A stretch of DNA of 64,000 bases from a virus. The translations under genes and the position numbers were made by a program. A model generated the notes under the pieces. It saw nothing but the letters and a program-made list of their open reading frames with translations, ran no database searches and was not told the DNA's origin. The stretch's first letter is position 1; every line of letters begins with the position of its first letter. Where the stretch lies: the IMG/VR virus record IMGVR_UViG_3300009151_000047, positions 25,970-89,969 of that record. One strand, written 5' to 3'. Positions 1-64,000 of this stretch are shown in pieces.

Positions 1-2
1 AG

Positions 3-59
3 TTTAGGTCAGTAATTAAATTTGAGAAGGTAAATAATTTTTCAAGGATAGCAAAATGA
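3..59 (+). CDS. C-terminal end of an upstream gene (partial)
   Basis: The frame that stops with TGA at 57-59 is open back to the window edge and ends in FEKVNNFSRIAK. The stop overlaps the next start as ATGA, the coupling seen throughout this genome, so this is probably the tail of a real gene. Only about 18 residues are visible, so no function can be given. Confidence 0.45.
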   Translation, partial: FRSVIKFEKVNNFSRIAK

Positions 60-637
60 GTGAATTTTTAACGATTGATACTGGTTCAGGAATACAAACA
101 CAAAAAGAAGAAGAGATTCTTCCATTACCATTAGTTGATACCGCACATAAAGTATTAAATGCACCGATACCGGAATATGATGAAACATCATTACCAAATC
201 ATTATATGTCCACTTTAATTAAACGATTGAAGATGACAATGAAACTATATGGTGGTATCGGTATTTCTGCCAATCAATGTGGTATTAAAGAAAGAGTTTT
301 TATTATTGGTAATGAAAATTTCCAGATAGTTTGCATTAACCCAAAAATTGTTGAAACTGGTAAAGTTAATAGAATGAGAGAAGGATGTTTAAGTTTTCCT
401 GGTTTAACTTTAAATGTTGCTAGACACGAATCAATAAAAGTAGTATACTATACAGAATTGGGTGAGCAAAAGTCAGTAGATTTTGATGGTGTTACTGCTC
501 AATGTTTCCAACATGAAATGGATCACATGGAAGGTATGTTGTTTACTAAACATGTTGGTTCATTGGCATTAAAGATGGCACAAGATAAACAAAAGAAATT
601 GATCCGAAAGTTTAAGAAGATGGAGAAAATGTTATGA
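56..637 (+). CDS. def: Peptide deformylase
   Basis: Removes the N-formyl group from nascent proteins, using a metal held by one Cys and two His. The three family motifs are present in order: GIGISANQCG (motif 1, form GxGxAAxQ), EGCLSFPG (motif 2, with the metal-binding Cys) and QHEMDHMEG (motif 3, HExDH). At 193 residues it has an N-terminal extension compared with short phage deformylases. A GGA-type ribosome site lies just upstream and the stop overlaps the next start by 4 nt. Deformylases are common in aquatic T4-like phages and at least one cyanophage enzyme is known to be active; here activity is inferred from intact motifs. Confidence 0.95.
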   Translation: MSEFLTIDTGSGIQTQKEEEILPLPLVDTAHKVLNAPIPEYDETSLPNHYMSTLIKRLKMTMKLYGGIGISANQCGIKERVFIIGNENFQIVCINPKIVETGKVNRMREGCLSFPGLTLNVARHESIKVVYYTELGEQKSVDFDGVTAQCFQHEMDHMEGMLFTKHVGSLALKMAQDKQKKLIRKFKKMEKML

Positions 638-990
638 GTGAGAATGAATTAAAAGTAGAAGTTGAAGAATCTGGTGAGTATGATAATTTTATTGGTAAGA
701 GTAATGTATCAAAAGGTGTTACTGGTATTTTAGGTCTAGAAGAAGAGACTACAGTTGAACAAGTATATGAGAATCCCAATTCATGGAAAAAACACTGGAA
801 AGGTATGCCGGAATTTGACCAAGATAATAATCCACCATACAAAACAATCTATCTACACTTTAGAGATGAAGAAGATTATAAAGAATTTGCTAAATTGGTT
901 GAACAAAATCTATCAGAGAAAACTAAAAGTATATGGTATCCTAAATTAGATAGAGATGCTAATTCATTAAAGAGATGGATTGAGGAGTAA
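634..990 (+). CDS. Phage protein with a C-terminal MPEF/TKSIWYP domain
   Basis: 118 residues, acidic at the N terminus. The C-terminal half (from about WKGMPEFDQ to TKSIWYPK) resembles a small domain I recall from many phage genomes, often near ParB-like and DNA-modification genes; its biochemical role is unknown to me. It is translationally coupled to def (ATGA) and followed six bases later by a glycosyltransferase, so it may belong to the modification module at 0.6-2.7 kb. The family resemblance is from memory and not checked. Confidence 0.75.
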   Translation: MSENELKVEVEESGEYDNFIGKSNVSKGVTGILGLEEETTVEQVYENPNSWKKHWKGMPEFDQDNNPPYKTIYLHFRDEEDYKEFAKLVEQNLSEKTKSIWYPKLDRDANSLKRWIEE

Positions 991-995
991 TTGAT

Positions 996-1832
996 ATGCA
1001 TAATCCGAGTTATCCAGTCTATATTGTTTCTAAAGGAAGAGCCGATAGTAGACTGACAAGCAGGTCATTAGAACGGATGAAAGTTCCATATTACATTGCA
1101 GTTGAACCACAAGACTATGATGCATATTGTGCAGTGATTGATCCGGCAAAAGTATTAGTATTGCCATTCAGTAATCATGGTGATGGTCCTGGTCGTGCTA
1201 GAAATTGGTGTTGGGATCATGCAATTAAATTGGGTGCAAAGAGACATTGGGTATTAGATGATAATATATCAGATTTTTATCGTTTGCAGAAAAATGAACG
1301 AGTTCGTGTAGAGACTGGTGCCATATTTAAAGCTGCAGAAGATTTTGTTGATAGATATGAGAATGTTCCTATCTCAGGCTTTCAATATAGATTTTTTATA
1401 GCACCAAATTCTAAATATCCACCATTCGTTACAAATACCAGAATTTATTCTGTATTGTTAATTGATAATGAATGTAAACATAGATGGCGTGGTAGATATA
1501 ATGAAGATACTGATATTTGTTTACGTGTATTGAAAGATGGTGATTGCACAGTTCAGTTCAATGCTTTTCTACAAGGTAAAGCCGCAACACAAACATTAGG
1601 TGGTGGTAATACTGAAGAGTTTTATGCCAAAGAAGGTACACTAAAGAAATCACAGATGCTTGTTGATATGCATCCAGATGTTACAAAATTAGTTTGGAGA
1701 TTTGATCGTTGGCATCATTTTGTTGATTACAATCCATTCAAGAAAAACAAATTAAGATTTAAACATGGTATTGAATTACAAGATAAAGTAAACAACTACG
1801 GTATGAAATTAATAAAGAATTATAAACCATGA
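996..1832 (+). CDS. TET/JBP-associated-type glycosyltransferase (GREB1/TAGT-like)
   Basis: 278 residues. The N terminus reads YPVYIVSKGRADSRLT, followed by YYIAVEPQDYDAY, GPGRARNWCWDHA and WVLDDNISDFY, which together match the TAGT glycosyltransferase family linked to modified bases in phage DNA. The DDN within the WVLDDNI stretch is in the position of the metal/nucleotide-sugar-binding acidic motif of GT-A folds. A good ribosome site (GAGGAG) precedes the ATG. Its neighbours are the MPEF-domain protein and a SAM methyltransferase, so glycosylation of a modified DNA base is the favoured role. Transfer to a protein or polysaccharide is the alternative. Confidence 0.75.
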   Translation: MHNPSYPVYIVSKGRADSRLTSRSLERMKVPYYIAVEPQDYDAYCAVIDPAKVLVLPFSNHGDGPGRARNWCWDHAIKLGAKRHWVLDDNISDFYRLQKNERVRVETGAIFKAAEDFVDRYENVPISGFQYRFFIAPNSKYPPFVTNTRIYSVLLIDNECKHRWRGRYNEDTDICLRVLKDGDCTVQFNAFLQGKAATQTLGGGNTEEFYAKEGTLKKSQMLVDMHPDVTKLVWRFDRWHHFVDYNPFKKNKLRFKHGIELQDKVNNYGMKLIKNYKP

Positions 1833-2656
1833 GTATTCTTAATGAGATATCAAAGAGTTCATTAAATACATATCTACAAAACTGTGCAAAGTATGCAGAG
1901 ATTGATATTAATCGTGCATATAATATTACTTTAAACTTTATAAAAAAACACGATGGTGCAGAAGTTAATGATCCAGATATTCAAGAGATGTTAGATTTAC
2001 AAAAAATTTGGTATGATTCTCTTGAAACAAATGATCCTGCATATTCTGTTTATTCAAGTCCTTATTATTTTTGTGAAGTTTGGTTGTGTTGGGTAAAATA
2101 TTCCAGAAGATATATAAAAGATATCAGTAAGAAAGATTCTTTATTTGATAAAAGTATAGTAGATGATATTAGAGGAATATCTACTATAATGGATTTAGGT
2201 TGTGGTTTTGGATATACAACTGTTGGATTTAAAGAGACTTTTCCTGAATGTAAAGTATATGGAACAAACATCGAAGGAAGTAGTCAATATAAGATGGCAA
2301 CAGAATTAGGTAATCAATATGACTTTTCAATAATACAAGATTACACCAATACAAAAGCCGATCTAATATTTGCATCCGAATACTTTGAACATTTCCAAAG
2401 ACCAATTGAACATCTGTTAGATATTATTAAACATTGTGATCCTAAATACTTTTTGATAGCAAACGCATTTACTGCCAGAGCTATCGGTCACTTTAATGAG
2501 TATTACTATAAGAACATAACATATACTGGTAAAGATATGAGTCGGTTATTTAATGAAACTTTGCGAGTTTATGGGTATGAAAAAGTGCATACATCATGCT
2601 GGAACAATAGGCCAAACTATTGGAAGAAAAGTTCTGGATTGGAAAAGTTCTTTTAA
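1829..2656 (+). CDS. Class I SAM-dependent methyltransferase
   Basis: 275 residues. The SAM-binding motif I is clear at mid-protein (IMDLGCGFGYTT), followed by VYGTNIEG at the end of the second strand and ADLIFASEYFEHF as the post-motif acidic strand. The N-terminal 110 residues are helical and not recognised. It overlaps the glycosyltransferase by 4 nt and ends just before a promoter, so it closes this transcription unit. The substrate cannot be told from the sequence; DNA base, sugar or small molecule are all open. There is no DPPY/NPPY motif as in N6-adenine enzymes, and no PC motif of C5-cytosine enzymes. Confidence 0.8.
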   Translation: MSILNEISKSSLNTYLQNCAKYAEIDINRAYNITLNFIKKHDGAEVNDPDIQEMLDLQKIWYDSLETNDPAYSVYSSPYYFCEVWLCWVKYSRRYIKDISKKDSLFDKSIVDDIRGISTIMDLGCGFGYTTVGFKETFPECKVYGTNIEGSSQYKMATELGNQYDFSIIQDYTNTKADLIFASEYFEHFQRPIEHLLDIIKHCDPKYFLIANAFTARAIGHFNEYYYKNITYTGKDMSRLFNETLRVYGYEKVHTSCWNNRPNYWKKSSGLEKFF

Positions 2657-2676
2657 ATCAATAACTTATAAAACGC

Positions 2677-2704
2677 TTGACATTTGATTCGGTTAGTGTA
2701 TAAT
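2677..2704 (+). promoter_or_regulatory. Sigma70-like promoter for the VWA/CobT-like gene
   Basis: TTGACA at 2677-2682 and TATAAT at 2699-2704 with 16 bp between. The upstream context AAAACGC is shared with the early promoters at 54-64 kb. The start of transcription should fall near 2711, which rules out the in-frame ATG at 2707 and supports the ATG at 2731. Confidence 0.85.
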
Positions 2705-2730
2705 GATTGTATATTAATAGAGAGAGTCAT

Positions 2731-4959
2731 ATGGAAAACTATTCTACCGAATCAAAATCACAATTAGCAAAGTTACTTGCCACTGAAAACATCACGGTTC
2801 AACATGCTAAAATTCAAACTGCATCGTTTAATCTGAAAACCCGTGTATTGAATTGTCCTATTTGGACTGATATGAGTGGTGATCTTTATGATTTATTGAT
2901 GGGTCATGAAGTTGGTCATGCATTGGAAACACCTGAAGAAGGTTGGCATGATGCAATTATTGAGAGTCAATCTAAAAACTTTAAAACATTTTTGAATGTT
3001 GTTGAAGATGCTCGTATTGAAAAGAAAATCAAACGGCGTTATCCTGGTCTTAAAAAATCATTTATCAATGCTTATAAACAATTAATTGATAAAGATTTTT
3101 TTGGTATTAAAAATCAAGATGTTAATACATTACCTTTTATTGATAAGATTAATCTTTATACAAAAGGTGGTACATTTTTGGGTATTACTTTTACTGAAAC
3201 TGAAACTGAATTATTAAATAAAGTAGAAAAGTGTGAAACATGGGAAGATGTTGTCCGTGTTGCTGAAGAATTATTTGGTTATTCTAAAAAAGAACAACAA
3301 GATAAACAAGAAAATACTTTTAGTAATTTTACCAATGAATTTGGTAGTCATGAAGGATTTGATTCTGATTTTTCAGATGATCTAGAATTTGATGATGTTG
3401 AAGATGGTAAAGAAAGAACTACTACAATACCTTCTAATGAACAATCTGAAGAAGATGGTGAAAGCGAAGAAGATGGCAATACACCTAATCGTTTCAAAGA
3501 ATCTAAAGGTTCAATGGCAGACCAATATGATCCCGATTTTGAACCTATATGTGAAACTGACCAAAACTTTCGCAATAATGAAGCATCATTATTAGATGAA
3601 AAATGTAAAGAATATATCTATGTGAATATTCCTACTGCAAATCCTAAAGGTATCTTTACATCAGCAAAACGTGTTCATGAATTCTTAACACCAAAAGTTT
3701 TTGAACCTCTTAATTATAATCCTGAGACTGAATTGAGAGAATTCAAGAATAAGAATGACCGATATATCTCATTGTTAGCAAAAGAATTTGAAATGCGTAA
3801 AGCTGCCAAATCATTTGCTAAAAAGAAAATATCTAATACTGGTGATATTGATATTAACAGTATCTACAAATACAAATTAGATGATAATATTTTCCGTAAG
3901 ATGATGCAATTGCCTAAAGGTAAATCACATGGTTTAGTATTATTATTAGACCGTTCTGGTAGTATGAGTTATAATATGGCAGCATCATTAGAACAGATTT
4001 TAATTTTAAGTATGTTCTGTAAGAAAGTAAACATTCCATTTGTTGTATATGGATTTGGTAATGACATTACTGGTCGTATGTATGATACTGGTAATAGTTT
4101 CAGATTAAACGATGCATCATGTAAAGAAAAATCATTTATTAAAAATGATAATGATATAGCATTTGAAGAAGTATTTTTACGTGAATATTTGAATTCTAGT
4201 ATGAGTAGTTCTGAATATTTAAAATGTGTTAAGAATATTTTGATGTTAAAGAAAGTATATCAAAATGATAAAGAATATTTTCTTCCAAAATCTGAAGGAT
4301 TATCTAATACACCTTTAACAGAATCAATGGTTGCATTACGTGATCCAGTTAATGAATTTCGTAAAAGACACAATTTAGATTTAGTAAATTTATGTATTGT
4401 GCATGATGGTGATGCCGATTGGACTAATAGATATGTTCAAGAAGATAGTTCTAAAAGATTCTGTGCAATTACACAAAATGTAATTATTCAAGATAAGAAA
4501 ACAAAATATCAAAAGAAGATGGATAATAATCATTCATTACGTGCTGTTATATTTGATTGGTTTTCAAAAACCACTAATACTAAAATCTTTGGATTCTATA
4601 TCACAAAGAAACCTAGTCGTAGTTTTTTCTTAAGTGATTACAGATATGAAGGTGGTCTTGATGTTGATGATATGGCAAAAAAATTAAATCCAGAATCACA
4701 ATACCGTCAACGTGAAGAAATGTTAGATAAACTAGTAAAAGATATGAAAAAAGATAATTTTGTTATATCTTACAATACTGGTTATGATGCTTTCTATATT
4801 ATTCGTGGTGGTAATGATGCTTTGATTGGTAATGAAGAATTAAAAGTTGAGGGTGATTTTACTGCCGGTAAGTTAAAGACTGCATTTTCTAAGTTAAATA
4901 AGGCAAAACAGTCTAATAGAGTCTTGGCAACACGGTTTATTGAGAGAATCGCTGCATAA
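2731..4959 (+). CDS. CobT-like protein: HExxH metallopeptidase-like region plus VWA domain
   Basis: 742 residues from the ATG at 2731; an upstream ATG at 2707 lies too close to the -10 box to be transcribed. Near residue 55 is GHEVGHALETPEEGW, a zinc-metallopeptidase-like HExxH. A very acidic linker (about residues 210-270) follows. Beyond it is a von Willebrand A domain with an intact metal-adhesion site (LLLDRSGSMS near residue 415). This is the partner type of MoxR/CobS AAA ATPases, and one such ATPase follows directly. In bacteria MoxR-VWA pairs act as chaperones or metal-insertion machines (CobS/CobT insert cobalt). The phage pair is conserved in aquatic T4-like phages, but its target is unknown. 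Confidence 0.85.
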   Translation: MENYSTESKSQLAKLLATENITVQHAKIQTASFNLKTRVLNCPIWTDMSGDLYDLLMGHEVGHALETPEEGWHDAIIESQSKNFKTFLNVVEDARIEKKIKRRYPGLKKSFINAYKQLIDKDFFGIKNQDVNTLPFIDKINLYTKGGTFLGITFTETETELLNKVEKCETWEDVVRVAEELFGYSKKEQQDKQENTFSNFTNEFGSHEGFDSDFSDDLEFDDVEDGKERTTTIPSNEQSEEDGESEEDGNTPNRFKESKGSMADQYDPDFEPICETDQNFRNNEASLLDEKCKEYIYVNIPTANPKGIFTSAKRVHEFLTPKVFEPLNYNPETELREFKNKNDRYISLLAKEFEMRKAAKSFAKKKISNTGDIDINSIYKYKLDDNIFRKMMQLPKGKSHGLVLLLDRSGSMSYNMAASLEQILILSMFCKKVNIPFVVYGFGNDITGRMYDTGNSFRLNDASCKEKSFIKNDNDIAFEEVFLREYLNSSMSSSEYLKCVKNILMLKKVYQNDKEYFLPKSEGLSNTPLTESMVALRDPVNEFRKRHNLDLVNLCIVHDGDADWTNRYVQEDSSKRFCAITQNVIIQDKKTKYQKKMDNNHSLRAVIFDWFSKTTNTKIFGFYITKKPSRSFFLSDYRYEGGLDVDDMAKKLNPESQYRQREEMLDKLVKDMKKDNFVISYNTGYDAFYIIRGGNDALIGNEELKVEGDFTAGKLKTAFSKLNKAKQSNRVLATRFIERIAA

Positions 4960-4988
4960 GTTGTTGATTTTTATGGTAAAAATAGTGG

Positions 4989-5017
4989 TTGACATTGGGT
5001 ATCATTCGTAGTATAAT
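4989..5017 (+). promoter_or_regulatory. Sigma70-like promoter for the MoxR/CobS-like gene
   Basis: TTGACA at 4989-4994 and TATAAT at 5012-5017, spacing 17 bp. The transcribed start (AGTTGTATATTAA) closely resembles the leader of the preceding VWA gene (GATTGTATATTAA), so the two partner genes have matching upstream regions although each has its own promoter. Confidence 0.85.
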
Positions 5018-5049
5018 AGTTGTATATTAAATGATAAGGAGTTTACATT

Positions 5050-6381
5050 ATGAGTAAGATTAAAATTGAGGCACGTGAGAAGTTTGTTAAGTTGGCATTA
5101 GCAACAGGTAAGACCGCATTAACGCATCCTGAAATACATGAGATTTGCCAAAAAAACGATATCAAATTCCCACAATGGTTAATTAAAGGTAATGATTATC
5201 GTATCGGGCGTGGACTATATAAAATACCAACCGATAATTCTACAGTGCAAATGGTCGCACAGGTCGTTAATATGAAAAAAGAACCAGTAACAGAAGTTAA
5301 ACAAGGCAATCGGATTACTAATGTTATTACCGATTTGGAAAGTAATAATTTAGTACCTTCAATTTATAAGAATTTTGTACCATTTGGTCACTTCAATGAT
5401 TTATTAAATATTGTAAGTTCCAATCAATTCTTTCCGTTATTGATTACTGGTCAATCGGGTAATGGTAAAACAATGTCGGCAGAACAGGCATGTGCCAAGA
5501 TTGGTCGCAAGTTTGTTTGTATTTCAATGACACCAGAAACCGATGAAAGTGATTTGTTAGGTAACTATGTATTGATTAATGGACAGATGGAATGGCGTGA
5601 TGGTCCAGTAACAGTTGCGGCACGACAAGGTGCAGTCTTGTGTATTGATGAGATTGATTATGGTGCAGCTAATCTATCATGTTTACAGCGTGTATTTGAA
5701 GGCAAACCATTCTTATTGAAAAAGAAAAATGAAGTAGTAACACCTGCAGAAGGTTTTACTGTAATTGCTACTGCAAATACTAAAGGTAAAGGTTCTGAAG
5801 ATGGTCGTTATATGTTTACTAATGTATTGAATGAGGCATTTTTAGAACGATTCTTGATTACAATCGAACAAGAGTGGCCATCTGTTTCAGTAGAGAAGAA
5901 AATTTTAGTTAAGGAAATGTCATCTGTTGGTAAAGATGATAATGAATTTGTAGATAAATTGGTAACATGGGCAGATATTATTCGTAAAACATTTGCCGAA
6001 GGTGGTGCTGATGAAGTTATCTCTACTCGCCGTTTGGTACATATTGTTAAATCGTTTGGTGTCTTTAATGATAAGATGAAGGCAATTGAATTATGCTTGA
6101 ATCGTTTTGATGAAGATACAAAAAGATCATTCTTAGATTTATATACTAAGATTGATGAAGATGCAAAACCTACTATTGAAACAGTTGTGCCTGAAAGTAG
6201 TTTGGCTGAAGAGATGTCAAATGCAGTGAATTCGGCTCAACAAACTCCTGCCGGAATACCTAATACTATGACAACTATACCAAATACTATGACAACTATA
6301 CCAGATAGTGTTGCTGAAACTTTAAGTTCTGGATTGGTAATAAACAAGAGCAATTACCTTTGGACTAATGGCAATCAATAA
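5050..6381 (+). CDS. cobS: MoxR/CobS-like AAA ATPase
   Basis: 443 residues. Walker A is LITGQSGNGKTMS (about residue 135), Walker B is AVLCIDEIDYG (about 195), followed by an ATANTKGKG sensor 1 region and conserved NEAFLERF. This is the AAA family called CobS in cyanophage annotations; it acts with VWA proteins, and the VWA gene lies directly upstream. A clear AAGGAG precedes the ATG. The C terminus is Thr/Pro-rich and contains a tandem seven-residue repeat (PNTMTTI twice), which looks like a flexible tail. Symbol by family convention only; cobalt chelation by the phage protein is not shown. Confidence 0.9.
   Translation: MSKIKIEAREKFVKLALATGKTALTHPEIHEICQKNDIKFPQWLIKGNDYRIGRGLYKIPTDNSTVQMVAQVVNMKKEPVTEVKQGNRITNVITDLESNNLVPSIYKNFVPFGHFNDLLNIVSSNQFFPLLITGQSGNGKTMSAEQACAKIGRKFVCISMTPETDESDLLGNYVLINGQMEWRDGPVTVAARQGAVLCIDEIDYGAANLSCLQRVFEGKPFLLKKKNEVVTPAEGFTVIATANTKGKGSEDGRYMFTNVLNEAFLERFLITIEQEWPSVSVEKKILVKEMSSVGKDDNEFVDKLVTWADIIRKTFAEGGADEVISTRRLVHIVKSFGVFNDKMKAIELCLNRFDEDTKRSFLDLYTKIDEDAKPTIETVVPESSLAEEMSNAVNSAQQTPAGIPNTMTTIPNTMTTIPDSVAETLSSGLVINKSNYLWTNGNQ
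6262..6303 (+). repeat. Tandem 21-bp repeat in the cobS-like gene
   Basis: Two nearly identical 21-bp units encode PNTMTTI twice in a row in the low-complexity tail of the AAA ATPase. This is the kind of repeat that changes copy number by slippage. Confidence 0.8.
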
Positions 6382-6399
6382 CATTTACCTGTTAAAGTG

Positions 6400-6428
6400 T
6401 TGACACTGTTATATAATTATAGTATAAT
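6400..6428 (+). promoter_or_regulatory. Sigma70-like promoter for the HTH gene
   Basis: TTGACA at 6400-6405 and TATAAT at 6423-6428 with 17 bp spacing, followed by AGTTGAAATT. Transcription should begin near 6435, just before the structured leader. Confidence 0.85.
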
Positions 6429-6439
6429 AGTTGAAATTA

Positions 6440-6482
6440 ACAGAGAAGTGTCGCCTCTGTAAATTTAATTTAATTGCGACAC
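6440..6482 (+). promoter_or_regulatory. 5' leader predicted to fold as an H-type pseudoknot
   Basis: Stem 1 pairs ACAGAG (6440-6445) with CTCTGT (6455-6460). Seven of the nine loop bases, GTGTCGC (6448-6454), are a perfect complement of GCGACAC (6476-6482) downstream, giving stem 2. Loop 1 is AA and loop 3 is the A/T-only stretch 6461-6475. The element starts about 5 nt after the predicted transcription start and ends 11 nt before the ribosome site GGAG (6494-6497) of the HTH gene. The T4 gene 32 leader pseudoknot, which controls translation, is a known parallel. Pairing is seen directly; function is inferred. Confidence 0.7.
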
Positions 6483-6504
6483 AAAACTAAATTGGAGTAT
6501 TATT

Positions 6505-6771
6505 ATGAAATCAAATAGTTCACAAAACGAAAAACTACTTGACTTTTTCAAAACTGGTAAAGATATTACTGAGAATGTTGCTAAAAGCCGTTATGGTATT
6601 GAGCGATTCTCTGCTCGCATTGCTGAATTACGTGCTGAGGGTTATAGTATCTACCGCAATAGCAAAAAGACAACCAACGGTGAAACTATCACTGTTTATC
6701 GTTTAGGTACGCCTAATCGTCAGATGGTTGCTGCAGCTTATAAGGAGTTGGGTGCTGCTGCATTTGCCTAA
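6505..6771 (+). CDS. Small helix-turn-helix protein
   Basis: 88 residues. The body resembles the short HTH family frequent in T4-like phages: NEKLLDFFKTGKDIT, then RYGIERFSARIAELRAEGYSIY (the helix-turn-helix), and a conserved YRLGTPNRQMVAAAYKELG tail. It is monocistronic: own promoter, structured leader with GGAG ribosome site, and a hairpin terminator 20 nt after the stop. This isolation and the leader suggest it is made in large or tightly regulated amounts. Its DNA target, if any, is unknown. Confidence 0.85.
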   Translation: MKSNSSQNEKLLDFFKTGKDITENVAKSRYGIERFSARIAELRAEGYSIYRNSKKTTNGETITVYRLGTPNRQMVAAAYKELGAAAFA

Positions 6772-6790
6772 ATCTGTAGTGTAATTATAT

Positions 6791-6827
6791 GAGGTGATGC
6801 ATATATATTTGTGTCACCTCTTTTTTT
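6791..6827 (+). terminator. Rho-independent terminator after the HTH gene
   Basis: GAGGTGA at 6791-6797 pairs perfectly with TCACCTC at 6814-6820 and is followed by seven T (6821-6827). Confidence 0.9.
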
Positions 6828-6841
6828 AGAATGGATATACT

Positions 6842-7657
6842 ATGGAAATAAAAGTTAAATTAGAAGATTTAAAACAGTTTAAGTTGTTTGTGGCAACACC
6901 GATGTATGGTGGTATGTCATATGGCATGTATATGAAATCATGCCTTGATTTGCAAGTAATGATGATGAAATATGGTGTTGATGTTAAGTTTTCATTTTTG
7001 TTTAATGAATCTCTTATCACTCGGGCACGTAATTATCTTGTAGATGAATTTCTCCGTTCGGAATGCACTCATCTACTCTTCATTGATTCTGATGTTCATT
7101 TTAATCCGCAAGATGTAATTGCATTGATGGCATTAGATAAAGAAGTAGTTGGTGGACCTTATCCTAAGAAATCTATCAATTGGAACAATGTAGCAGAAGC
7201 AGCAAGAAAACATCCTGATTTACCACCACAAGATTTAGAATATGTTGTTGGTGATTATGTGTTTAATGTTGTTCATGGTACCAAAAACTTTTCTGTAACT
7301 GAACCACTTCAAGTATTAGAAATTGGTACAGGTTTCATGATGGTTAAACGTGAAGTATTTGATAAGATGCGAGATGCATATCCTACTATTCGGTATAAGC
7401 CTGATCATGTTGGTCAAGCAAACTTTGACGGTTCAAGATATATTCATGCATACTTTGATACAGTAATTGATACTAAAGATTCTATTGTTGGTGGTGGTTC
7501 TGATCGGTATCTATCTGAAGATTATATGTTTTGCCAGATGTGGCGCAAGATTGGTGGAGAAATCTACTTGTGTCCATGGATGAAAACACAACATATTGGT
7601 ACATATCCATTCACTGGTAACATGCCTAAAGTTGCTGAATTGACTGGTAAACTATAA
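6842..7657 (+). CDS. GT-A type glycosyltransferase-like protein
   Basis: 271 residues. KLFVATPMYGG opens the fold, SLITRARNYLVDEFL is the helix seen in this phage family, and HLLFIDSDVHF carries the DxD-type metal site; GGPYPKK and a late YLSEDYMFCQMWRKIGG with an acidic catalytic-base candidate follow. It lies between the HTH terminator and the replication core, with a TAATC spacer to the next gene. The acceptor is unknown: DNA bases (with the TAGT-type enzyme at 1.0 kb) or surface glycan are both possible. Confidence 0.75.
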   Translation: MEIKVKLEDLKQFKLFVATPMYGGMSYGMYMKSCLDLQVMMMKYGVDVKFSFLFNESLITRARNYLVDEFLRSECTHLLFIDSDVHFNPQDVIALMALDKEVVGGPYPKKSINWNNVAEAARKHPDLPPQDLEYVVGDYVFNVVHGTKNFSVTEPLQVLEIGTGFMMVKREVFDKMRDAYPTIRYKPDHVGQANFDGSRYIHAYFDTVIDTKDSIVGGGSDRYLSEDYMFCQMWRKIGGEIYLCPWMKTQHIGTYPFTGNMPKVAELTGKL

Positions 7658-7659
7658 TC

Positions 7660-7953
7660 ATGAGATGTGATATAGATTACAAGTATAGTGAAGGTAGAAT
7701 ACTCGATGAATTAAAAGTCTATATTGATAACACTTACGGTGAACACTATTCACAAAATAAATTTCAGGCAACTGAGTTTATAATGGATAGTGGTCACGGT
7801 GAGGGTTTCTGTATCGGTAACATTATGAAATATGCACAAAGATACGGTAAGAAAGAAGGTCGTAACAGAAAAGACTTGCTAAAAGTGATTCATTATAGTA
7901 TAATGGCTTTACACAATCACGATGAGTTATATGGTTCTAAAACAAAAATTTAA
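7660..7953 (+). CDS. DUF3310 (SaV-like) protein
   Basis: 97 residues. The core QATEFIMDSGHGEGFCIGNIMKYAQRYGKKEGRNRKDLLKVIHY, given here only as landmarks at its ends (QATEFI and KYAQRYGKK, KDLLKV), matches the phage DUF3310 family of nucleotide-kinase-like annotation. The true function of this family is not known to me. It is co-transcribed with the clamp gene that follows. Confidence 0.8.
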   Translation: MRCDIDYKYSEGRILDELKVYIDNTYGEHYSQNKFQATEFIMDSGHGEGFCIGNIMKYAQRYGKKEGRNRKDLLKVIHYSIMALHNHDELYGSKTKI

Positions 7954-7967
7954 TTATGGAGTATATT

Positions 7968-8645
7968 ATGAAATTATCTGAACAAACAATTGAAATCTTA
8001 AAGAACTTTGGAACAATTAATGAAAGCATTATGTTTCAAACTGGTAAAGTTATTCGCACAGTTAGTAAAACAAAAAACATCCTTGCTGAATTTAAATCTG
8101 AAGATGAAGTTACAAAAGATTTTAGTGTATATGATTTGAATAACTTTTTGGCAGTTTTGACTATGTTCAATGGCACTGAAATTGAACTTGAAGAAAATGC
8201 ATGTAAACTTATAAGTGCTGATGGCAGAAATAAATTGAAATATTATTACTGTGATCCAGAGATGATTACTCTTGCACCATCAAAGCCAATTGCAATGCCT
8301 GAAGCTGAGATTCAATTTACATTCACAAAAGAAGATTACAATCATCTAAAGCGTATTACAAATGTATTGGGTACCAGTGATGTTGCAGTTAAATCTGATG
8401 GATCAAAAGTATCTATTCTTGCATTTGATACTAAGAATGATGCATCTGCAACTAATGAATTAGTTATGTGTGATGGCAATGGTGATGTTTATAACATTCT
8501 ATTTAAAATGCAAAACTTTGTAATGTATCCTGGTAATTACATTGTAAACATTTCATCTAAAGGTGTATCAAATTTTAAACATGCAGAATTAGAATTGAAT
8601 TATTGGATTACATCTGAACCAGGTTCAACATTTACAAAGGGTTAA
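7968..8645 (+). CDS. 45: Sliding clamp (T4 gp45-like)
   Basis: 225 residues from ATG 7968, chosen because GGAG (7958-7961) sits at the right distance before it and inside the longer reading from 7956. T4 gp45 is 228 residues. The protein forms a trimeric ring that holds the polymerase on DNA and, in T4, also activates late transcription. Recognised by size, by position directly ahead of the clamp-loader genes, and by features such as MKLSEQTIEILKNFG at the start and a C-terminal HAELELNYWI strand. Presence of TATAAATA late promoters elsewhere in the window fits a gp45-dependent late system. Confidence 0.9.
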   Translation: MKLSEQTIEILKNFGTINESIMFQTGKVIRTVSKTKNILAEFKSEDEVTKDFSVYDLNNFLAVLTMFNGTEIELEENACKLISADGRNKLKYYYCDPEMITLAPSKPIAMPEAEIQFTFTKEDYNHLKRITNVLGTSDVAVKSDGSKVSILAFDTKNDASATNELVMCDGNGDVYNILFKMQNFVMYPGNYIVNISSKGVSNFKHAELELNYWITSEPGSTFTKG

Positions 8646-8646
8646 T

Positions 8647-8823
8647 ATGTTAATTTATTTTGAACGACCTGATGCTGGTAGTGTTGCAATCAATCCAAAT
8701 TTTGTTATGTTAGTAGAAGCAACAATGGCAGGTGCTAATATTGTTATGGCAGATGGCGGTACTACTAAAGTTACGGGTAATTATATGGAAGTAATTGGTA
8801 GATTGAATGGTGAATTGAAGTAG
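8647..8823 (+). CDS. Small hypothetical protein between clamp and clamp loader
   Basis: 58 residues beginning MLIYFERPDAGSVAINPN. The start lies 2 nt after the gp45 stop, and the frame is fully open to TAG at 8821-8823. It fills the only gap in this gene cluster. The alternation of short strands suggests a small beta-rich fold. I do not recognise a family. Confidence 0.65.
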   Translation: MLIYFERPDAGSVAINPNFVMLVEATMAGANIVMADGGTTKVTGNYMEVIGRLNGELK

Positions 8824-8848
8824 TTTAATTATATTATGGAGTATGTGA

Positions 8849-9778
8849 ATGAAACATTTATTATGGACAGAAGCATATCGGCCTAAGACGATTGAAGATT
8901 GCATACTACCTGAACGGTTAAAAACACCGTTTCAGGAGTATGTTAATCAAAATAGTATTCCTAATTTACTTCTATCTGGCGGTGCAGGCGTAGGTAAGAC
9001 TACAGTTGCAAAAGCCATGTGTGAACAAATTGGTTGTGATTACATGATCATCAATGGTTCTGATGAGAATGGTGTTGATGTTGTTCGGCATAAGATTAAA
9101 AACTATGCATCTGCAATGTCATTTTCTGGACATCGTAGAGTAATCATTATTGATGAAGCAGATTATCTATCTGCAAATGCTCAAGCAGCATTTAGAAATT
9201 CTATTGAAGAATTTTCAAAGAATTGTTCCTTTATCTTTACTTGCAATTACAAAAGTAAGATGATTGAACCACTCCATTCTCGGTGTGCAGTCATTGATTT
9301 TGCATTAAAGAATGATGAAAAGACTGAGATGGCAGGTCAATTCTTTAAACGCATACAAACTATTCTTAAGACAGAAAAGATTGAGTTTGAACCTAAAGTT
9401 ATTGCAGAATTAATCAAGAAACACTTTCCTGATTTTCGGCGTGTAATAAATGAACTACAACGATTCTCACAATTCGGTAAGATTGATACTGGTGTTCTAG
9501 CACATATTACCGATGTATCATTATCACAGATTGTTGGTTTCATTAAAGACAAAGACTTTGGTTCAATTCGTAAATGGGTTGCAAGTAATGATGTTGATCC
9601 ACAGACAATTTATCGTAAGTTATACGATAGTTTATATGAAGTATTACAACCGGGCAGTATACCGCAAGCAGTAATTATTCTTGCTGACTATCAATATAAA
9701 CAAGCATTTGTTGCCGATGCAGAGATTAATATTGTTGCATGTTTAACTGAATTGATGGTTAATTTGGAATTCAAATAA
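8849..9778 (+). CDS. 44: Clamp loader large subunit, AAA ATPase (T4 gp44-like)
   Basis: 309 residues (T4 gp44 has 319). The N-terminal WTEAYRPKTIEDCILP is the family signature, Walker A is SGGAGVGKTT, Walker B/DEAD box is VIIIDEADYL, and HSRC near residue 150 carries the arginine finger. With gp62 it loads the gp45 clamp using ATP. The GGAG ribosome site is 8 nt before the start, and the stop overlaps the gp62 start (TAATG). Confidence 0.97.
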   Translation: MKHLLWTEAYRPKTIEDCILPERLKTPFQEYVNQNSIPNLLLSGGAGVGKTTVAKAMCEQIGCDYMIINGSDENGVDVVRHKIKNYASAMSFSGHRRVIIIDEADYLSANAQAAFRNSIEEFSKNCSFIFTCNYKSKMIEPLHSRCAVIDFALKNDEKTEMAGQFFKRIQTILKTEKIEFEPKVIAELIKKHFPDFRRVINELQRFSQFGKIDTGVLAHITDVSLSQIVGFIKDKDFGSIRKWVASNDVDPQTIYRKLYDSLYEVLQPGSIPQAVIILADYQYKQAFVADAEINIVACLTELMVNLEFK

Positions 9779-10161
9779 TGAATCCATTTGATTATGTTAA
9801 CGAAATATTGAAAGGTAAAAAACAACTTATTGTCGATGAAGTTACTGAAAGTGAATATGTTCCTTTTCTAGTAAACCGTAGTCTTTCCTATCATATGGAC
9901 TGTATTGCCTATGCTAATGAGATGAATCGTAGGCACCACTTAGATAAGAAGTTACAAAATGATTTTCTTATAAATACAATTAGGTCCAGAAAAAGACCAT
10001 TTGCTAAGTGGATTAAACCTGAGAAAGTTGAAGATATAGAATGTTTAAAGAAATATTATGGTTTTTCAGATGCCAAGGCTATTGAGGCGCTTCGCCTACT
10101 TAGTGATGAACAAATCCAACAATTAAAAGAAAAAACCGATATCGGTGGATTGAGGAAATAG
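9778..10161 (+). CDS. 62: Clamp loader small subunit (T4 gp62-like)
   Basis: 127 residues, shorter than T4 gp62 (187). Identity rests mainly on position between 44 and regA and on the gp62-like stretch VNRSLSYHMDCIAYANEMNR near residue 38. The C-terminal KYYGFSDAKAIEAL segment is common in phage gp62. Acts as the non-ATPase subunit of the clamp loader. Start overlaps the stop of 44, as in T4 where the two are translationally coupled. Confidence 0.9.
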   Translation: MNPFDYVNEILKGKKQLIVDEVTESEYVPFLVNRSLSYHMDCIAYANEMNRRHHLDKKLQNDFLINTIRSRKRPFAKWIKPEKVEDIECLKKYYGFSDAKAIEALRLLSDEQIQQLKEKTDIGGLRK

Positions 10162-10162
10162 C

Positions 10163-10561
10163 ATGGTAAATATTTTAGATTTCGTTGAGGTTAAACTTGA
10201 AAAGAGTGATGACTTCTTAAAAGTAAAAGAAACTTTAACACGTATTGGCGTATCTTCACGGAAAGATAAGATTTTGTACCAGTCTTGTCACATTCTACAT
10301 AAACAAGGACAATACTACATTGTTCATTTCAAAGAGTTGTTTGATTTAGATGGCAAACCTTCTAACCTATCAGATAATGATATTCAAAGACGGAATGCAA
10401 TCGCTAAGTTACTGCAAGATTGGGGATTGGTAAAGATTGTTAATCCTAAGATTATGGAAAACAATATTGCGCCTATTCATCAAATCAAGATCATTGCATA
10501 CAAAGAAAAAGATGATTGGGAATTAGTAAGTAAGTATAATATTGGCAAAAAACGTATTTAA
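10163..10561 (+). CDS. regA: RegA translational repressor
   Basis: 132 residues (T4 RegA 122). Segments DDFLKVKETLTRIG, KDKILYQSCHILHKQG, QYYIVHFKELFDLDG and WGLVKIV line up with T4 RegA nearly word for word. RegA binds the translation-start regions of early phage mRNAs and represses them late in early infection. The gene follows 62 by one base, as in T4. Targets here are unknown, but the many early mRNAs at 54-64 kb with a shared leader are natural candidates. Confidence 0.97.
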   Translation: MVNILDFVEVKLEKSDDFLKVKETLTRIGVSSRKDKILYQSCHILHKQGQYYIVHFKELFDLDGKPSNLSDNDIQRRNAIAKLLQDWGLVKIVNPKIMENNIAPIHQIKIIAYKEKDDWELVSKYNIGKKRI

Positions 10562-10575
10562 CATGGTGATTTATT

Positions 10576-10752
10576 ATGAACAAACAACCAATAAAACTAG
10601 AGAACATCTTCAATGGTGAAATTGTCTTTTGTGAAAACATAGAAGATATTAAAATCGTTGAAGGTTTAAATTTTATTAAAGTATTTACTCAGGAAAATAT
10701 TGAAAGATTTTTTCTGGTAAATCGTGCTGCCTATAAAATTTTGAATAAATAA
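10576..10752 (+). CDS. Small hypothetical protein after regA
   Basis: 58 residues beginning MNKQPIKLENIFNG and ending RAAYKILNK. It lies 14 nt after regA and directly before a hairpin terminator, so it is the last gene of the 45-44-62-regA unit. I do not recognise a family; similar short genes follow regA in some T4-like phages (from memory). Confidence 0.7.
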   Translation: MNKQPIKLENIFNGEIVFCENIEDIKIVEGLNFIKVFTQENIERFFLVNRAAYKILNK

Positions 10753-10755
10753 GAT

Positions 10756-10785
10756 TGTAATGCCTTCGGGGTTACATATTTTTTT
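10756..10785 (+). terminator. Rho-independent terminator after the clamp-loader operon
   Basis: TGTAATGCC-TTCG-GGGTTACA hairpin: a UUCG tetraloop closed by C-G, with one bulged G, followed by the T-rich run ATATTTTTTT (about 10777-10785). Confidence 0.8.
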
Positions 10786-10809
10786 AACTCGCTTAACAAG
10801 GAGTCTATT

Positions 10810-11265
10810 ATGACTTATACTTTTACACCTATGCTTCATCGGTATGTTGGATTTGAAAAATTGTTTGAACAATTGCAAACAATGACAGATGCAACCTCTA
10901 TTGATAAGTTCCCACCTCACAACATTAGTAGAATCAATGACAATCAATATCTAATTGAGATGGCTATTGCTGGTTTTTCTCAAGATGAAATTGATGTTGT
11001 TGTTACCGAAAATGTTTTAACAATCAAAGGTCAAAAGAAACCTGCTGTAGATTCTGGTGAATATCTGTATCGTGGTATTGGTACAAGATCATTTACTAAG
11101 AATTTTCAATTGGCAGATACCATTGAAGTATGTGGTTCACAATACAGAGATGGTATTCTTAGAATTGGTTTAGAGAATATTATTCCTGAATCAAAGAAAC
11201 CTCGTAGAATTGATGTTGGTACTAAAGAAATCACATTTAGTAAACCACAACTTTTGACTGAGTAA
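10810..11265 (+). CDS. hsp20: Small heat-shock protein (Hsp20/IbpA-like)
   Basis: 151 residues with an alpha-crystallin domain: PPHNISRINDNQYLIEMAIAGF at about residue 35 (landmarks PPHNI and EMAIAGF), VVVTENVLTIKG, then YLYRGIGTRSFTKNFQLAD and DGILRIGL. The late short tail carries basic residues. Small heat-shock proteins prevent aggregation of unfolding proteins and are a signature gene of marine T4-like phages. AAGGAG ribosome site 8 nt before the start. It sits just after the regA-unit terminator, so it must have its own promoter or be read through; no clear promoter hexamers are seen in the 24-nt gap. Confidence 0.95.
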   Translation: MTYTFTPMLHRYVGFEKLFEQLQTMTDATSIDKFPPHNISRINDNQYLIEMAIAGFSQDEIDVVVTENVLTIKGQKKPAVDSGEYLYRGIGTRSFTKNFQLADTIEVCGSQYRDGILRIGLENIIPESKKPRRIDVGTKEITFSKPQLLTE

Positions 11266-11333
11266 CAACACGGCTCGGGCCTCTGTGAGTTGATTATCAT
11301 ACGCTCGAGTTCTCTTTACAACATGGAGATATT

Positions 11334-11501
11334 ATGAAAGCAGATAAAAATTTCAGGTTGAATAAACCTGCTAAACGTGTATTGGCAACTATCCTTAATA
11401 AAGATGAATACACAATGTATAAGAAGTTTGCAATTGAAAGTCAAATTGCTAAAGAACGAGCACGGTTCTCAACCAAAAAAGAAAAAGTGAGTGAAGAATG
11501 A
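11334..11501 (+). CDS. Small basic hypothetical protein
   Basis: 55 residues, Lys/Arg-rich, beginning MKADKNFRLNKPAKRV. A GGAG lies 7 nt before the start and the stop overlaps the next gene by 4 nt (ATGA). No family recognised. Confidence 0.7.
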   Translation: MKADKNFRLNKPAKRVLATILNKDEYTMYKKFAIESQIAKERARFSTKKEKVSEE

Positions 11502-12016
11502 TTTACGAAAGTAAAGTATTAGAAGTATGTGATAATGGTGATGCAATCATAGAATTAAATGAACAACTTTTAACTGATGTTGGTTGGTCTACAGGTGATG
11601 TTCTAGATATCAGTAAAAATGATGATGGTGAAATTGTCATCAAAAAAATTGGTAGAGAAATGCTGCATAACTCTGTAACTACATTCTTAGAGGCATGTGG
11701 TCAAATACCTTCAAAAGAAAATGCTGAATTATATTCTAAACTCATATCTGAAGAATATGCAGAATTTATGGAAGCATTTTGGAACAATGATGATGTAGAA
11801 CAATTAGATGCCTGTATGGATATGATTTGGGTAATACTTGGTTATTGTAAGATGAAAGGTTTTAATGTAGATGGTGCATGGTCAGAAGTTGCCAATAGTA
11901 ATTTGGCAAAGATTGACCAGAAGTCTGGTAAAGTATTAAAGAGAGAAGATGGTAAAGTTTTGAAACCAGAAGGATGGCAAGAACCTAATTTTGGTAAACA
12001 TGTGAATAAGTCTTGA
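11498..12016 (+). CDS. mazG: AbrB-like domain fused to MazG-like pyrophosphohydrolase
   Basis: 172 residues in two parts. Residues 1-50 read like a SpoVT/AbrB swapped-hairpin (LTDVGWSTGDVLDI...GEIVIKKI). From about residue 65 a MazG/PRA-PH-like all-alpha domain follows, with metal-binding helix LISEEYAEFMEA (EExxE-like) and second-helix EQLDACMDMIWV (ExxD). MazG enzymes hydrolyse nucleoside triphosphates and have been proposed to lower ppGpp during phage infection. The AbrB-like front would give DNA binding or dimerisation. Overlaps the previous gene by 4 nt. Confidence 0.75.
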   Translation: MIYESKVLEVCDNGDAIIELNEQLLTDVGWSTGDVLDISKNDDGEIVIKKIGREMLHNSVTTFLEACGQIPSKENAELYSKLISEEYAEFMEAFWNNDDVEQLDACMDMIWVILGYCKMKGFNVDGAWSEVANSNLAKIDQKSGKVLKREDGKVLKPEGWQEPNFGKHVNKS

Positions 12017-12041
12017 CATACAGACCTATTCGTTATATAAT
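12013..12041 (+). promoter_or_regulatory. Sigma70-like promoter for the polymerase operon
   Basis: TTGACA at 12013-12018 and TATAAT at 12036-12041, spacing 17 bp, followed by AGT as in the promoters at 5.0 and 6.4 kb. The -35 box overlaps the end of the mazG-like gene. Confidence 0.85.
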
Positions 12042-12070
12042 AGTATTTTAAACATTTAGAAATAAAATTT

Positions 12071-12301
12071 ATGAATATTAGAACATTGGCAAAAACAATT
12101 GCAATCAAAGAGAATTTGACTAAAGCAATTAAGTATGATCTTCATTATCGTGATTTTGATGATAAGGTTGAATTGGTTGGTCTAGTTGACGATCCTAACT
12201 ATAGCATGAACGATTTTCGTGGTCGTGAGATGTTGTTTCCAAAAAAATGGGTCACATTAGCAGTATTGGATCCTTCCTATAAGGTACAAGTATATGATTA
12301 A
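12071..12301 (+). CDS. Hypothetical protein, first gene of polymerase operon
   Basis: 76 residues, starting MNIRTLAKTIAIKENL with a DDPNYSMNDFRGREMLFP centre. No family recognised. It overlaps the next gene by 8 nt and is driven by the promoter at 12.01 kb. The even spread of charged and aromatic residues and the gene coupling support a real protein. Confidence 0.75.
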   Translation: MNIRTLAKTIAIKENLTKAIKYDLHYRDFDDKVELVGLVDDPNYSMNDFRGREMLFPKKWVTLAVLDPSYKVQVYD

Positions 12302-12593
12302 AATTATTGCATTGAAAAACAGTATGAACTTGATTGCTGAAACTGAAATAGGTACAAGTTATATTAAGATTATTAAACCTGCAGCAATTGTTATGCAAAA
12401 TTCTCCTAGTGGCGAAGCTATGATTGGGTTCTCACCTTTCTTACTTTATGCACAAGAGTTTGATACAGGTATTATAATTGACAATCAAAATTTTCTAACT
12501 TTAGCAACACCTGCAACCGAACTTCTAAATGCTTATAATAAGTATTTTGGTTCAGGAATTCAAATCGCAGATCCAAGTATTCTTAAATTATAA
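12294..12593 (+). CDS. Hypothetical phage protein upstream of DNA polymerase (Sm-like candidate)
   Basis: 99 residues. Short strands at the start (KIIALKNSMNLIAE) and the PAAIVMQNSP...MIGFSPFLLYAQEFDTG pattern are ones I recall from a conserved T4-like phage family that ends in a SGIQIADP-type tail, located near gene 43. The strand pattern is compatible with a small Sm-like barrel, but that is a guess. TAATG coupling to the polymerase gene. Confidence 0.7.
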   Translation: MIKIIALKNSMNLIAETEIGTSYIKIIKPAAIVMQNSPSGEAMIGFSPFLLYAQEFDTGIIIDNQNFLTLATPATELLNAYNKYFGSGIQIADPSILKL

Positions 12594-15127
12594 TGGCAGA
12601 TTTTTATACTAGTGTATTGGCTGTTGGCAACAACATCCTGTATCGTGGTGTAAAGAATGGTAGGAGTGTATGTCTCAAAGTAGCATATACTCCTACTTTG
12701 TATTTACAATCTAATAAACAAACTAAATTTAAATCACTCAACGGTGAGACACTTGAACCTTTAAAATTTGAGACAATGAAAGATGCTCGTGATTTCATTA
12801 AGAATTACGAACAAGTAGAAAATTTCAAAGTATATGGTAACTCACGATTTGAATATGCTTTCATTGCAGAGAATTTCAAAGGTGATATTGAATGGGATCA
12901 AGATAAGATAAAGATTGCTGTTATTGATATTGAAGTTGGATCAGAGAATGGATTTCCTGATCCATATATTGCATCTGAACCTATCACCGCAATTTGTATT
13001 AAATACATTGGTGGTAAAAGTAAAGTATATGGTTGTGGTAATTACATCAATAATGATGAGAATGTAAAATATATTAAGTGTCGTGATGAATACACTTTAT
13101 GTAAAACATTTCTTGAAGATTGGCAAGTAAATTATCCCGATGTTGTAACTGGTTGGAATATTAAATTCTTTGATATCCCATATCTTGTTAATAGATTTAG
13201 AAAAATACTTGGTGATGATACTGATAGAAAACTATCACCATGGTACATGATTAATGAACGTGAAGTATATGCAATGAATAAAAAGAATGTTGCATATGAG
13301 ATTAGTGGTGTTGCAATACTTGATTATATTGAATTGTATAGATGGTATGCACCTGGTGGTAAATCACAAGAGTCATATCGTTTAGATAATATTGCACAGG
13401 TTGAATTGGGTGAAGGTAAGATATCATATGATGAATTTGAAAATCTACATCAACTATATCGGTTAAACTATCAAAAGTTTATTGAGTATAACATCAAAGA
13501 CGTTGATTTGATTCTTAAACTGGAAGACAAATTAAAGTTAATTGAATTGGGTCTTACTATTGCATATGATACTAAAACAAATTATAGTGATATCTTTGCA
13601 CAGACTCGTATGTGGGATGCAATGACATATGGTTATCTATTGAATAGAGATATTATTGTTCCACCCAATCTACATACAAGTAAAGATGGAAGATTTGAAG
13701 GTGCATATGTTAAAGACCCACAGGTTGGTATGCATGAATGGGTTGCATCATTTGACTTGAATTCACTCTATCCACATTTGATGATGCAATTTAACATTTC
13801 ACCTGAAACAGTAATTGATCCTAAAGATTATACTTTAAAAATGCAAGATGTTATATCTAAAGGTGTAACTGTCAATAAGATGTTGAATAAAGAAATTGAT
13901 TTGACTGATATTGAAGGCGTAACACTAACGCCTAATGGTCAATTCTTTAATACAAAGATTCGTGGTTTCTTACCTAATATGTTGCAAGATATGTATGAGG
14001 ATAGAAAGAAGTTTAAGAATATGATGTTGAAAGCCCAACAAGATTATGAGAATGAAAAAGATGAATCTAAAAAATACGAAATTGAAAAACAAATTGCAAG
14101 ATACAACAATCTACAACTGGCTAAGAAAGTTGGTCTCAATTCAGCATATGGTGCTTTGGGAAGTCAGTATTTTCGTTTTTATGACCTACGGATGGCATTA
14201 GGAGTTACATCTGCAGGTCAACTAAGTATAAGATGGATTGAGAACAAGTTAAATCAATACATGAATAAACTTTTGAAAACGGATAAAGATTATGTTATTG
14301 CTTCGGATACAGATTCGATATATCTCCGTCTTAGTGAGCTTGTTGAGAAAGTGCATCCTGAAACAAGTGATATTAAGAATGTCATTGCCTTCATGGACCG
14401 TGTCTGTGAAGATAAGATACAACCTTTTATTGATGAAAGTTATAAAGAGCTTGCTGATTATGTCCACGCCTTCGAACAAAAAATGCAAATGAAACGTGAA
14501 GCACTTGCAAACAAAGGTATCTGGACTGCAAAGAAAAGATATATTATGAATGTCTATAATAATGAGGGTGTTCAGTATAATGAACCTCACATGAAAGTTA
14601 TGGGACTTGAAATGGTTAAATCTTCAACACCTCAATCTATCCGTGGTAAAATGTCTGATACTATTAAACTAATGATTAATGGTACTGAATCAGATGTGCA
14701 AGATTTCATTGCTCAATTTAGAAAAGATTTCAAATTATTACCACCTGAAGAAATATCTTTTCCAAGAGGTATGAATGGTCTTAAAGATTATTCTGATAAA
14801 ACTACGATGTATAAGAAAGGTACACCAATTCATGTTAAAGGTGCAATAATCTATAATCATAATCTAGAGAAGTTTGGTTTAACAAAGAAGTATCCATTAA
14901 TACAAGAAGGTGAGAAGATAAAGTTTACCTATCTTAAACAACCTAATCCATTTAAAGATACTGTTATATCTTATCCATCAAGATTGCCGTCAGAATTCAA
15001 GTTGGACAACTACATAGATTATGACACACAATTTGAAAAAGCATACCTAGATCCCGTTAAGATTATTTTGAATTGCCTTAACTGGGAAGCAGAAAAAACA
15101 AATTCACTTGATAGTTTCTTTTTATAA
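12593..15127 (+). CDS. 43: Family B DNA polymerase (T4 gp43-like)
   Basis: 844 residues (T4 gp43 898). The 3'-5' exonuclease motifs are intact: Exo I VIDIEVGSENG, Exo II VTGWNIKFFDIP, Exo III YNIKDVDLI. Polymerase motif A is SFDLNSLYPHLMM, motif B is LAKKVGLNSAYGALGS, motif C is IASDTDSIYL, and AKKRYIMNV is the KxY template-binding motif. The C terminus ends in a hydrophobic SLDSFFL, like the clamp-binding tail of gp43. Replicates the phage genome with gp45, 44/62, 41 and 61, all encoded in this window. One uninterrupted frame with no intron or split. Confidence 0.98.
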   Translation: MADFYTSVLAVGNNILYRGVKNGRSVCLKVAYTPTLYLQSNKQTKFKSLNGETLEPLKFETMKDARDFIKNYEQVENFKVYGNSRFEYAFIAENFKGDIEWDQDKIKIAVIDIEVGSENGFPDPYIASEPITAICIKYIGGKSKVYGCGNYINNDENVKYIKCRDEYTLCKTFLEDWQVNYPDVVTGWNIKFFDIPYLVNRFRKILGDDTDRKLSPWYMINEREVYAMNKKNVAYEISGVAILDYIELYRWYAPGGKSQESYRLDNIAQVELGEGKISYDEFENLHQLYRLNYQKFIEYNIKDVDLILKLEDKLKLIELGLTIAYDTKTNYSDIFAQTRMWDAMTYGYLLNRDIIVPPNLHTSKDGRFEGAYVKDPQVGMHEWVASFDLNSLYPHLMMQFNISPETVIDPKDYTLKMQDVISKGVTVNKMLNKEIDLTDIEGVTLTPNGQFFNTKIRGFLPNMLQDMYEDRKKFKNMMLKAQQDYENEKDESKKYEIEKQIARYNNLQLAKKVGLNSAYGALGSQYFRFYDLRMALGVTSAGQLSIRWIENKLNQYMNKLLKTDKDYVIASDTDSIYLRLSELVEKVHPETSDIKNVIAFMDRVCEDKIQPFIDESYKELADYVHAFEQKMQMKREALANKGIWTAKKRYIMNVYNNEGVQYNEPHMKVMGLEMVKSSTPQSIRGKMSDTIKLMINGTESDVQDFIAQFRKDFKLLPPEEISFPRGMNGLKDYSDKTTMYKKGTPIHVKGAIIYNHNLEKFGLTKKYPLIQEGEKIKFTYLKQPNPFKDTVISYPSRLPSEFKLDNYIDYDTQFEKAYLDPVKIILNCLNWEAEKTNSLDSFFL

Positions 15128-15138
15128 ATGAGGATGAT

Positions 15139-16194
15139 ATGAGTTTACTTGATAAATTAAAAAAGAATACCACAATTAAAGATAGTGCTATTCTAGACAA
15201 ATCAAAATTCTTTACTGAAAAAGATTTTGTACCAACAAGAGTACCAATGATTAATGTAGCATTATCTGGTTCACTTGATGGTGGTTTAATTCCTGGTCTT
15301 ACTATGTGGGCAGGTCCATCAAAACATTTTAAGACTGCATTTAGTCTATTGATGGCAAAAGCATACATGGACAAGTATCCAGAAGCAGTATTGTTGTTCT
15401 ATGATTCAGAGTTTGGTACTCCAATTAAATACTTTGAAACATTTGAGATTGACCAATCAAGAGTATTACATACACCTTTAACTGATATTGAACAATTGAA
15501 GTTTGATATTATGCAACAGTTACAAGATATAAATCGTGGTGATAAACTAATCATCATATTAGATTCGATTGGTAATCTTGCATCAAAGAAAGAAGTTGAA
15601 GATGCACTTGAAGGTAAATCAGTTGCAGATATGAGTCGTGCAAAACAAGTTAAGAGTTTGTTTAGAATGATTACACCACATTTAAATCTAAAAGATATTC
15701 CAATGGTTGTCGTTAATCATACTTACAAAGAGATTGGTTTGTTTCCTAAAGATATTGTTGGTGGTGGTACAGGTTCATATTATTCTGCCGACAATATATA
15801 CATCATTGGTCGTCAGCAAGAAAAAGAAGGAACTGAAGTAATTGGGTACAATTTTATTATTAACGTAGAGAAAAGTAGATATGTCAAAGAAAAATCTAAA
15901 ATTCCAATTAATGTATCTTTTGATGGTGGTATCAGTCGTTGGTCTGGTCTCCTTGATATTGCACTTGAAAGTGGTCACGTAACAAAACCTTCTAATGGTT
16001 GGTATGCAAAAGTCAATCATGAAACTGGTGAAGTTGGTGATAAACATAGATTGGCAGCAACACAAAATGCAGAGTTTTGGGATGATATTTTATCTCATAA
16101 AAAATTCAGAGAATTTGTAAAACAAAAATATGGGATTGCATATGGCAACATTATGGGACCGACTCCTGTTCTGGAAAAAACCGAAGAAGCCTAA
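15139..16194 (+). CDS. uvsX: UvsX/RecA-like recombinase
   Basis: 351 residues (T4 UvsX 391). Walker A is WAGPSKHFKTAF (UvsX-type GPSKxxKT/S), Walker B is KLIIILDSIGNLAS, and VVVNHTYKEIG with GGTGSYYSAD are the L1/L2 DNA-binding region landmarks. Catalyses strand exchange in recombination-dependent replication and repair. Lies 11 nt after gene 43. UvsY and gp32 were not seen in this window. Confidence 0.97.
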   Translation: MSLLDKLKKNTTIKDSAILDKSKFFTEKDFVPTRVPMINVALSGSLDGGLIPGLTMWAGPSKHFKTAFSLLMAKAYMDKYPEAVLLFYDSEFGTPIKYFETFEIDQSRVLHTPLTDIEQLKFDIMQQLQDINRGDKLIIILDSIGNLASKKEVEDALEGKSVADMSRAKQVKSLFRMITPHLNLKDIPMVVVNHTYKEIGLFPKDIVGGGTGSYYSADNIYIIGRQQEKEGTEVIGYNFIINVEKSRYVKEKSKIPINVSFDGGISRWSGLLDIALESGHVTKPSNGWYAKVNHETGEVGDKHRLAATQNAEFWDDILSHKKFREFVKQKYGIAYGNIMGPTPVLEKTEEA

Positions 16195-16489
16195 AGAAGG
16201 TATTGATTACCAACTCTATAACTTTCCCGATTCTGATCTCACTGGTATACATCTGTTAAAGGGTGTATATCAGGGAGTGATTTATTATTATAAGACGGCA
16301 CAAGTTGTAGAAGAAGGTACTTTCGCAAGATTAAAGTTTACCTATGGTATAGAATATTCTGGTAATCATGACGAAGAAACCTTGCGTAATGATCAGAATT
16401 TTGTTATAATTATGGGTGACATACTAACAGAACTATTGGAAACAAATGAACAGACTAGAACAAACAATACTGAAGAATTTAGTTTATAA
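16142..16489 (+). CDS. Hypothetical protein between uvsX and helicase
   Basis: 115 residues from ATG 16142, preferred over 16130 because GGGA lies 6 nt before it. It overlaps the uvsX end by 53 nt and the helicase start by 44 nt, a strongly compacted arrangement. Starts MATLWDRLLFWKKPKKPKEG, basic at the front and acidic at the end. The position is conserved in T4-like marine phages as far as I recall, but I do not know a function. Confidence 0.7.
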   Translation: MATLWDRLLFWKKPKKPKEGIDYQLYNFPDSDLTGIHLLKGVYQGVIYYYKTAQVVEEGTFARLKFTYGIEYSGNHDEETLRNDQNFVIIMGDILTELLETNEQTRTNNTEEFSL

Positions 16490-17843
16490 CGAGGACTATA
16501 CAAGAAAAGTATTACCATTTATATTCCATGACTATTTCTCAGATAACAATGAAAAGAATGTATTCAAAGAAATACATGATTATGTAAACAAGTATAAGAA
16601 TCTTCCTACCTATGAAGCACTAGTAATTAACTTTACTGAAAAGAAAACACTTACCGAAGAACAAGTTAAATCTGCACTAGAACTTCTTAATGATATTCAA
16701 CAATCAAAAGAAGAAGTAACACCTACAGATTGGTTGATTGAACAAACTGAAAAGTTTTGCCAAGATAAAGCAATCTATAATGCAATCATGGAATCAGTCC
16801 AGATTCTAGATAACAAATCTAAAACATTAAGTAAAGGACAAATACCTGAGTTATTATCCAATGCACTAGGTGTATCGTTTGATTCACATGTCGGTCATGA
16901 TTATATCAATGATGCCGATTCACGATTTGATTTCTATCATCGGAAAGAACAAAAGATTAAGTTTGATCTTGAATACTTTAATAAGATTACTAAAGGTGGT
17001 TTGCCACAAAAGACATTGAACATTGCACTTGCTGGTACTGGTGTAGGTAAATCTTTGTTTATGTGTCATATGTCCTCTGCATGTATATCTCAAGGTAATA
17101 ATGTTTTGTATATCACTATGGAAATGGCAGAAGAAAAGATTGCAGAACGAATTGATGCTAATCTATTGAATGTAACGATGGATGAATTGCATGTAATCTC
17201 TAAAGATGATTATGAAAGAAAGTTTTCTGTATTGAGAAACAAGACTCAAGGCAAATTAATCATTAAAGAATATCCAACTGCATCTGCACATGCTGGACAC
17301 TTTAGGTCTTTATTGAATGAGTTGAGATTGAAGAAGAGTTTCTTTCCAGATATTATCTTTATTGATTATTTGAATATCTGTTGTTCATCAAGAATGAAGA
17401 TGGGTTCATCTGTTAATTCTTATACGTATATTAAAGCTATTGCAGAAGAGTTAAGAGGACTTGCAGTAGAGTTTAATGTGCCTATTGTATCTGCAACACA
17501 AACAACAAGAAGTGGTTTTAGTAATAGTGATGTAGATTTGACTGATACAAGTGAGAGTTTTGGTTTACCTGCAACTGCAGACTTTATGTTTGCATTGATA
17601 TCAACTGAAGAATTAGAACAGTTGAATCAGATTATGGTAAAACAATTGAAGAATCGATATGGTGACCCTGGTACTAATAAGAAGTTTGTTGTTGGTGTAG
17701 ATAAAGCAAAGATGAGACTATATGATGTTGAATCTAATGCACAACAACTATCTGATTCTGGTCAAGATGATCCACCAATTAATAAGTTTGATTCTAATTC
17801 AAGACACAATTTCAAACAGAGGTTTGGTGGTCTTAAAGTATGA
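16446..17843 (+). CDS. 41: Replicative DNA helicase (DnaB-like, T4 gp41)
   Basis: 465 residues (T4 gp41 475). Walker A is ALAGTGVGKSLFM at about residue 197, Walker B is PDIIFIDYLNIC, and the KNRYGDPGTNKKFVVG segment near 400 fits the arginine-finger region of RecA-fold hexameric helicases. Unwinds DNA 5'-3' ahead of the fork and works with the primase encoded at 39.7 kb. The C-terminal Gln/Asp/Ser-rich tail is likely disordered. Stop overlaps the next start by 4 nt. Confidence 0.97.
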   Translation: MNRLEQTILKNLVYNEDYTRKVLPFIFHDYFSDNNEKNVFKEIHDYVNKYKNLPTYEALVINFTEKKTLTEEQVKSALELLNDIQQSKEEVTPTDWLIEQTEKFCQDKAIYNAIMESVQILDNKSKTLSKGQIPELLSNALGVSFDSHVGHDYINDADSRFDFYHRKEQKIKFDLEYFNKITKGGLPQKTLNIALAGTGVGKSLFMCHMSSACISQGNNVLYITMEMAEEKIAERIDANLLNVTMDELHVISKDDYERKFSVLRNKTQGKLIIKEYPTASAHAGHFRSLLNELRLKKSFFPDIIFIDYLNICCSSRMKMGSSVNSYTYIKAIAEELRGLAVEFNVPIVSATQTTRSGFSNSDVDLTDTSESFGLPATADFMFALISTEELEQLNQIMVKQLKNRYGDPGTNKKFVVGVDKAKMRLYDVESNAQQLSDSGQDDPPINKFDSNSRHNFKQRFGGLKV

Positions 17844-18955
17844 TATTAAATCATGAACAAGCATTACACGTTGCTAAAGTATATGAAGATTACTTTGGCA
17901 ATTTTAATCGCATTGACGAATACATGCGAGATCAAAAATTAAATTCTTTGATGGAACTACCTACTAGTTTACCTGGATGTGGACTTGAAGAAGATTTGTT
18001 TTCTGATTTTAGTATGTTACCAGAAGATATGGAATTTCAGATAGTTGAATTGCCTGGTTCAACTTGGCAACAATATCTCAATATCATATCATCCCATATT
18101 AATAATGAGAGTCCTGGTAGAAATGTTAAATTAGCAGTTAAAGAAAAAAATTCTGGTAAATGGGTAGGATTTATAAGACTTGGCTCACCTACTATAATGA
18201 TGAAACCTCGTAATAATTTATTGGAATGTGTAATCACTAATGAAACAGAAACCACTAAATCATTTAATAAAGCATGTGCAATGGGATTTGTCATTGTTCC
18301 TGCTCAACCATTTGGATATAATTATCTAGGTGGTAAACTTTTAGCAGCAATTTGCTGTTCACATGAGATTCGTGATATAATGGACAAGAAATATGGAATG
18401 AATACTTGTCTATTTGAAACTACGAGTTTATATGGAACAACGAAATCAGTTTCACAATATGATGGAATGAAACCTTATCTTAGATTTGGTGGTATAACTG
18501 AGTCTGATTTTTTACCAATGATGCATGGTAAACCATATGAAGATTTAAGAGACTATCTAGAAAATATAAATGGTGGTCCTTTTGTTCCAGAAGATGCATC
18601 CAATAGAAAATTGAGAATTAGTTCTGCCATAGTTTCAATCACTAAATCATCATTGAAGAGTCATAAAGATTCTTATAACATGTTTATGACAATCATTGAT
18701 AAAGCAAAGTTATTAACTGAGAAGAAGCGATATTATTACTGTAATTATGGTATTAAGAATTACAAAGATATGGTCTTAGGTAAGACTGATAAGTATGAAT
18801 ATGATGAGAATTATGAGAAACATCACATGAAGAACATAGTAGAATGGTGGAAAAAGAAAGCAACTAATCGTTTCAACACTCTAAAACAAGAGTCTAGAAT
18901 ACGAACTGAGATTGAAGTGTGGACAAGCAAGAAAGATATTGACATTATAAGGTAA
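17840..18955 (+). CDS. DUF4338/DruA-like protein
   Basis: 371 residues. Resembles the DUF4338 family (Druantia DruA and relatives): KWVGFIRLGSPTIMMKPRNN matches the family's GxxxxGSPxxxxxxRD entry. KLLAAICCSHEI, then KYGMNTCLFETTSLYGTT matches the (R/K)YG..P.LLETF......GT core. Found directly after helicase 41 in the replication operon, and I recall relatives in the same place in other aquatic T4-like phages, so it is more likely a replication or DNA-maintenance protein than a captured defence gene. Exact activity unknown. Confidence 0.65.
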   Translation: MILNHEQALHVAKVYEDYFGNFNRIDEYMRDQKLNSLMELPTSLPGCGLEEDLFSDFSMLPEDMEFQIVELPGSTWQQYLNIISSHINNESPGRNVKLAVKEKNSGKWVGFIRLGSPTIMMKPRNNLLECVITNETETTKSFNKACAMGFVIVPAQPFGYNYLGGKLLAAICCSHEIRDIMDKKYGMNTCLFETTSLYGTTKSVSQYDGMKPYLRFGGITESDFLPMMHGKPYEDLRDYLENINGGPFVPEDASNRKLRISSAIVSITKSSLKSHKDSYNMFMTIIDKAKLLTEKKRYYYCNYGIKNYKDMVLGKTDKYEYDENYEKHHMKNIVEWWKKKATNRFNTLKQESRIRTEIEVWTSKKDIDIIR

Positions 18956-18964
18956 TAATGTTAT

Positions 18965-18972
18965 TATAAATA
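18965..18972 (+). promoter_or_regulatory. T4-type late promoter (TATAAATA)
   Basis: A perfect TATAAATA stands 23 nt before the start of the next gene, in a short intergenic gap with no -35 box. T4 late promoters consist of exactly this -10 octamer, read by the phage late sigma factor with clamp gp45. Confidence 0.75.
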
Positions 18973-18995
18973 CTCTAAAACACTGGAGTATTTAA

Positions 18996-20276
18996 ATGTC
19001 ATCTTTATCTCAATCCGAATTATACAAATATGATTCTAGAAGAGAACTTTTTGTTTTCAAAATGACAAATGAGGAACTTTTTGAATTGAATGATGGTAGT
19101 AAAGTTGTGTTTGATATTGACAATCAGTTAATTAAAAAAATTCAAGGTAAGAAAGATTTAAAAGGAACAATACTTATTGTTTCTAAAGGTAAAAAACTTG
19201 TTGCAACATACAAATTAACGGATTTAAAGAAAAACAAAGAATTTGGTGGTGGAGGTGGTTCTGGTGCTGGCGCTGATGTTACTAAATTAGGAGAATCTGC
19301 TCAAGCAGTGTATGCTCAAGCAAAATGGGCAGCGTCAAAAAGTTATAACAGAGATGACATTAAGAAAGCTTATTCTAAATCTGATACTGATGAATCACTT
19401 TCAAACATTGAAAATAAATTAACTGCAGATTGGAGAAGTTCTTCCATATTAGGTGCAGAAGAGTTGTATAAAGAATTTAAAGGAAAACAATATACTTTTC
19501 ATCGAGGTTCTAATTGGGTAAATAAATTACAAGATCATTGGAAAAAATTAAATCAACAAGAAAAAATATTTTCAAATATAAACAAATGGAGTCCAGCTGA
19601 TATCTATATGGTTTCTCCAAAAGGTGAGAGAATAGATATCACTAAAGCAACAAATATGGTAGAATTAAATAATATAATGTTACAGAATATAAAATCAAAA
19701 GATATTATTGGTGTGTCTTTAAAATTAATGAAAGGTTCGGCTCATCTTTCATATTATAATGTGGGTAGTAAAAAGAAAGTTATAAAATTTGAAAGTTACA
19801 CCACAGGCACTCAAAGTTTCTTTGGTGGAAAAGATGTATACATATATTTTACAGTAGATGGAAAAATACAATTTAGAACTTTTCCAGAAACATTTCAAGG
19901 TGAGATAAAAGGTAAAAATGCAAATCAAGGTAAATTATCATATGGACCAATTCAAGGTATATTGAGAAAAATGAAATTACCACAATTAATGGATATTAAA
20001 GTATTACGTTCTGGTTTAGAAAAAATAGATATGAAAATATATGAAGAGTTTTACAACAATTATAAAAAATATTCTAGAGATAATAATCTTTCAATTAAAG
20101 ATTTTATAAAACAATGTAATGAAAAAGGTGTCTCTTGGTGTTTCAGTAAATTTTTAGGTTGTCAATTAATTAATATAATTGTAACTAAAAAAGTTCAAGA
20201 TGATTTTGTTACAGAATGTATTTCGTATGCATCATCATCATCCGATTTATCTGGTCCTTTTGTAAAAGTAGAATAA
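18996..20276 (+). CDS. Late hypothetical protein with a Gly-rich hinge
   Basis: 426 residues, Lys-rich, following a late promoter and a GGAG ribosome site. Residues 1-80 form a small beta-rich part, then a GGGGGSGAGAD linker, then a long mixed domain with AEELYKEFKGKQYTFHRGSNW and VKFESYTTG-like strands (actual IKFESYTTGTQSF). I do not recognise the family. The late promoter and the coupling with the capsid-targeting-type gene after it suggest a virion or head-maturation role. Ends SSSSDLSGPFVKVE, 2 nt before the next ATG. Confidence 0.8.
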   Translation: MSSLSQSELYKYDSRRELFVFKMTNEELFELNDGSKVVFDIDNQLIKKIQGKKDLKGTILIVSKGKKLVATYKLTDLKKNKEFGGGGGSGAGADVTKLGESAQAVYAQAKWAASKSYNRDDIKKAYSKSDTDESLSNIENKLTADWRSSSILGAEELYKEFKGKQYTFHRGSNWVNKLQDHWKKLNQQEKIFSNINKWSPADIYMVSPKGERIDITKATNMVELNNIMLQNIKSKDIIGVSLKLMKGSAHLSYYNVGSKKKVIKFESYTTGTQSFFGGKDVYIYFTVDGKIQFRTFPETFQGEIKGKNANQGKLSYGPIQGILRKMKLPQLMDIKVLRSGLEKIDMKIYEEFYNNYKKYSRDNNLSIKDFIKQCNEKGVSWCFSKFLGCQLINIIVTKKVQDDFVTECISYASSSSDLSGPFVKVE

Positions 20277-20278
20277 AA

Positions 20279-21511
20279 ATGAAATTCATAGAATTTATAA
20301 ACGAATCAAAAGAAGGTAAAAATGTTCACCTAGAACATTTAGAAGATGAAGTATTAAATAATGGTGTTGCTGGTTCTAAAGCAGCCATTAACTTTCTTCG
20401 TTCTCTTAAAGATATGCTTGCTAGTAGTTCAGAAAGTAAAGTGAATGTAACTACTAAATGGGATGGTGCACCCGCAATCATCTGTGGTGTCAATCCAGAA
20501 AACAATAAGTTCTTTGTTGGTACTAAAGGTGTATTCGCAAACAATCCTAAACTAAACTATACAAATGCAGATATAGATAAAAATCATCCGGGTGAAGGTC
20601 TCAATATAAAATTAAAGATTGCATTGAAATACCTCAAGAAATTAAACATTGATGGTATTCTTCAAGGTGATATGATGTTTACCAAAGATGATATCAAAAA
20701 AGAAACTATCAATGGTGAAAAGTATATTACATTTCAACCTAATACTTTAGTCTATGCAATACCTGAAGATTCTAAATTAGCAAAGACAGTTCTTGCATCA
20801 CAGATGGGAATTGTATTTCATACTGCATATTCTGGTGGTGATACACTAGCAGATATGAAATCATCTTTCAATATTGATATTGGTAACTTAAAGGCATCTA
20901 AAGATGTTTGGTATCGTGATGCATCTTTCATTGATGCTTCTGGTACTGCAACATTTACTAAACAAGAATCATTAGAATTAGCAGGACATATATCTGAAGC
21001 ACAAAGAATACTCAGTCAAATTAATTCATTGACATTGAATAGAATATCTACCAGTGAAACATTCTTAATGCAAATCAAAACATTTAATAATACTAAAGTT
21101 CGTGAAGGTCAAGAAATAAAAAACACAACACAACATACTAGAGATTTAATTAAATGGGTAGAAGATAGACAGAATAAAGAAATTCTTGCCGCAAAGTTAG
21201 AAAAGACTAAAACAAGAAAGATTGCAGAGAAGAATGAGGTGCTTAGATTCTATCGTTCCAATATTGCACAATTAAAATTAATATTTGATTTACAGAACAA
21301 ACTAGTTGATGCAAAGAATATGATTGTTCGTAAGTTAAGAGAGATTAAACAAGTTGCAGGTACATTTATTCGTACCGATGATGGATTCAAGATATCCAAT
21401 CCTGAAGGTTTTGTTGCAGTAGATAAACTTAAAGGTGGTGCAGTTAAACTAATTGATAGATTAGAATTCTCACATGACAACTTTACTGCCGCAAAGAATT
21501 GGAGCAAATAG
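20279..21511 (+). CDS. DUF6267-like protein with ligase-type nucleotidyltransferase motifs and capsid-targeting-like N terminus
   Basis: 410 residues from ATG 20279. The N terminus MKFIEFINE resembles the T4 internal-protein capsid-targeting peptide, which ends at an IxE protease site. From residue 60 comes K-W-D-G-A-P, matching nucleotidyltransferase motif I (KxDG) of DNA/RNA ligases. LQGDMMF at 128-134 fits motif III, NPEGFVAVDK at 374-383 fits motif IV, and GGAVKL at 386-391 fits motif V, with a long helical insertion (about 200-370). I recall the family as DUF6267 of T4-like phages; the ligase-fold reading is my own from motif order. Confidence 0.7.
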   Translation: MKFIEFINESKEGKNVHLEHLEDEVLNNGVAGSKAAINFLRSLKDMLASSSESKVNVTTKWDGAPAIICGVNPENNKFFVGTKGVFANNPKLNYTNADIDKNHPGEGLNIKLKIALKYLKKLNIDGILQGDMMFTKDDIKKETINGEKYITFQPNTLVYAIPEDSKLAKTVLASQMGIVFHTAYSGGDTLADMKSSFNIDIGNLKASKDVWYRDASFIDASGTATFTKQESLELAGHISEAQRILSQINSLTLNRISTSETFLMQIKTFNNTKVREGQEIKNTTQHTRDLIKWVEDRQNKEILAAKLEKTKTRKIAEKNEVLRFYRSNIAQLKLIFDLQNKLVDAKNMIVRKLREIKQVAGTFIRTDDGFKISNPEGFVAVDKLKGGAVKLIDRLEFSHDNFTAAKNWSK

Positions 21512-21630
21512 TGTTATCCTTTAAAGAATATATAAAAGAGAAGCAAGAGTTTAAATCAAAAGCAGGTGCGGGTGAAGATGGGTCAGATGAGTTGAAAAAG
21601 AATTACCAGAAAGATACACCAGGACAGTAA
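21511..21630 (+). CDS. 39-residue peptide with capsid-targeting-like start
   Basis: A GTG start overlaps the previous stop (TAGTG). The product begins MLSFKEYIKEKQ, the same pattern as the preceding late protein and T4 internal proteins, then a short Gly/Asp/Lys tail ending TPGQ. It is below usual ORF cut-offs. If it is a packaged peptide, a gp21-type protease would cut after the YIKE site leaving about 29 residues. Small size lowers confidence. Confidence 0.6.
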   Translation: MLSFKEYIKEKQEFKSKAGAGEDGSDELKKNYQKDTPGQ

Positions 21631-21658
21631 TATTACATAATTTTTGAGGGAGTTTATA

Positions 21659-22498
21659 ATGAAAGATTTGATTATAGGATGCAGTACCAATTACACATGG
21701 GACACAATTAAATATTGGGTTCTTTCAATTAGACGATCAGGATTTGAAGGTGATATTGCCCTTATCTTAATGAATTGTGATTCAAAAACCGCATATCAAG
21801 TTGCAAGTTGTGGTGTAAACATCATAGGATTCAATCAAGATAAAGATGGTAATCTAGTTTACCAATCAAAATTACCTGTTCATGTAGAACGATTCCTACA
21901 CATCTACGAACATCTATCTACACATGAATATCGGTATGTAATTACTACCGATGTTAAAGATGTTATATTTCAAACCAATCCATCAAAGTTCTTAGAAGAA
22001 CAATTAGGTCAACGCCAACATCTATTGTTTGCATCTGAAAGTATTTTATATAAAGATGAACCTTGGGGCGATAACAATCTACTAGAAACTTATGGTCCAT
22101 ATATCCATGAGAAGTTTAGAGATAATGAAATCTATAATGTAGGTGTATTGGGTGGTAGACATGAAGCAATGAAATCACTTGCAATCAATATCTTTACTGC
22201 CGCAATCAATAGACCTATTCCTATTTGTGACCAATCAACATTCAATTTTATGATATCACAATTACCATACAAAGATAATTCATATAGTCGTTATATGAAA
22301 TCTGAAGATGGATGGGCATGTCAATTAGGTACTACTGCAGACCCATCAAAGATTGATGAATTTAGACCTAAACTATTAGAACCAAGTCCTAAGTTTGAGA
22401 ACGGTAAAGTTTTAACTAGCACAGGTAAAGAATTCTGTATTGTTCATCAATATGATAGAACAGAATGGCGTAGAGAAATAGAGGCACAGTATGAGTAA
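21659..22498 (+). CDS. GT8-like glycosyltransferase, first gene of glycan island
   Basis: 279 residues from ATG 21659; GAGGGAG sits just upstream inside the longer reading frame. DLIIGCSTNYTWDTIKYWVLSI begins the fold (landmarks DLIIGCS and YWVLSI), RYVITTDVKDVIFQ holds a D-x-x-D-type site, and EIYNVGVLGG and ICDQSTFNF follow the layout of nucleotide-sugar transferases of the GT8/unclassified type. It heads a run of eight genes coupled by short overlaps. The acceptor is unknown. Confidence 0.7.
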   Translation: MKDLIIGCSTNYTWDTIKYWVLSIRRSGFEGDIALILMNCDSKTAYQVASCGVNIIGFNQDKDGNLVYQSKLPVHVERFLHIYEHLSTHEYRYVITTDVKDVIFQTNPSKFLEEQLGQRQHLLFASESILYKDEPWGDNNLLETYGPYIHEKFRDNEIYNVGVLGGRHEAMKSLAINIFTAAINRPIPICDQSTFNFMISQLPYKDNSYSRYMKSEDGWACQLGTTADPSKIDEFRPKLLEPSPKFENGKVLTSTGKEFCIVHQYDRTEWRREIEAQYE

Positions 22499-23447
22499 GA
22501 TTTTATATGTTGTTCATAGATATGCACCATATCCTGGTGGTTCTGAAAACTATGTTCGTGATATGGCAGATGAAACATTAAGTCGTGGACATGAAGTTGC
22601 AGTATTTGCAGGTGAACATCAAGGTAATTTAAATGGTGTTCGTGTATCTAATGAAGCATCTATACTATTAGAAAAGTGGGACTTAATTGTTGTTCATGGT
22701 GGTGATGTTGGATTACAAGATTTTGTATTGAATAATTGTAATAAGATACCATCACCAATTGTGTTTATGCTTATTGTTCCATCTGAAAGTAATGTATATC
22801 AAAGAGCAATTCAAAATGTTAAGTATCTTGGTTGTTCAACACAAGAAGATTGGGAGTATGTTAAACGTAAATCTGTAATGAGAAAATCAGTTCAGATTAG
22901 ACATGGCATAGATGATAAAGTATCAGTAGGACAAAAAGGTTTTCGTGAGAAGTATGAAATCACTACTAAGTATATGTTTCTGTCATGTGGTGGATACTGG
23001 CCCAACAAAGCAATGAATGAGTTAGTAGAAGCATTTGGTAAAGTAGATAGAAAAGATGTAACATTAGTATTAACAGGTTATGATAATAGACATCAAATCA
23101 AACCTAATGATACTGATAATGTTAAGGCATTAATGATTGAAGATAGAAATGAAGTATTATCTGCACTCAGTGAAGCCGATCTATATATTATGCACTCACA
23201 CAAAGAAGGGTTTGGTCTTGTGTTATTGGAATCTATGTTGAATAGAACACCATGGGCATCAAGAGAGATTGCTGGTGCAAAGGTATTAAAAGAATTTGGA
23301 TTTACTTATACCAATGATGATGAGTTGGTAGAGTATATGCAGAAGTTTAAAGGTGTCAGAAAGAAACAGATAGATGATGCACACGAGTTTGTAACGCTAA
23401 ACCATTTAATTAAAAACACCGTTGACGATATAATGAGGCTTGTATGA
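22491..23447 (+). CDS. Family 4 glycosyltransferase
   Basis: 318 residues, GT-B fold. HRYAPYPGGSENYVRDMAD is the N-terminal acceptor-side glycine signature of GT4 enzymes. MFLSCGGYWPNKAMNEL opens the C-terminal domain, and HSHKEGFGLVLLESML gives the EX7E motif that binds the nucleotide-sugar phosphate. Overlaps its upstream neighbour by 8 nt and the next by 4 nt. Probably adds a sugar in a capsule, LPS or virion-glycan pathway. Confidence 0.85.
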   Translation: MSKILYVVHRYAPYPGGSENYVRDMADETLSRGHEVAVFAGEHQGNLNGVRVSNEASILLEKWDLIVVHGGDVGLQDFVLNNCNKIPSPIVFMLIVPSESNVYQRAIQNVKYLGCSTQEDWEYVKRKSVMRKSVQIRHGIDDKVSVGQKGFREKYEITTKYMFLSCGGYWPNKAMNELVEAFGKVDRKDVTLVLTGYDNRHQIKPNDTDNVKALMIEDRNEVLSALSEADLYIMHSHKEGFGLVLLESMLNRTPWASREIAGAKVLKEFGFTYTNDDELVEYMQKFKGVRKKQIDDAHEFVTLNHLIKNTVDDIMRLV

Positions 23448-24067
23448 ATTTTACATTTGGAATAACAACTACCTATAAAAATATGGATCAGTTGAATGAA
23501 GTTTTTCAATCTATTGAAGCACTAAACATACCTAACTATGAAATTTTATGTATTGGACCAACCAAACATGAAGATACTGATACTGTAAAATACATTTACT
23601 TTGATGAATCTGAAAAAGAAGGTTGGATCACACGAAAGAAAAATACATTAGTTCAATCTGCAAAGTATGAGAATGTAGTATTGATGCATGATTATTATGT
23701 ATTTGATAAAGATTGGTATACAAACTTTCTTGAGTTTGGTGATGATTGGGATGTTGCATCGTGCCAACAGTTATTGATTAATGGTAAAAGACATTTCACT
23801 GATTGGGTTATCTGGGATTCACCATTCTTTCCACAGTATGCATCATTACCATATGATGATTGGTCACAGACATTATGCATGTATCAATCTGGTGGGTTTA
23901 TGATTGTTAAGAAAGAGTTAGCAACTAAAATACCTTTCAATGAAGAATTAGTTCATCATCAAGCAGAAGATGTAGAATGGTCATTACGCATGAGAACACA
24001 ATGCAAATGGGTATGTAATGGCAAGAGTATTGTTCGTCACAACAAGGTACATCGTGATGCACAATAA
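23444..24067 (+). CDS. GT2-like glycosyltransferase
   Basis: 207 residues, GT-A type. FGITTTYKNMDQLNEVFQSI begins a Rossmann-like fold, VVLMHDYYVFD is in the DxD position but reads HDYYVFD, and YQSGGFMIVKKEL, then HQAEDVEWSLRMR carries the ED motif of the catalytic base. Shorter than typical GT2 enzymes. Start and stop overlap both neighbours (4 and 11 nt). Confidence 0.75.
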   Translation: MNFTFGITTTYKNMDQLNEVFQSIEALNIPNYEILCIGPTKHEDTDTVKYIYFDESEKEGWITRKKNTLVQSAKYENVVLMHDYYVFDKDWYTNFLEFGDDWDVASCQQLLINGKRHFTDWVIWDSPFFPQYASLPYDDWSQTLCMYQSGGFMIVKKELATKIPFNEELVHHQAEDVEWSLRMRTQCKWVCNGKSIVRHNKVHRDAQ

Positions 24068-25427
24068 GTTAATTATTTTTGATCTTGATGGTGTATTGAT
24101 TGATAGTCGTGAATTACACTATGAAGCACTGAATGTTGCATTAAGTCAATTTGGTGAACAATACGTAATCAGTCGTGAAGAACACTTAAGTAAGTATGAT
24201 GGATTAAATACTACAAAGAAACTTAAGATGTTGACAGATGATAAAGGTTTGAGTCCAAGTCATTATACTAAAGTATGGTCCGATAAACAAGAGATTACTT
24301 TTACACTTATCAAACAGTTTCCAAAGAATCAATTTCTAATTGATACATTTCAGTTACTTAAGTTACAAGGTATTAAGATTGCAGTTGCTAGTAATTCAAT
24401 TCGTGAAACTGTAAAGATTGCATTACTAAGTATTGGTGTGTTAGAGTTTGTTGATTACTATATCAGTAATGAAGATGTAAAGAGAACAAAACCATTTCCC
24501 GAAATGTATTGGAAATGTATGACTGAGTTAGATGTATTGCCTAAGAATACAGTAATCATTGAAGATAGTCATATTGGTCGTGAAGGTGCATTGAATTCTG
24601 GTGCTCATCTAGTACCCGTAAAAGATACAACAGATTTGACCAAAGAAAAGATTGATGAAGCAAAAGATATACTTGATGGCGTGACGAGAAAAAAGATACC
24701 ATGGAGAGATAATAAGATGAATGTATTAATACCAATGGCAGGTGCTGGTAGTAGATTTGCTCAAGCAGGATACACATTTCCTAAACCATTAATTGAAGTT
24801 AATGGCAAACCAATGATTCAAGTTGTTGTTGAAAACTTAAATGTTGATGCACACTTTATCTTCTTGGTACAAAAAGATCACTACGAGAAATACAATCTAA
24901 AGCAGTTATTGAATCTAATTGCACCAGGTTGTGATATTGTTCAAGTAGATGGTATTACAGAAGGTGCGGCTTGCACTACATTACTTGCAAAAGAATTTAT
25001 TGATAATGATCAACCATTATTGATGGCAAACTCAGATCAGTTTGCAGAATGGAATTCAAATGAATGTCTCTATGCATTTACTGCAGATACAGTAGATGGT
25101 GGTATTGTTACATTTGAAGCAACACATCCTAAGTGGTCATTTGCTAAGTTAGGTGATGATGGGTTTGTATCTGAAGTTGCAGAGAAGAATCCTATTTCAA
25201 ATATTGCTACTGTAGGTATCTATTACTGGAAGAAAGGTTCTGATTATGTTAAGTATACAGAACAGATGATTGAGAAGAATATCAGAACAAACAATGAGTT
25301 TTATGTTTGTCCAGTATTCAATGAAGCAATTGGTGATGGTAAAAAGATTCGTGTAAAGAACATTGACAAGATGTGGGGATTAGGTACACCTGAAGATTTG
25401 AATTACTTTTTAGAGAATTACAAGTGA
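24057..25427 (+). CDS. Fused HAD phosphatase and sugar nucleotidyltransferase
   Basis: 456 residues from ATG 24057 in an 11-nt overlap with the previous gene. Residues 1-215 are a HAD hydrolase: IIFDLDGVLIDSRELH (DxDxV nucleophile), VASNSIRE (motif II), KRTKPFPE (motif III Lys) and IIEDSHIGREGA (motif IV). Residues 222-456 are a nucleotidyltransferase: MNVLIPMAGAGSRFAQAGY (GxGxR loop) with FPKPLIEVNGKPMI, and LLMANSDQF as the metal site. One protein could thus both dephosphorylate and activate a sugar to an NDP-sugar; such fusions occur in capsule clusters. An internal ribosome-site-like GAGAGATAATAAG before M222 hints the halves were once separate genes. Confidence 0.85.
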   Translation: MHNKLIIFDLDGVLIDSRELHYEALNVALSQFGEQYVISREEHLSKYDGLNTTKKLKMLTDDKGLSPSHYTKVWSDKQEITFTLIKQFPKNQFLIDTFQLLKLQGIKIAVASNSIRETVKIALLSIGVLEFVDYYISNEDVKRTKPFPEMYWKCMTELDVLPKNTVIIEDSHIGREGALNSGAHLVPVKDTTDLTKEKIDEAKDILDGVTRKKIPWRDNKMNVLIPMAGAGSRFAQAGYTFPKPLIEVNGKPMIQVVVENLNVDAHFIFLVQKDHYEKYNLKQLLNLIAPGCDIVQVDGITEGAACTTLLAKEFIDNDQPLLMANSDQFAEWNSNECLYAFTADTVDGGIVTFEATHPKWSFAKLGDDGFVSEVAEKNPISNIATVGIYYWKKGSDYVKYTEQMIEKNIRTNNEFYVCPVFNEAIGDGKKIRVKNIDKMWGLGTPEDLNYFLENYK

Positions 25428-26254
25428 ACAAATCTTGTTTTCTTGCACCAATACATCCACCAAAATTTGATGAAGGTAGTAAATTAATAGAGAGTTATAA
25501 TAAACACTTTAATGATGATCATATTTACTTAATATTTTCATCTGAAGAAGATGCAAAAGAATTCAAAACAAAAAACAAAAAGTTAAAATATCGTTCAATT
25601 GTTAATCAAAGACCCGTAAATTATGGTGTTATTACTCAAAAAAAATACAGTGGATTGATTGAGATTTTTACACAAGATGAATTTGATAAAGTTGGGGTAA
25701 TTGATGTTGATACGTTATTTCTTAAAAATATGGATTATGATACACTATTTTACCATAAAATAAAAGAGAATACATTATATTCAAATTTAATACAACAAAA
25801 GTATTATTATCAAACTGAACCATTGAAGTTTTTTACAGATTTTGAAAAACAGAAGTTAAGTGATATTCTTTCATATGGTATGTTTAATTCTGAAGTTAAT
25901 GGCACTACAATGAATGTTTTCTTTTGGTTTAATGATATACCGGTTTATAGCAAATTAAACTTCACAGATTTTTTAGAATATATAAACTATGAAGAGAATT
26001 GGATTAAAGTTAATTCACAAGATTTTGATTACATCATATATGGGTTTTATTTACTATTGCACAAATCTGCTAAATTAAAAATATTAAATTTTAATGACGA
26101 TGCAATTTATTGTAAAACAAGTTTTATAGAAAGTCAGGAATTGATTGATGAACATATTTTTCAACATGTTTATTCTTCATATAATCCTATGTGGATTAAA
26201 AATGAAATAAACACAATGAATAATACTTTTTTGAAAGTGCATACAGACAGATGA
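25424..26254 (+). CDS. Glycosyltransferase-like protein (DxD), A+T-rich
   Basis: 276 residues from a GTG that overlaps the previous stop (GTGA). FLAPIHPPKFDEGSKLIESYN, given as landmarks FLAPIHPPKF and KLIESYN, opens it, and KVGVIDVDTLFLKN carries a D-V-D site expected of a GT-A enzyme. Richer in Lys, Asn, Tyr and Phe than its neighbours, suggesting a separate origin. Exact family not recognised. Confidence 0.65.
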   Translation: MNKSCFLAPIHPPKFDEGSKLIESYNKHFNDDHIYLIFSSEEDAKEFKTKNKKLKYRSIVNQRPVNYGVITQKKYSGLIEIFTQDEFDKVGVIDVDTLFLKNMDYDTLFYHKIKENTLYSNLIQQKYYYQTEPLKFFTDFEKQKLSDILSYGMFNSEVNGTTMNVFFWFNDIPVYSKLNFTDFLEYINYEENWIKVNSQDFDYIIYGFYLLLHKSAKLKILNFNDDAIYCKTSFIESQELIDEHIFQHVYSSYNPMWIKNEINTMNNTFLKVHTDR

Positions 26255-26967
26255 AAGTTGCTATAGTATTAACTGGACATCTTAGGTGTTGGCGTGATGT
26301 ATTACCTAATTTTAAAGAGAAGGTAATTGATAGATACAATCCTGATATTTTTATTCATACATGGAATGAAGAGGGATGGTGGATACCTGGGGATAAACAA
26401 AATGAGAAAGGGTATTTTGAAGATACCCCAAAGATTGATAGAGAAGAGATTATTGAGGCATACAAACCAACATCATTAGTAATTGAAGATTGGAATAATT
26501 ACAATGAGTTGTTTGAGTATCGTGGCAATCTTTATAAGAATTTTGCACATAGACCAAAGAATATCTTATCAATGTTTCATAAGTTACATGCGGGTATTAG
26601 TTTAGTAGAAAACTTTGTATCACATACTGGTATGTTTTATGATTTAGTTATACGTATGAGACCAGATATGATTCTACATGAAGATTTGCCAGAATTTGAA
26701 ACTGATAAGTTCTATACTATGGCACATCGTAATCATCTCGGTCAAGGTACAGGTGATATGATTCAAGCGGGTAATATGTTTAATATGATGTTGTTTTCTA
26801 AGGCATCATGTTTCTTAACGCATTTGTATATGAAAACTGATTTATTGTGTCCACATGTTTTATCTACACAATGGATATCTGATATGAGATTACCATGGAA
26901 AGAATTTAGCATACATAAAACATTACAACATACACCTAAAGGTGAATACGTGGAGATGGATAAATGA
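26251..26967 (+). CDS. Glycosyltransferase-like protein (IHTW family)
   Basis: 238 residues. VAIVLTGHLRCWRDVLPNFK and PDIFIHTWNEEGWW are the landmarks of a family of putative glycosyltransferases/LPS proteins that I recognise by the TGHxR...IHTW pair; YDLVIRMRPDMILHEDL is a second family block. Coupled at both ends by 4-nt overlaps. Donor and acceptor unknown. Confidence 0.7.
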   Translation: MKVAIVLTGHLRCWRDVLPNFKEKVIDRYNPDIFIHTWNEEGWWIPGDKQNEKGYFEDTPKIDREEIIEAYKPTSLVIEDWNNYNELFEYRGNLYKNFAHRPKNILSMFHKLHAGISLVENFVSHTGMFYDLVIRMRPDMILHEDLPEFETDKFYTMAHRNHLGQGTGDMIQAGNMFNMMLFSKASCFLTHLYMKTDLLCPHVLSTQWISDMRLPWKEFSIHKTLQHTPKGEYVEMDK

Positions 26968-27644
26968 GTCAATTTGAAGAAATAGTAAAGTTTGAAGATG
27001 GACCAGTTCAGTATGAGAATACGGGTAGTGGTCATATTAAGATGAAACAACATCCATATCCATATTCTATAAAAGAAGAAGAATTTAATTTTCTTAGAGA
27101 TTTGATTATTGAACATAATTTGCAGAGAGGATATGAATGTGCTACTGCATTTGGTGTGAGTAGTTGTGCAATTGGATTAGGTTTCAAACAAACTGGTGGT
27201 AAGATAGTTACTATGGATGCATACATTGAAGAGAAATGTCAGAATCCTGGTGCATACAAAGATTTTGAAAGAACAGTATATGAAACATCTGATGGTTATA
27301 AATCTGTAAAATATCTTATTGAGAAGTTTGAATTACAGAATACGTTATTTCCTGAGATTGGTTGGAGTCCAGATGATACGTTTAGATGCATTAAGAATCA
27401 TTTTCGTGAGAAATTAGATTTTGTCTTTATTGATGCTGGTCATTTTGAAGAACAAATGATTAAAGATATTGATGCATTTTTACCATTATTGGCAGATAAG
27501 TATGTATTAGCATTTCACGATGTATATGAATGGAGTTTTACACAAAAGGTACATGATCATTTATTTGAGAAGATAGGTAAAAAAGTTGAGATTATGATTC
27601 CTTCTGGTCGTGGAGAAAACTTAGGAGTTGTTATAAACCTATGA
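26964..27644 (+). CDS. Class I SAM methyltransferase (Methyltransf_24-like)
   Basis: 226 residues. RGYECATAFGVSSCAIG is the motif I loop, GGKIVTMDAYIEE the acidic second-strand end, and LDFVFIDAGHFEEQMIKDID a typical family motif with metal-style acidic residues. These enzymes often methylate sugars in O-antigen and capsule clusters, which fits the neighbours. Lacks the GxGxG perfect pattern (has EC-A-FGVSS), so cofactor use should be verified. Confidence 0.75.
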   Translation: MSQFEEIVKFEDGPVQYENTGSGHIKMKQHPYPYSIKEEEFNFLRDLIIEHNLQRGYECATAFGVSSCAIGLGFKQTGGKIVTMDAYIEEKCQNPGAYKDFERTVYETSDGYKSVKYLIEKFELQNTLFPEIGWSPDDTFRCIKNHFREKLDFVFIDAGHFEEQMIKDIDAFLPLLADKYVLAFHDVYEWSFTQKVHDHLFEKIGKKVEIMIPSGRGENLGVVINL

Positions 27645-28093
27645 TACTGATTGCACACAGAGGTAATATTAACGGACCTAATATTGCAGAAGAAAACAAT
27701 CCTTATTATTTGGATGATGCCATAGAACGTGGTTATTGTGTTGAAGTAGATTTACGAATGATTAAGAATGATTTATACTTTGGCCATGATTGTGAACAAT
27801 ACAAAGTAAAAGAGAATTACTTAATTGATAGAGTGGACCATCTATGGATTCATTGTAAAGATGTTCGTGCAATGGCATATTGTTTTAATCATCCAAAACT
27901 ACATTATTTTTGGCATGAAAATGATGACTATACAATGACTAATTTTGGGTATACATGGGCATATCCGGGTAAAGAAGTTGTTAATGATATGACGATTATG
28001 GTAATGCCAGAAAAACATTGGAACTATGAAGAAATTAAACAAATTAACCCAATAGGTGTTTGTTCTGATTATGTGAAGATGTTAAAAGTATAA
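27641..28093 (+). CDS. Glycerophosphodiester-phosphodiesterase-like protein, short
   Basis: 150 residues. ILIAHRGNINGPNIAEENNP and YCVEVDLRMIKNDLYFGHD contain the HRG and E-x-D plus HD residues used for catalysis and metal binding in the GDPD family. The normal domain is about 230-250 residues, so the rear half is shortened. It ends the glycan island just before a late promoter. It may trim or transfer a phosphoglycerol or related group; activity on classical substrates is not assured. Confidence 0.7.
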   Translation: MILIAHRGNINGPNIAEENNPYYLDDAIERGYCVEVDLRMIKNDLYFGHDCEQYKVKENYLIDRVDHLWIHCKDVRAMAYCFNHPKLHYFWHENDDYTMTNFGYTWAYPGKEVVNDMTIMVMPEKHWNYEEIKQINPIGVCSDYVKMLKV

Positions 28094-28096
28094 ATA
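28089..28096 (+). promoter_or_regulatory. T4-type late promoter (TATAAATA)
   Basis: Perfect TATAAATA overlapping the stop of the GDPD-like gene and 30 nt before the start of the next gene. It divides the glycan island from the late structural region. Confidence 0.75.
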
Positions 28097-28126
28097 CAGT
28101 ATAACTTGCTATAGAGGCGGGAGAAC

Positions 28127-30541
28127 ATGAAATTTAAAGATTTTATTAAAGAAGAAAAAGAAAAGCATGCCGTTTTGGCATTTGGTAGAGTCAATCCACC
28201 TACAGTAGGTCACGAAAAACTAGTCAATAAAGTCAAAGAGATTGCTAAAAATGTTGGTGGAACACACCATGTTGTTCTCTCACATAGTCAAGACCCAGGT
28301 AAGAATCCTCTCACTTCTCAACAAAAACTAAAACATGCTAAACGATTCTTTCCAGATACTAATCTAACAGTATCAGATAAAGAACATCCTAATTTTCTAA
28401 GTCAAGCGGCAAAGTTACATAAAGCAGGTGCAACACATCTGCATATGGTTGCTGGTTCAGACCGCACAGACGAATATCATAAGTTGTTACACAAATACAA
28501 TAATGTAAAAGGACCGCATGGACACTTCAATTTTAAGAAGATTACAGTTCATTCTGCTGGTCAACGTGATCCTGATGCAGAGGGTGCAGAAGGTATGTCT
28601 GCATCTAAGATGAGAGGTCATGCAACATCTGGTAACTATAAAGAATTCAAACAAGGCATTCCTGGTCGTGTGCAAGATAAACATGCCAAAGAATTATATC
28701 ATGATGTAAGAAAAGGTATGGGTGTTAAAGAAGGATTCAATCTATCATTAGATTTTTTATTTGAACAACAGTTAGATGAAGGTGTGCATGATAAGAGTAT
28801 CTTCAAAGCAGTATTCTTATCTGGCGGTCCAGGTTCAGGTAAAGATTATGTATTAGATAATACACTTGCAGGTCATGGATTAACAGAATTGAATTCAGAT
28901 AAAGCATTTGAATACTTGATGGACAAAGAAAATCTTGATATGAAGATGCCTGCTGGTGAACAAAGCAAAAGAGATTTAGTTCGTGGTCGTGCAAAGAATG
29001 TCACTGAGTTGCGCCAAAGATTGGCATTGTCTGGTCGCAATGGTTTAATCATTAATGGTACGGGTGATGATTTTGAAAAGATTAAGAAGATTAAAGAGAA
29101 GTTAGAAGAGATTGGTTATGCAACATCTATGGTTGCAGTTCAAACTAAAGATGAAGTATCACAACAAAGAAACATTGAACGTGGTCAACGTGGTGGTAGA
29201 ACAGTACCAGAGAATATTCGTAAAGAGAAATGGGATGCAGTTCAAAAGAATAGAGCCGAGTTTGCTAAACTATTTGGACAAAACTATATTGAATTTGATA
29301 ACTCTGAAGATTTACGCTCTGCAGATCCAGAAGTAGTGAAAGCAAAAAAAGAAGAGATGATGCAGATTTTTAAGAAAGTAAAAGAATTTACATCAAAACA
29401 ACCAGATCATGAACAAGCACAACAATGGATGGCAACAGAATTAAATAAGAAAGATACAACAAAACCAAGTGAAAAAGGTTTGAATCAAACACCGCCTACC
29501 GAGTCTGGTGCATATAAAGAAGCAATGAAACTTGGTTTACAATACTATGGTTTTGGTAGATATGGTAAAAACGGAACAACAACACATCACTCCATCAACG
29601 ATAAGTTAGTTGCTGTTGGTAAGATTAAATTGAAAACACCTGATATTCCTACATCAAGTTCATCAATGTCCTCTGGAACACCAAGAGGTGGTGCATCAAA
29701 TACACAGATACCAGCAAAAACAAAAGAAACTATTCAGAAAACTAAAGAGACATCAAAAATTGCTAAATTAAAAAAAGAATCTGTTAATGAACAGTTCTTA
29801 GAATTTATAAATGAAACAGTTACAGTTACATTCAGTGGAGATACACCAGAAGAAGTTGCAAAGGCAATCAAACTATTAAAATCTGATGAAGAACCAGAAG
29901 AAGAAGTTGAAGAGCATTATCAATTTTCAGATAGAAGTGCCTTTAATGCATTGACATTGGGAACACCAATGCTTATAGAAAGTGTAGAGAAAAAGAATTA
30001 TCTTAAAGATGGTAAAGGTAACACTAGAAAATACATGATGAGGCGTGCCGCTGCCAAAGATGCACATCTCAAAAATGGTGAAGTTGAAAAACAAGGCAAT
30101 TTTTATGTAGTTAAACTTAAGGAGAGTAATGATGTTGAATTTCATAAAGAATATATTCAAGAAGAAGGAAGAAGTCAAAGTAGAAGTATCAGTACCAGTA
30201 GAGTCACCGAAGGAAGTAGTTGTGGAGGTGGCGCCAGTTGTGACTGCGGTTGTGGAAGCACCAGCACCAGTCCAAGAACAAAAATCTCCTTCACCCAAGC
30301 GAAGAAGAAGCTCAAAGAAAAAATAAATGAGATTGACATGGGCATAGAACCTGGTATGGCCATGTCTGGTTGGAACCAAGAGATTATTGGTAAAGACGGT
30401 AAAGCAAAACCAAAGATGAAAGATAAATTAAGTGAATTAACTGGTGATGAAACTACTGCATCTATCGGGGATCAAAAAGAAGATGAATTAAAAAAACAAG
30501 GCATTAGTCTTGCTTCATTTAAAAAGAAAAACTATCTATGA
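28127..30541 (+). CDS. Capsid-targeted-like bifunctional nucleotidyltransferase/P-loop kinase (NadR-like layout)
   Basis: 804 residues. N terminus MKFKDFIKEE resembles the T4 capsid-targeting peptide. Residues 15-190 are a cytidylyltransferase-like nucleotidyltransferase: FGRVNPPTVGH (H-x-G-H equivalent, TVGH at 26-29) and MSASKMR at 157-163 (ISSTxxR equivalent), as in NMN adenylyltransferases. At 231-241 SGGPGSGKDY is a Walker A of a zeta-toxin/kinase-type domain. Order NMNAT then kinase is that of NadR. A long Lys/Glu/Ser-rich rear follows, with a second FLEFINE site near 560, a Cys/Gly-rich stretch (overprinted by another frame) and a conserved tail. Late promoter and GGGAG ribosome site upstream. 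Confidence 0.75.
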   Translation: MKFKDFIKEEKEKHAVLAFGRVNPPTVGHEKLVNKVKEIAKNVGGTHHVVLSHSQDPGKNPLTSQQKLKHAKRFFPDTNLTVSDKEHPNFLSQAAKLHKAGATHLHMVAGSDRTDEYHKLLHKYNNVKGPHGHFNFKKITVHSAGQRDPDAEGAEGMSASKMRGHATSGNYKEFKQGIPGRVQDKHAKELYHDVRKGMGVKEGFNLSLDFLFEQQLDEGVHDKSIFKAVFLSGGPGSGKDYVLDNTLAGHGLTELNSDKAFEYLMDKENLDMKMPAGEQSKRDLVRGRAKNVTELRQRLALSGRNGLIINGTGDDFEKIKKIKEKLEEIGYATSMVAVQTKDEVSQQRNIERGQRGGRTVPENIRKEKWDAVQKNRAEFAKLFGQNYIEFDNSEDLRSADPEVVKAKKEEMMQIFKKVKEFTSKQPDHEQAQQWMATELNKKDTTKPSEKGLNQTPPTESGAYKEAMKLGLQYYGFGRYGKNGTTTHHSINDKLVAVGKIKLKTPDIPTSSSSMSSGTPRGGASNTQIPAKTKETIQKTKETSKIAKLKKESVNEQFLEFINETVTVTFSGDTPEEVAKAIKLLKSDEEPEEEVEEHYQFSDRSAFNALTLGTPMLIESVEKKNYLKDGKGNTRKYMMRRAAAKDAHLKNGEVEKQGNFYVVKLKESNDVEFHKEYIQEEGRSQSRSISTSRVTEGSSCGGGASCDCGCGSTSTSPRTKISFTQAKKKLKEKINEIDMGIEPGMAMSGWNQEIIGKDGKAKPKMKDKLSELTGDETTASIGDQKEDELKKQGISLASFKKKNYL
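30129..30326 (+). CDS. Overprinted small protein inside the 804-residue gene
   Basis: 65 residues in another frame of the preceding gene. It has its own AAGGAG 6 nt before ATGATG, and the product is gene-like: MMLNFIKNIFKKKEE, a Val/Glu/Pro-rich middle (EVVVEVAPVV), and a basic SPKRRRSSKKK end. In this stretch the host frame reads as unusual Ser/Gly/Cys-rich sequence (SCGGGASCDCGCG) with codons rare elsewhere, as expected when the other frame is the constrained one. Real translation is inferred, not shown. Confidence 0.55.
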   Translation: MMLNFIKNIFKKKEEVKVEVSVPVESPKEVVVEVAPVVTAVVEAPAPVQEQKSPSPKRRRSSKKK

Positions 30542-30840
30542 TAACACTTAAAGAATTTATTGCTGAAGTTGCAGCATGGCAGAGAAAAGAAGGTAAGAAC
30601 CCTGAGGGTGGTCTCAATCGTAAAGGTATTGAATCTTATCGTAGAGAACATCCTGGTTCACATTTATCATTAGCCGTTACTACTAAACCTAGTAAATTGA
30701 AGGCAGGTAGTAAATCTGCAAATCGTAGAAAATCATTTTGTGCTAGAATGTCTGGTATGAAAGCAAAATTAACATCTGCTAAGACTGCACGAGATCCAGA
30801 TAGTCGTATTAATAAATCATTGAGGAAGTGGAACTGCTAG
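30538..30840 (+). CDS. DUF6321-like protein with capsid-targeting-like start
   Basis: 100 residues. After MITLKEFIAE (pattern of the T4 capsid-targeting peptide, IxE site) comes WQRKEGKNPEGGLNRKG, then RRKSFCARMSGMKAKL, DPDSRINKSLRKWNC, which I recognise as the phage DUF6321 family. Very basic, so nucleic-acid binding is plausible; together with the N terminus this suggests an internal head protein. The start overlaps the previous stop by 4 nt. Confidence 0.8.
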   Translation: MITLKEFIAEVAAWQRKEGKNPEGGLNRKGIESYRREHPGSHLSLAVTTKPSKLKAGSKSANRRKSFCARMSGMKAKLTSAKTARDPDSRINKSLRKWNC

Positions 30841-31956
30841 ATGGCGCAATATAATACTGAAACAACATCGTTAGACCCAAAGATATCGTCACGGTATGAA
30901 GTGATATATCTGGCTAATGGTGCTGCTGGTAATTTGGTTACTATAGGTAATCCATTACCTGTTACATTAGGATCAAATAACATCACTATTACTGGTGATG
31001 TTAATGTTGGAACAACTGTGAATGTCACAAGTTCACCTTCCAATCCAGTTCATATTCATTTAACTGAAGTTGGTACATATGGCAATTTAACTACATTTGT
31101 TCCTATACAGGGTAATGTAACTGCTAACGGTACAGTGAGTGTGAATAATTTTCCATCAACACAAACAGTTAATGGTTCTGTTAGTATTTCAAATTCAACA
31201 GTTGCAGTTACACAGAGTGGTACATGGAATGTATCAACCATTGGCGGTAGCGCTCAGGGCAAGTTGTGGACTATGCAGATAACACAGGGATTAATTGCAG
31301 GACACACTACAGAACAAATTACAGGATACAATCCCTCTACTTCAGCTGGTGATGCTGTATGGTCAGGCGGCACATCATATCCGTGGAGTAGTTTTGCCAC
31401 AGCACAGACATTATATGTAAAGAGTTCAACTAATAATGCTACTGATAGAAGTATGCCAATTCTTATTGATGGGCTAGATGCCAATTATGTTAATCAAAGT
31501 GAAGTAATAACTCTAGATGCGGCAGATTCAAGAACCCCCGTAGCTACATCTAACCATTTTTTACGTATTCATAAGGTCATGTGTTATGGAGCAAATACTA
31601 ATGATGGTGACATTACTACACATGTTACATCTGGCACTGGTACTATAGTATCTAAAATAACATCAGGCAGAGGCGCAGCAAAAGCAGGCATTTATACTGT
31701 GCCCGCAGGTTATACTGGTTACTTGTTTAAAGGTGATGCTTCATCAACAGGTGCCACAGTGGTAAATTTTATGGGTAGATATTTTGGTAAAGCGTTTATG
31801 GTTCTTCACGTAGCTATTGTAGACAACAGCACTTACATATATGACTTTCCGTTTCCATTAGTATTACCACAAAAAACCGATATGTATACTGTAATAGAAG
31901 TTGGAGCAGGAAAAACTGCTGTAAATTACGAGATACTGTTAGTGTCTAACACTTAA
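30841..31956 (+). CDS. Virion appendage/fibre-like structural protein
   Basis: 371 residues. Low in charged residues and rich in Thr, Ser, Val, Asn and Gly with alternating strands (GNITITGDVNVG-type repeats, SGTWNVST), the composition of phage fibres and decoration proteins. AQYNTETTSLDPKISSRYEVIYLANGAAG is the globular start (landmarks AQYNTETTSL and ANGAAG). The last 180 residues look like a beta-rich head domain. It begins on the base after the previous stop. Specific role, fibre or capsid decoration, is undecided. Confidence 0.7.
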   Translation: MAQYNTETTSLDPKISSRYEVIYLANGAAGNLVTIGNPLPVTLGSNNITITGDVNVGTTVNVTSSPSNPVHIHLTEVGTYGNLTTFVPIQGNVTANGTVSVNNFPSTQTVNGSVSISNSTVAVTQSGTWNVSTIGGSAQGKLWTMQITQGLIAGHTTEQITGYNPSTSAGDAVWSGGTSYPWSSFATAQTLYVKSSTNNATDRSMPILIDGLDANYVNQSEVITLDAADSRTPVATSNHFLRIHKVMCYGANTNDGDITTHVTSGTGTIVSKITSGRGAAKAGIYTVPAGYTGYLFKGDASSTGATVVNFMGRYFGKAFMVLHVAIVDNSTYIYDFPFPLVLPQKTDMYTVIEVGAGKTAVNYEILLVSNT

Positions 31957-31999
31957 CTAAATGAATCATAATTAATAAAAACAAAAGGGAGAATCAAAG

Positions 32000-32950
32000 A
32001 TGTTTACAGATAAAACTACGCAGTCAGTAGCAGATGCAGTAAAAAAGATTATGGAAGCAGATGCACAGAAAAAAGTTGAAGAAGCACTAATTGGTGCTCA
32101 AAAGAATATTGATAAGAATCACAATAATAAAATTGATGCACAAGATTTTAAGATTCTTAAAGGTCAAAAGAAAGAAGTTGAAGTAAATGAAATGGATAAA
32201 AGTCAAAAATCACAGGAACGAGGCGGTGATTATCCTTTGGGTCTTAAAAATAAAGATGTAAACATGGTTAAACCAATCACTTCAAATAAAGTAAAGAAGG
32301 ATACCTCTGAAATATTAAAGAAAGCATTTAATAAAGAAGAAGTAGTTAAAGAAGAAGTTCAACAATTAAATGAAGTTAAGTTAGCAGATTTGCCTGTTCG
32401 TAAGATTGAAGGTAAATCATATGGTAAAAACTATGTTGATCCAGAAGGTGCAGATGATGCAGCTGACATGAAATCCAAGAAAAAAGTATCTAAAGGTACA
32501 TATGCTTCACGAGCAACAAGAGGTTTTGAAACACCCGCTTCTAAAGCTAAAAGAGATGCTAAATTGGCAATGCGTGGAGAATCATTTACTAATTTATTGA
32601 ATAGTTATCAAGAAAATGGTATCAAAGGTTTGTTTGAGAGTCTTGAAAAAATTGAAGAAGATTCAACTGAAGAAGTTAAAAAACAATTAGATGATGCACA
32701 AGCAAAATCTGAAGGTAAAAAAACACAACCAGATTTATCAAAAGGTTCTGTTCAAGCAGTAAAGAGTGAATCAGTTGAAGTGGAAGTTGAACAGATTGAA
32801 GAGCGCACATTAACTGGTGCTGAAACAGATAAGAAAGAAGAAATTGTTAAATCAATGAAAAAAGGTTTAGCCGGTTTCAAAGAGCGTTATGGTGATCGTG
32901 CAAAAGAAGTAATGTATGCAACAGCAACCAAACAAGCAAAAAAGGACTGA
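32000..32950 (+). CDS. Head-core-like protein with an EF-hand-like loop
   Basis: 316 residues, Lys/Glu-rich and probably helical. At about residues 38-50 DKNHNNKIDAQDF has Asp/Asn at EF-hand positions 1, 3, 5, 9 and 12, a calcium-loop pattern found in several T4-like late proteins. Multiple (L/I/V)xE sites (e.g. QQLNE, EQIEE) could be cut by a gp21-type prohead protease. GGGAG ribosome site before ATG. Likely a scaffold or internal head protein; this is inferred from composition and context. Confidence 0.65.
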   Translation: MFTDKTTQSVADAVKKIMEADAQKKVEEALIGAQKNIDKNHNNKIDAQDFKILKGQKKEVEVNEMDKSQKSQERGGDYPLGLKNKDVNMVKPITSNKVKKDTSEILKKAFNKEEVVKEEVQQLNEVKLADLPVRKIEGKSYGKNYVDPEGADDAADMKSKKKVSKGTYASRATRGFETPASKAKRDAKLAMRGESFTNLLNSYQENGIKGLFESLEKIEEDSTEEVKKQLDDAQAKSEGKKTQPDLSKGSVQAVKSESVEVEVEQIEERTLTGAETDKKEEIVKSMKKGLAGFKERYGDRAKEVMYATATKQAKKD

Positions 32951-32952
32951 TC

Positions 32953-34776
32953 ATGAAAAGATTCTCTAAGTTAAGAGAAATTAAAGAACCAACAGGTCAG
33001 TTAAAAGATGCTTGTTGGACAGGTTATACTGCAGTTGGTATGAAAATGAAAAATGGTAAGAAGGTTCCTAATTGTGTACCTGTTTCAGAAGCAAAAGAAA
33101 AAACAGAATACGATTATGAAGGTGATATGGCACGTGGACAATTACAGAGTATTATCAACAATGCTCAAAGAGTTCATGATATGTTAGAAGATAATGATAA
33201 TCTTCCTGAGTGGGTACAATCTAAGATTACTCTTGCAGAAGATTATATCTCTACCGTTTCAAATTACTTGATGAGTGAAGTTGATGAGTCAGTAGAAAAA
33301 ATTGATGAAGAAAAACATTCAGTTCTTTTCAAAACAAATAAATCAGAACCAAAAATATCAGTAGCACACTATGATTCAAAAGAAACTGCACATAAATTTT
33401 TAGATTCAGTAAAATCTAAAGGTGGTAATGGTATTGTAAAAACAGTTAAAGAATCTGCCAGTAGTAGATTGATGACTATGTTGAAAAGCAAACAGTTGAT
33501 TAAGAATCCACCTAAGATTCCTACTCCACAAGAACGTAGAGATGGATCATCACCAACAACTATTCCTCAACATGGTCCAGTGAAACCAGTTCAAGAAGCA
33601 GTTGTTATCAGTCACAAAGCACCTATTGGTACTAGAGTTGCTGATATTGGTCCTGGTAATAAAGAATATAATGTAAAAACCAATAAGGCATGGGTTGAAA
33701 AACAACCAAGAGAACCAAAAAGTGATTATGAACGCAGGGTTGACAAATACTTGAAGAAAAAATATGCCAAAGAAGAAGTTGAATCTAATGTAACTGAATC
33801 TGATGCTGCATATGGTGCTTCTCTTAGAGCAAAAGAAGAAAAACGTAAGATGAGTAATATTAGTGGTGCAGATAAATCTAAGTTGTCCTCAATTGTTTCT
33901 ATGTTGAGTAGAGAAAAGAAGAAACAACCACAGGGTTCTGACTTTGCTGCTCAAAGACGCAAAGAGAGACTTTCTTCCAATGGTCGTATGGATGAAGAGA
34001 TTAATGAAGCAGTTGTTATCAGTCACAAAGCACCTATTGGTACTAGAGTTGCTGATATTGGTCCTGGTAACAAAGAATATAATGTAAAAACTGATAAGAA
34101 TTACGATTCTCTTAGTTCTCTATTAAAAAAGAAACAACCAACAACCAAATCAGAACATGGTCCAGTAAAAGAAGATACACTTGAAGAAGGTCGTCCATCA
34201 CAAAGACATCCTTTAGAAGGTCATGAGTATCATAAAAAATCTGATGAAGCACTGATTCATATTGCTAAAGATGCACATGCTGCCGCAGAAGCAATGAAGA
34301 GTCATAATACAGATGCAGAAAACAAATACCGTGACCAAGCAAATGATTCAGCAACAGTTAGACATTTCCGTAAGACAAGTGGAATGCCTACTTGGTACAA
34401 AAAGAAATATGGTCACATGAAAGAAGATGTGCAAATTGATGAAGCGGAAGGTTCATGGTCAAAAGATACAGGATGGAAGAAAGATGATCCAAAGATTCCA
34501 TTCAATGGTCCACATGGGAAAATAGATAAATCTGGTGCAGTTCATTCTCCAATGTCAAGAGTTAAACATCTAGCTAAACAGGCAATAAAGAAACAAATGA
34601 AAGAAGATAGTGAGATGGATGTTGAAAGAACAAATACACCAGCAAAAAGAACAGTGAGTAAAACAACAATGATGGTCAAAGATATTGCTAAAAAATCAAA
34701 AGACCAAAAGGCATCAAAAGATAAATTTGAACCGGAACCAGAGTTGTCAACACAAATTATTCGTAATAATTTCTAA
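32953..34776 (+). CDS. Repeat-containing internal head-type protein
   Basis: 607 residues, very hydrophilic. Near residue 18 is CWTGYTAVGMKMKNGKKVPNC (landmarks CWTGYTAVG and KKVPNC), a block I recall in many T4-like late proteins. A 31-residue unit (EAVVISHKAPIGT... to NKEYNVKT) occurs twice, about 410 nt apart, with nearly identical DNA. A third short block (EHGPVKE/QHGPVKP) flanks each unit. Numerous VxE/IxE sites fit a proteolytically processed core protein. Only 2 nt separate it from the gene before. Confidence 0.7.
   Translation: MKRFSKLREIKEPTGQLKDACWTGYTAVGMKMKNGKKVPNCVPVSEAKEKTEYDYEGDMARGQLQSIINNAQRVHDMLEDNDNLPEWVQSKITLAEDYISTVSNYLMSEVDESVEKIDEEKHSVLFKTNKSEPKISVAHYDSKETAHKFLDSVKSKGGNGIVKTVKESASSRLMTMLKSKQLIKNPPKIPTPQERRDGSSPTTIPQHGPVKPVQEAVVISHKAPIGTRVADIGPGNKEYNVKTNKAWVEKQPREPKSDYERRVDKYLKKKYAKEEVESNVTESDAAYGASLRAKEEKRKMSNISGADKSKLSSIVSMLSREKKKQPQGSDFAAQRRKERLSSNGRMDEEINEAVVISHKAPIGTRVADIGPGNKEYNVKTDKNYDSLSSLLKKKQPTTKSEHGPVKEDTLEEGRPSQRHPLEGHEYHKKSDEALIHIAKDAHAAAEAMKSHNTDAENKYRDQANDSATVRHFRKTSGMPTWYKKKYGHMKEDVQIDEAEGSWSKDTGWKKDDPKIPFNGPHGKIDKSGAVHSPMSRVKHLAKQAIKKQMKEDSEMDVERTNTPAKRTVSKTTMMVKDIAKKSKDQKASKDKFEPEPELSTQIIRNNF
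33595..33688 (+). repeat. Long direct repeat, copy 1
   Basis: About 93 bp beginning GAAGCAGTTGTTATCAGTCA; copy 2 starts near 34006. Only a few bases differ, so the duplication is recent or kept alike by recombination. Confidence 0.85.
34006..34099 (+). repeat. Long direct repeat, copy 2
   Basis: Second copy of the 93-bp unit at 33595, in the same frame, differing at only a few positions (for example AATAAA to AACAAA). Confidence 0.85.
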
Positions 34777-34782
34777 TAAATA
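34774..34782 (+). promoter_or_regulatory. Possible variant late promoter (TAATAAATA)
   Basis: TAATAAATA overlaps the stop of the repeat protein, 22 nt before the next start; one inserted base separates it from the TATAAATA seen at 18.97 and 28.09 kb. Weak support. Confidence 0.35.
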
Positions 34783-34804
34783 ACAAATAACAAAGGAGAT
34801 TCAA

Positions 34805-35362
34805 ATGGCTTTATGGGGAAACACAGACAATGCAGCGGGTAACCTGAAATTTCCAGGTTTTGCTCGGTCTACTGCAAATGCAGTAACTACTACAACAACT
34901 TTAAGTAACACAAAAATTGGACAATTTCGGACTGGTCAAGCATTAGGTGTTTTTGGTGTAGATCCTACCGAACAAAAAGTATCAGAATCATCAGCATCAC
35001 ATCCACAACATGCTGGATGGAATTTACGTAAAGCTGGTACAGGTGGTATTATTTCTATTACTGCTAATACAAATGCTTATACAACAAATGGTTCTGTTAC
35101 ATTTTCGGGCGGTGGCACAGGTGCTACACCAGCGGTTGCAACTGTAATAGTTAATGCCAATGGATCAGTTAATAGTTTTGCAATCACTAATCCTGGTTCT
35201 TTCACATCTGCACCTACTGCAGTTCCTCCATCAGGTAATGCAGCATTTACAGTTACCGTAGGCGGTCGTGCTGGTCGGGCTCAGGTAGAAACTTTAGTTG
35301 CAATGGGTTCTATGAGTAATAGTGTTGCTGATGATGAAGATACAATCTTCCCTGATACTTAA
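34805..35362 (+). CDS. Virion structural protein candidate (MALWG family)
   Basis: 185 residues starting MALWGNTDNAAGNLKFPGFA, a start I recall in structural proteins of aquatic T4-like phages. Thr/Ala/Gly/Asn-rich beta pattern, TNAYTTNGSVTFSGGGTGAT-like strands in the middle. AAAGGAG ribosome site. TAATG coupling to the next gene. Possibly a tail or decoration protein. Confidence 0.7.
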   Translation: MALWGNTDNAAGNLKFPGFARSTANAVTTTTTLSNTKIGQFRTGQALGVFGVDPTEQKVSESSASHPQHAGWNLRKAGTGGIISITANTNAYTTNGSVTFSGGGTGATPAVATVIVNANGSVNSFAITNPGSFTSAPTAVPPSGNAAFTVTVGGRAGRAQVETLVAMGSMSNSVADDEDTIFPDT

Positions 35363-35682
35363 TGGATAATTTTGATGAAGTAAATGATTCTTTGTCTGAA
35401 AATCTGGATAAGAATATCTTAACACCAGAATCTGGCATACAAAGAATCAGAAGCATTTTATACAATCATCGTCTGGATATGCCTGTAATCTATGGGTTAA
35501 ATCCAGATGATGATGAATTTGTATTAAGTGCAAAGAAGATTGAAACTGAAGAAGTTGCAGGACTTGTATATGTAATATATGGCAAAACAGATGATGGTTA
35601 TTATGAATTCTATGCTGAGATGGGTAACAGTGAACGTATAGAAGAATTACTATCAGATGAGGAAGATACCGAAGAAACTTAA
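35362..35682 (+). CDS. Acidic hypothetical protein
   Basis: 106 residues, strongly acidic, with YNHRLDMPVIYGLNPDDDEF in the middle and LLSDEEDTEET at the end. TAATG overlaps at both ends put it firmly in the late operon. No family recognised. Confidence 0.75.
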   Translation: MDNFDEVNDSLSENLDKNILTPESGIQRIRSILYNHRLDMPVIYGLNPDDDEFVLSAKKIETEEVAGLVYVIYGKTDDGYYEFYAEMGNSERIEELLSDEEDTEET

Positions 35683-36074
35683 TGACTTTTGATTCGTTAA
35701 ACAGTAACAATATATTATTGTATGCAGCAAAGGCCTATGACAAACCTAACTGCATTATGAGTGAATTTACTCAAGACATGAAAAAGTTTAATTACATTAA
35801 GAGACTATTGCTTCGGTATCGCAAGTATGGTGAGTTAAGAGAACGATTAGTTATTAATCATCTAGTAGTAATATATAATGTTTTTGGTGTAGAAGCATCA
35901 ACGAGAATTCTATTTTATAAGATGACTCTTGATGATTACCCTGCATTGAAAACGTATTTGTTATATTTGAATTATATGCCATCAGTTGTAAAAGGTATTA
36001 GAGACAAGAATATTATCTCTGCAGATATTCCTGTTGATATGGAAATTGCAGAAGTATTAAGGCAAATTAAATGA
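35682..36074 (+). CDS. Conserved T4-like hypothetical protein (DUF7207-like)
   Basis: 130 residues, helical and basic: KKFNYIKRLLLRYRKYGELRERLVINHLVVIYNVFG (landmarks FNYIKRLLLRY and NHLVVIYNVFG). I recall this family, probably DUF7207, from marine T4-like phages; no function is known to me. Coupled to both neighbours. Confidence 0.75.
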   Translation: MTFDSLNSNNILLYAAKAYDKPNCIMSEFTQDMKKFNYIKRLLLRYRKYGELRERLVINHLVVIYNVFGVEASTRILFYKMTLDDYPALKTYLLYLNYMPSVVKGIRDKNIISADIPVDMEIAEVLRQIK

Positions 36075-36535
36075 TATCATTCAAAGAACATATTGTAAAA
36101 GTAGATGGTGGTTATAGACTTGTTTCAAAGAAAACAGGTAAGAATCTAGGTACTTATCCTTCTAAAGAAGGTGCAGAAAAAAGAGAACGTCAAGTTCAAT
36201 ACTTCAAACATCTAGGTGAAGATGGAGAAGGCGCAATCACCAATAATGTTGGTGGTGGTCAGATTGCGGGTCTAGGTACAGGTAGATTTGCAGAACCTGG
36301 TATAGAAAAGAGAAAGAAGTTTGCTGGTTCACAAGTATTTAAAGTTCCAACAAAGAATTTTGTAATGGCACGAATGTTAAAACGTAAAGGTATGAGATTT
36401 GAAGCATATCTAGGTGATGCAGAGATAAGTAAAGAGATTGCTGAATTTGCAAATAGAAATTGGAAAGAAGGTATTGTTCTTGAAGATGAACAAACTGGTG
36501 CAATGATGTATCTGAGATATGGTAAAGGTAACTAA
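36071..36535 (+). CDS. Late hypothetical protein with MISFKEHI start
   Basis: 154 residues. MISFKEHIVKVDGGYRLVSK begins like the capsid-targeting peptides nearby but lacks the IxE cleavage residue (IVK), so packaging is less likely. KKTGKNLGTYPSKEGAEKRERQVQYFK is a short motif frequent in phage proteins of this type. The C terminus is a small mixed domain. Ends TAATG with the spanin gene. Confidence 0.75.
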   Translation: MISFKEHIVKVDGGYRLVSKKTGKNLGTYPSKEGAEKRERQVQYFKHLGEDGEGAITNNVGGGQIAGLGTGRFAEPGIEKRKKFAGSQVFKVPTKNFVMARMLKRKGMRFEAYLGDAEISKEIAEFANRNWKEGIVLEDEQTGAMMYLRYGKGN

Positions 36536-37125
36536 TGTTTTTGATGAGTCTAATACCAACTGAATCATTACTATGGGCAATTCATGGTATTGTATTGTTT
36601 GGTTTTGTAGTATTCATTGGTAGTTATTTTGCAGGACCATATAAGATATTAGTAATACCATTTGCATTAGTAATTATTCTATTTGGTGTATTCTATGAAG
36701 GTAATTATTACGGCACAAAAGATTATCGTGCCAGAATTGCAGAGATAGAAACAAAAGTAGAAGAAGTTAAAGTAGAATCTGAAAAAGTTAATACTGTTAT
36801 TCAGACTAAATATGTTGATAGAGTTAAAATAGTAAGAGAGAATGCCAATGAAAATGTTAAAGTTATTGAAACCATTGTTACTAAGTATGACAATAAGTGT
36901 GAGTTGTCTAATGCTGCAATCGTGCTCCACGACAGTGCCAGTCAAAATACCGTTTCCCCAAGTACCGGAAGCACTGTTGAAGGAACCTCCAAAGTTAAAA
37001 TTAGTGATGTCCTACGAACTGTCACAGACAACTACGCAACCTACTACCAAACCAGAGAACAAGTAATAGGTTGGCAACAGTGGTATAAAGAACAAAAGAA
37101 AATATATGAGGAAAAATTGAAATGA
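36535..37125 (+). CDS. Inner-membrane spanin (Rz-like)
   Basis: 196 residues. Two hydrophobic segments at the N terminus (about 10-33 and 38-58), then a long coiled coil (RIAEIETKVEEVKVESEKVN) of periplasmic type. An o-spanin reading frame is embedded in its rear half, exactly the lambda Rz/Rz1 arrangement. With the o-spanin it fuses inner and outer membranes in the last lysis step. An Rz usually has one membrane segment, so the extra hydrophobic one is unusual. Confidence 0.8.
   Translation: MFLMSLIPTESLLWAIHGIVLFGFVVFIGSYFAGPYKILVIPFALVIILFGVFYEGNYYGTKDYRARIAEIETKVEEVKVESEKVNTVIQTKYVDRVKIVRENANENVKVIETIVTKYDNKCELSNAAIVLHDSASQNTVSPSTGSTVEGTSKVKISDVLRTVTDNYATYYQTREQVIGWQQWYKEQKKIYEEKLK
36842..37066 (+). 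CDS. Outer-membrane spanin lipoprotein (Rz1-like), embedded
   Basis: 74 residues, read in the +1 frame wholly inside the i-spanin gene. A basic, hydrophobic signal (LLKPLLLSMTISVSCLM) leads to the lipobox LQSC with Cys28, followed by a proline-rich mature part (VPVKIPFPQVPEALLKEPP). This is the typical Rz1 pattern. The lipoprotein would sit in the outer membrane and bind the coiled coil of the i-spanin across the periplasm. Confidence 0.85.
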   Translation: MPMKMLKLLKPLLLSMTISVSCLMLQSCSTTVPVKIPFPQVPEALLKEPPKLKLVMSYELSQTTTQPTTKPENK

Positions 37126-37547
37126 AAAACCTATTATGTGTGTTATTATTTGTATCTGGTTTGCCTTTAGTATACTTGTCAGGATGTTCTTCTATTGATA
37201 GATTCATGATTGCACAATATGATCCAGGCGAATATAATTTAATCAATAAAGTAAGATCAACTGCAGAATTAGCACAACCATACTGTAATGATAGTGCCAC
37301 AATCAAAGTTATATCAGAAAATCTAAACGATATGGCACATGAATTAAAGAATTACAGTCAGTATCTACCAAGAAACGAACAAACATTTAAACCTGTAGAT
37401 TTACTTCATGTGCTTACTACAGATTTACAGAAACGATATAGCACATCAAAAGAAATTAATAAAACATATTGTGAGTTAAAATTAAAATCTATAGCATCAT
37501 CCGCAGAAGAAATTCAGAAAATAATTGCTAAGAGGCCACGATCATGA
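37122..37547 (+). CDS. Lipoprotein in the lysis cassette
   Basis: 141 residues. Signal peptide MKNLLCVLLFVSGLPLVYLS followed by the lipobox LSGC, then a mostly helical periplasmic part with two Cys. It is not proline-rich and not small, so it is not a second Rz1. It might modulate lysis or superinfection. Overlaps the spanin and next gene by 4 nt each. Confidence 0.8.
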   Translation: MKNLLCVLLFVSGLPLVYLSGCSSIDRFMIAQYDPGEYNLINKVRSTAELAQPYCNDSATIKVISENLNDMAHELKNYSQYLPRNEQTFKPVDLLHVLTTDLQKRYSTSKEINKTYCELKLKSIASSAEEIQKIIAKRPRS

Positions 37548-37750
37548 GTTTACAAGCACTAGCACAACAAGCATCAGATATTAAAGAAGCATACTCTGCA
37601 GGTACTATCTCTGCAGATGAATTTAAAGAGTTAATTGAAAGTATGAATGTTATGCAATCAATAGAAGATCAAACTGCATATCTAGATGAAAACATTATGT
37701 ATAGAGAAATACTGGTAAATATTATTAACATTGCAAGGGCAGTTGCCTAG
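37544..37750 (+). CDS. Small helical hypothetical protein
   Basis: 68 residues: SLQALAQQASDIKEAYSAGTIS then EFKELIESMNVMQSIEDQ, an amphipathic helical pattern. Coupled to the lipoprotein gene by ATGA and followed 8 nt later by the endolysin. No family recognised; a holin regulator is possible but unsupported. Confidence 0.75.
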   Translation: MSLQALAQQASDIKEAYSAGTISADEFKELIESMNVMQSIEDQTAYLDENIMYREILVNIINIARAVA

Positions 37751-37758
37751 GAGATTTT

Positions 37759-38394
37759 ATGAGTGAATTTACATTTGATTTTACAGCACAAAAACTAGGA
37801 CAATGTATTCAGGGTAATCCATATGTTGACCATTGGTTTGATGCATTAAACATTCTATTACCTGATTATGAGATTAACACACCTAAACGTGCCGCAGCAT
37901 TTATTGCTCAGTGTGCTCACGAGAGTGGTAACTTTAGAGCATTGAAAGAGAATTTAAACTACACAGCTGCATCACTATCAAGAGTATGGCCAAGATTGTT
38001 TCCACCTGATATGCCATCAATCGCAGCACAATACGCACACAATCAACCAAAGATTGCTAATCGTGCCTATGGTAGTCGTATGGGTAATGGTGATGAAGCA
38101 TCTGGTGATGGTTGGAAGTATTGTGGTCGTGGACTAATTCAATTAACAGGTAAGAATAACTATCAGGCATTCGCAGATAGTTTAGAAATGTCAATTGATG
38201 ATGTGCCAGAGTATCTTGGAACATTTGAAGGTGCTGCACAATCTGCATGTTGGTTTTGGGAAACAAACAATTTAAATACCTTTGCTGATAAGGGTGATAT
38301 CTTAACAATGACTAAACGAATCAATGGTGGTACATTAGGTTTAGCAGATAGACAAAAACATTACGATCATGCACTTCACGTATTTGGAGGGTAA
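37759..38394 (+). CDS. Endolysin, GH19 chitinase-like
   Basis: 211 residues, single GH19 domain. AFIAQCAHESGNFRALKENLNY contains the catalytic Glu (HES), YCGRGLIQLTGKNNYQAF is the strongest GH19 endolysin motif, and NGGTLGLADRQKHY is the rear signature. It cleaves peptidoglycan glycan strands. There is no signal peptide or anchor, so it needs a holin. GGAG ribosome site before the ATG. Confidence 0.95.
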   Translation: MSEFTFDFTAQKLGQCIQGNPYVDHWFDALNILLPDYEINTPKRAAAFIAQCAHESGNFRALKENLNYTAASLSRVWPRLFPPDMPSIAAQYAHNQPKIANRAYGSRMGNGDEASGDGWKYCGRGLIQLTGKNNYQAFADSLEMSIDDVPEYLGTFEGAAQSACWFWETNNLNTFADKGDILTMTKRINGGTLGLADRQKHYDHALHVFGG

Positions 38395-38395
38395 C

Positions 38396-38701
38396 ATGAA
38401 AAAGATATTGTTAGTTATTACATTATTGGTATCAAGTAATGTATTAGCACAACATCATCACGGTCATCACGGTGGATACTACAGAGAACCAAATCGCAGT
38501 TCATGGGTAGCACCTTTGTTACTTGGTGCTACTGCAGGATATATTATGTCACGACCAACTGTGATATATAATCAACCTCCAATGATATATAATCCACCAC
38601 CCGTTACATATATTCAACCAGGTGCACCAATAGGTTATCATTACGAACAAATTTTAGATGCAAATTGTAATTGTTATAGAACAGTTTTAGTAAGTAATTA
38701 A
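38396..38701 (+). CDS. Secreted His/Pro/Tyr-rich small protein
   Basis: 101 residues from ATG 38396, with GGAGGG 6 nt upstream. Signal peptide MKKILLVITLLVSSNVLAQ with an Ala-Gln junction, then a HHHGHHGG cluster, a short hydrophobic helix (PLLLGATAGYIMS) and Pro/Tyr repeats (IYNQPPMIYNPPPVTY). The His cluster could bind metal. It lies between the endolysin and the holin candidate; role unknown. Confidence 0.8.
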   Translation: MKKILLVITLLVSSNVLAQHHHGHHGGYYREPNRSSWVAPLLLGATAGYIMSRPTVIYNQPPMIYNPPPVTYIQPGAPIGYHYEQILDANCNCYRTVLVSN

Positions 38702-38712
38702 AGGAAAATAAT

Positions 38713-39147
38713 ATGGCTGATATCGTAGAGAAAAAAGAAGAAGATTGGATGCAAAAGAAGTGGCGTCCCATGATGGCATTTATGTATATGTTTTGTTGTT
38801 TGTGTGACTTTGCATTGTTTCCAATAATGTTTACTATCGTTCAGTTCTGGGAAGTTCAAGCAGCTAATGATGCATTTAGACAATGGGTACCAATTACACT
38901 GCAAGGTGGTGGATTGTTTCATGTTGCAATGGGTGCAGTATTAGGTGTATCTGCTTATGGTAGAACACAAGAGAAGGTTGCTGGTGCAGCAGTAAATCCA
39001 CCGCCAGTTACACCAGTTGTAACACCTACTCCAACACCAGTTCCAACATATACACCCGCACCTGCAGTTGTTCCAACATCAGCACCAGTATCATATTCAT
39101 CAACAGGTAAACTTGCACCTGCGCCTGCCGCAGAACCACCACTATAA
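38713..39147 (+). CDS. Holin candidate with Pro-rich tail
   Basis: 144 residues. KKWRPMMAFMYMFCCLCDFALFPIMF (landmarks KKWRPMMAF and FALFPIMF) is the pattern of a class of short phage holins, followed by a second hydrophobic segment FHVAMGAVLGVSAYG. The last 55 residues are Pro/Thr/Ala-rich and probably extended. Location after endolysin and spanin genes supports the call. The long Pro-rich tail is unusual for a holin. Confidence 0.75.
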   Translation: MADIVEKKEEDWMQKKWRPMMAFMYMFCCLCDFALFPIMFTIVQFWEVQAANDAFRQWVPITLQGGGLFHVAMGAVLGVSAYGRTQEKVAGAAVNPPPVTPVVTPTPTPVPTYTPAPAVVPTSAPVSYSSTGKLAPAPAAEPPL

Positions 39148-39155
39148 GGACTATC

Positions 39156-39365
39156 ATGAAAAACATAATTGCCACACTTTTGATGTTATTCGTGTATAAT
39201 GTTAATGCTGCAGAAGTAAAAGAAGTATGCCATGACCGTGTAGGTAAAGATGGTAAACCCGTTGTAGATAAGAAAACTGGTAAGACTGCACAAGACTGCA
39301 AGAAAATCAAAGTGCATAAAAAGTTAGAAGGCACCAAAGTACCAGAGAAGGCATCTAAGAAATAA
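39156..39365 (+). CDS. Small secreted basic protein
   Basis: 69 residues. Signal peptide MKNIIATLLMLFVYNVNAA, then EVCHDRVGKDGKPVVDKK with two Cys and many Lys. Similar short exported proteins occur in other phage lysis regions. No known function. AGGA ribosome site 7 nt before the start. Confidence 0.75.
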   Translation: MKNIIATLLMLFVYNVNAAEVKEVCHDRVGKDGKPVVDKKTGKTAQDCKKIKVHKKLEGTKVPEKASKK

Positions 39366-39366
39366 A

Positions 39367-39606
39367 ATGGAAATGATAGACACTCAATCAAGGATAGCCG
39401 TCTTGGAAAATAAAGTTCAATTCGTTGTTGATGAATTAAAAGAGATTAGAGCAGAACAAAAAGAACAACACCGGTGTTTAATGGAAAAGTTTGATTCTGT
39501 CTCAGATAGAATTTCTATCCTTGAGAAGTGGCGGTTCATGATATTTGGTGGTGCAGTTGTTATTGGGTATATATTGGCGCACATTAAACTAGATAAGTTA
39601 TTTTAG
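39367..39606 (+). CDS. Coiled-coil membrane-anchored protein (XhlA-like layout)
   Basis: 79 residues. A coiled coil of about 45 residues (IAVLENKVQFVVDELKEI) leads to a C-terminal membrane helix (FMIFGGAVVIGYILAHI), the same layout as haemolysin XhlA-type lysis accessory proteins. It closes the lysis cassette. Family link is by layout only. Confidence 0.7.
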   Translation: MEMIDTQSRIAVLENKVQFVVDELKEIRAEQKEQHRCLMEKFDSVSDRISILEKWRFMIFGGAVVIGYILAHIKLDKLF

Positions 39607-39625
39607 GTAATCATCTAATTTAACC

Positions 39626-39654
39626 TTGTTGTATTGAGTAGTTTGTGTTATAAT
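39626..39654 (+). promoter_or_regulatory. Sigma70-like promoter for the primase operon
   Basis: TTGTTG at 39626-39631 (imperfect -35) and TATAAT at 39649-39654, spacing 17 bp. It lies between lysis genes and the primase gene, where a change from late to early/middle expression is needed. Confidence 0.7.
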
Positions 39655-39675
39655 GTTTCTTTATTATGGTGAATC

Positions 39676-40707
39676 ATGTCATTGTCAATTGATCTTAAGT
39701 ATACTCTCCTATTAACTCCACGGTTTGAAAAGTTTCAACGCAAGCAAGATTACCTATTTTCTTGCCGTTGTCCTTTGTGTGGTGATTCTAAAAAGAATCC
39801 CAACAAGATGCGGGGTTATATCTACCGTAAAGTAAACAATCTATTCTATCGCTGTCACAATTGTGGACAGAGTATGAGTATTGGCAATCTTATTAAAACA
39901 TTAGATGGTAGTCTATTCAAAGAATATTTAATGGAACGATACAAATCTGGTGAAGTATTTAAAGATAAAAAGATTAAGATTGCAGTAGATATACCATCAT
40001 TTACATTTGGTAAATTAAAGACCGATGTGCAATATGAAAATGCAGAAAGATGTGATAAACTATCAAAAGAACATTTCTGTATTAAGTATTGTGAATCACG
40101 TAAGATGACTAAAGATATTCTTGGTATGTTGTATTATACTGATAATTACAAGAAGTTCTGTGATGAAATATATCCATCGCATGGAAAAGAGATAACCGCA
40201 GATAAACGACTAGTCATACCCTTCTATGATAAAAACAACAGTTTAATTGCAATATCTGGTCGTGCATTAGAAAATGCCAGTGAGAAGTTAAGGTATGTTA
40301 CTCTACGAACAAATGAGAGTAAAGAAAAACTAGTGTATGGTATGGATAGAGTTAATCTAGACGAACCAGTATATATTGTGGAAGGTCCGATTGATTCTTT
40401 GTTTCTAAATAACTGCCTAGCATCAGGTGATTCCAATCTTGCATTGACATCAAAAAATGTTGATGCAAAAAAAATAATTTTGATTTATGATAATGAACCA
40501 CGTAATAAAGAAGTGATGAAGTTAATGCAAAATGCAATCAAGTTAGGTCATAATGTAGTAATTTGGCCAGATACAATCAAAGGTAAGGATATTAATGAGA
40601 TGATTATGAATGGAATGTCACAAAGTGAGTTACAGGATATTATAAGTAGTAATACATTTGAGGGACTCAGGGCACAGACTAAATTTACATTTTGGAAGAA
40701 AGTATAG
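39676..40707 (+). CDS. 61: DNA primase (T4 gp61-like)
   Basis: 343 residues (T4 gp61 342). An N-terminal zinc-binding region uses CRCPLCGDS and CHNCGQS, as in phage primases. EGPIDSLFLNNCLASG is the TOPRIM Glu-containing motif and ILIYDNEP the D-x-D-type second part. Makes RNA primers for the lagging strand with helicase gp41. Driven by the promoter in the gap before it; first of a unit that continues with thyX and nrd genes. Confidence 0.95.
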   Translation: MSLSIDLKYTLLLTPRFEKFQRKQDYLFSCRCPLCGDSKKNPNKMRGYIYRKVNNLFYRCHNCGQSMSIGNLIKTLDGSLFKEYLMERYKSGEVFKDKKIKIAVDIPSFTFGKLKTDVQYENAERCDKLSKEHFCIKYCESRKMTKDILGMLYYTDNYKKFCDEIYPSHGKEITADKRLVIPFYDKNNSLIAISGRALENASEKLRYVTLRTNESKEKLVYGMDRVNLDEPVYIVEGPIDSLFLNNCLASGDSNLALTSKNVDAKKIILIYDNEPRNKEVMKLMQNAIKLGHNVVIWPDTIKGKDINEMIMNGMSQSELQDIISSNTFEGLRAQTKFTFWKKV

Positions 40708-40710
40708 ATT

Positions 40711-41361
40711 ATGCAAGTAAAGTTAATCAGTTATAGTAAGTTTCATGAATTAGACGGTGATATAGAAACACAAGTGGCGCACTGTGCAAGAGTATCCAAT
40801 CCTGATAATCAAAACAATATGTTGAATTCTCAAAAGTTAATTCAATATTTGATTAAAAACAATCATTGGTCACCATTTGAGGTTGTCAATATTTGTTTAG
40901 AGATATCAACAACAAGAGATATTGCACGACAGATTTTAAGACACCGTAGTTTTAGTTTTCAAGAGTTTAGTCAACGATATGCTAATGCAACAATATTAGG
41001 TGTTGAATACAAAGAAGCAAGACTCCAAGATACAAAGAATCGTCAAAATAGTATTGAAACTGATAATGAAGAATTAGAGAATCAATGGCGTATGCAACAA
41101 GTAGTAGTATCTAATCATGCAATGAATGCTTATCAATGGGCAATAGATAATGGTATTGCGAAAGAACAAGCAAGAGCAGTAATGCCAGAAGGTATGACCA
41201 TGTCTAAGTTATACATGAATGGCACAGTGAGAAGTTGGATACATTATATACAATTACGAAGTGGCAACGGTACACAAAAAGAACACAGAGAGATTGCAAT
41301 AGAATGTGCAAATATAATTGAACCAATTTTTCCTATGATAAAAGAATTTATAGAACAATAA
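40711..41361 (+). CDS. thyX: Flavin-dependent thymidylate synthase ThyX
   Basis: 216 residues. The signature RHRSFSFQEFSQRY (RHRxxSxxxxSxR) is intact, and HWSPFEVVNICLEIS and ARAVMPEGMTMSKLYMNGT are neighbouring conserved blocks. Converts dUMP to dTMP using FAD/NADPH. With dCMP deaminase and ribonucleotide reductase, also in this window, it supports thymidine supply for an A+T-rich genome. No T4-type thymidylate synthase (td) is seen here. Confidence 0.97.
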   Translation: MQVKLISYSKFHELDGDIETQVAHCARVSNPDNQNNMLNSQKLIQYLIKNNHWSPFEVVNICLEISTTRDIARQILRHRSFSFQEFSQRYANATILGVEYKEARLQDTKNRQNSIETDNEELENQWRMQQVVVSNHAMNAYQWAIDNGIAKEQARAVMPEGMTMSKLYMNGTVRSWIHYIQLRSGNGTQKEHREIAIECANIIEPIFPMIKEFIEQ

Positions 41362-41375
41362 AAATGGAGTATGAA

Positions 41376-43172
41376 ATGTCGGAGATAGTAATAGATTACA
41401 GTAGAGATAGTTTGTTTGATGAGTTAGGTTTGAAAAGACTAAAAGAAAGTTACATGAAAGATGATGAAGTTTTACCACAAGAGAGATTTGCTTATGTATC
41501 AAAAATGTTCGCAACTGATTCAGCTCATGGTCAACGTCTTTATGATTATTCCAGTAAGCATTGGTTGTCATATTCTACTCCTATTCTTTCTTTTGGGAGG
41601 AGTAGGCGTGGGTTGCCTATTTCTTGTTTTCTACCTTATCTGCATGATAGTGCAGAAGGTCTGGTCGATTGCTTATCGGAGGTTAACTGGTTATCAATGT
41701 TAGGTGGTGGTGTAGGTATTGGTTTAGGTATTCGTAGTTCAGATGATAAATCAGTAGGCATCATGCCACATCTAAAAACATATGATGCAAGTTGTTTAGC
41801 ATATCGTCAAGGCAGAACACGTAGAGGTAGTTATGCAGCATACTTAGATATATCACATCCAGATATTTTATTGTTTCTTGATATGAGAAAACCTACTGGT
41901 GATCAAAATCTTCGTGCATTGAATCTCCATCATGGTGTTAATGTAACAGATGACTTCATGCGATTAGTTGAGAAGTCAATGTATGATACACAAGCAGATG
42001 ATTCATGGGAATTAAAAGATCCTAATTCAGGTGTTGTTCGTGAAGTTGTATCTGCAAGAGAGTTATGGCAAAAACTATTAGAGAATAGAATGTTGACTGG
42101 TGAACCATATGTTCATTATATTGATACAAGTAATGCTAAGATGCCAGAGTTTCAAAAGAAATTAGGATTAAAGATTCAACAAAGCAATTTGTGTAGTGAG
42201 ATTATTCTACCGACTAATAAAGATAGAACAGCAGTATGTTGTTTATCTTCACTTAACTTGGAGTATTATGATGATTGGAAAGATGATAAATTATTTCTTA
42301 GAGACACCGCAGAGATGCTCGATAATGTTCTTCAGTATTTCATTGATAATGCTCCTGACAGCATATCAAGGGCACGATATTCTGCTATGCGTGAACGGTC
42401 TATTGGTGTTGGCGCTCTCGGTTTTCATGCGTATCTACAAAAGAACCTAATTGCATTTGAAAGTGCCTCTGCTAAATCAGCTAACATTAGAATGTTTAAA
42501 AATATAAGGAGTAAACTAGATGAAGCCAATAAAGAGTTGGGGCAACTTAGAGGAGAAGCTCCAGATGCTGTTGGCAGTGGTTTGCGTTTCTCCCATCTTA
42601 TGGCTATTGCACCAAATGCTTCCAGTTCTATCATTATGGGAAACACTAGTCCTTCTATTGAGCCTTATCGTGCTAATGCTTATCGTCAGGATACATTATC
42701 TGGATCGTCATTAGCAAAGAACAAATGGTTAGATAGATTCATTCAAACTAAATTAGCAGATGATTCTGGTTTAGTTAATCAAAATGATTATAATGATATC
42801 TGGTCTAGTATTATTGCTAATGATGGTTCAGTTCAACATTTAGATATTTTAGATGCATATCAAAAAGATATATTCAAAACATCAATGGAGATAGATCAAC
42901 GGTGGGTAATTGAACATGCTGCAGATAGACAATTGTATATTGACCAATCACAATCATTAAATCTATTCTTTAGACCAGATGCAAATATCAAATACATACA
43001 TGCTTGTCACTTCTTAGCATGGAAACGTGGACTGAAAACACTATACTATTGCCGTAGTGAAAAGATTGGTAAAGCAGATAAGATATCAAAACGAATTGAA
43101 CGAAACATAATTAAAGAATTAGACATGACTGCCATTGCTCAGGGTAACGAGTGTCTAGCTTGCGAAGGATAA
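41376..43172 (+). CDS. nrdA: Ribonucleotide reductase large subunit, without ATP cone
   Basis: 598 residues from ATG 41376 (GGAG 6 nt before); an ATG at 41364 precedes the ribosome site. SNLCSEI carries the active-site Cys, CCLSSLNLEYYDDW the second catalytic block, and ECLACEG the C-terminal CxxC that relays electrons. FGRSRRGLPISCFLP carries the partner Cys. T4 NrdA has about 750 residues; this one starts directly at the catalytic region and lacks the N-terminal ATP-cone used for activity control. Confidence 0.95.
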   Translation: MSEIVIDYSRDSLFDELGLKRLKESYMKDDEVLPQERFAYVSKMFATDSAHGQRLYDYSSKHWLSYSTPILSFGRSRRGLPISCFLPYLHDSAEGLVDCLSEVNWLSMLGGGVGIGLGIRSSDDKSVGIMPHLKTYDASCLAYRQGRTRRGSYAAYLDISHPDILLFLDMRKPTGDQNLRALNLHHGVNVTDDFMRLVEKSMYDTQADDSWELKDPNSGVVREVVSARELWQKLLENRMLTGEPYVHYIDTSNAKMPEFQKKLGLKIQQSNLCSEIILPTNKDRTAVCCLSSLNLEYYDDWKDDKLFLRDTAEMLDNVLQYFIDNAPDSISRARYSAMRERSIGVGALGFHAYLQKNLIAFESASAKSANIRMFKNIRSKLDEANKELGQLRGEAPDAVGSGLRFSHLMAIAPNASSSIIMGNTSPSIEPYRANAYRQDTLSGSSLAKNKWLDRFIQTKLADDSGLVNQNDYNDIWSSIIANDGSVQHLDILDAYQKDIFKTSMEIDQRWVIEHAADRQLYIDQSQSLNLFFRPDANIKYIHACHFLAWKRGLKTLYYCRSEKIGKADKISKRIERNIIKELDMTAIAQGNECLACEG

Positions 43173-43175
43173 AAA

Positions 43176-43466
43176 ATGAAAACTATTATTCATGTTAATC
43201 AACACATAATAAAGAGTAACAGAATACACAAAGAAAATGAACCAGTTCTTACAGTTAAACAAGGAAAGACAAACACTTATGGTCATGAAGTATCTATTGA
43301 CGGTCCTTCAAAAATAGTGTATAGTCCAGATAAACCATTATCTTGTGGTGCAAGAGTATGGATAGAAACAGAAAGCAATGTAACAATTATTGGAGCAAAG
43401 AAATATGAACGCCGCAAAAACAAAATCAAAACTGACAGACACGAGAGTATCATTCAAACCGTTTAA
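43176..43466 (+). CDS. Hypothetical protein between nrdA and nrdB
   Basis: 96 residues, basic, with a predicted beta-rich centre (HEVSIDGPSKIVYSPDKPL and RVWIETESNVTIIG). Its last 62 nt overlap the start of nrdB. I recall similar small genes next to nrd genes in T4-like cyanophages, but no function. GAAGGA ribosome site. Confidence 0.75.
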   Translation: MKTIIHVNQHIIKSNRIHKENEPVLTVKQGKTNTYGHEVSIDGPSKIVYSPDKPLSCGARVWIETESNVTIIGAKKYERRKNKIKTDRHESIIQTV

Positions 43467-44400
43467 CTATCCATGGGCCTATGATGCATGGTTGAAACAT
43501 GAACAATCTCATTGGATTCATAGTGAAGTACCAATGCTAGAAGATGTTAAAGATTGGAAAAAGAAACTAACAGACGAAGAAAAGAAATTTCTTACAAACA
43601 TTTTTAGATTCTTTACTCAAGGTGATATTGATGTTGCAGGTGGTTATGTTAATAACTATCTACCCCATTTTCCTCAACCAGAAGTTCGTATGATGTTGAT
43701 GGGATTTGCAGCAAGAGAAGCATTACACATTGCAGCATATAGTCATCTTATTGAAACATTAGGTATGCCAGAGTCTACCTATAATGAATTCATGAAATAC
43801 AAAGAGATGGTAGAGAAACATGATTATGTAACAGATATATCAGGACAGAATTCTACAATAGATAATACTGCTACGCATATCGCTGTATTCAGTGCATTTA
43901 CTGAAGGTATGCAGTTGTTTAGTTCATTCATTATGTTATTAAACTTTCCTCGACATGGTAAGATGAGGGGTATGGGACAGATTATTACATGGTCTATTGT
44001 AGATGAAACAATGCACGCTGAGTCTATGATTAAGTTGTTTAGAACCTTTATTGAAGAGAACAAAGAGATATGGAATGATGATTTGAAAGAAAGAATCTAT
44101 AGTATTGCAGAGAGAATGGTTGAGTTGGAAGATAAGTTCATCGATTTGTGTTTCAATCTAGGTGCAATTGAAGGTTTAACACCCAAAGATGTTAAAACAT
44201 ATATAAGATATATTGCTGATCGTAGACTGATATCATTGGGTCTTAAAGGCATTTATAAAGTTAAACGCAATCCCTTACCATGGGTTGAAGAGATGATCAA
44301 TGCACCAGTTCATACAAACTTTTTTGAGAATCGTGCTACAGATTACGCAAAGGGTGCATTAGGAGGTTCATGGGGAGATGTATGGGGGAAAGCATCATAA
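43405..44400 (+). CDS. nrdB: Ribonucleotide reductase small subunit
   Basis: 331 residues from ATG 43405 (GGAG at 43392-43395). The diiron ligands are visible: REALHIAAYSHL gives E-x-x-H and the Tyr in radical position, FTEGMQLF and VDETMHAESM give the second-half E and E-x-x-H. So this is a class I tyrosyl-radical type. Works with nrdA to make deoxynucleotides. Confidence 0.97.
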   Translation: MNAAKTKSKLTDTRVSFKPFNYPWAYDAWLKHEQSHWIHSEVPMLEDVKDWKKKLTDEEKKFLTNIFRFFTQGDIDVAGGYVNNYLPHFPQPEVRMMLMGFAAREALHIAAYSHLIETLGMPESTYNEFMKYKEMVEKHDYVTDISGQNSTIDNTATHIAVFSAFTEGMQLFSSFIMLLNFPRHGKMRGMGQIITWSIVDETMHAESMIKLFRTFIEENKEIWNDDLKERIYSIAERMVELEDKFIDLCFNLGAIEGLTPKDVKTYIRYIADRRLISLGLKGIYKVKRNPLPWVEEMINAPVHTNFFENRATDYAKGALGGSWGDVWGKAS

Positions 44401-44410
44401 GGAATAGAAA

Positions 44411-44557
44411 ATGATTTTAAAACATCACTGTGACAATTGTGACTCAAAGTATAAAATAATTTACGATGAGGATGATTGTGAAGATAGTCCCACATATTGT
44501 CCGTTCTGTGCTGAATATCTGATAGTAAATAAAGAATATCAAAACGAAGATATCTAA
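44411..44557 (+). CDS. Small zinc-ribbon protein
   Basis: 48 residues with two CxxC knuckles, HCDNCDSKY and YCPFCAEYL, spaced 21 residues, a typical zinc ribbon. It lies 10 nt after nrdB. Similar tiny zinc proteins occur near nrd genes in aquatic T4-like phages (from memory). Confidence 0.8.
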   Translation: MILKHHCDNCDSKYKIIYDEDDCEDSPTYCPFCAEYLIVNKEYQNEDI

Positions 44558-44573
44558 TTGACTATATATTATT

Positions 44574-45062
44574 ATGACATGGTTTTATAATAATATTGAA
44601 TTCACACAAGAAGATGTAGAAACCTATTACGGTTTCGTTTATCTCATAGAGAATCTTACGACTGGTAAAAAGTATATCGGTCGTAAGTTCTTTACCAAAT
44701 CTGGTACACAACAAATCAAAGGTAAGAAAAAGAAAATCAGAAAACAATCTGATTGGTTGACCTATTGGTCTTCCTCTGATGAAGTAAAGAAAGATGTTCA
44801 ACAATACGGAAAGGAGAATTTCAAACGCACAATATTACATTTATGCAAAACAAGAGCACCTTGTTCTTATTGGGAAACATATGAAATATTTACAAGAAAT
44901 GCTTTGTTATCTGAAGAATACTATAACAGTTGGGTATCGTGTAAAATACACAGAGCCCATTTAAAGGGAATAATATGTCCAGAAAACAATCTGCAAATAA
45001 TGTCGTTGAAAGACAAACAACCAAGACTCATCAAACACTTAAAATCAGAATTGATGACCTAA
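44574..45062 (+). CDS. GIY-YIG nuclease, Seg-like homing endonuclease family
   Basis: 162 residues. GFVYLIENLTTGKKYIGRKFF corresponds to the GIY-(x10-11)-YIG core (landmarks GFVYLIEN and KYIGRKFF), and KENFKRTILHLC plus WETYEIF contain the later acidic/basic active-site positions. Resembles the SegE-type proteins of T4-like phages, which cut DNA to spread. It is free-standing, not in an intron, and its 3' end overlaps phoH by 88 nt. No ribosome site is evident. Confidence 0.75.
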   Translation: MTWFYNNIEFTQEDVETYYGFVYLIENLTTGKKYIGRKFFTKSGTQQIKGKKKKIRKQSDWLTYWSSSDEVKKDVQQYGKENFKRTILHLCKTRAPCSYWETYEIFTRNALLSEEYYNSWVSCKIHRAHLKGIICPENNLQIMSLKDKQPRLIKHLKSELMT

Positions 45063-45754
45063 AAACATTTCAACCATTAACAGAGAACCAAAAGTCATTC
45101 TTTGAAGCATATAGACACGGTGATTATTTTATAGCATTACACGGTGTTGCAGGTACAGGTAAAACATTCTGTGCATTATACAAAGCACTAGAAGAAGTTT
45201 TAGACAAATCAAATCCATTCAAGAAAATCATTGTAGTTAGGTCTGCAGTTCAGTCAAGAGAGATGGGACACTTGCCTGGTGATGTAGATGAAAAGATGGA
45301 TATTTACCAGCAACCATACAAACAAATCTGTCATACCTTATTTGATCGGAAAGATGCATGGGACCGATTAGAAGAACAAGGTTATGTTCAGTTCATATCA
45401 ACCTCATTTATCCGTGGGATGTCTTTTGATGATGCAATCATTATTGTGGATGAGATGCAGAATTTAAATTTTGAAGAGATTGATACTGTTATGACACGGG
45501 TAGGTTATAGGTCTAAAATTATATGGTGCGGTGATTATAGGCAAACAGATTTAACCAAACGTAAGAATGATATGAGTGGCATATTAAAGTTCTTTGATAT
45601 TGCTATGCATATGGCAGCATTTACACGGATTGAATTTACCGTTGAAGATATAGTTAGGTCATCATTGGTAAAAGATTATATCTTAGCACGGATACAACAA
45701 GAAGATGCCCAAGTGAAAATATCTAATGCGAAGGTTGTAAATATATCATCTTAA
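44975..45754 (+). CDS. phoH: PhoH-like P-loop ATPase
   Basis: 259 residues. Walker A is HGVAGTGKTFCA at about residue 55; VVRSAVQSREMGHLPGD (landmarks VVRSAV and GHLPGD) and IIVDEMQNL are PhoH/NYN-type conserved blocks. A signature gene of aquatic T4-like phages; in bacteria PhoH proteins relate to RNA metabolism and phosphate starvation. Start chosen by AAAGGGA at the right distance, inside the nuclease gene. Confidence 0.95.
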   Translation: MSRKQSANNVVERQTTKTHQTLKIRIDDLKTFQPLTENQKSFFEAYRHGDYFIALHGVAGTGKTFCALYKALEEVLDKSNPFKKIIVVRSAVQSREMGHLPGDVDEKMDIYQQPYKQICHTLFDRKDAWDRLEEQGYVQFISTSFIRGMSFDDAIIIVDEMQNLNFEEIDTVMTRVGYRSKIIWCGDYRQTDLTKRKNDMSGILKFFDIAMHMAAFTRIEFTVEDIVRSSLVKDYILARIQQEDAQVKISNAKVVNISS

Positions 45755-45761
45755 ATTATTG

Positions 45762-45790
45762 TTGCATTGTGTCATTTTTTGATATATAAT
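45762..45790 (+). promoter_or_regulatory. Sigma70-like promoter after phoH
   Basis: TTGCAT at 45762-45767 and TATAAT at 45785-45790, spacing 17 bp, followed by AGT as in other promoters of this class. The -35 box is imperfect. Confidence 0.65.
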
Positions 45791-45832
45791 AGTAGAGGCT
45801 TCATTGTGAGGCCTTTACTAAAGAGGACAAAA

Positions 45833-45919
45833 ATGTTAGAAAAGATTAAAAATTTCATTAAAATTATGGTAGAAACATTAATTGAAGCACGTTCATTAAG
45901 GAAAAAGAATCATGTTTGA
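45833..45919 (+). CDS. 28-residue hypothetical peptide
   Basis: ATG preceded by GAGGA 8 nt upstream, product MLEKIKNFIKIMVETLIEAR followed by a basic tail. Amphipathic helical pattern. Its end overlaps the next start by 8 nt. Small, so moderate confidence. Confidence 0.5.
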   Translation: MLEKIKNFIKIMVETLIEARSLRKKNHV

Positions 45920-46124
45920 TACAAAGAAAACACAAGAGTTGGCAGTAGATTTGATTGATGTTCAGGTTGGTGCAGTTAAATCATATGTAGATGCATTTAG
46001 TAAATTCACAGGTTCTGAAAAGAATACATACTTAGATAGTATGGTAAAATTTATGGAAACTGGTACAGAAAATGCAAAACAAATCATCCAAGGAAATTAC
46101 GCCTTTTCAGGCAATAAGAAGTAA
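45912..46124 (+). CDS. Small helical protein, weakly phasin-like
   Basis: 70 residues: AVDLIDVQVGAVKSYVDAFSKFTG and SMVKFMETGTENAKQIIQG make two amphipathic helices like phasin-type proteins, which I recall near this spot in other T4-like phages. AAGGA ribosome site. The link to phasins is weak. Confidence 0.65.
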   Translation: MFDTKKTQELAVDLIDVQVGAVKSYVDAFSKFTGSEKNTYLDSMVKFMETGTENAKQIIQGNYAFSGNKK

Positions 46125-46293
46125 TACAAAAAGTTTTATTCCTGTTATTAGGAATGGATGGATCATTAAGTTCTCAATATGTGGTGATAATGTATTGATA
46201 CTGTTTCAGTCTATTGCTAGTGATGAAGTTCTAATACGATATTTCACTAGCGAGGCTGAAGCAGTTTATTATATCAATAATTTATTGGCATGA
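46072..46293 (+). CDS. Small conserved phage protein
   Basis: 73 residues overlapping its neighbour by 53 nt. TKSFIPVIRNGWIIKFSICGD and IRYFTSEAEAVYYIN are a pattern I recall from short T4-like phage proteins. Function unknown. The next gene starts in its last codons (ATGA). Confidence 0.65.
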   Translation: MQNKSSKEITPFQAIRSNTKSFIPVIRNGWIIKFSICGDNVLILFQSIASDEVLIRYFTSEAEAVYYINNLLA

Positions 46294-46577
46294 AAGAGTG
46301 CCCAAGATGTGGCAAAGAACACAACAAACGAGGACCATATTGTAGTCAAAGTTGTGGTAATGCTCGAAAACACAGTCAAGAGGGCAAACTAAAACGCAGT
46401 CTTAAATTGACTGAATACTATAGAACACCTGAAGGAATTGCCACTTCCAGGATGAATAAATATGCTATAGAAAACCTTAATCGCAGAAGAGCAGGCGAGT
46501 ATATGTTAAAGCCTGAAGATTTTGCGATAAATATACCATCATTAGACGATGATGAAGAAGAAAAAATTAATTGGTAA
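46290..46577 (+). CDS. Zinc-finger protein of T4-like type
   Basis: 95 residues. CPRCGKEHNKRGPYCSQSCGN has CxxC and CxxxC metal pairs near the N terminus, as in the HNH/zinc-ribbon start of homing-type proteins, but no nuclease core follows. The end is acidic. Could bind nucleic acid or protein. Confidence 0.75.
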   Translation: MKECPRCGKEHNKRGPYCSQSCGNARKHSQEGKLKRSLKLTEYYRTPEGIATSRMNKYAIENLNRRRAGEYMLKPEDFAINIPSLDDDEEEKINW

Positions 46578-46586
46578 AGGCATTAA

Positions 46587-47330
46587 ATGACTATTCAAAG
46601 TTCTGGTGCATTAGCATTAACTGAAATACAAACGGAATTTGGTGGAACCAATCCTGTTAGTATGAGTGAATACTATAGAGGTGGTTCATATGTGGCTAAT
46701 GATTCATCAAATACCAATATACCTGGATCAGGCGCAATTGCATTTAGTAATTTTTATGGCACATCAAAACCATCTGGAATTTCTCAGTCTCTTATTTCTG
46801 TTGGACAGTATTTTGCTGCTAGTGCATATTCATTAGATCGGGTAGATGGTAGTGTTTGGCTTACAGTTGCCGCAATGGGTGGTAGACCAGAAATAAATCA
46901 ACAAGCTCCAAGTTCGGATCTTCGTGCTGTATGGTTACAATATCGTGCAAGAGGAGCAGATAACACGGCAGGATACAATGGTAATGCTGATGGACAAAAA
47001 TATAGGTATGATACAACTAATACATATACAAGATTCCATTGGTGGCAAAGTATAGATGTTGTTGCATTGGGTGTTAGTACTAACACTGATGTTGGTGCTT
47101 CTAGTGGTGGTGAAGGTGGTTTTTATGCTCAAGGAAATGTCGCTTACACCTATCGAATTACTAAGATATCAACAAATTCAGTTGAATTGAGAACATATCC
47201 TAGTGCTTGGAATACTGGTGATGCAGGTAATAATGTTACTGTATCAAATTGGTGGAGTGGTTTCAATAACGCAACAGGTAACAACACAGAAGCAAATGGA
47301 TATCTTGGTTGGTTTACATTAACATGGTAA
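46587..47330 (+). CDS. Fibre or minor virion protein with hinge-like N terminus
   Basis: 247 residues. The start TIQSSGALALTEIQTEFGG and MSEYYRGG is a motif found at the front of many phage tail-fibre and baseplate-associated proteins. The rest is rich in Ser, Thr, Asn, Gly and Trp with beta-strand alternation, ending GYLGWFTLTW. It probably attaches to the virion by its front and exposes the rear. First gene of the accessory island at 46.6-53.8 kb. Confidence 0.75.
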   Translation: MTIQSSGALALTEIQTEFGGTNPVSMSEYYRGGSYVANDSSNTNIPGSGAIAFSNFYGTSKPSGISQSLISVGQYFAASAYSLDRVDGSVWLTVAAMGGRPEINQQAPSSDLRAVWLQYRARGADNTAGYNGNADGQKYRYDTTNTYTRFHWWQSIDVVALGVSTNTDVGASSGGEGGFYAQGNVAYTYRITKISTNSVELRTYPSAWNTGDAGNNVTVSNWWSGFNNATGNNTEANGYLGWFTLTW

Positions 47331-47336
47331 TAACAA

Positions 47337-47720
47337 ATGGCTAAAATACAAAACGAAGCAAAAGTTATATACAACATGTATAAAAATGCCAATACATATA
47401 ATATTGGTACATTTATCTATGATGGTGAGAAAGTAACCTTTGAAGAAGATGGTGTATCAATAGTATATGAAGATGGTTCAACATCAACATTTAATGTATT
47501 TGAAGATTATAAACAAACTGCTTTAAAGAATCTAATTGTTGATGTTTCTAAAAAGATTAATAACTACAGTGAGATTAATAAAATTCTAACTACAGTGAAT
47601 AGTGATTTTAAAGTTCAAGTATTAACCACTGGTATTACAGTAATCAATGATAGTACCAATGTTACTGAAATTGAAACCATTAACAATCTCAAAAACGAAT
47701 TGATAGGTAAAATAGAATGA
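47337..47720 (+). CDS. Hypothetical protein downstream of fibre gene
   Basis: 127 residues, mixed alpha/beta, containing DGEKVTFEEDGVSIVYEDGST. Its end overlaps the next start by 4 nt. Genes just after fibre genes often encode fibre-assembly or attached proteins, but no family is recognised. Confidence 0.7.
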   Translation: MAKIQNEAKVIYNMYKNANTYNIGTFIYDGEKVTFEEDGVSIVYEDGSTSTFNVFEDYKQTALKNLIVDVSKKINNYSEINKILTTVNSDFKVQVLTTGITVINDSTNVTEIETINNLKNELIGKIE

Positions 47721-48214
47721 GTTATGCTATAAATTCAAAGGGTGAATACTTAGGTGTAGTTGAAGATAATGATGTAAGAATCCATAAGTATGTACCTTAT
47801 CATGTTGATTTACCATATGATTCTATTTGGTCCGATGAATTAGAAACATGGATTCGTGCATACTATATTGATGAGGATGGTAAACCAATTGAGAAAGGTT
47901 CAACTACAGAATATAGTATTGTTACTAGAGAAAAGCCAGAAATCAACGATGTTGTATTTGATATTGAAAAGAATAAATGGTCATTTGATCAATCCAAAAT
48001 AGTTGTTATAAAAGAACAATTAATTACGGAACATTTTATTGATGCACTTGATACAATAGGTAATAATCATTTGGTCATTCAAAACATTGTTACTCTTATA
48101 GATAATGTAACACTAAAACAAAATATATTAAATGTTGCAAACAATATACAATCAGCAACAACAACAGAAGAGGTAAATGAACAGGTTGTAGTTCTAAACA
48201 CATTATTGAATTGA
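47717..48214 (+). CDS. Hypothetical protein, possible tail assembly factor
   Basis: 165 residues. The front is beta-rich (MSYAINSKGEYLGVVEDND, then PYDSIWSDELETWIRAYYI) and the rear helical (TLIDNVTLKQNILNVANNIQ). The layout resembles small phage fibre-assembly chaperones, but no sequence motif confirms it. Coupled to the gene before by ATGA. Confidence 0.65.
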   Translation: MSYAINSKGEYLGVVEDNDVRIHKYVPYHVDLPYDSIWSDELETWIRAYYIDEDGKPIEKGSTTEYSIVTREKPEINDVVFDIEKNKWSFDQSKIVVIKEQLITEHFIDALDTIGNNHLVIQNIVTLIDNVTLKQNILNVANNIQSATTTEEVNEQVVVLNTLLN

Positions 48215-48225
48215 AAGGAAGTATT

Positions 48226-49131
48226 ATGAATTGGTTTAGTATTTTAATTGGCATGATTTTATCATTAAATGTTAGTGCCGCAGATATAAAAATGATTGTA
48301 CCATTTCCACCCGGTGGTGGTACAGATTTAGTTGCTAGAATTCTAGCCAAAGAAGCATCAAAGACTTTAAATAAAACTATTATTATTGAAAATGTTGGCG
48401 GCGCAGGTGGTGATGTTGGTCGTCAAAAAGCAATCAGAGATAATGTATTGTTGTTCACACCAAATAGTTTATTGATCACCGCATATCTAAACAACCTGAG
48501 TTACATACCTCTAGAAGAATTCAAAGCAGTTGTTGGTGTTGGTGCATATCCTTATTTGATATCTGCACATCCTAATTTTGTAATGAAGAATCTATTAGAG
48601 TTGCCCACTCTATCAAAGAAATATGGTATTATTAATATTGCCTCTGCTGGTACTGCAGGTGCCAATAATCTAATCATTGAACAGTTAGGTATCAAATTCA
48701 ATTTTAAAGTTGAGGCTATTCCACATAGAGGCACTAGTGATGGACTGCTGACTGTAATGTCTGGTTCAACACCTCTATTAGTCAGTGGTATTCAAGGAAC
48801 AAAAGCACATATTGATTCTGGTAAGTTGCGAGCAGTTGCTATTACAACAACCCATCGTGATATTTTAATGAATACTATACCTACAGTTCAAGAGATGACT
48901 AAACAATCATTCAATTATCCTGGTTGGTTTGGTATTGTTGCACCAAAGAATTATGATAGAAAAATTGCCGATGAAGTAACCAGTGCAGTATTATCGGCAT
49001 TAGATAAACAGGATGTGAAAGATAAAGTTAAACAAGAGAATGTGACCATATGGGCATACGGACCAAAAGAATTCCATGAGTTTTTGGTTATTGATGATAA
49101 ACAATGGTCTAAAGCAATAATGAAGAAGTAA
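48226..49131 (+). CDS. Bug/TctC-family periplasmic solute-binding protein (copy 1)
   Basis: 301 residues from ATG 48226 (AAAGGAA upstream, which lies inside the longer reading). A signal peptide MNWFSILIGMILSLNVSAA precedes the mature start IKMIVPFPPGGGTDLVARIL, the Bug family signature. IIENVGGAGGDVG, then ASAGTAGANNL and PGWFGIVAPKNYD are further conserved family blocks. Bug proteins bind carboxylates or amino acids in the periplasm, some feeding TctAB transporters. Virus-encoded versions are, to my knowledge, very unusual. Ends by TAATG with an AsnB-like gene. Confidence 0.9.
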   Translation: MNWFSILIGMILSLNVSAADIKMIVPFPPGGGTDLVARILAKEASKTLNKTIIIENVGGAGGDVGRQKAIRDNVLLFTPNSLLITAYLNNLSYIPLEEFKAVVGVGAYPYLISAHPNFVMKNLLELPTLSKKYGIINIASAGTAGANNLIIEQLGIKFNFKVEAIPHRGTSDGLLTVMSGSTPLLVSGIQGTKAHIDSGKLRAVAITTTHRDILMNTIPTVQEMTKQSFNYPGWFGIVAPKNYDRKIADEVTSAVLSALDKQDVKDKVKQENVTIWAYGPKEFHEFLVIDDKQWSKAIMKK

Positions 49132-50228
49132 TGCATAAGATAAAATATTATATTGATGATGTAGTCAGAGAACAAATAATACAAATAGCAATCAAAGACT
49201 ATTACCTCACACAAAAAGAAAGAGTCTTTGATTTAATGGCATTGTTCTGTGTTGGTAATCTATTAAACATATCAGGACCAATTAATAGAAACCATGAGTT
49301 TGTATTTAATTTTGATGGCACACCTATACCTACAGAGTTTAATACTTCAGATACATTCACTGAAACATCATTAAAGACTGCAGAAGATATATGGTCAGTT
49401 GCAGGTAATAGAAAAGTTTGCGTATTCTGGTCAGGTGGTATTGATTCAACAGTTGCATTGGTTGCTCTAATGATGACAAATAGTGATTGGTTGAATAGAG
49501 TTAGAATCTATACCTCAGAGTATGCCATCAAAGAAGAGTATCCACTATTCTATGATACTTACTTAAAGAATGCCGATGTGGTCATGTTAAAGAATCTAGA
49601 ATTCTTTGATAAGAAGCTATTTGATCTTGATGTGTTACCTATTGATGGTACATGTGGTGATCAGATATGGGGGTGTAACATTATGAGAGATATGGGTGAG
49701 ATGAGGAAACAACACTACTCTAAGTTATATAATCATAATGAATTCTATTTGCATACCGAAAAACATAAACGGTTGTATATTACAATAGATTATATTGAAC
49801 AACAGATAGAGAAGTTTCCTGTGCCTATTAAAACAGTTGCAGATTTATATTGGATGTTAACCTTCACACACAAATGGGATCATGTTAAGAGTCGTGCCAT
49901 AGCAGCAGTCAATGATATAACTATATTTGATAACAAGATAAGTTTCTTTAATAGTTTATATTACCAACGATGGGCAATGTCCAATTTAGATGTTAAGTTG
50001 GGTGATACATGGAACACATATAAACAACCAGCAAAAGATTTTATCTATGAATTCACTGGTGATAATGAGTATAGAGTGAACAAGTTACAACATGAGTCAA
50101 TGGGTAGATCAGTTGAACCAGTTAAGCATTTAATCAGAGGTATGCGGTTAGTTACAACCAACGGACATTTAATTAATATGGATGAATCTAAATGTGAACA
50201 ATTACTAAGGGAGTGTTACACCAAATGA
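49131..50228 (+). CDS. Asparagine-synthetase-like PP-loop ATPase, copy 1 (intact)
   Basis: 365 residues. VCVFWSGGIDSTVALVAL is an intact PP-loop (SGGxDS) that binds ATP, and DGTCGDQIWGCNI resembles the SGxGxDELFGGY block of AsnB. The rear helices (DLYWMLTFTHKWDHVKSRA, YYQRWAMSN) fit the AsnB-type C-terminal domain. No N-terminal glutaminase Cys2, so it would need free ammonia or another amine. It may adenylate a carboxylate. First of three tandem paralogues. Confidence 0.8.
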   Translation: MHKIKYYIDDVVREQIIQIAIKDYYLTQKERVFDLMALFCVGNLLNISGPINRNHEFVFNFDGTPIPTEFNTSDTFTETSLKTAEDIWSVAGNRKVCVFWSGGIDSTVALVALMMTNSDWLNRVRIYTSEYAIKEEYPLFYDTYLKNADVVMLKNLEFFDKKLFDLDVLPIDGTCGDQIWGCNIMRDMGEMRKQHYSKLYNHNEFYLHTEKHKRLYITIDYIEQQIEKFPVPIKTVADLYWMLTFTHKWDHVKSRAIAAVNDITIFDNKISFFNSLYYQRWAMSNLDVKLGDTWNTYKQPAKDFIYEFTGDNEYRVNKLQHESMGRSVEPVKHLIRGMRLVTTNGHLINMDESKCEQLLRECYTK

Positions 50229-51337
50229 ACAAAATTAAAATTTTTAATGATGATTTATTACATCAATTATTACCTATATTAAAAAATAAAGATGATAACA
50301 TTAATTTAGCATCAAATGAATATATTAATAGAATATTTTCCTGTCATAATACATTGGATAGAACAGGTTCTGTAAATTTACCTATACAAAATTATTTACC
50401 CACGTTATCCCTTAATGTCAATGAAATGACAGGTGATTGCAATAAAGTTTTTGAAGAATTATGCGATAAAAGAGCTAATGAATTATTAGAAACCAAAACG
50501 CCACTTAGAATATTTTGGTCTGGTGGTATTGACTCTACTGGAATGTTAATTAGTTTTATGAAGGCAGATTCTAAGTGGCATGAAAAAATACAAATTATAA
50601 CTACACGAGCATCAATCACAAAAGAATATCCATTGTTCTATGAAACACACCTTAAAGATAAGAATATATTAGTAAAAGATATATGTGACGTTTATTCTAT
50701 TTTTATGGCAAATACTGATAGATATAATTTATTGGGTATACATGGTAGTCCATTTCCTCGGCATACAAGTGATACATGGAGAAAAAGAATTAAAATCTAT
50801 TCAATGCTTGATGATGATGGTACTATGTCTTTCAATACAATTAAAGATAAAATTACAATTGATCGTGGTGAAATTAATGCATTAAGTTTATTTTTTAATA
50901 AAGATGCTGTTATTGATCAACTTAATCAGTATAAGAATAAATGTCCTGTTGAAATTAATAATTTATTGGATCTGCAGTGGTTTATTTGGCTTTCACGCTG
51001 GGGTAAAGCATATAACGTATGTGTAACAAGAGGAGAAAATCCAAATATATTTGATACAATAAAAGGATTTTACGATACTGAAGATTTTATCAATTATGCT
51101 CTTACATATAATGGTGTATTAAAGACACAAGAAATAAAAGGACCAATTAAGAAAATAATTTATGATTATACCAATGATGAAGATTATTATTTGAATAAAG
51201 AGCCATTGGCATCAACATCCGCATCTGGTGGTGCGTCTAATCCTCCTCAGTATTTTAGATTAATTGATGATGTTGGTAATGTATTTAAAAGTTCTGAAAC
51301 AATACCAAAAGATACTATTGAAAAGTTACTGAAGTGA
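50225..51337 (+). CDS. Asparagine-synthetase-like PP-loop protein, copy 2 (second motif lost)
   Basis: 370 residues from ATG 50225 (ATGA overlap); the GTG at 50213 lies in the ribosome site. RIFWSGGIDSTGMLISFM keeps the PP-loop, and EYPLFYETHLKD matches EYPLFYDTYLKN of copy 1. The place of GDQIWG is HGSPFPRHTSD, so the second ATP/substrate block is not conserved. A run of Ser/Ala/Gly (STSASGGAS) near the end is extra. Binding of ATP seems kept, chemistry perhaps altered. Confidence 0.75.
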   Translation: MNKIKIFNDDLLHQLLPILKNKDDNINLASNEYINRIFSCHNTLDRTGSVNLPIQNYLPTLSLNVNEMTGDCNKVFEELCDKRANELLETKTPLRIFWSGGIDSTGMLISFMKADSKWHEKIQIITTRASITKEYPLFYETHLKDKNILVKDICDVYSIFMANTDRYNLLGIHGSPFPRHTSDTWRKRIKIYSMLDDDGTMSFNTIKDKITIDRGEINALSLFFNKDAVIDQLNQYKNKCPVEINNLLDLQWFIWLSRWGKAYNVCVTRGENPNIFDTIKGFYDTEDFINYALTYNGVLKTQEIKGPIKKIIYDYTNDEDYYLNKEPLASTSASGGASNPPQYFRLIDDVGNVFKSSETIPKDTIEKLLK

Positions 51338-52383
51338 GTAATTTATTAATATATAAGAATCCATCTACATTTGATCGGTTAGATGAATTGGGTATTGATT
51401 ACACAGACACACTAACCGCATATCAAATAGGATTTTTAGGCAACACAGGTATGGGTATTGATAGAACAGTGCCAAGTATTTTCAATCTAACACCATGTCC
51501 TATACCTAGTTATTTAACAACAAAGAGTTTCTCTGATATCGTATATGAGAGGGCAACAGACTTAAAGAACCAAGGTTATCAAGATGTATTGGTATCCGGT
51601 CTATCATCATTAGTTGTTGTTAAAGCATTAGAGGATGTTGGTGCAAGACCTCATGTTATAATAACAGATAATGATATACAGACTTTACCCGAAGTATATG
51701 AGAGAATAAAACATCTGTCTCATGATATTGTACCTTTAAGTGAGTTAATGAATGGTAATATATTAAAAACTAAAGTTATTACCGGAAGTGGTGGAAAATA
51801 TCTTTATAATGTATCAAACAATTATTGGTTATCCAATTTTCCAGGTATTGATATGGGTAAAAATGTTATTCCTTTTAATTTATCGGTAATAGTTTTTAAT
51901 GCAATGAATATGGGCATTTGGTATAAAAATAGATTTAAGAGTAGTGCCATGGCAAAATATTATTCTGATAAAAAGGTTGCATTTAGAAATATAGAAGAAT
52001 ATCTACAGGGTTTAATGAGTAGATCACCAATAGAGATAAAAACTAAGTATGATTTTTATTGGTGGATATCTTTTGTAATGAAATGGTATTCTATAAGATA
52101 TCGGTTTATAGGTATAACTGGCAATTTTGTTAATACTGAATCTTTCTTTGATACACCAGATTTTCAATCTTGGTCAATAGCCAATCATTATACAAAATCA
52201 AGAAAAGTATTTTCTGATTTTATTGGTCAGGATATTGAATTAAAATCATCTAATGTTGTGAGATATTATTCCAACAATGTTACTTGGAAAATATGTTGGG
52301 CAGATAGTGATGGCCAAATGGTACCTGAATCAATATCTCCAACTATAGACCAAGTGCGGTCTGTATTATCTAATCAACCGTAG
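51334..52383 (+). CDS. AsnB-like paralogue, copy 3 (PP-loop degraded)
   Basis: 349 residues from a GTG in the stop of copy 2. The PP-loop place reads VLVSGLSSLVVVKAL, without the SGGxDS Asp, so ATP binding is doubtful. The rear block DFYWWISFVMKWYSIRYRFIG still matches LYWMLTFTHKWDHVKSR of copy 1, and FFDTPDFQSWSIANH matches the FFNSLYYQRWAMSN block. A non-catalytic partner subunit is possible. The gene ends tail-to-tail with the only minus-strand gene (18-nt overlap). Confidence 0.7.
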   Translation: MSNLLIYKNPSTFDRLDELGIDYTDTLTAYQIGFLGNTGMGIDRTVPSIFNLTPCPIPSYLTTKSFSDIVYERATDLKNQGYQDVLVSGLSSLVVVKALEDVGARPHVIITDNDIQTLPEVYERIKHLSHDIVPLSELMNGNILKTKVITGSGGKYLYNVSNNYWLSNFPGIDMGKNVIPFNLSVIVFNAMNMGIWYKNRFKSSAMAKYYSDKKVAFRNIEEYLQGLMSRSPIEIKTKYDFYWWISFVMKWYSIRYRFIGITGNFVNTESFFDTPDFQSWSIANHYTKSRKVFSDFIGQDIELKSSNVVRYYSNNVTWKICWADSDGQMVPESISPTIDQVRSVLSNQP

Positions 52384-53217
52384 AGATTTCCACTGATTTA
52401 TTTGATTAGTCAGGAGCATATCATATTCAATATTATTCAATGATTTTACTGATATTCCATTCTCTTGCATTTTTAATTTAAATTTATCAGATTCTATTAT
52501 ACTAACGATATTATCTTTAAATTTATTATCAATCCTACCTTTTTTACTTAGTATCATTACATTGGTATGGACAATTAAATTCTTTGATCCTTTAATATCA
52601 TCAAGAGGTTCATCAAATAATTTGAGTATTATTCTAATTTTACCTATTTTATGTAGTGGTCTTGATAATAATACAGTTGATGATGTAACATCTATTTGAC
52701 CACTGATAAGATCAATATGTGAACCTATAGAAGATTTATATGGTATGTTATAGAATTTATTACCTAGTAATCTATAGACAATATCTGAGGTACTTCCTTT
52801 GCCTGTAGTGCCAAAATTTATAGTATTTGGATTAGTATTTGCAATTTGAATTAATTGGTTAATAGTTTTAACTGGAACATTTGGATGGATAATTATCACA
52901 CTTAATACATTTCCAACATGGGCAACATAATCAAATTCTTTTTGGACATTAATACTCTTATTACCATCATCAATATTCATATAATACTTTAGATATGCAT
53001 TGAGTTGACCGATGTAATATGTATTTCCTTTAGAATTAATTACATTTTCTAAAGCAATATCACCATCAGCACCAGGTCTATTTTCTATAACAATAGGAGT
53101 ATTTTTAATCAATTCTCTAGAGATAGTATCAACAGTACCACCCGGACTTGATCTAGTGACTAGTGTTTGTGCATATGTGTTACTGCCGATCAATATCAAT
53201 ATTAATAGTATAATCAT
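52366..53217 (-). CDS. Bug/TctC-family periplasmic solute-binding protein (copy 2), reverse strand
   Basis: 283 residues, the only convincing minus-strand gene in the window. Signal peptide IILLILILIGSNTYAQ, then VTRSSPGGTVDTISREL (family start PGG.D..AR), IVIENRPGADGDIALE, INFGTTGKGSTSDI and a WKSL end. It is only distantly similar to copy 1 (shares the family blocks, little else), so it is not a recent duplicate. Rich in Ile, Asn and Lys. No clear ribosome site on its strand; a start codon ATG is present. Flanks the AsnB-like genes. Confidence 0.85.
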   Translation of the reverse strand: MIILLILILIGSNTYAQTLVTRSSPGGTVDTISRELIKNTPIVIENRPGADGDIALENVINSKGNTYYIGQLNAYLKYYMNIDDGNKSINVQKEFDYVAHVGNVLSVIIIHPNVPVKTINQLIQIANTNPNTINFGTTGKGSTSDIVYRLLGNKFYNIPYKSSIGSHIDLISGQIDVTSSTVLLSRPLHKIGKIRIILKLFDEPLDDIKGSKNLIVHTNVMILSKKGRIDNKFKDNIVSIIESDKFKLKMQENGISVKSLNNIEYDMLLTNQINQWKSLRLIR

Positions 53218-53255
53218 GACAATATATATAATTTTATGCCAAGGAGTTAATTATA

Positions 53256-53831
53256 GTGAATTCACAGAGATTTGATATATTCCCAACACCTATTATGGTC
53301 TTTCATAATCTAGGAGTTTTGGATGAAGTTCAATCATTTATTGATACTTTAGATCCACAAAAAAGAGTTAGAAATTTTCATACAGATGATACGGTTCTAA
53401 TAACATTTAAAAAAATGATCTTTGAATGTGTTACCGAATACTTTAAACCATACTATGAATTTAGTTCAGTCAATATAAAAGCATGCTGGGTAACCTCTAA
53501 TAACTTTCTAGAAGGAATGGGCACACATAATCATATGTCATGTGTAGTCAATGGTATATACTATATCAATTCAGCACCTCTATGTGGTGACTTAATTCTT
53601 TTAGATCCAAGAGGAGGCACCACTTGGCCTGAAACAAAAGAATATAATAATTTGAATATAACAACCTCAGATAAAAGATTAGAATCTGGTGGTAAAAGAA
53701 TGTATAGGATATCACCAGAGCCAGATAAGTTCGTAGTATTTCCTGCGTATATGATGCATACAGTTGAAATCAATCTAAATCCTACATTCCGTAGAAGGTC
53801 AATAGGACTAAATTTTGAGTTCATTCGGTAA
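53256..53831 (+). CDS. 2-oxoglutarate/Fe(II) oxygenase (phage TIGR02466-like)
   Basis: 191 residues from GTG 53256 with AAGGAG 10 nt before. The start FDIFPTPIMVFHN is the family signature; GTHNHMSCVVNGIYYIN carries the first Fe-ligand His (and HxH form), GDLILLDPRGG follows, and FPAYMMHTVEIN the distal His with RRSIGLNFEF giving the Arg for 2OG. This class is common in T4-like aquatic phages. Substrate unknown; peptide, nucleobase or small molecule. Confidence 0.85.
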   Translation: MNSQRFDIFPTPIMVFHNLGVLDEVQSFIDTLDPQKRVRNFHTDDTVLITFKKMIFECVTEYFKPYYEFSSVNIKACWVTSNNFLEGMGTHNHMSCVVNGIYYINSAPLCGDLILLDPRGGTTWPETKEYNNLNITTSDKRLESGGKRMYRISPEPDKFVVFPAYMMHTVEINLNPTFRRRSIGLNFEFIR

Positions 53832-54050
53832 TGTATAATTCATGTATAATATGTGTATAAGTGTCCTGCAACCGGTCATTCGTAATTTTCGAAGTAAGTG
53901 GTCACTAACCGACATATAAATAAACACCAGGAATATAATCCAAAACACCTCACGTTTACGTAATCTGAGAGATGGACCGTCAAGAATCCTCAGAAAAGGT
54001 CAATCCAATCAATGACTTAGGGATCCTATCAAAGGATCCTCAGAAAATGC
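53832..54050. other. Gene-free stretch before the early region
   Basis: No convincing gene. It has an isolated TATAAATA at 53915-53922 and a GGATCC pair (54020-54040: GGATCCTATCAAAGGATCCT) that can form a small hairpin. A phrase CCTCAGAAAA occurs twice. Two promoters follow at 54051 and 54137, so this may be a boundary region between the accessory island and early genes. No T-run was found that would make the hairpin a clear terminator. Confidence 0.5.
53915..53922 (+). promoter_or_regulatory. Orphan late-promoter-like TATAAATA
   Basis: Perfect TATAAATA octamer facing + with no gene for about 280 nt downstream. Could be chance or drive an untranslated RNA. Confidence 0.4.
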
Positions 54051-54079
54051 TTGACATCCAGTGCCGTTTATGGTATAAT
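54051..54079 (+). promoter_or_regulatory. Sigma70-like promoter, upstream of tandem pair
   Basis: TTGACA at 54051-54056 and TATAAT at 54074-54079, spacing 17 bp, preceded by TGC of the early class but followed by AACAGGG rather than the shared AGTCTGA leader. Only 58 nt before the next promoter. Confidence 0.8.
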
Positions 54080-54136
54080 AACAGGGTGGACAGGGCGGGA
54101 TCATAGAAATCCTCTAGATAATAACGGAAATAATGC

Positions 54137-54164
54137 TTGACATTCGGTACCGACCTGGTATAAT
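54137..54164 (+). promoter_or_regulatory. Early promoter 1 of the AGTCTGA class
   Basis: TTGACA at 54137-54142, TATAAT at 54159-54164, spacing 16 bp. Followed by AGAGTCTGAATTGATTGA, the leader shared by seven promoters of this region. Confidence 0.9.
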
Positions 54165-54197
54165 AGAGTCTGAATTGATTGATACGAAGGAATCCCT

Positions 54198-54326
54198 ATG
54201 TACCTAGTAAAATGCCCTGATGAGACTTTGATTGCCAACGACTGGATTCAAGTTTATGAGATTATGCAAGAGGTTATTCAGCAATTTGGCGCCGAGGATG
54301 CTGTAATTACTGTTACTATGATATAA
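54198..54326 (+). CDS. 42-residue early protein
   Basis: Begins MYLVKCPDETLIANDW and ends GAEDAVITVTMI. It follows an early promoter and an AAGGA ribosome site 7 nt before the ATG. Small, but position between two promoters and typical codon use support it. Confidence 0.7.
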   Translation: MYLVKCPDETLIANDWIQVYEIMQEVIQQFGAEDAVITVTMI

Positions 54327-54331
54327 AACGC

Positions 54332-54359
54332 TTGACTTTCGGTATAGTTGTGGTATAAT
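54332..54359 (+). promoter_or_regulatory. Early promoter 2 of the AGTCTGA class
   Basis: TTGACT at 54332-54337 (last base differs) and TATAAT at 54354-54359, spacing 16 bp; upstream AAAACGC and downstream AGAGTCTGAATTGA match the class. Confidence 0.9.
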
Positions 54360-54388
54360 AGAGTCTGAATTGAGAAAAAGGAATTATT

Positions 54389-54595
54389 ATGAGTCTAGAA
54401 GATAAAATTTATGAGTTGCAATACAGTGATGCCTATGCAGATTTCATTATGGACCAAGGATATATGGGTGAAATTGCGATTTATAACGGTGATTCTCTTG
54501 TAAAAGCGATGGAGATGGGATACTTGTTTAAGGACTTTCTGTTTTCCATTGGATGTGCTGATTTAGCATATATTTACACTAAAGAATTTGCTTAA
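54389..54595 (+). CDS. Small early protein
   Basis: 68 residues, acidic and aromatic: SLEDKIYELQYSDAYADFI then GDSLVKAMEMGYLFKDFL. AAGGA ribosome site after the shared leader. No family recognised. It nearly touches the next gene's start. Confidence 0.75.
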   Translation: MSLEDKIYELQYSDAYADFIMDQGYMGEIAIYNGDSLVKAMEMGYLFKDFLFSIGCADLAYIYTKEFA

Positions 54596-54596
54596 T

Positions 54597-54854
54597 ATGA
54601 ACATTGGTGATACTAAATCCTTGTGGTTTTCTCATGTGGCTTTCAACCAAGCGCTTCCTTGCGAAGTTGTCGAGGACCGGTTGACTGCAGTTAAGTTCAG
54701 AGTGTTATCCACCAAGCGATTTGTGTGGATGCCAAAGAAAGCACTATATGAGTTGCCTAATTTACCAGGGATTCTCAATGTAAAAAGATGGTTTACCGTA
54801 GAACCTCAGTTACAAGTAGTTTTAGACCGATATGGTAATTCATATAGAAAATAA
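54597..54854 (+). CDS. Small early protein
   Basis: 85 residues from ATG 54597, one base after the previous stop. DTKSLWFSHVAFNQALPCEVV and FRVLSTKRFVWMPKKALYEL suggest a small beta-barrel-like fold. No family recognised. TAATG overlap with the following frame. Confidence 0.7.
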   Translation: MNIGDTKSLWFSHVAFNQALPCEVVEDRLTAVKFRVLSTKRFVWMPKKALYELPNLPGILNVKRWFTVEPQLQVVLDRYGNSYRK

Positions 54855-54865
54855 TGGAGATAATT

Positions 54866-56290
54866 ATGAGTTTTAGCCCTACTTATGGATGTTGGAGAGT
54901 TATTAAGACAGTAAAAGAGCTCTCGGATATGATTAATAAAAAGGAATTGAATCCTGATCCTGTTGGCCAGCGCCCTCCTCTATTCACTATAATAGGTAGT
55001 AAAAAGGATCGAGGCATTATTAGTGCTATTATGATAGGTCTTGGTATTGGTTCTTTGACTCTTCGGGATATCACAAAAACAACCGAAGAAAAAGTTAAGA
55101 AAATGTATGTGGGATATGATTCACTAGTTATTGATGGTGGACACCGATGCCGTGCAATTAATAATTTTAGAGATAATAAGTTTACAGTTACCGTGTGTGG
55201 CGTAGAGAAGTATTATCGTGAATTTACGGATGCAGAAAGAAAACATTTTGATAATTTTCAAGTTACATTAGATTATATAACCTGTACCTCATTAGCGGCA
55301 ATTGATGCTTTTAAGATTGTAAATCAAACGACTTCTGCCAATGGTTATGAGTTGATTATGAATAATGATTCCTCTGTTCTTTGTGAAGAGGTGCGGAAAA
55401 TAACAAAATCTTATCCAGAGTATAATTTTAATAAGTGTCATCCAATCTTTGAAATCCGTACCAGTGACCAAGGACAACCAGAGTCTGTTTATTTCAGTTC
55501 AATTAATGAACGAGCCATCTGGCATACCTGGGTTTGGGTAATCCTTCATAAGATATTAAGTGGCGGTCATGTGGATGCGGGTGAGAAAAAGACTATCCGA
55601 ATGATTGAAAAGGAAGATAATGTTGTAATCACTAAGAAGCATCGGTCAGATATGGCACGATTTTTTGATGATCTTATGAATTTTGGTAATGTTTATGGAA
55701 AAAAGTTGCGGGATAGTGATTTTGGCGCATTCCAATGTGTGTGGTTTCATCTGTATGCACAAAATAAAGCATTTAAGATTGATATGGAGAAATTTGTAAA
55801 GCCTTTTGATCAAGTTCGTTCCGCTTTGACTGGTACTGTAGATAAGACTCTTGATAATGTGCCGATATCATTTAAAAATGAAATACATTCTATTAAGCAT
55901 TTTGTCCGTGTTAATGATGGTGCGTATTCAGAACCAGATGTTCAAGAGGAAGTTGGTAAGATTATATTGCAGTATATGAAAAAGAAAGGTAATCTGTCTA
56001 AATTGGGTGTTACTCTCCTTCAATCCAAACGAAGTTATAGTTTAACTCAACGCCGTCAAGTTTTTAATCATCAAGACTGTAAATGCTGGGCTTGTGAGAA
56101 ATCCGTAAAATTGGAAAATACAGAATGGGCACACGATACTCCATATTCTGAGGGTGGACTAGTTGAGGATGGCGTAGTTCTCTGTAAAGATTGCCATTCA
56201 TTACAAGGCCAAATGACTCACCAAGAGTTGAAAGGAGTATTAAATGGTCGCAAAAAAGTATCTTTAAAAGTTGTTAGAAAGGCGGCATAA
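54866..56290 (+). CDS. DUF262 (ParB/GmrS-like) and HNH nuclease fusion
   Basis: 474 residues from ATG 54866 (GGAG 7 nt before). The front has PVGQRPPLF, then IGLGIGSLTLRDI and SLVIDGGHRCRAINNF, the QR...DGGxR layout of DUF262/GmrS nucleotide-handling domains. A helical middle follows. The end is an HNH nuclease with CWACEKS...HDTPYSEGG...LCKDCHS: paired Cys zinc site and His. GmrSD-type enzymes are NTP-dependent and cut modified (glucosylated) DNA. Phage-borne copies are known in aquatic phages as unassigned HNH proteins. Target unknown. Confidence 0.8.
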   Translation: MSFSPTYGCWRVIKTVKELSDMINKKELNPDPVGQRPPLFTIIGSKKDRGIISAIMIGLGIGSLTLRDITKTTEEKVKKMYVGYDSLVIDGGHRCRAINNFRDNKFTVTVCGVEKYYREFTDAERKHFDNFQVTLDYITCTSLAAIDAFKIVNQTTSANGYELIMNNDSSVLCEEVRKITKSYPEYNFNKCHPIFEIRTSDQGQPESVYFSSINERAIWHTWVWVILHKILSGGHVDAGEKKTIRMIEKEDNVVITKKHRSDMARFFDDLMNFGNVYGKKLRDSDFGAFQCVWFHLYAQNKAFKIDMEKFVKPFDQVRSALTGTVDKTLDNVPISFKNEIHSIKHFVRVNDGAYSEPDVQEEVGKIILQYMKKKGNLSKLGVTLLQSKRSYSLTQRRQVFNHQDCKCWACEKSVKLENTEWAHDTPYSEGGLVEDGVVLCKDCHSLQGQMTHQELKGVLNGRKKVSLKVVRKAA

Positions 56291-56443
56291 GTGATTGATT
56301 ATAATATGTTAATTACTGCAGAACCTGAGGTAGTTCGGACCGAGTTGAAGAAGTTACCCGAGAATGAATTAATGAGTGTTTTACTAGTTCTGGACGCTTA
56401 TGAGGATTATCTAAGGAATATTGACCAGATAATATTGCATTAG
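56291..56443 (+). CDS. 50-residue hypothetical protein
   Basis: From a GTG directly after the DUF262-HNH stop to TAG at 56441-56443; product acidic and helical, MLITAEPEVVRTELKKLP and ELMSVLLVLDAYEDYLRN. An internal ATG at 56306 could be the start. No family recognised. Confidence 0.6.
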   Translation: MIDYNMLITAEPEVVRTELKKLPENELMSVLLVLDAYEDYLRNIDQIILH

Positions 56444-56464
56444 AATCAATGACTTACAAAACGC

Positions 56465-56492
56465 TTGACATTCGGTACCATTATGGTATAAT
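56465..56492 (+). promoter_or_regulatory. Early promoter 3 of the AGTCTGA class
   Basis: TTGACA at 56465-56470, TATAAT at 56487-56492, spacing 16 bp; preceded by AAAACGC and followed by GTAGTCTGAATTGATTGA. Confidence 0.92.
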
Positions 56493-56522
56493 GTAGTCTG
56501 AATTGATTGATTAGGAGTTGTT

Positions 56523-56735
56523 ATGATTATTGAAAGATACGAAGAAGGTGCCCATGTTGTTATTATAACCTCTGAGGGTGCTGAGTGCTGGGGTACCGTG
56601 TTGGATAGTCGTGTTAAGTTCGGTGCTGATGCAGTTATTCAGTATGAAGTTAGGTTGGACTGGCAATCCAAGGTGGAATATGTTAATATGGATAAGGTTT
56701 TGTGTCTGGTATCTGAATTGGAAAATAATAATTAA
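56523..56735 (+). CDS. Small early protein
   Basis: 70 residues: AHVVIITSEGAECWGTVLD and VIQYEVRLDWQSKVEYV, beta-rich like a small SH3/Tudor-type fold (by strand pattern only). AGGAG ribosome site after an early-class leader. Last codon is 3 nt before the next promoter's -35. Confidence 0.75.
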   Translation: MIIERYEEGAHVVIITSEGAECWGTVLDSRVKFGADAVIQYEVRLDWQSKVEYVNMDKVLCLVSELENNN

Positions 56736-56738
56736 TGC

Positions 56739-56766
56739 TTGACATTTGGTATAGTTGTGTTATAAT
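56739..56766 (+). promoter_or_regulatory. Early promoter 4 driving the RNA-only unit
   Basis: TTGACA at 56739-56744, TATAAT at 56761-56766, spacing 16 bp, followed by GTAGTCTGAATTGATTGA. The next 410 nt contain no convincing protein gene but a boxA-like element, two structured RNAs and a tRNA. Confidence 0.92.
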
Positions 56767-56785
56767 GTAGTCTGAATTGATTGAT

Positions 56786-56801
56786 TGTTCTTTAAAAATT
56801 T
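56786..56801 (+). promoter_or_regulatory. rRNA-type boxA-like antitermination element
   Basis: TGTTCTTTAAAAATTT, placed about 14 nt after the predicted transcription start. It matches the rRNA-operon boxA core (TGYTCTTTAAMA) at nearly every base and is just ahead of a stable-RNA unit. In rRNA operons boxA binds NusB/S10 and prevents Rho termination of untranslated RNA, the same need as here. Function inferred. Confidence 0.6.
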
Positions 56802-56939
56802 GAGAGTATTATAAGAGTGAATGCTGTTGCCAGTCCTGTTTCTGACCGGGAAGAGTAAAATCTTTAGAAAAACCATGTGGCGTTAGCCTAGGTTGTTAAG
56901 AAGAGTCAACGGATAGTGTTCACCCTTATAATACTCTTA
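56801..56939 (+). ncRNA. Structured RNA 1 with ~20-bp closing stem
   Basis: GAGTATTATAAG (56804-56815) pairs perfectly with CTTATAATACTC (925-936 of 56.9 kb, i.e. 56925-56936). After one A-C mismatch the stem continues as GTGAA with TTCAC, and it extends outward by A-U and G-U pairs to about 56801/56939. The interior has smaller hairpins (GTTG...CAAC near 56892-56910; GGC-GTTA-GCC near 56880-56888). No convincing ORF. About 139 nt, similar in size and tRNA-linked placement to the T4 stable RNAs C and D, with no sequence similarity claimed. Confidence 0.75.
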
Positions 56940-56940
56940 G

Positions 56941-57097
56941 AGTAGTTATTGTAAAGTGCTATAGGGTATCGTGGAATTGATCAGCCACTATGCGGGCCTA
57001 ACTGTGCGAGGAACAGGTCCTGATATAACCGCTATTCGCTTGTCAGAGGAAGCACCTTTGTTGACAAATCGGCACATAGCACTTTACAATGATTATT
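56941..57097 (+). ncRNA. Structured RNA 2 with 15-bp perfect closing stem
   Basis: ATTGTAAAGTGCTAT (56948-56962) is an exact reverse complement of 57076-57090. Seven more pairs (A-U/G-U) extend the stem to 56941/57097. Interior hairpins include GTGG...CCAC (56971-56988), GGGCC...GGTCC closing CTGT...ACAG (56994-57020), and TTGTCA...TGACAA (57040-57066). A reading frame of 80 codons crosses this RNA and the tRNA and is rejected. Begins right after RNA 1 and ends 3 nt before the tRNA, so one transcript probably yields all three by processing. Confidence 0.75.
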
Positions 57098-57100
57098 TTT

Positions 57101-57175
57101 GGGCCTATAGCTTAATGGTAAAGCATTCGACTCATAATCGAACGAGTCTAAGTTCAATTCTTAGTAGGCCCACCA
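57101..57175 (+). tRNA. tRNA with CAU anticodon (Ile2 or elongator Met)
   Basis: Complete cloverleaf: acceptor GGGCCTA/TAGGCCC, D stem GCTT/AAGC, anticodon stem TTCGA/TCGAA with loop CTCATAA (anticodon CAT at 57133-57135), T stem CTAAG/CTTAG with TTCAATT loop, and an encoded ACCA end. The anticodon arm CGACTCATAATCG equals that of bacterial isoleucine tRNA read with lysidine, so Ile(CAU) for ATA codons is preferred; ATA is frequent in these A+T-rich genes. Elongator Met is the alternative. Confidence 0.93.
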
Positions 57176-57186
57176 CAGTGAAACGC

Positions 57187-57214
57187 TTGACATTGGGTAC
57201 AGTTCTGTTATAAT
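57187..57214 (+). promoter_or_regulatory. Early promoter 5 of the AGTCTGA class
   Basis: TTGACA at 57187-57192, TATAAT at 57209-57214, spacing 16 bp; AAACGC upstream, GTAGTCTGAATAGTTGA downstream. Lies 12 nt after the tRNA. Confidence 0.92.
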
Positions 57215-57243
57215 GTAGTCTGAATAGTTGATTAGGAGTTGTT

Positions 57244-57456
57244 ATGAAAATTAGAGCAATTGTAAATAATGTTTGTTTTTATACTAGTACCACTGCAATT
57301 AAGAGGCGCACTGTATCGGATTTTAGTTTACAGAATACTGCTATGTTCTTTGCTTTGGATTGTATGGGTAAAGACCGTGGTATTGGTAAGACGGTTACTC
57401 TATACGATGAGAAAATGAACCAGTTTAAATTTGATATTCAATTGACGAGGGCCTAA
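57244..57456 (+). CDS. Small early protein
   Basis: 70 residues starting KIRAIVNNVCFYTSTTAIKRR, beta-rich, ending KFDIQLTRA. AGGAG ribosome site and early promoter upstream. One base separates it from the next gene. No family recognised. Confidence 0.75.
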   Translation: MKIRAIVNNVCFYTSTTAIKRRTVSDFSLQNTAMFFALDCMGKDRGIGKTVTLYDEKMNQFKFDIQLTRA

Positions 57457-57457
57457 G

Positions 57458-57793
57458 ATGAAAACAGTTGAACAGTTGGTATGTGAGTATTGCGATATTT
57501 TACATGGAATTTATGAGAAAACCGCTTCTAATTCTTTTTTTACTCAATATTACTTGATTGACTCTGGTAATAAGTATTTTAAGATTATTATGAAGCAAAA
57601 ATACAAGGAAACTAATGAATGGAGTAGTAGCGCTTCAGTTCATGCCTTCGTAGAGAAAAAGACGGGTAATGTGTTAATGGCATCCAGTTACAAAGCACCC
57701 GCAAAGAATGGTGTCCGATATAATCTATTCAAAGATTTAGAGTATATCAAGGATAATGCCGATTGGGCTGGTTCTTACTTATATAAGAGGTAA
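57458..57793 (+). CDS. Early hypothetical protein
   Basis: 111 residues: QLVCEYCDILHGIYEK, then YYLIDSGNKYFKIIMKQKYK and SASVHAFVEKKTGNVLMASSY (a beta-strand block seen in some phage proteins ending in KAPAKN-type sequence). I recall similar short phage proteins without function. Followed 4 nt later by the next ATG. Confidence 0.75.
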   Translation: MKTVEQLVCEYCDILHGIYEKTASNSFFTQYYLIDSGNKYFKIIMKQKYKETNEWSSSASVHAFVEKKTGNVLMASSYKAPAKNGVRYNLFKDLEYIKDNADWAGSYLYKR

Positions 57794-57797
57794 TATT

Positions 57798-57995
57798 ATG
57801 AATCCTAATAAATCAGTTAGAATTGATATTTTAAAGGTTGGTGTGGAGGTATTCAGTACCACTAATCATGGTCAGATTATGGTTACTGAATTCTATAATA
57901 AAGAAGAGATTGGTGGTGGTTTCTTTGATACTTTAGAAGAAGCATATAAGCATGTAGAGGAATACTTAAATGATGAAGAAAACAAGGATTGCTAA
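57798..57995 (+). CDS. Small early protein
   Basis: 65 residues from ATG 57798 (AGAGGTAA upstream). VRIDILKVGVEVFSTTNHG and FFDTLEEAYKHVEEYLND, a beta-alpha mini-fold. The end overlaps the next gene by 26 nt. No family recognised. Confidence 0.7.
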   Translation: MNPNKSVRIDILKVGVEVFSTTNHGQIMVTEFYNKEEIGGGFFDTLEEAYKHVEEYLNDEENKDC

Positions 57996-58245
57996 TAAAG
58001 TTGCAGAGGATGCTATGAATAGACTAGACGAGTTGGCGATACTGTGTTACTATGATACTGATTTTAACCCAGTATTTGATAAACAGATGTATGGCCAATT
58101 GATTGTAAAAGAGTGCGCTTGGTTGGTAAGACAGGAAATATTGAGACAGGAAATATTGAAGATTTTTAACGATCTTACGAGTTATACCTTGGAGGTTCTA
58201 CTAGAGGAGAAGCTCAAAAAACACTTTGGAATCAATGACTTATAA
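57970..58245 (+). CDS. Early helical protein with tandem repeat
   Basis: 91 residues: VAEDAMNRLDELAILCYYD, QLIVKECAWLVRQEILRQEILK. The phrase QLIVKECA is like the common small-phage-protein motif FAELIVRECA found again at 59.8 kb. A tandem 15-bp duplication (58129-58158) gives RQEIL twice. Starts with ATGATG, so the exact start is uncertain. Confidence 0.7.
   Translation: MMKKTRIANKVAEDAMNRLDELAILCYYDTDFNPVFDKQMYGQLIVKECAWLVRQEILRQEILKIFNDLTSYTLEVLLEEKLKKHFGINDL
58129..58158 (+). repeat. Tandem 15-bp duplication
   Basis: AGACAGGAAATATTG occurs twice head to tail, encoding RQEIL twice; a slip-strand duplication in frame. Confidence 0.85.
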
Positions 58246-58251
58246 AAACGC

Positions 58252-58279
58252 TTGACATTTGGTTGGAATCTGGTATAAT
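58252..58279 (+). promoter_or_regulatory. Early promoter 6 of the AGTCTGA class
   Basis: TTGACA at 58252-58257, TATAAT at 58274-58279, spacing 16 bp, with AAAACGC upstream and AGAGTCTGATTAATTGA downstream. Confidence 0.92.
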
Positions 58280-58310
58280 AGAGTCTGATTAATTGATAAG
58301 GAATACTGAG

Positions 58311-58394
58311 ATGAAGAATTTTGATGCTGATGCGATGGTTGGGTATGTGTGTATTATGGCTGCTGTAGTTGTTATTGTCTTTGGTCTCTACTAG
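58311..58394 (+). CDS. 27-residue membrane peptide
   Basis: MKNFDADAMVGYVCIMAAVV, ending in a single hydrophobic helix with FGLY. It is the first reading frame after an early promoter and AAGGA. Small single-span peptides are common among early phage proteins; support is the promoter and ribosome site. Confidence 0.6.
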   Translation: MKNFDADAMVGYVCIMAAVVVIVFGLY

Positions 58395-58404
58395 GAATTT
58401 TATT

Positions 58405-58626
58405 ATGACTGAATTTAAGCGCACTGTGGTTGATGATTTTACTGATATGATCCAAGATGGTGCTAAGGATATGATATCTGGTGCTGGTGATTATGAGATT
58501 AAAGCATTTACAGTAGGTTACCTAAATGGTTTTCTGAATATGTTGGCCAAAGAGATTCCAGAGGTTCGTGAAGCGATAGAATTGCGGATGAGGAATTCAT
58601 CATTAATGAGAAAGGAAGCAGCATAA
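58405..58626 (+). CDS. Small early helical protein
   Basis: 73 residues from ATG 58405 with GGAA 10 nt before: FKRTVVDDFTDMIQDGAKDM, AFTVGYLNGFLNMLAKEIP, REAIELRMRNSS. Coupled to the next gene by TAATG. No family recognised. Confidence 0.75.
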   Translation: MTEFKRTVVDDFTDMIQDGAKDMISGAGDYEIKAFTVGYLNGFLNMLAKEIPEVREAIELRMRNSSLMRKEAA

Positions 58627-59063
58627 TGGGTCTAGATATGTATTTGAGAGGTAATCGGCAGGTACGTGAGTATAAATCTGAAGATAAACAGTTATGCAGT
58701 GATATTAATGCATTACTTCCTAAGAATTTATTAGTATATGGTATTGATGCTGAAGTTGGTTACTGGCGCAAAGCTAATGCTATCCATAACTGGTTTGTGA
58801 CTAATGTTCAGGATGGAAAAGATGATTGCGAAGAGTATGATGTAAGTAGAGAGCAGTTGGAACAATTGCGCCAGCAGTGTAAGATAGTATTGGGAAATGC
58901 TTCTTTGGCTTCTAGTATGTTACCATCTCTTGGCGGTTTCTTTTTCGGTGGTGTAGATTACGATGAGAGTTATATGGGTGATCTAAGAGATACTATAACT
59001 ATTATAGATAATACACTAGAGTTAGATAAACAATGGTCTTTTAGTTATACGAGTAGTTGGTAA
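58626..59063 (+). CDS. Conserved phage protein, MGLDMYL family
   Basis: 145 residues. MGLDMYLRG, then EVGYWRKANAIHNWFVTNVQ, DDCEEYDVSREQLEQL, LPSLGGFFFGGVDYDESY and DLRDT are all blocks of a widespread phage/bacterial family that I recognise but whose function is unknown. The spaced aromatic and acidic residues (W, H, D) suggest a ligand or nucleic-acid-binding pocket. Full length compared with relatives. Confidence 0.9.
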   Translation: MGLDMYLRGNRQVREYKSEDKQLCSDINALLPKNLLVYGIDAEVGYWRKANAIHNWFVTNVQDGKDDCEEYDVSREQLEQLRQQCKIVLGNASLASSMLPSLGGFFFGGVDYDESYMGDLRDTITIIDNTLELDKQWSFSYTSSW

Positions 59064-59139
59064 CTTATGATTCCGTCTGTAGTTATTAATAAGTATATAC
59101 ATTTTCATAAGTATATACTCTTGAAAAGAGAGGTTAATC

Positions 59140-59337
59140 GTGGAAGAGGATAAATTTTGGTTAGCAGTATATAAGTTAATTACAATTACTGTATGTATTT
59201 TAATTGTTACATTAGGTGTTTGCACAGTATATACTAATGATAAGATATCAAAGGCTGATGATCCGTTAGCTTATGCATGTGCTACAAGTGCTAATCCTAC
59301 GATTTGTTTAACATACGCTGGACAGAAAAATGAATAA
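59140..59337 (+). CDS. Small membrane protein
   Basis: 65 residues from a GTG; AAGAGAGG upstream. EEDKFWLAVYKLITITVCIL and LIVTLGVCTVYT make one membrane span near the N terminus, and the outer part has three Cys (ACATSANPTICLTY). End overlaps the next start by 8 nt. No family recognised. Confidence 0.7.
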   Translation: MEEDKFWLAVYKLITITVCILIVTLGVCTVYTNDKISKADDPLAYACATSANPTICLTYAGQKNE

Positions 59338-59539
59338 ACCACAACTATGGTTTAGCAAAACTAATTTGGAAACTGGTATAGTCTTTGAAGATAAGATATC
59401 TTCAAAGAATTGTTTAGATTGGGATAAAACTCCATTTGAGAGGCTGAATATCAAAGCGAAAACACGCATAGATGAGTTGAATACCAAAATGCCAGATGCG
59501 TGGAAATATGAACTGATTGGATGGAGGATTGAGGAATGA
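59330..59539 (+). CDS. Small early protein
   Basis: 69 residues: QLWFSKTNLETGIVFEDKIS and FERLNIKAKTRIDELNTKMP, WKYELIGWRIEE. Overlaps both neighbours (8 and 4 nt). No family recognised. Confidence 0.7.
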   Translation: MNKPQLWFSKTNLETGIVFEDKISSKNCLDWDKTPFERLNIKAKTRIDELNTKMPDAWKYELIGWRIEE

Positions 59540-59709
59540 AACAGGTGTTTTCTTATTCATATGGTGAAGAATCATATGGAATAGTTTATCAAAATGGAAT
59601 GGGATTGTATGAGGTATATGAAATCCCGCAGTATGGTGGTAATGAACGGTATTACCAGACTTATAATTCAATTGATGATGCTATTCAAGCGGCAAAATCA
59701 TTTACCTAA
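59536..59709 (+). CDS. 57-residue early protein
   Basis: Starts in ATGA overlap with the gene before, GAGG ribosome site. Tyr-rich: VFSYSYGEESYGIVYQNG, then SIDDAIQAAKSFT. Looks like a small beta-beta-alpha domain. No family recognised. Confidence 0.7.
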   Translation: MKQVFSYSYGEESYGIVYQNGMGLYEVYEIPQYGGNERYYQTYNSIDDAIQAAKSFT

Positions 59710-59727
59710 TATGTTGGAGATGAAATA

Positions 59728-59886
59728 ATGAACGAACGAATCAAGGAGTTGAAAGATCAGTGTTATATTAGCATTATCAATCGAGACGGTGATAATCCAT
59801 ATGATATGGAGAAGTTTGCCGAGTTGATTGTTCGGGAATGTATTAATGTAGTAGAACGAGATTATCTCCGCCACGGAGCTTGGTGA
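59728..59886 (+). CDS. Small FAELIVREC-type phage protein
   Basis: 52 residues: MNERIKELKDQCYI then KFAELIVRECINVVERDYL. This is a widespread short phage protein type, typically of unknown function, recognised by MNERIKEL and FAELIVREC. GGAGA ribosome site 9 nt before the ATG. Confidence 0.85.
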   Translation: MNERIKELKDQCYISIINRDGDNPYDMEKFAELIVRECINVVERDYLRHGAW

Positions 59887-59961
59887 GTTGTTGTTAGATC
59901 ATTTTTTTGATTGGGATTGAAGAATGAACAAGATATACATCATTTGTGCAAGGGGACAAGC

Positions 59962-60399
59962 ATGACTACAGAATGGAGTCACTTACCTAACGCAGAGCAT
60001 ATTAATTGGGTTTTGGACACACTAAAAGAAAATCCAGAGGTGTGGAGCGCTGCAACAGATGCTGCTTGGCGTGTTGCGTGGGATGCTTCTAGGGCTGCTG
60101 CGTGGAGTGATGCGTGGATTGCTGCGAGGTATGCTGGGTGGGGTGTTGTGCGGGATGCTTCAATAAAGAATGCTGCGTTGGATGCTGCGTGGGCTGCTGC
60201 GTTGGATGCTGCGAGGAATGATGCGTTGGATGCAATTTTTGCACTTATCGCTTGGGATGACTCAAACAAGTTGCTGAATATGTCAATTGAAGAAGTTGCT
60301 AAGTTAGGTAGTGAAGGTAACCATTCTGCTGTTCTTATGTTGCCAGCTGTCGTTGTCAAATATAAACTAAAGGAGTTAAAGAATGAACGATATGTTTGA
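59962..60399 (+). CDS. Ala/Trp repeat protein, copy 1
   Basis: 145 residues from ATG 59962 (AGGGGAC upstream). The centre is a run of about ten short Ala-rich units of the type DAAWRVAWDAS, with Trp or Arg at every fifth to sixth place, predicted as one long helix or a solenoid. N terminus EWSHLPNAEHINWVLDTLK and C terminus AWDDSNKLLNMSIEEVAKL are shared with copy 2. Such repeats are widespread in phages with no known role. The reverse strand is also open here, because of the repeat. Confidence 0.8.
   Translation: MTTEWSHLPNAEHINWVLDTLKENPEVWSAATDAAWRVAWDASRAAAWSDAWIAARYAGWGVVRDASIKNAALDAAWAAALDAARNDALDAIFALIAWDDSNKLLNMSIEEVAKLGSEGNHSAVLMLPAVVVKYKLKELKNERYV
60049..60236 (+). repeat. Degenerate GCTGCGT(G/T)GGAT repeat array 1
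   Basis: About twelve imperfect 15-18-bp units around GCTGCG and TGGGATGCT, coding the Ala/Trp repeats. GC content is far above the rest of the window. Confidence 0.8.
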
Positions 60400-60673
60400 G
60401 CCAAATAAAACCCATGGAATACTATATTGGAACGGAATCATGGAGGTGGAAGGTTTGGAACTCAATAGGAAAATAGAAAGGGAAAGAATAGAGAAAATGA
60501 GCAACCAAGACATTATTAATTATGTAGACAATAGTATAGAAGAAATACAAAAAGCAATAGAAGCAGAGCGTGAAGCGTGTGCAACTATTTGTGAAACTCT
60601 TGAATTGCCTGAGTGGCCTGACAAAGTGCGTCAGCCATTAGCGCAAGCGATTCGAGCGAGGGGACAAGCATGA
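60383..60673 (+). CDS. Early protein of the AEREACA type
   Basis: 96 residues, with a coiled-coil-like front (NRKIERERIEKMSNQDI) and an AIEAEREACATICETLELPE...AQAIRARG end, a common short phage protein with conserved Cys. Starts within the last codons of repeat-protein copy 1; AAAGGAG ribosome site. Function unknown. Confidence 0.8.
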   Translation: MNDMFEPNKTHGILYWNGIMEVEGLELNRKIERERIEKMSNQDIINYVDNSIEEIQKAIEAEREACATICETLELPEWPDKVRQPLAQAIRARGQA

Positions 60674-61356
60674 CTGAAAAATGGAGCCACTTACCCAATG
60701 CCAATCACATCGACTGGGTCATAAAGACGCTAGAAGAAAACCCAGACGTGTGGGATGCTGCGGAAGATGCTGCGTTGGCTGCTGCGTGGGCTGCTGCGTG
60801 GAGAGCTGCGTGGGATGCTGCGAGTGCGGCTACGTTGAATTCTGCGTTGGTTGCTGCGAGGGATGCTGCGTTGGCTGCTGCGTGGGATGCTGCGTGGGAT
60901 GCTGCGTGGGGAGCTATTGCCGCACTTGTTGCTTGGGATGACTCAAGCAATTTGTTAGATAAGTCAGTTGAAGAAGTTAAAGGATTAGCTAGAGCAGGTA
61001 ATCATGCGGCTGTTCTGTTATTACCGGCAGTGATTGTTGAGAACAAACTAAAGGAAAATAAAATGACAAAAGACGAAAGTCATTTACCAGTTGAGGAACA
61101 GAGTCTAGTATTTCGGTTACAGAAACGGGCAGAGATTCGCAGACAGATTCCTGGTCGTAAAAGTGTTCAAGAAGGTTCTAATGATCGTATTGCTGATTTA
61201 CTAGAAGAAGCGGCAAGAATTCCATCTGAGATTATAGATATACTAAAGAATGATGATTCTATCAGGCATCATGGTATGACTACATTTACTAGAGATGTAA
61301 TAGATGCAGCAATGGCTAAAGCAATTAAATTGATTGAGAAGAAGTATAATGTCTAA
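60670..61356 (+). CDS. Ala/Trp repeat protein, copy 2, fused to a second domain
   Basis: 228 residues. Residues 1-130 match copy 1: EKWSHLPNANHIDWVIKTLE, repeats of AAWDAAW type, then AWDDSSNLLDKSVEEVK. At residue 132 the frame passes an AAAGGAAAATAAA-ATG (61063), an apparent ribosome site and start. It continues as a different domain, MTKDESHLPVEEQSLVFRLQ, with basic and acidic helices to KLIEKKYNV. In copy 1 the matching spot has a stop and a new gene. So this looks like a read-through fusion, and the rear part may also be made separately. Confidence 0.75.
   Translation: MTEKWSHLPNANHIDWVIKTLEENPDVWDAAEDAALAAAWAAAWRAAWDAASAATLNSALVAARDAALAAAWDAAWDAAWGAIAALVAWDDSSNLLDKSVEEVKGLARAGNHAAVLLLPAVIVENKLKENKMTKDESHLPVEEQSLVFRLQKRAEIRRQIPGRKSVQEGSNDRIADLLEEAARIPSEIIDILKNDDSIRHHGMTTFTRDVIDAAMAKAIKLIEKKYNV
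60748..60914 (+). repeat. Degenerate GCTGCGTGGGAT repeat array 2
   Basis: Units of GCTGCGT(T/G)GG(G/C/A) in tandem, closer to perfect than array 1, with GATGCTGCGTGGGATGCTGC twice near 60885-60910. Confidence 0.85.
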
Positions 61357-61386
61357 TGATAGTATTACTTGGATAGGAGTGGAAAG

Positions 61387-61689
61387 ATGACATACACACC
61401 AAATAGATGGTTAATGGTAAAGATTGATACAATCTATAAGATATTTGCTACATGGAGTGGTGGATATACTGATGGTGATAGTTGGCAATTAAATTCTGGT
61501 GTTAAGAGTGTTACAGAGGATGATGACTATTATTACTTCCACGGCCATAGTGGTTCTGTATATGAATGTAGAAAAGGTTCATATGGAACAACAGGATACG
61601 GTGCTGGCGTGTTAAGTGGGTTTATGAAGAAGTATCCAATGGAAATTATGCCTGATAATGTTAAAGTAATGGATATTGAATATTCATGA
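61387..61689 (+). CDS. Conserved small phage protein (YTPNRW family)
   Basis: 100 residues from ATG 61387 (GGAGTGG upstream). TYTPNRWLMVKIDTIYKIFA, WSGGYTDGDSWQLNSGV and YYYFHGHSGSVYECRK are blocks of a phage family I recognise; beta-rich, function unknown. Overlaps the next gene by 4 nt. Confidence 0.85.
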   Translation: MTYTPNRWLMVKIDTIYKIFATWSGGYTDGDSWQLNSGVKSVTEDDDYYYFHGHSGSVYECRKGSYGTTGYGAGVLSGFMKKYPMEIMPDNVKVMDIEYS

Positions 61690-61847
61690 CCTGGGCATTA
61701 ATAATTATTACTATTGGAGCAATGAACCCAAATATGGAGATATGGGCAAAGTATGATTTGAAAGAAGATTGCATAGAAGCAAAGAATACTTTATCTGATA
61801 AAAAGATTAACTGTGTTTGTATTAAGATACCAACTAAAGGCAAATAA
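61686..61847 (+). CDS. 53-residue protein
   Basis: TWALIIITIGAMNPNMEIW at the front is hydrophobic, the rear has two Cys (NCVCIKIP). Could be exported by an N-terminal signal. Both ends overlap neighbouring genes (ATGA, TAATG). Confidence 0.7.
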   Translation: MTWALIIITIGAMNPNMEIWAKYDLKEDCIEAKNTLSDKKINCVCIKIPTKGK

Positions 61848-62011
61848 TGAATAACTGGAAAGTAGTATATACTGAAGATGAAAAGAAGTATGGAGAACAA
61901 AGACAAGCATATATTGATTACTTGTTAATGAAGGTACAAGAGAGTGATTGGCATGGAGTATCTGATGCGGCAAATGATTTAAGAGTATTAGAAGCAAAGC
62001 ATGGAAATTAA
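61847..62011 (+). CDS. 54-residue WHGVSDAANDLR protein
   Basis: NNWKVVYTEDEKKYGEQRQ and DWHGVSDAANDLRVLEAKHG, helical. The second block is known in small phage proteins of unknown function. It overlaps the deaminase gene by 11 nt. Confidence 0.8.
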   Translation: MNNWKVVYTEDEKKYGEQRQAYIDYLLMKVQESDWHGVSDAANDLRVLEAKHGN

Positions 62012-62495
62012 TCCAAAGCATCTTCAAGCACATATGGAAGTAGCACATGTGTATGCGAAGTTGAGTAGTGCAGTGCGATTAAAGGTCGGTGCATTGATTA
62101 TTAAAGATAATCGGATTATAAGTATTGGTTATAATGGTATGCCTTCTGGATGGGATAATACTTGTGAGAATACCGAATACGTTGGTAATAACGAACAAAT
62201 CCCCTCTCCAGATGAAATGAAGCGATTAGGATTTACCGGCACTGGTAAAGGTTGGTATCGTTTAAAAACTAAACCAGAAGTAATTCATGCTGAGTCTAAT
62301 GCGATATCTAAGTTAGCAAGGTCTACTGAATCAGGTGATGGTGCAATAATGGTATGCACCCATGCACCTTGTTTAGATTGTGCAAAGTTAATCTATCAAT
62401 CTGGTATTAAAGCATTTTATTATAATAAAGAATATAGAAGTATAGAAGGATTATCTTTTTTACGTAAATGTAATATTCATGTAGCAGAGGCTTAA
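62001..62495 (+). CDS. dcd: Deoxycytidylate deaminase-like
   Basis: 164 residues. Catalytic zinc motifs: VIHAESNAI (HAE) and THAPCLDCAKLI (PCxxC). LKVGALIIKDNRIISIGYNGMPSGW (landmarks VGALIIKD and GYNGMPSG) is the deaminase front. Converts dCMP to dUMP, the substrate of ThyX, also encoded here. An insertion of about 30 residues between motif 1 and the HAE block (SPDEMKRLGFTGTG) is present, as in several phage relatives. The symbol is for dCMP deaminase. Confidence 0.93.
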   Translation: MEINPKHLQAHMEVAHVYAKLSSAVRLKVGALIIKDNRIISIGYNGMPSGWDNTCENTEYVGNNEQIPSPDEMKRLGFTGTGKGWYRLKTKPEVIHAESNAISKLARSTESGDGAIMVCTHAPCLDCAKLIYQSGIKAFYYNKEYRSIEGLSFLRKCNIHVAEA

Positions 62496-62499
62496 AACT

Positions 62500-62661
62500 A
62501 TGAATGTAGAACAATACCGAAGAATGGTTGAGAATAGAATCTATGAGAGGAAAATAGATGATATTAAGCAACAAAGACGGGTAATGGAAATACAAGAAGA
62601 AAGACTAAGAGAAGAAAATAAAGTTAAACAATTAGGTCAAAATGTGGATGTTAAGGTATGA
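62500..62661 (+). CDS. 53-residue coiled-coil protein
   Basis: NVEQYRRMVENRIYERKIDD and EIQEERLREENKVKQLG, entirely charged helical. Stop overlaps the next start by 4 nt. A common small type in phages; function unknown. Confidence 0.75.
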   Translation: MNVEQYRRMVENRIYERKIDDIKQQRRVMEIQEERLREENKVKQLGQNVDVKV

Positions 62662-62906
62662 ACGAAGAATTATTTAAATCTAAAACTACAATGTTCTCTA
62701 GAGTACCCGTTAAGAGTCGCATAGATACTTACTATGAATTCACTGAACAACAATTAGAAGAATTTGTAAGGGATATCGTTAGAGAGTGTGCGGCAATTGC
62801 TAATGATAACCATGAGAATTGTGTAAAGTATGGAGAGAGTTTAGCTGGACTCATTTTACCTAATACTGCAGACTTGATTAAATCACATTGGGAGTTAGAC
62901 GAATAA
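62658..62906 (+). CDS. Small early protein of the REC type
   Basis: 82 residues; TYYEFTEQQLEEFVRDIVRECAAIANDNH repeats the EFVRDIVRECA pattern of other small phage proteins (59.8 kb). Near the end LILPNTADLIKSHW. TAATG coupling to dexA. Confidence 0.75.
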   Translation: MNEELFKSKTTMFSRVPVKSRIDTYYEFTEQQLEEFVRDIVRECAAIANDNHENCVKYGESLAGLILPNTADLIKSHWELDE

Positions 62907-63481
62907 TGTTCATGTTTGATGTAGAGACTCTAAATAAAAATTCAAGTTCGGTAATACTATCAATGGCTTGTGTTCATTTTGATCCTGATGCAAAACCATC
63001 ACCAGAGACATTAAGAAAAGATTCTATCTTTATAAAATTTGATGCACAAGAACAGATTAAACAATATAAAAGAAGTGTATCTAAAAGCACTATTGATTGG
63101 TGGGCAAAGCAGTGTGAGAATGCTAGAATCAAATCATTTAAACCATCTGATATTGATGTATCTGCAAAGAATGGTTTAGAACAATTAGCAAAGTGGGCTA
63201 ATACTTATGGTAATGATAAAAAGAAATGGGTATGGGCTAGAGGTAATCTAGATCAGTCTGTATTGGATTCGTTATGTGATGATGTTGAAATAGAACCTGT
63301 ATTTGAATACCATAGATGGAGAGATGTTAGGACAGCAGTTGATTTTCTTTATAATACAGAGAACGGTTATTGTAAGATTGAATATCCAGGTTTTGATTCT
63401 TTTTTACATGTTACCAAACATAATCCTGTTGATGATTGTATCTTGGATGTAATGATGATTCTGTATGGAGTAAAGAAGTGA
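62906..63481 (+). CDS. dexA: DexA-like 3'-5' exonuclease
   Basis: 191 residues from ATG 62906 (GGAG 11 nt before; T4 DexA 227). MFDVETLN gives the DxE catalytic pair. SKSTIDWWAKQ matches KSTIEYWKNQ of T4 DexA. WVWARGNLDQSVL has the second Asp region, and HNPVDDCILDVMM the final HxxxD. Degrades RNA or DNA from the 3' end; in T4 it is dispensable but affects host DNA degradation. Stop overlaps the next GTG. Confidence 0.85.
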   Translation: MFMFDVETLNKNSSSVILSMACVHFDPDAKPSPETLRKDSIFIKFDAQEQIKQYKRSVSKSTIDWWAKQCENARIKSFKPSDIDVSAKNGLEQLAKWANTYGNDKKKWVWARGNLDQSVLDSLCDDVEIEPVFEYHRWRDVRTAVDFLYNTENGYCKIEYPGFDSFLHVTKHNPVDDCILDVMMILYGVKK

Positions 63482-63657
63482 AAATAATAACCGAGATATT
63501 AATTATTATCATACTTTTTTCTTTATTGTTGGTTAGCATTAGTCTGAATATCGAAGATCAAAAGGTAATTGACTGTAGGTGGGCGGAGATTAGTCCAGAT
63601 ATGCCAGTCCAAGCAAAAGAAGAGTGTAGAAAAAACCCTTTAAAAACAACAACTTAG
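63478..63657 (+). CDS. Small single-span membrane protein
   Basis: 59 residues from a GTG in the dexA stop (GTGA). KIITEILIIIILFSLLLVSI is a strong membrane segment, followed by a soluble part with two Cys (VIDCRWAEI and AKEECRKNP). Function unknown. Confidence 0.65.
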   Translation: MKIITEILIIIILFSLLLVSISLNIEDQKVIDCRWAEISPDMPVQAKEECRKNPLKTTT

Positions 63658-63664
63658 AAAACGC

Positions 63665-63692
63665 TTGACATTTGTTCCAACTATGGTATAAT
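63665..63692 (+). promoter_or_regulatory. Early promoter 7 of the AGTCTGA class
   Basis: TTGACA at 63665-63670, TATAAT at 63687-63692, spacing 16 bp; AAAACGC upstream, GTAGTCTGATTAATTGA downstream. Confidence 0.92.
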
Positions 63693-63722
63693 GTAGTCTG
63701 ATTAATTGATTTGGAGCAGTAA

Positions 63723-64000
63723 ATGTTACATATTTCTAAAACCAGCAAGTTAGACAATATTAAATCTTGGTCTTTACAGGCATTAACTACATGTCCTGGA
63801 AGTAAAGCAAAAGATGGTGGGTTGGTTGATGCATGTAAAGGTTGCTATGCTACTCAAGGTACATATCATTTTCCTGGCGTTAAATTAGTCCGTGCTGAGA
63901 ATCAAGAGGATTGGGAACGAGATGGTTGGGTTGCCGATATGGTTGAAGCATTAAAGAAACAAAAATATTTCCGTTGGTTTGATTCTGGTGATATGTATTC
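63723..64000 (+). CDS. Gp88-family protein (partial, runs off window)
   Basis: The first 92 residues are seen. LHISKTSKLDNIKSWSLQAL, TCPGSKAKDGGLVDACKGCYATQGTY (landmarks TCPGSKA and CKGCYATQG) and YFRWFDSGDMYS match the phage gene-product-88 family, with Cys residues likely binding metal. Function of the family is unknown to me. Own early promoter and GGAG ribosome site. Confidence 0.85.
   Translation, partial: MLHISKTSKLDNIKSWSLQALTTCPGSKAKDGGLVDACKGCYATQGTYHFPGVKLVRAENQEDWERDGWVADMVEALKKQKYFRWFDSGDMY

Follow-up and report, generated by a model that had tools for sequence, protein, structure and literature searches.

A phage gene island combining TctC-type receptors, AsnB-like PP-loop proteins and a 2OG oxygenase, and its relatives in other phages

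A T4-like virus carries six neighbouring genes for two TctC/Bug-type periplasmic solute-binding proteins, three paralogues related to the synthetase domain of AsnB and a 2-oxoglutarate (2OG)-Fe(II) oxygenase. In other phages, TctC genes adjoin genes for carboxylate-activating enzymes far more often than random placement gives, and we are confident that this linkage is real. From the genes, families, motifs, signal-peptide sequences and linkage, we read the island as an auxiliary-metabolism module for the uptake and modification of a small carboxylate, at a probability of about 0.55. The component folds are known; the finding at the level of the system is new. Phage metabolic genes are usually catalogued singly. 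Here, two classes of carboxylate-activating enzyme, and once an ATP-grasp ligase, lie beside the same receptor type in unrelated phages, a pairing that predicts a concrete, testable joint function.

Island layout and proteins

The window, a stretch of 64,000 nucleotides, comes from a virus record of 90 kb; two more records, of 161 kb and 44 kb, represent this virus at 99.9% identity. The island is present in these two other IMG/VR records of the same DNA (99.9%), in the second only partly. Because the three records agree, an assembly chimera is ruled out. The virus is T4-like, and its polymerase, aligned over full length, shares ~50% identity with the one of cyanophage S-RIM50. Helicase, primase and ribonucleotide reductase genes on the polymerase-bearing contig mark it as a genuine phage genome.

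All six genes of the original prediction are found at 48226-53831 (Table 1), in the order P0001 (TctC), P0002, P0003, P0004 (PP-loop family), P0005 (TctC) and P0006 (2OG oxygenase). They had been described as contiguous and coupled. This holds for P0001-P0004, whose open frames overlap by a few nucleotides at start and stop codons (1 nt between the P0001 stop and the P0002 start), but not for P0005, on the opposite strand, or for P0006, which has its own ribosome-binding site (GTG start, AAGGAG upstream). The G+C content is 0.31 in the island and 0.33 in the window, so composition is little informative. An Rfam search near the island matched only a tRNA.

Table 1. Features of the island and its upstream flank (window coordinates)
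Feature	Coordinates	Strand	Evidence or remarks
Tail-fibre/adhesin-like gene	46587-47330	+	L023 counterpart matches PHROG tail fiber families; N-terminus common to both
Island flank: adhesin-like gene and two short downstream genes	46587..48214	+	L023 has the same flank
P0001, TctC/Bug-type periplasmic solute-binding protein, 301 aa	48226..49131	+	Pfam TctC 2.6e-34
P0002, AsnB-synthetase-domain-like PP-loop enzyme, 365 aa	49131..50228	+	SGGIDST, GDQIWG, K298/K302
P0003, PP-loop paralogue	50225..51337	+	SGGIDST kept, GxxxD loop absent
P0004, degenerate paralogue	51334..52383	+	PP-loop and GxxxD loop absent
P0005, second TctC/Bug-type solute-binding protein	52366..53217	-	Pfam TctC 3.5e-19
P0006, 2OG-Fe(II) oxygenase (2OG-FeII_Oxy_5, PF13759)	53256..53831	+	Pfam 1.4e-10; PHROG 81 at 3.4e-19

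P0001 and P0005 are 24% identical to each other and score 119.5 and 69.8 bits against Pfam TctC (cut-off 27), with most of the domain covered. P0001 also matches solved Bug proteins at 3e-31 and weaker. Read by eye, both N-termini are of Sec type, hydrophobic and with an A-x-A-like site; the putative signal peptides are MNWFSILIGMILSLNVSA in P0001 and MIILLILILIGSNTYA in P0005. P0001 starts at ATG 48226, preceded by GAAAGGAAG, with an alternative in-frame TTG at 48211. Bug/TctC proteins (PF03401; BugD, Bug27, the terephthalate-binding TBP) share with the island proteins the Pfam match above cut-off, the signal peptide and a PGG..D loop. Unlike them, the island receptor is phage-encoded, is an orphan (no TctA was found in the 161 kb record of the window virus) and is translationally coupled to a PP-loop enzyme. 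Bug/TctC proteins of Burkholderiales are 30-32% identical to the island protein. A donor search with P0001 in 250 genomes of Duganella's order reached only ~30-32% at best, so no donor or host is assigned.

P0002, P0003 and P0004 are homologous to one another and to a large phage family. P0002 and P0003 share ~27% identity; non-self matches (e.g. 2e-9 to P0002 and 1.6e-19 to a protein of contig L032) place P0004 as a distant paralogue. The original description of all three as AsnB-like PP-loop proteins fits P0002, which has both motifs, and in part P0003, which lacks the second; it does not fit P0004, where the PP-loop itself is missing. Judging by its motifs, P0003 probably has altered or lost catalysis.

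Relatives were collected with pattern scans, which sample part of each family; an alignment of the three paralogues that included the degenerate P0004 gave poor search patterns. For the PP-loop family, scanning viral sequences with a degenerate pattern gave 119 stretches that encode relatives, and the best 80 of these were retained; the bacterial counterpart of the scan gave 45 loci. Members thus occur on more than 100 viral contigs as well as on bacterial chromosomes, and the cultured Pseudomonas phage Cygsa01 has two. Single-protein scans with P0001, P0002 and P0004 returned only the same virus. With tblastn against named phages, P0002 and P0006 had no match and P0001 had one, at 28% in an unannotated record.

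In a 48-sequence alignment of the PP-loop family, SGG.DS and K298 are invariant (SGGxDS PP-loop in 48/48) and K302 is present in 45/48. In the second loop, GExxDE in AsnB, the aspartate (D177) is kept in 44/48 and the glutamate in 33/48; in P0002 the loop reads GTCGDQ. By analogy with AsnB, this glutamate is the likely general base. P0002 and its L023 ortholog have threonine where most relatives have glutamate, so the P0002 branch may use a different acceptor, and ordinary ammonia-dependent amidation appears doubtful for the P0002/L023 branch.

By motifs, an AlphaFold model and distant profile matches, the family is AsnB-synthetase-domain-like, without the glutaminase domain, and is not asparagine synthetase proper. 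The SGGxDS PP-loop, a later GxxxD loop and conserved lysines are shared with the AsnB synthetase domain (PF00733), lasso cyclases and beta-lactam synthetase. The P0002 model (pLDDT 90) has human asparagine synthetase as its best PDB match by Foldseek (E 3.4e-3, probability 1.00), with a TM-score of only 0.35; among viral structures it best matches phage proteins that are unnamed or titled 'Asparagine synthase'. The similarity to AsnB is remote. P0002 differs from AsnB in its threonine for glutamate, its own C-terminal region and the absence of the N-terminal class II glutaminase domain, in place of which it starts in family-specific sequence. It falls below every family cut-off (Pfam 12.7 bits versus 21; TIGR01536 14.7 versus 267), and an hhalign alignment of the family with E. 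coli AsnB is limited to the PP-loop region. No Pfam or NCBIfam model matched the PP-loop family at cut-off and PHROGs gave only short PP-loop matches; going by these profile searches, the family is undescribed as a family.

P0006 scores 41.8 bits against its Pfam model (cut-off 27) and is by Pfam a member of the 2OG-FeII_Oxy_5 proteins of marine phages (PHROG 81). Read by eye, THNH and a later MMH are candidates for the Fe(II)-binding facial triad. Unlike the common 2OG-FeII_Oxy_5 proteins, P0006 sits inside a receptor/ligase island.

Recurrence in other phages

The closest relative of the island is on contig L023 (19.3 kb), which has an orthologous ribonucleotide reductase (72-78%) and the adhesin flank of the window. 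It encodes orthologs of P0001 (57% identical), P0002 (46%) and P0004 (39%, likewise without a PP-loop). The order is swapped, with TctC after the PP-loop gene and further TctC-PP pairs behind; these genes are joined by overlaps of 4-32 nt.

We sampled TctC contigs independently of the PP-loop family. In these TctC-chosen phage contigs, which are fragments with adjacency called by a simple greedy gene caller, 13 of 17 distinct TctC genes have as their direct neighbour an AMP-forming ligase (c22) or a PP-loop gene, either of the window family or of a second one with SGG[YTA]DS motifs (c8). Most c22 cases lie at one genomic site and probably form one lineage, so independent events are fewer than this gene count. 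Permuting positions inside these loci yields 2.4 on average and 9 at most, with 0 of 10,000 permutations reaching 13, which bears out the co-occurrence expected in the original prediction. TctC and its partner often overlap by 4 nt. In a later scan, 4 of 5 further distinct TctC contigs adjoin an AMP-forming ligase; the enzyme categories had been picked after the first neighbours were seen, and this five-contig scan guards against that only partly. DNA-polymerase relatives, most of them short sequences that lie away from the island, were left out of the comparison. Some phages have TctC without such a neighbour (L105, L125, L265). In L108/L258, missed by the gene caller in the 13/17 count, TctC is followed by a radical SAM protein, a RimK-like ATP-grasp protein and a DctP receptor.

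These counts bear on the idea that unrelated host-derived genes simply pile up near tail-fibre genes with no joint function. Such a cargo hotspot would fit islands that differ in gene content and order and the one gene on the opposite strand. It is nevertheless improbable, given adjacency far above permutation, overlapping reading frames, pairing that is kept with the order swapped, occurrence at various genomic sites and comparable clusters in bacteria.

An oxygenase recurs beside the pair in various forms. In L111/L112 and L097, 2OG-type proteins (c36) with an invariant HxD..H..R lie immediately upstream of TctC and PP-loop genes; their model is modest (pLDDT 61), and 2OG oxygenases make up almost all of its listed PDB matches (best E 1.2e-3). 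L023 and L106 encode proteins (c76) with HxD, assigned by motif only. In L259, an AMP-ligase and TctC are followed by the alpha and beta subunits of a Rieske ring-hydroxylating oxygenase. Many PP-loop genes, phage and bacterial alike, have a bi-cupin protein as neighbour instead, with matches at ~1e-50 across the two sets. The 2OG-type proteins, cupins and Rieske dioxygenase may fill an equivalent role beside the receptor and ligase.

Transport genes were counted within the fetched flanks of contigs chosen for the PP family alone, grouped into 41 clusters at 85% identity. Thirteen of the 41 carry a transporter gene: nine TctC or TctC-like (four of these with TctA) and four a sodium:solute symporter (Pfam matches: TctA 1e-74, SSF 7e-13). 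The order PP, TctC-like, TctA is seen in L073, L080, L082/L083 and L085, within or close to the region of neck and terminase genes; in L099, from another lineage, PP is accompanied by TctA and two TctC-like genes. Among bacteria, several Patescibacteria and a Bdellovibrionales genome have PP relatives near a symporter. The survey also brings to light a large PP-loop family missed by public models, whose bacterial relatives are linked to cupins and symporters.

Proposed function and alternatives

Receptor, carboxylate-activating enzyme and oxygenase are found repeatedly together, sometimes with a permease, so the simplest joint function would be uptake, conjugation and oxidation. We infer uptake, a reaction order, an amide-forming step and a benefit to the phage as follows. 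P0001 and P0005 would be exported into the host periplasm and bind a carboxylate, to be handed to a TctAB-type permease; with no TctA in the window virus, uptake would depend on the permease of the host. In the cytoplasm, P0002 would adenylate the carboxyl group and couple it with an amine or with ammonia. The diverged paralogues P0003 and P0004 are perhaps partner or regulatory subunits. P0006 would hydroxylate the substrate or product using Fe(II) and 2-oxoglutarate. The product might serve to salvage nutrients, to modify DNA or the virion, or to counter host defence.

Receptor-driven uptake with amidation or conjugation by the AsnB-like proteins had been put forward in the original prediction. 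Co-occurrence, and the TctA permease beside the pair in some phages, make it the best-supported reading; its chemistry and substrate we only infer. The missing TctA, P0005 on the other strand, threonine for glutamate, the remote AsnB similarity and the TctC genes without a partner count against an uptake module.

A broader reading is tentative, and we would put it at somewhat worse than even odds: an import-and-conjugate pathway not described before may be widespread among phages. In it, a receptor that binds carboxylates in the periplasm would be translationally coupled to an enzyme that activates them with ATP (of the AsnB-like, AMP-forming or ATP-grasp type); together with an oxygenase, the two would yield a new infection metabolite that, for example, modifies phage DNA or the virion or counters host defence.

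Known phage uptake genes are the nearest precedent as viral genes for nutrient uptake. Phage pstS is one example, and a review covers such genes (PMC6359870); contigs from SUP05 cells have a tctA domain hit and a 2OG oxygenase as separate genes (PMC4164917). In our literature search, tctA and 2OG oxygenase were reported separately and no receptor-ligase-oxygenase unit was found. Whereas those genes are reported singly, here receptor, carboxylate-activating enzyme and oxygenase form a unit.

Tailoring enzymes of ribosomally made peptides (RiPPs) include AsnB-like domains (lasso cyclases), ATP-grasp and radical SAM proteins and 2OG oxygenases. The island could accordingly be a RiPP-like cluster, in which a small ribosomal peptide is modified by the AsnB-like, ATP-grasp, radical SAM, 2OG and cupin enzymes and recaptured or exported by the binding protein. 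The island enzyme classes match, and radical SAM or ATP-grasp proteins lie near PP or TctC in several phages. We still think this unlikely: neither a protease nor an ABC exporter was seen, and to our knowledge TctC is not a RiPP component. The small modified peptide or anti-defence metabolite of the second original hypothesis may still be a product, but no precursor-peptide ORF is conserved between the window island and L023, where conserved short ORFs are only coding-gene shadows and the upstream flank (a non-conserved precursor would escape).

The tail-fibre location might instead point to surface decoration, with the enzymes modifying a phage adhesin or a host surface glycan. In the window, L023, L069-L076, L265/L266 and Pseudomonas phage Cygsa01, PP or TctC genes come shortly after genes resembling those for adhesins or tail fibres, and some related loci have SGNH-like and carbamoyltransferase-like proteins (by eye). 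However, many relatives are sited elsewhere, by terminase/neck genes, decoration needs neither a periplasmic receptor nor a permease, and tail-fibre neighbourhoods are a common insertion site anyway; we give decoration little credence. A role for the secreted TctC proteins in blocking superinfection or as decoys in the periplasm, with the enzymes unrelated, is highly improbable: the signal peptides on both and the lack of a permease in the window virus would fit, but we know of no TTT receptor with either role, and TctA lies beside TctC and PP in the four neck/terminase-region cases above and again in L099.

Solute-binding protein genes beside enzyme genes

Genes for TctC, the periplasmic solute-binding protein, stand in tandem with enzyme genes in two phage contigs, L258 and L259 (see table). 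The latter is 337 kb long; in the former, tail-fibre-like genes lie upstream of the tandem. The only named-phage record matching TctC is MT836965.1 (13570-16397), an unannotated human faecal entry labelled 'Bacteriophage sp.', with TctA, the permease partner, encoded closely downstream of the match. This record may be bacterial DNA.

Gene groups in comparison loci and in the window
Source	Positions	Content
L259	8406-12680	Tandem: AMP-binding enzyme, TctC, aromatic ring-hydroxylating (Rieske) oxygenase (both subunits)
L258	9962-14655	Tandem: TctC, radical SAM, RimK-like ATP-grasp, DctP (TRAP) receptor
L163 (Bdellovibrionales)	4660-14887	Carbamoyltransferase-like, cupin, several PP-loop proteins, b2, amidase-like protein, sodium:solute symporter
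Window	24018-25427	HAD hydrolase/nucleotidyltransferase fusion
Window	28127-30541	Cytidylyltransferase plus zeta-toxin-like kinase in one 804-aa protein

The PP-loop family in bacteria and phages

The b2 protein of the Bdellovibrionales cluster (209 aa) represents a family of unknown kind, which is also encoded upstream of PP-loop genes in phage loci L087, L088, L093 and L095. At least two PP-loop copies occur in 9 of 41 contig clusters, the contigs having been selected for this family. A single phage contig (L065, 5059-11044) carries five paralogues in tandem.

Pseudomonas phage Cygsa01 (PP179332.1, 11421-13570), a cultured phage of Pseudomonas syringae, encodes two family members (HMM E-values 5.5e-31 and 7e-28), immediately preceded by a glycine-rich adhesin-like gene. 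Both are annotated as MnmA, a label that looks wrong.

Other features of the window

Four near-perfect promoter-like TTGACA/TATAAT sites lie on the plus strand at 54051-54359 and 56465-56492, the first three between the end of the island and the small genes that follow. The placing of these three suggests that promoters of host sigma-70 type begin past the island. The two window genes in the table possibly act in a pathway for nucleotide sugars or phosphometabolites. A direct repeat, roughly 430 bases long, occurs at 59942-60374 and again at 60650-61055; its two copies share 72% identity, which suggests that a gene was duplicated in tandem.
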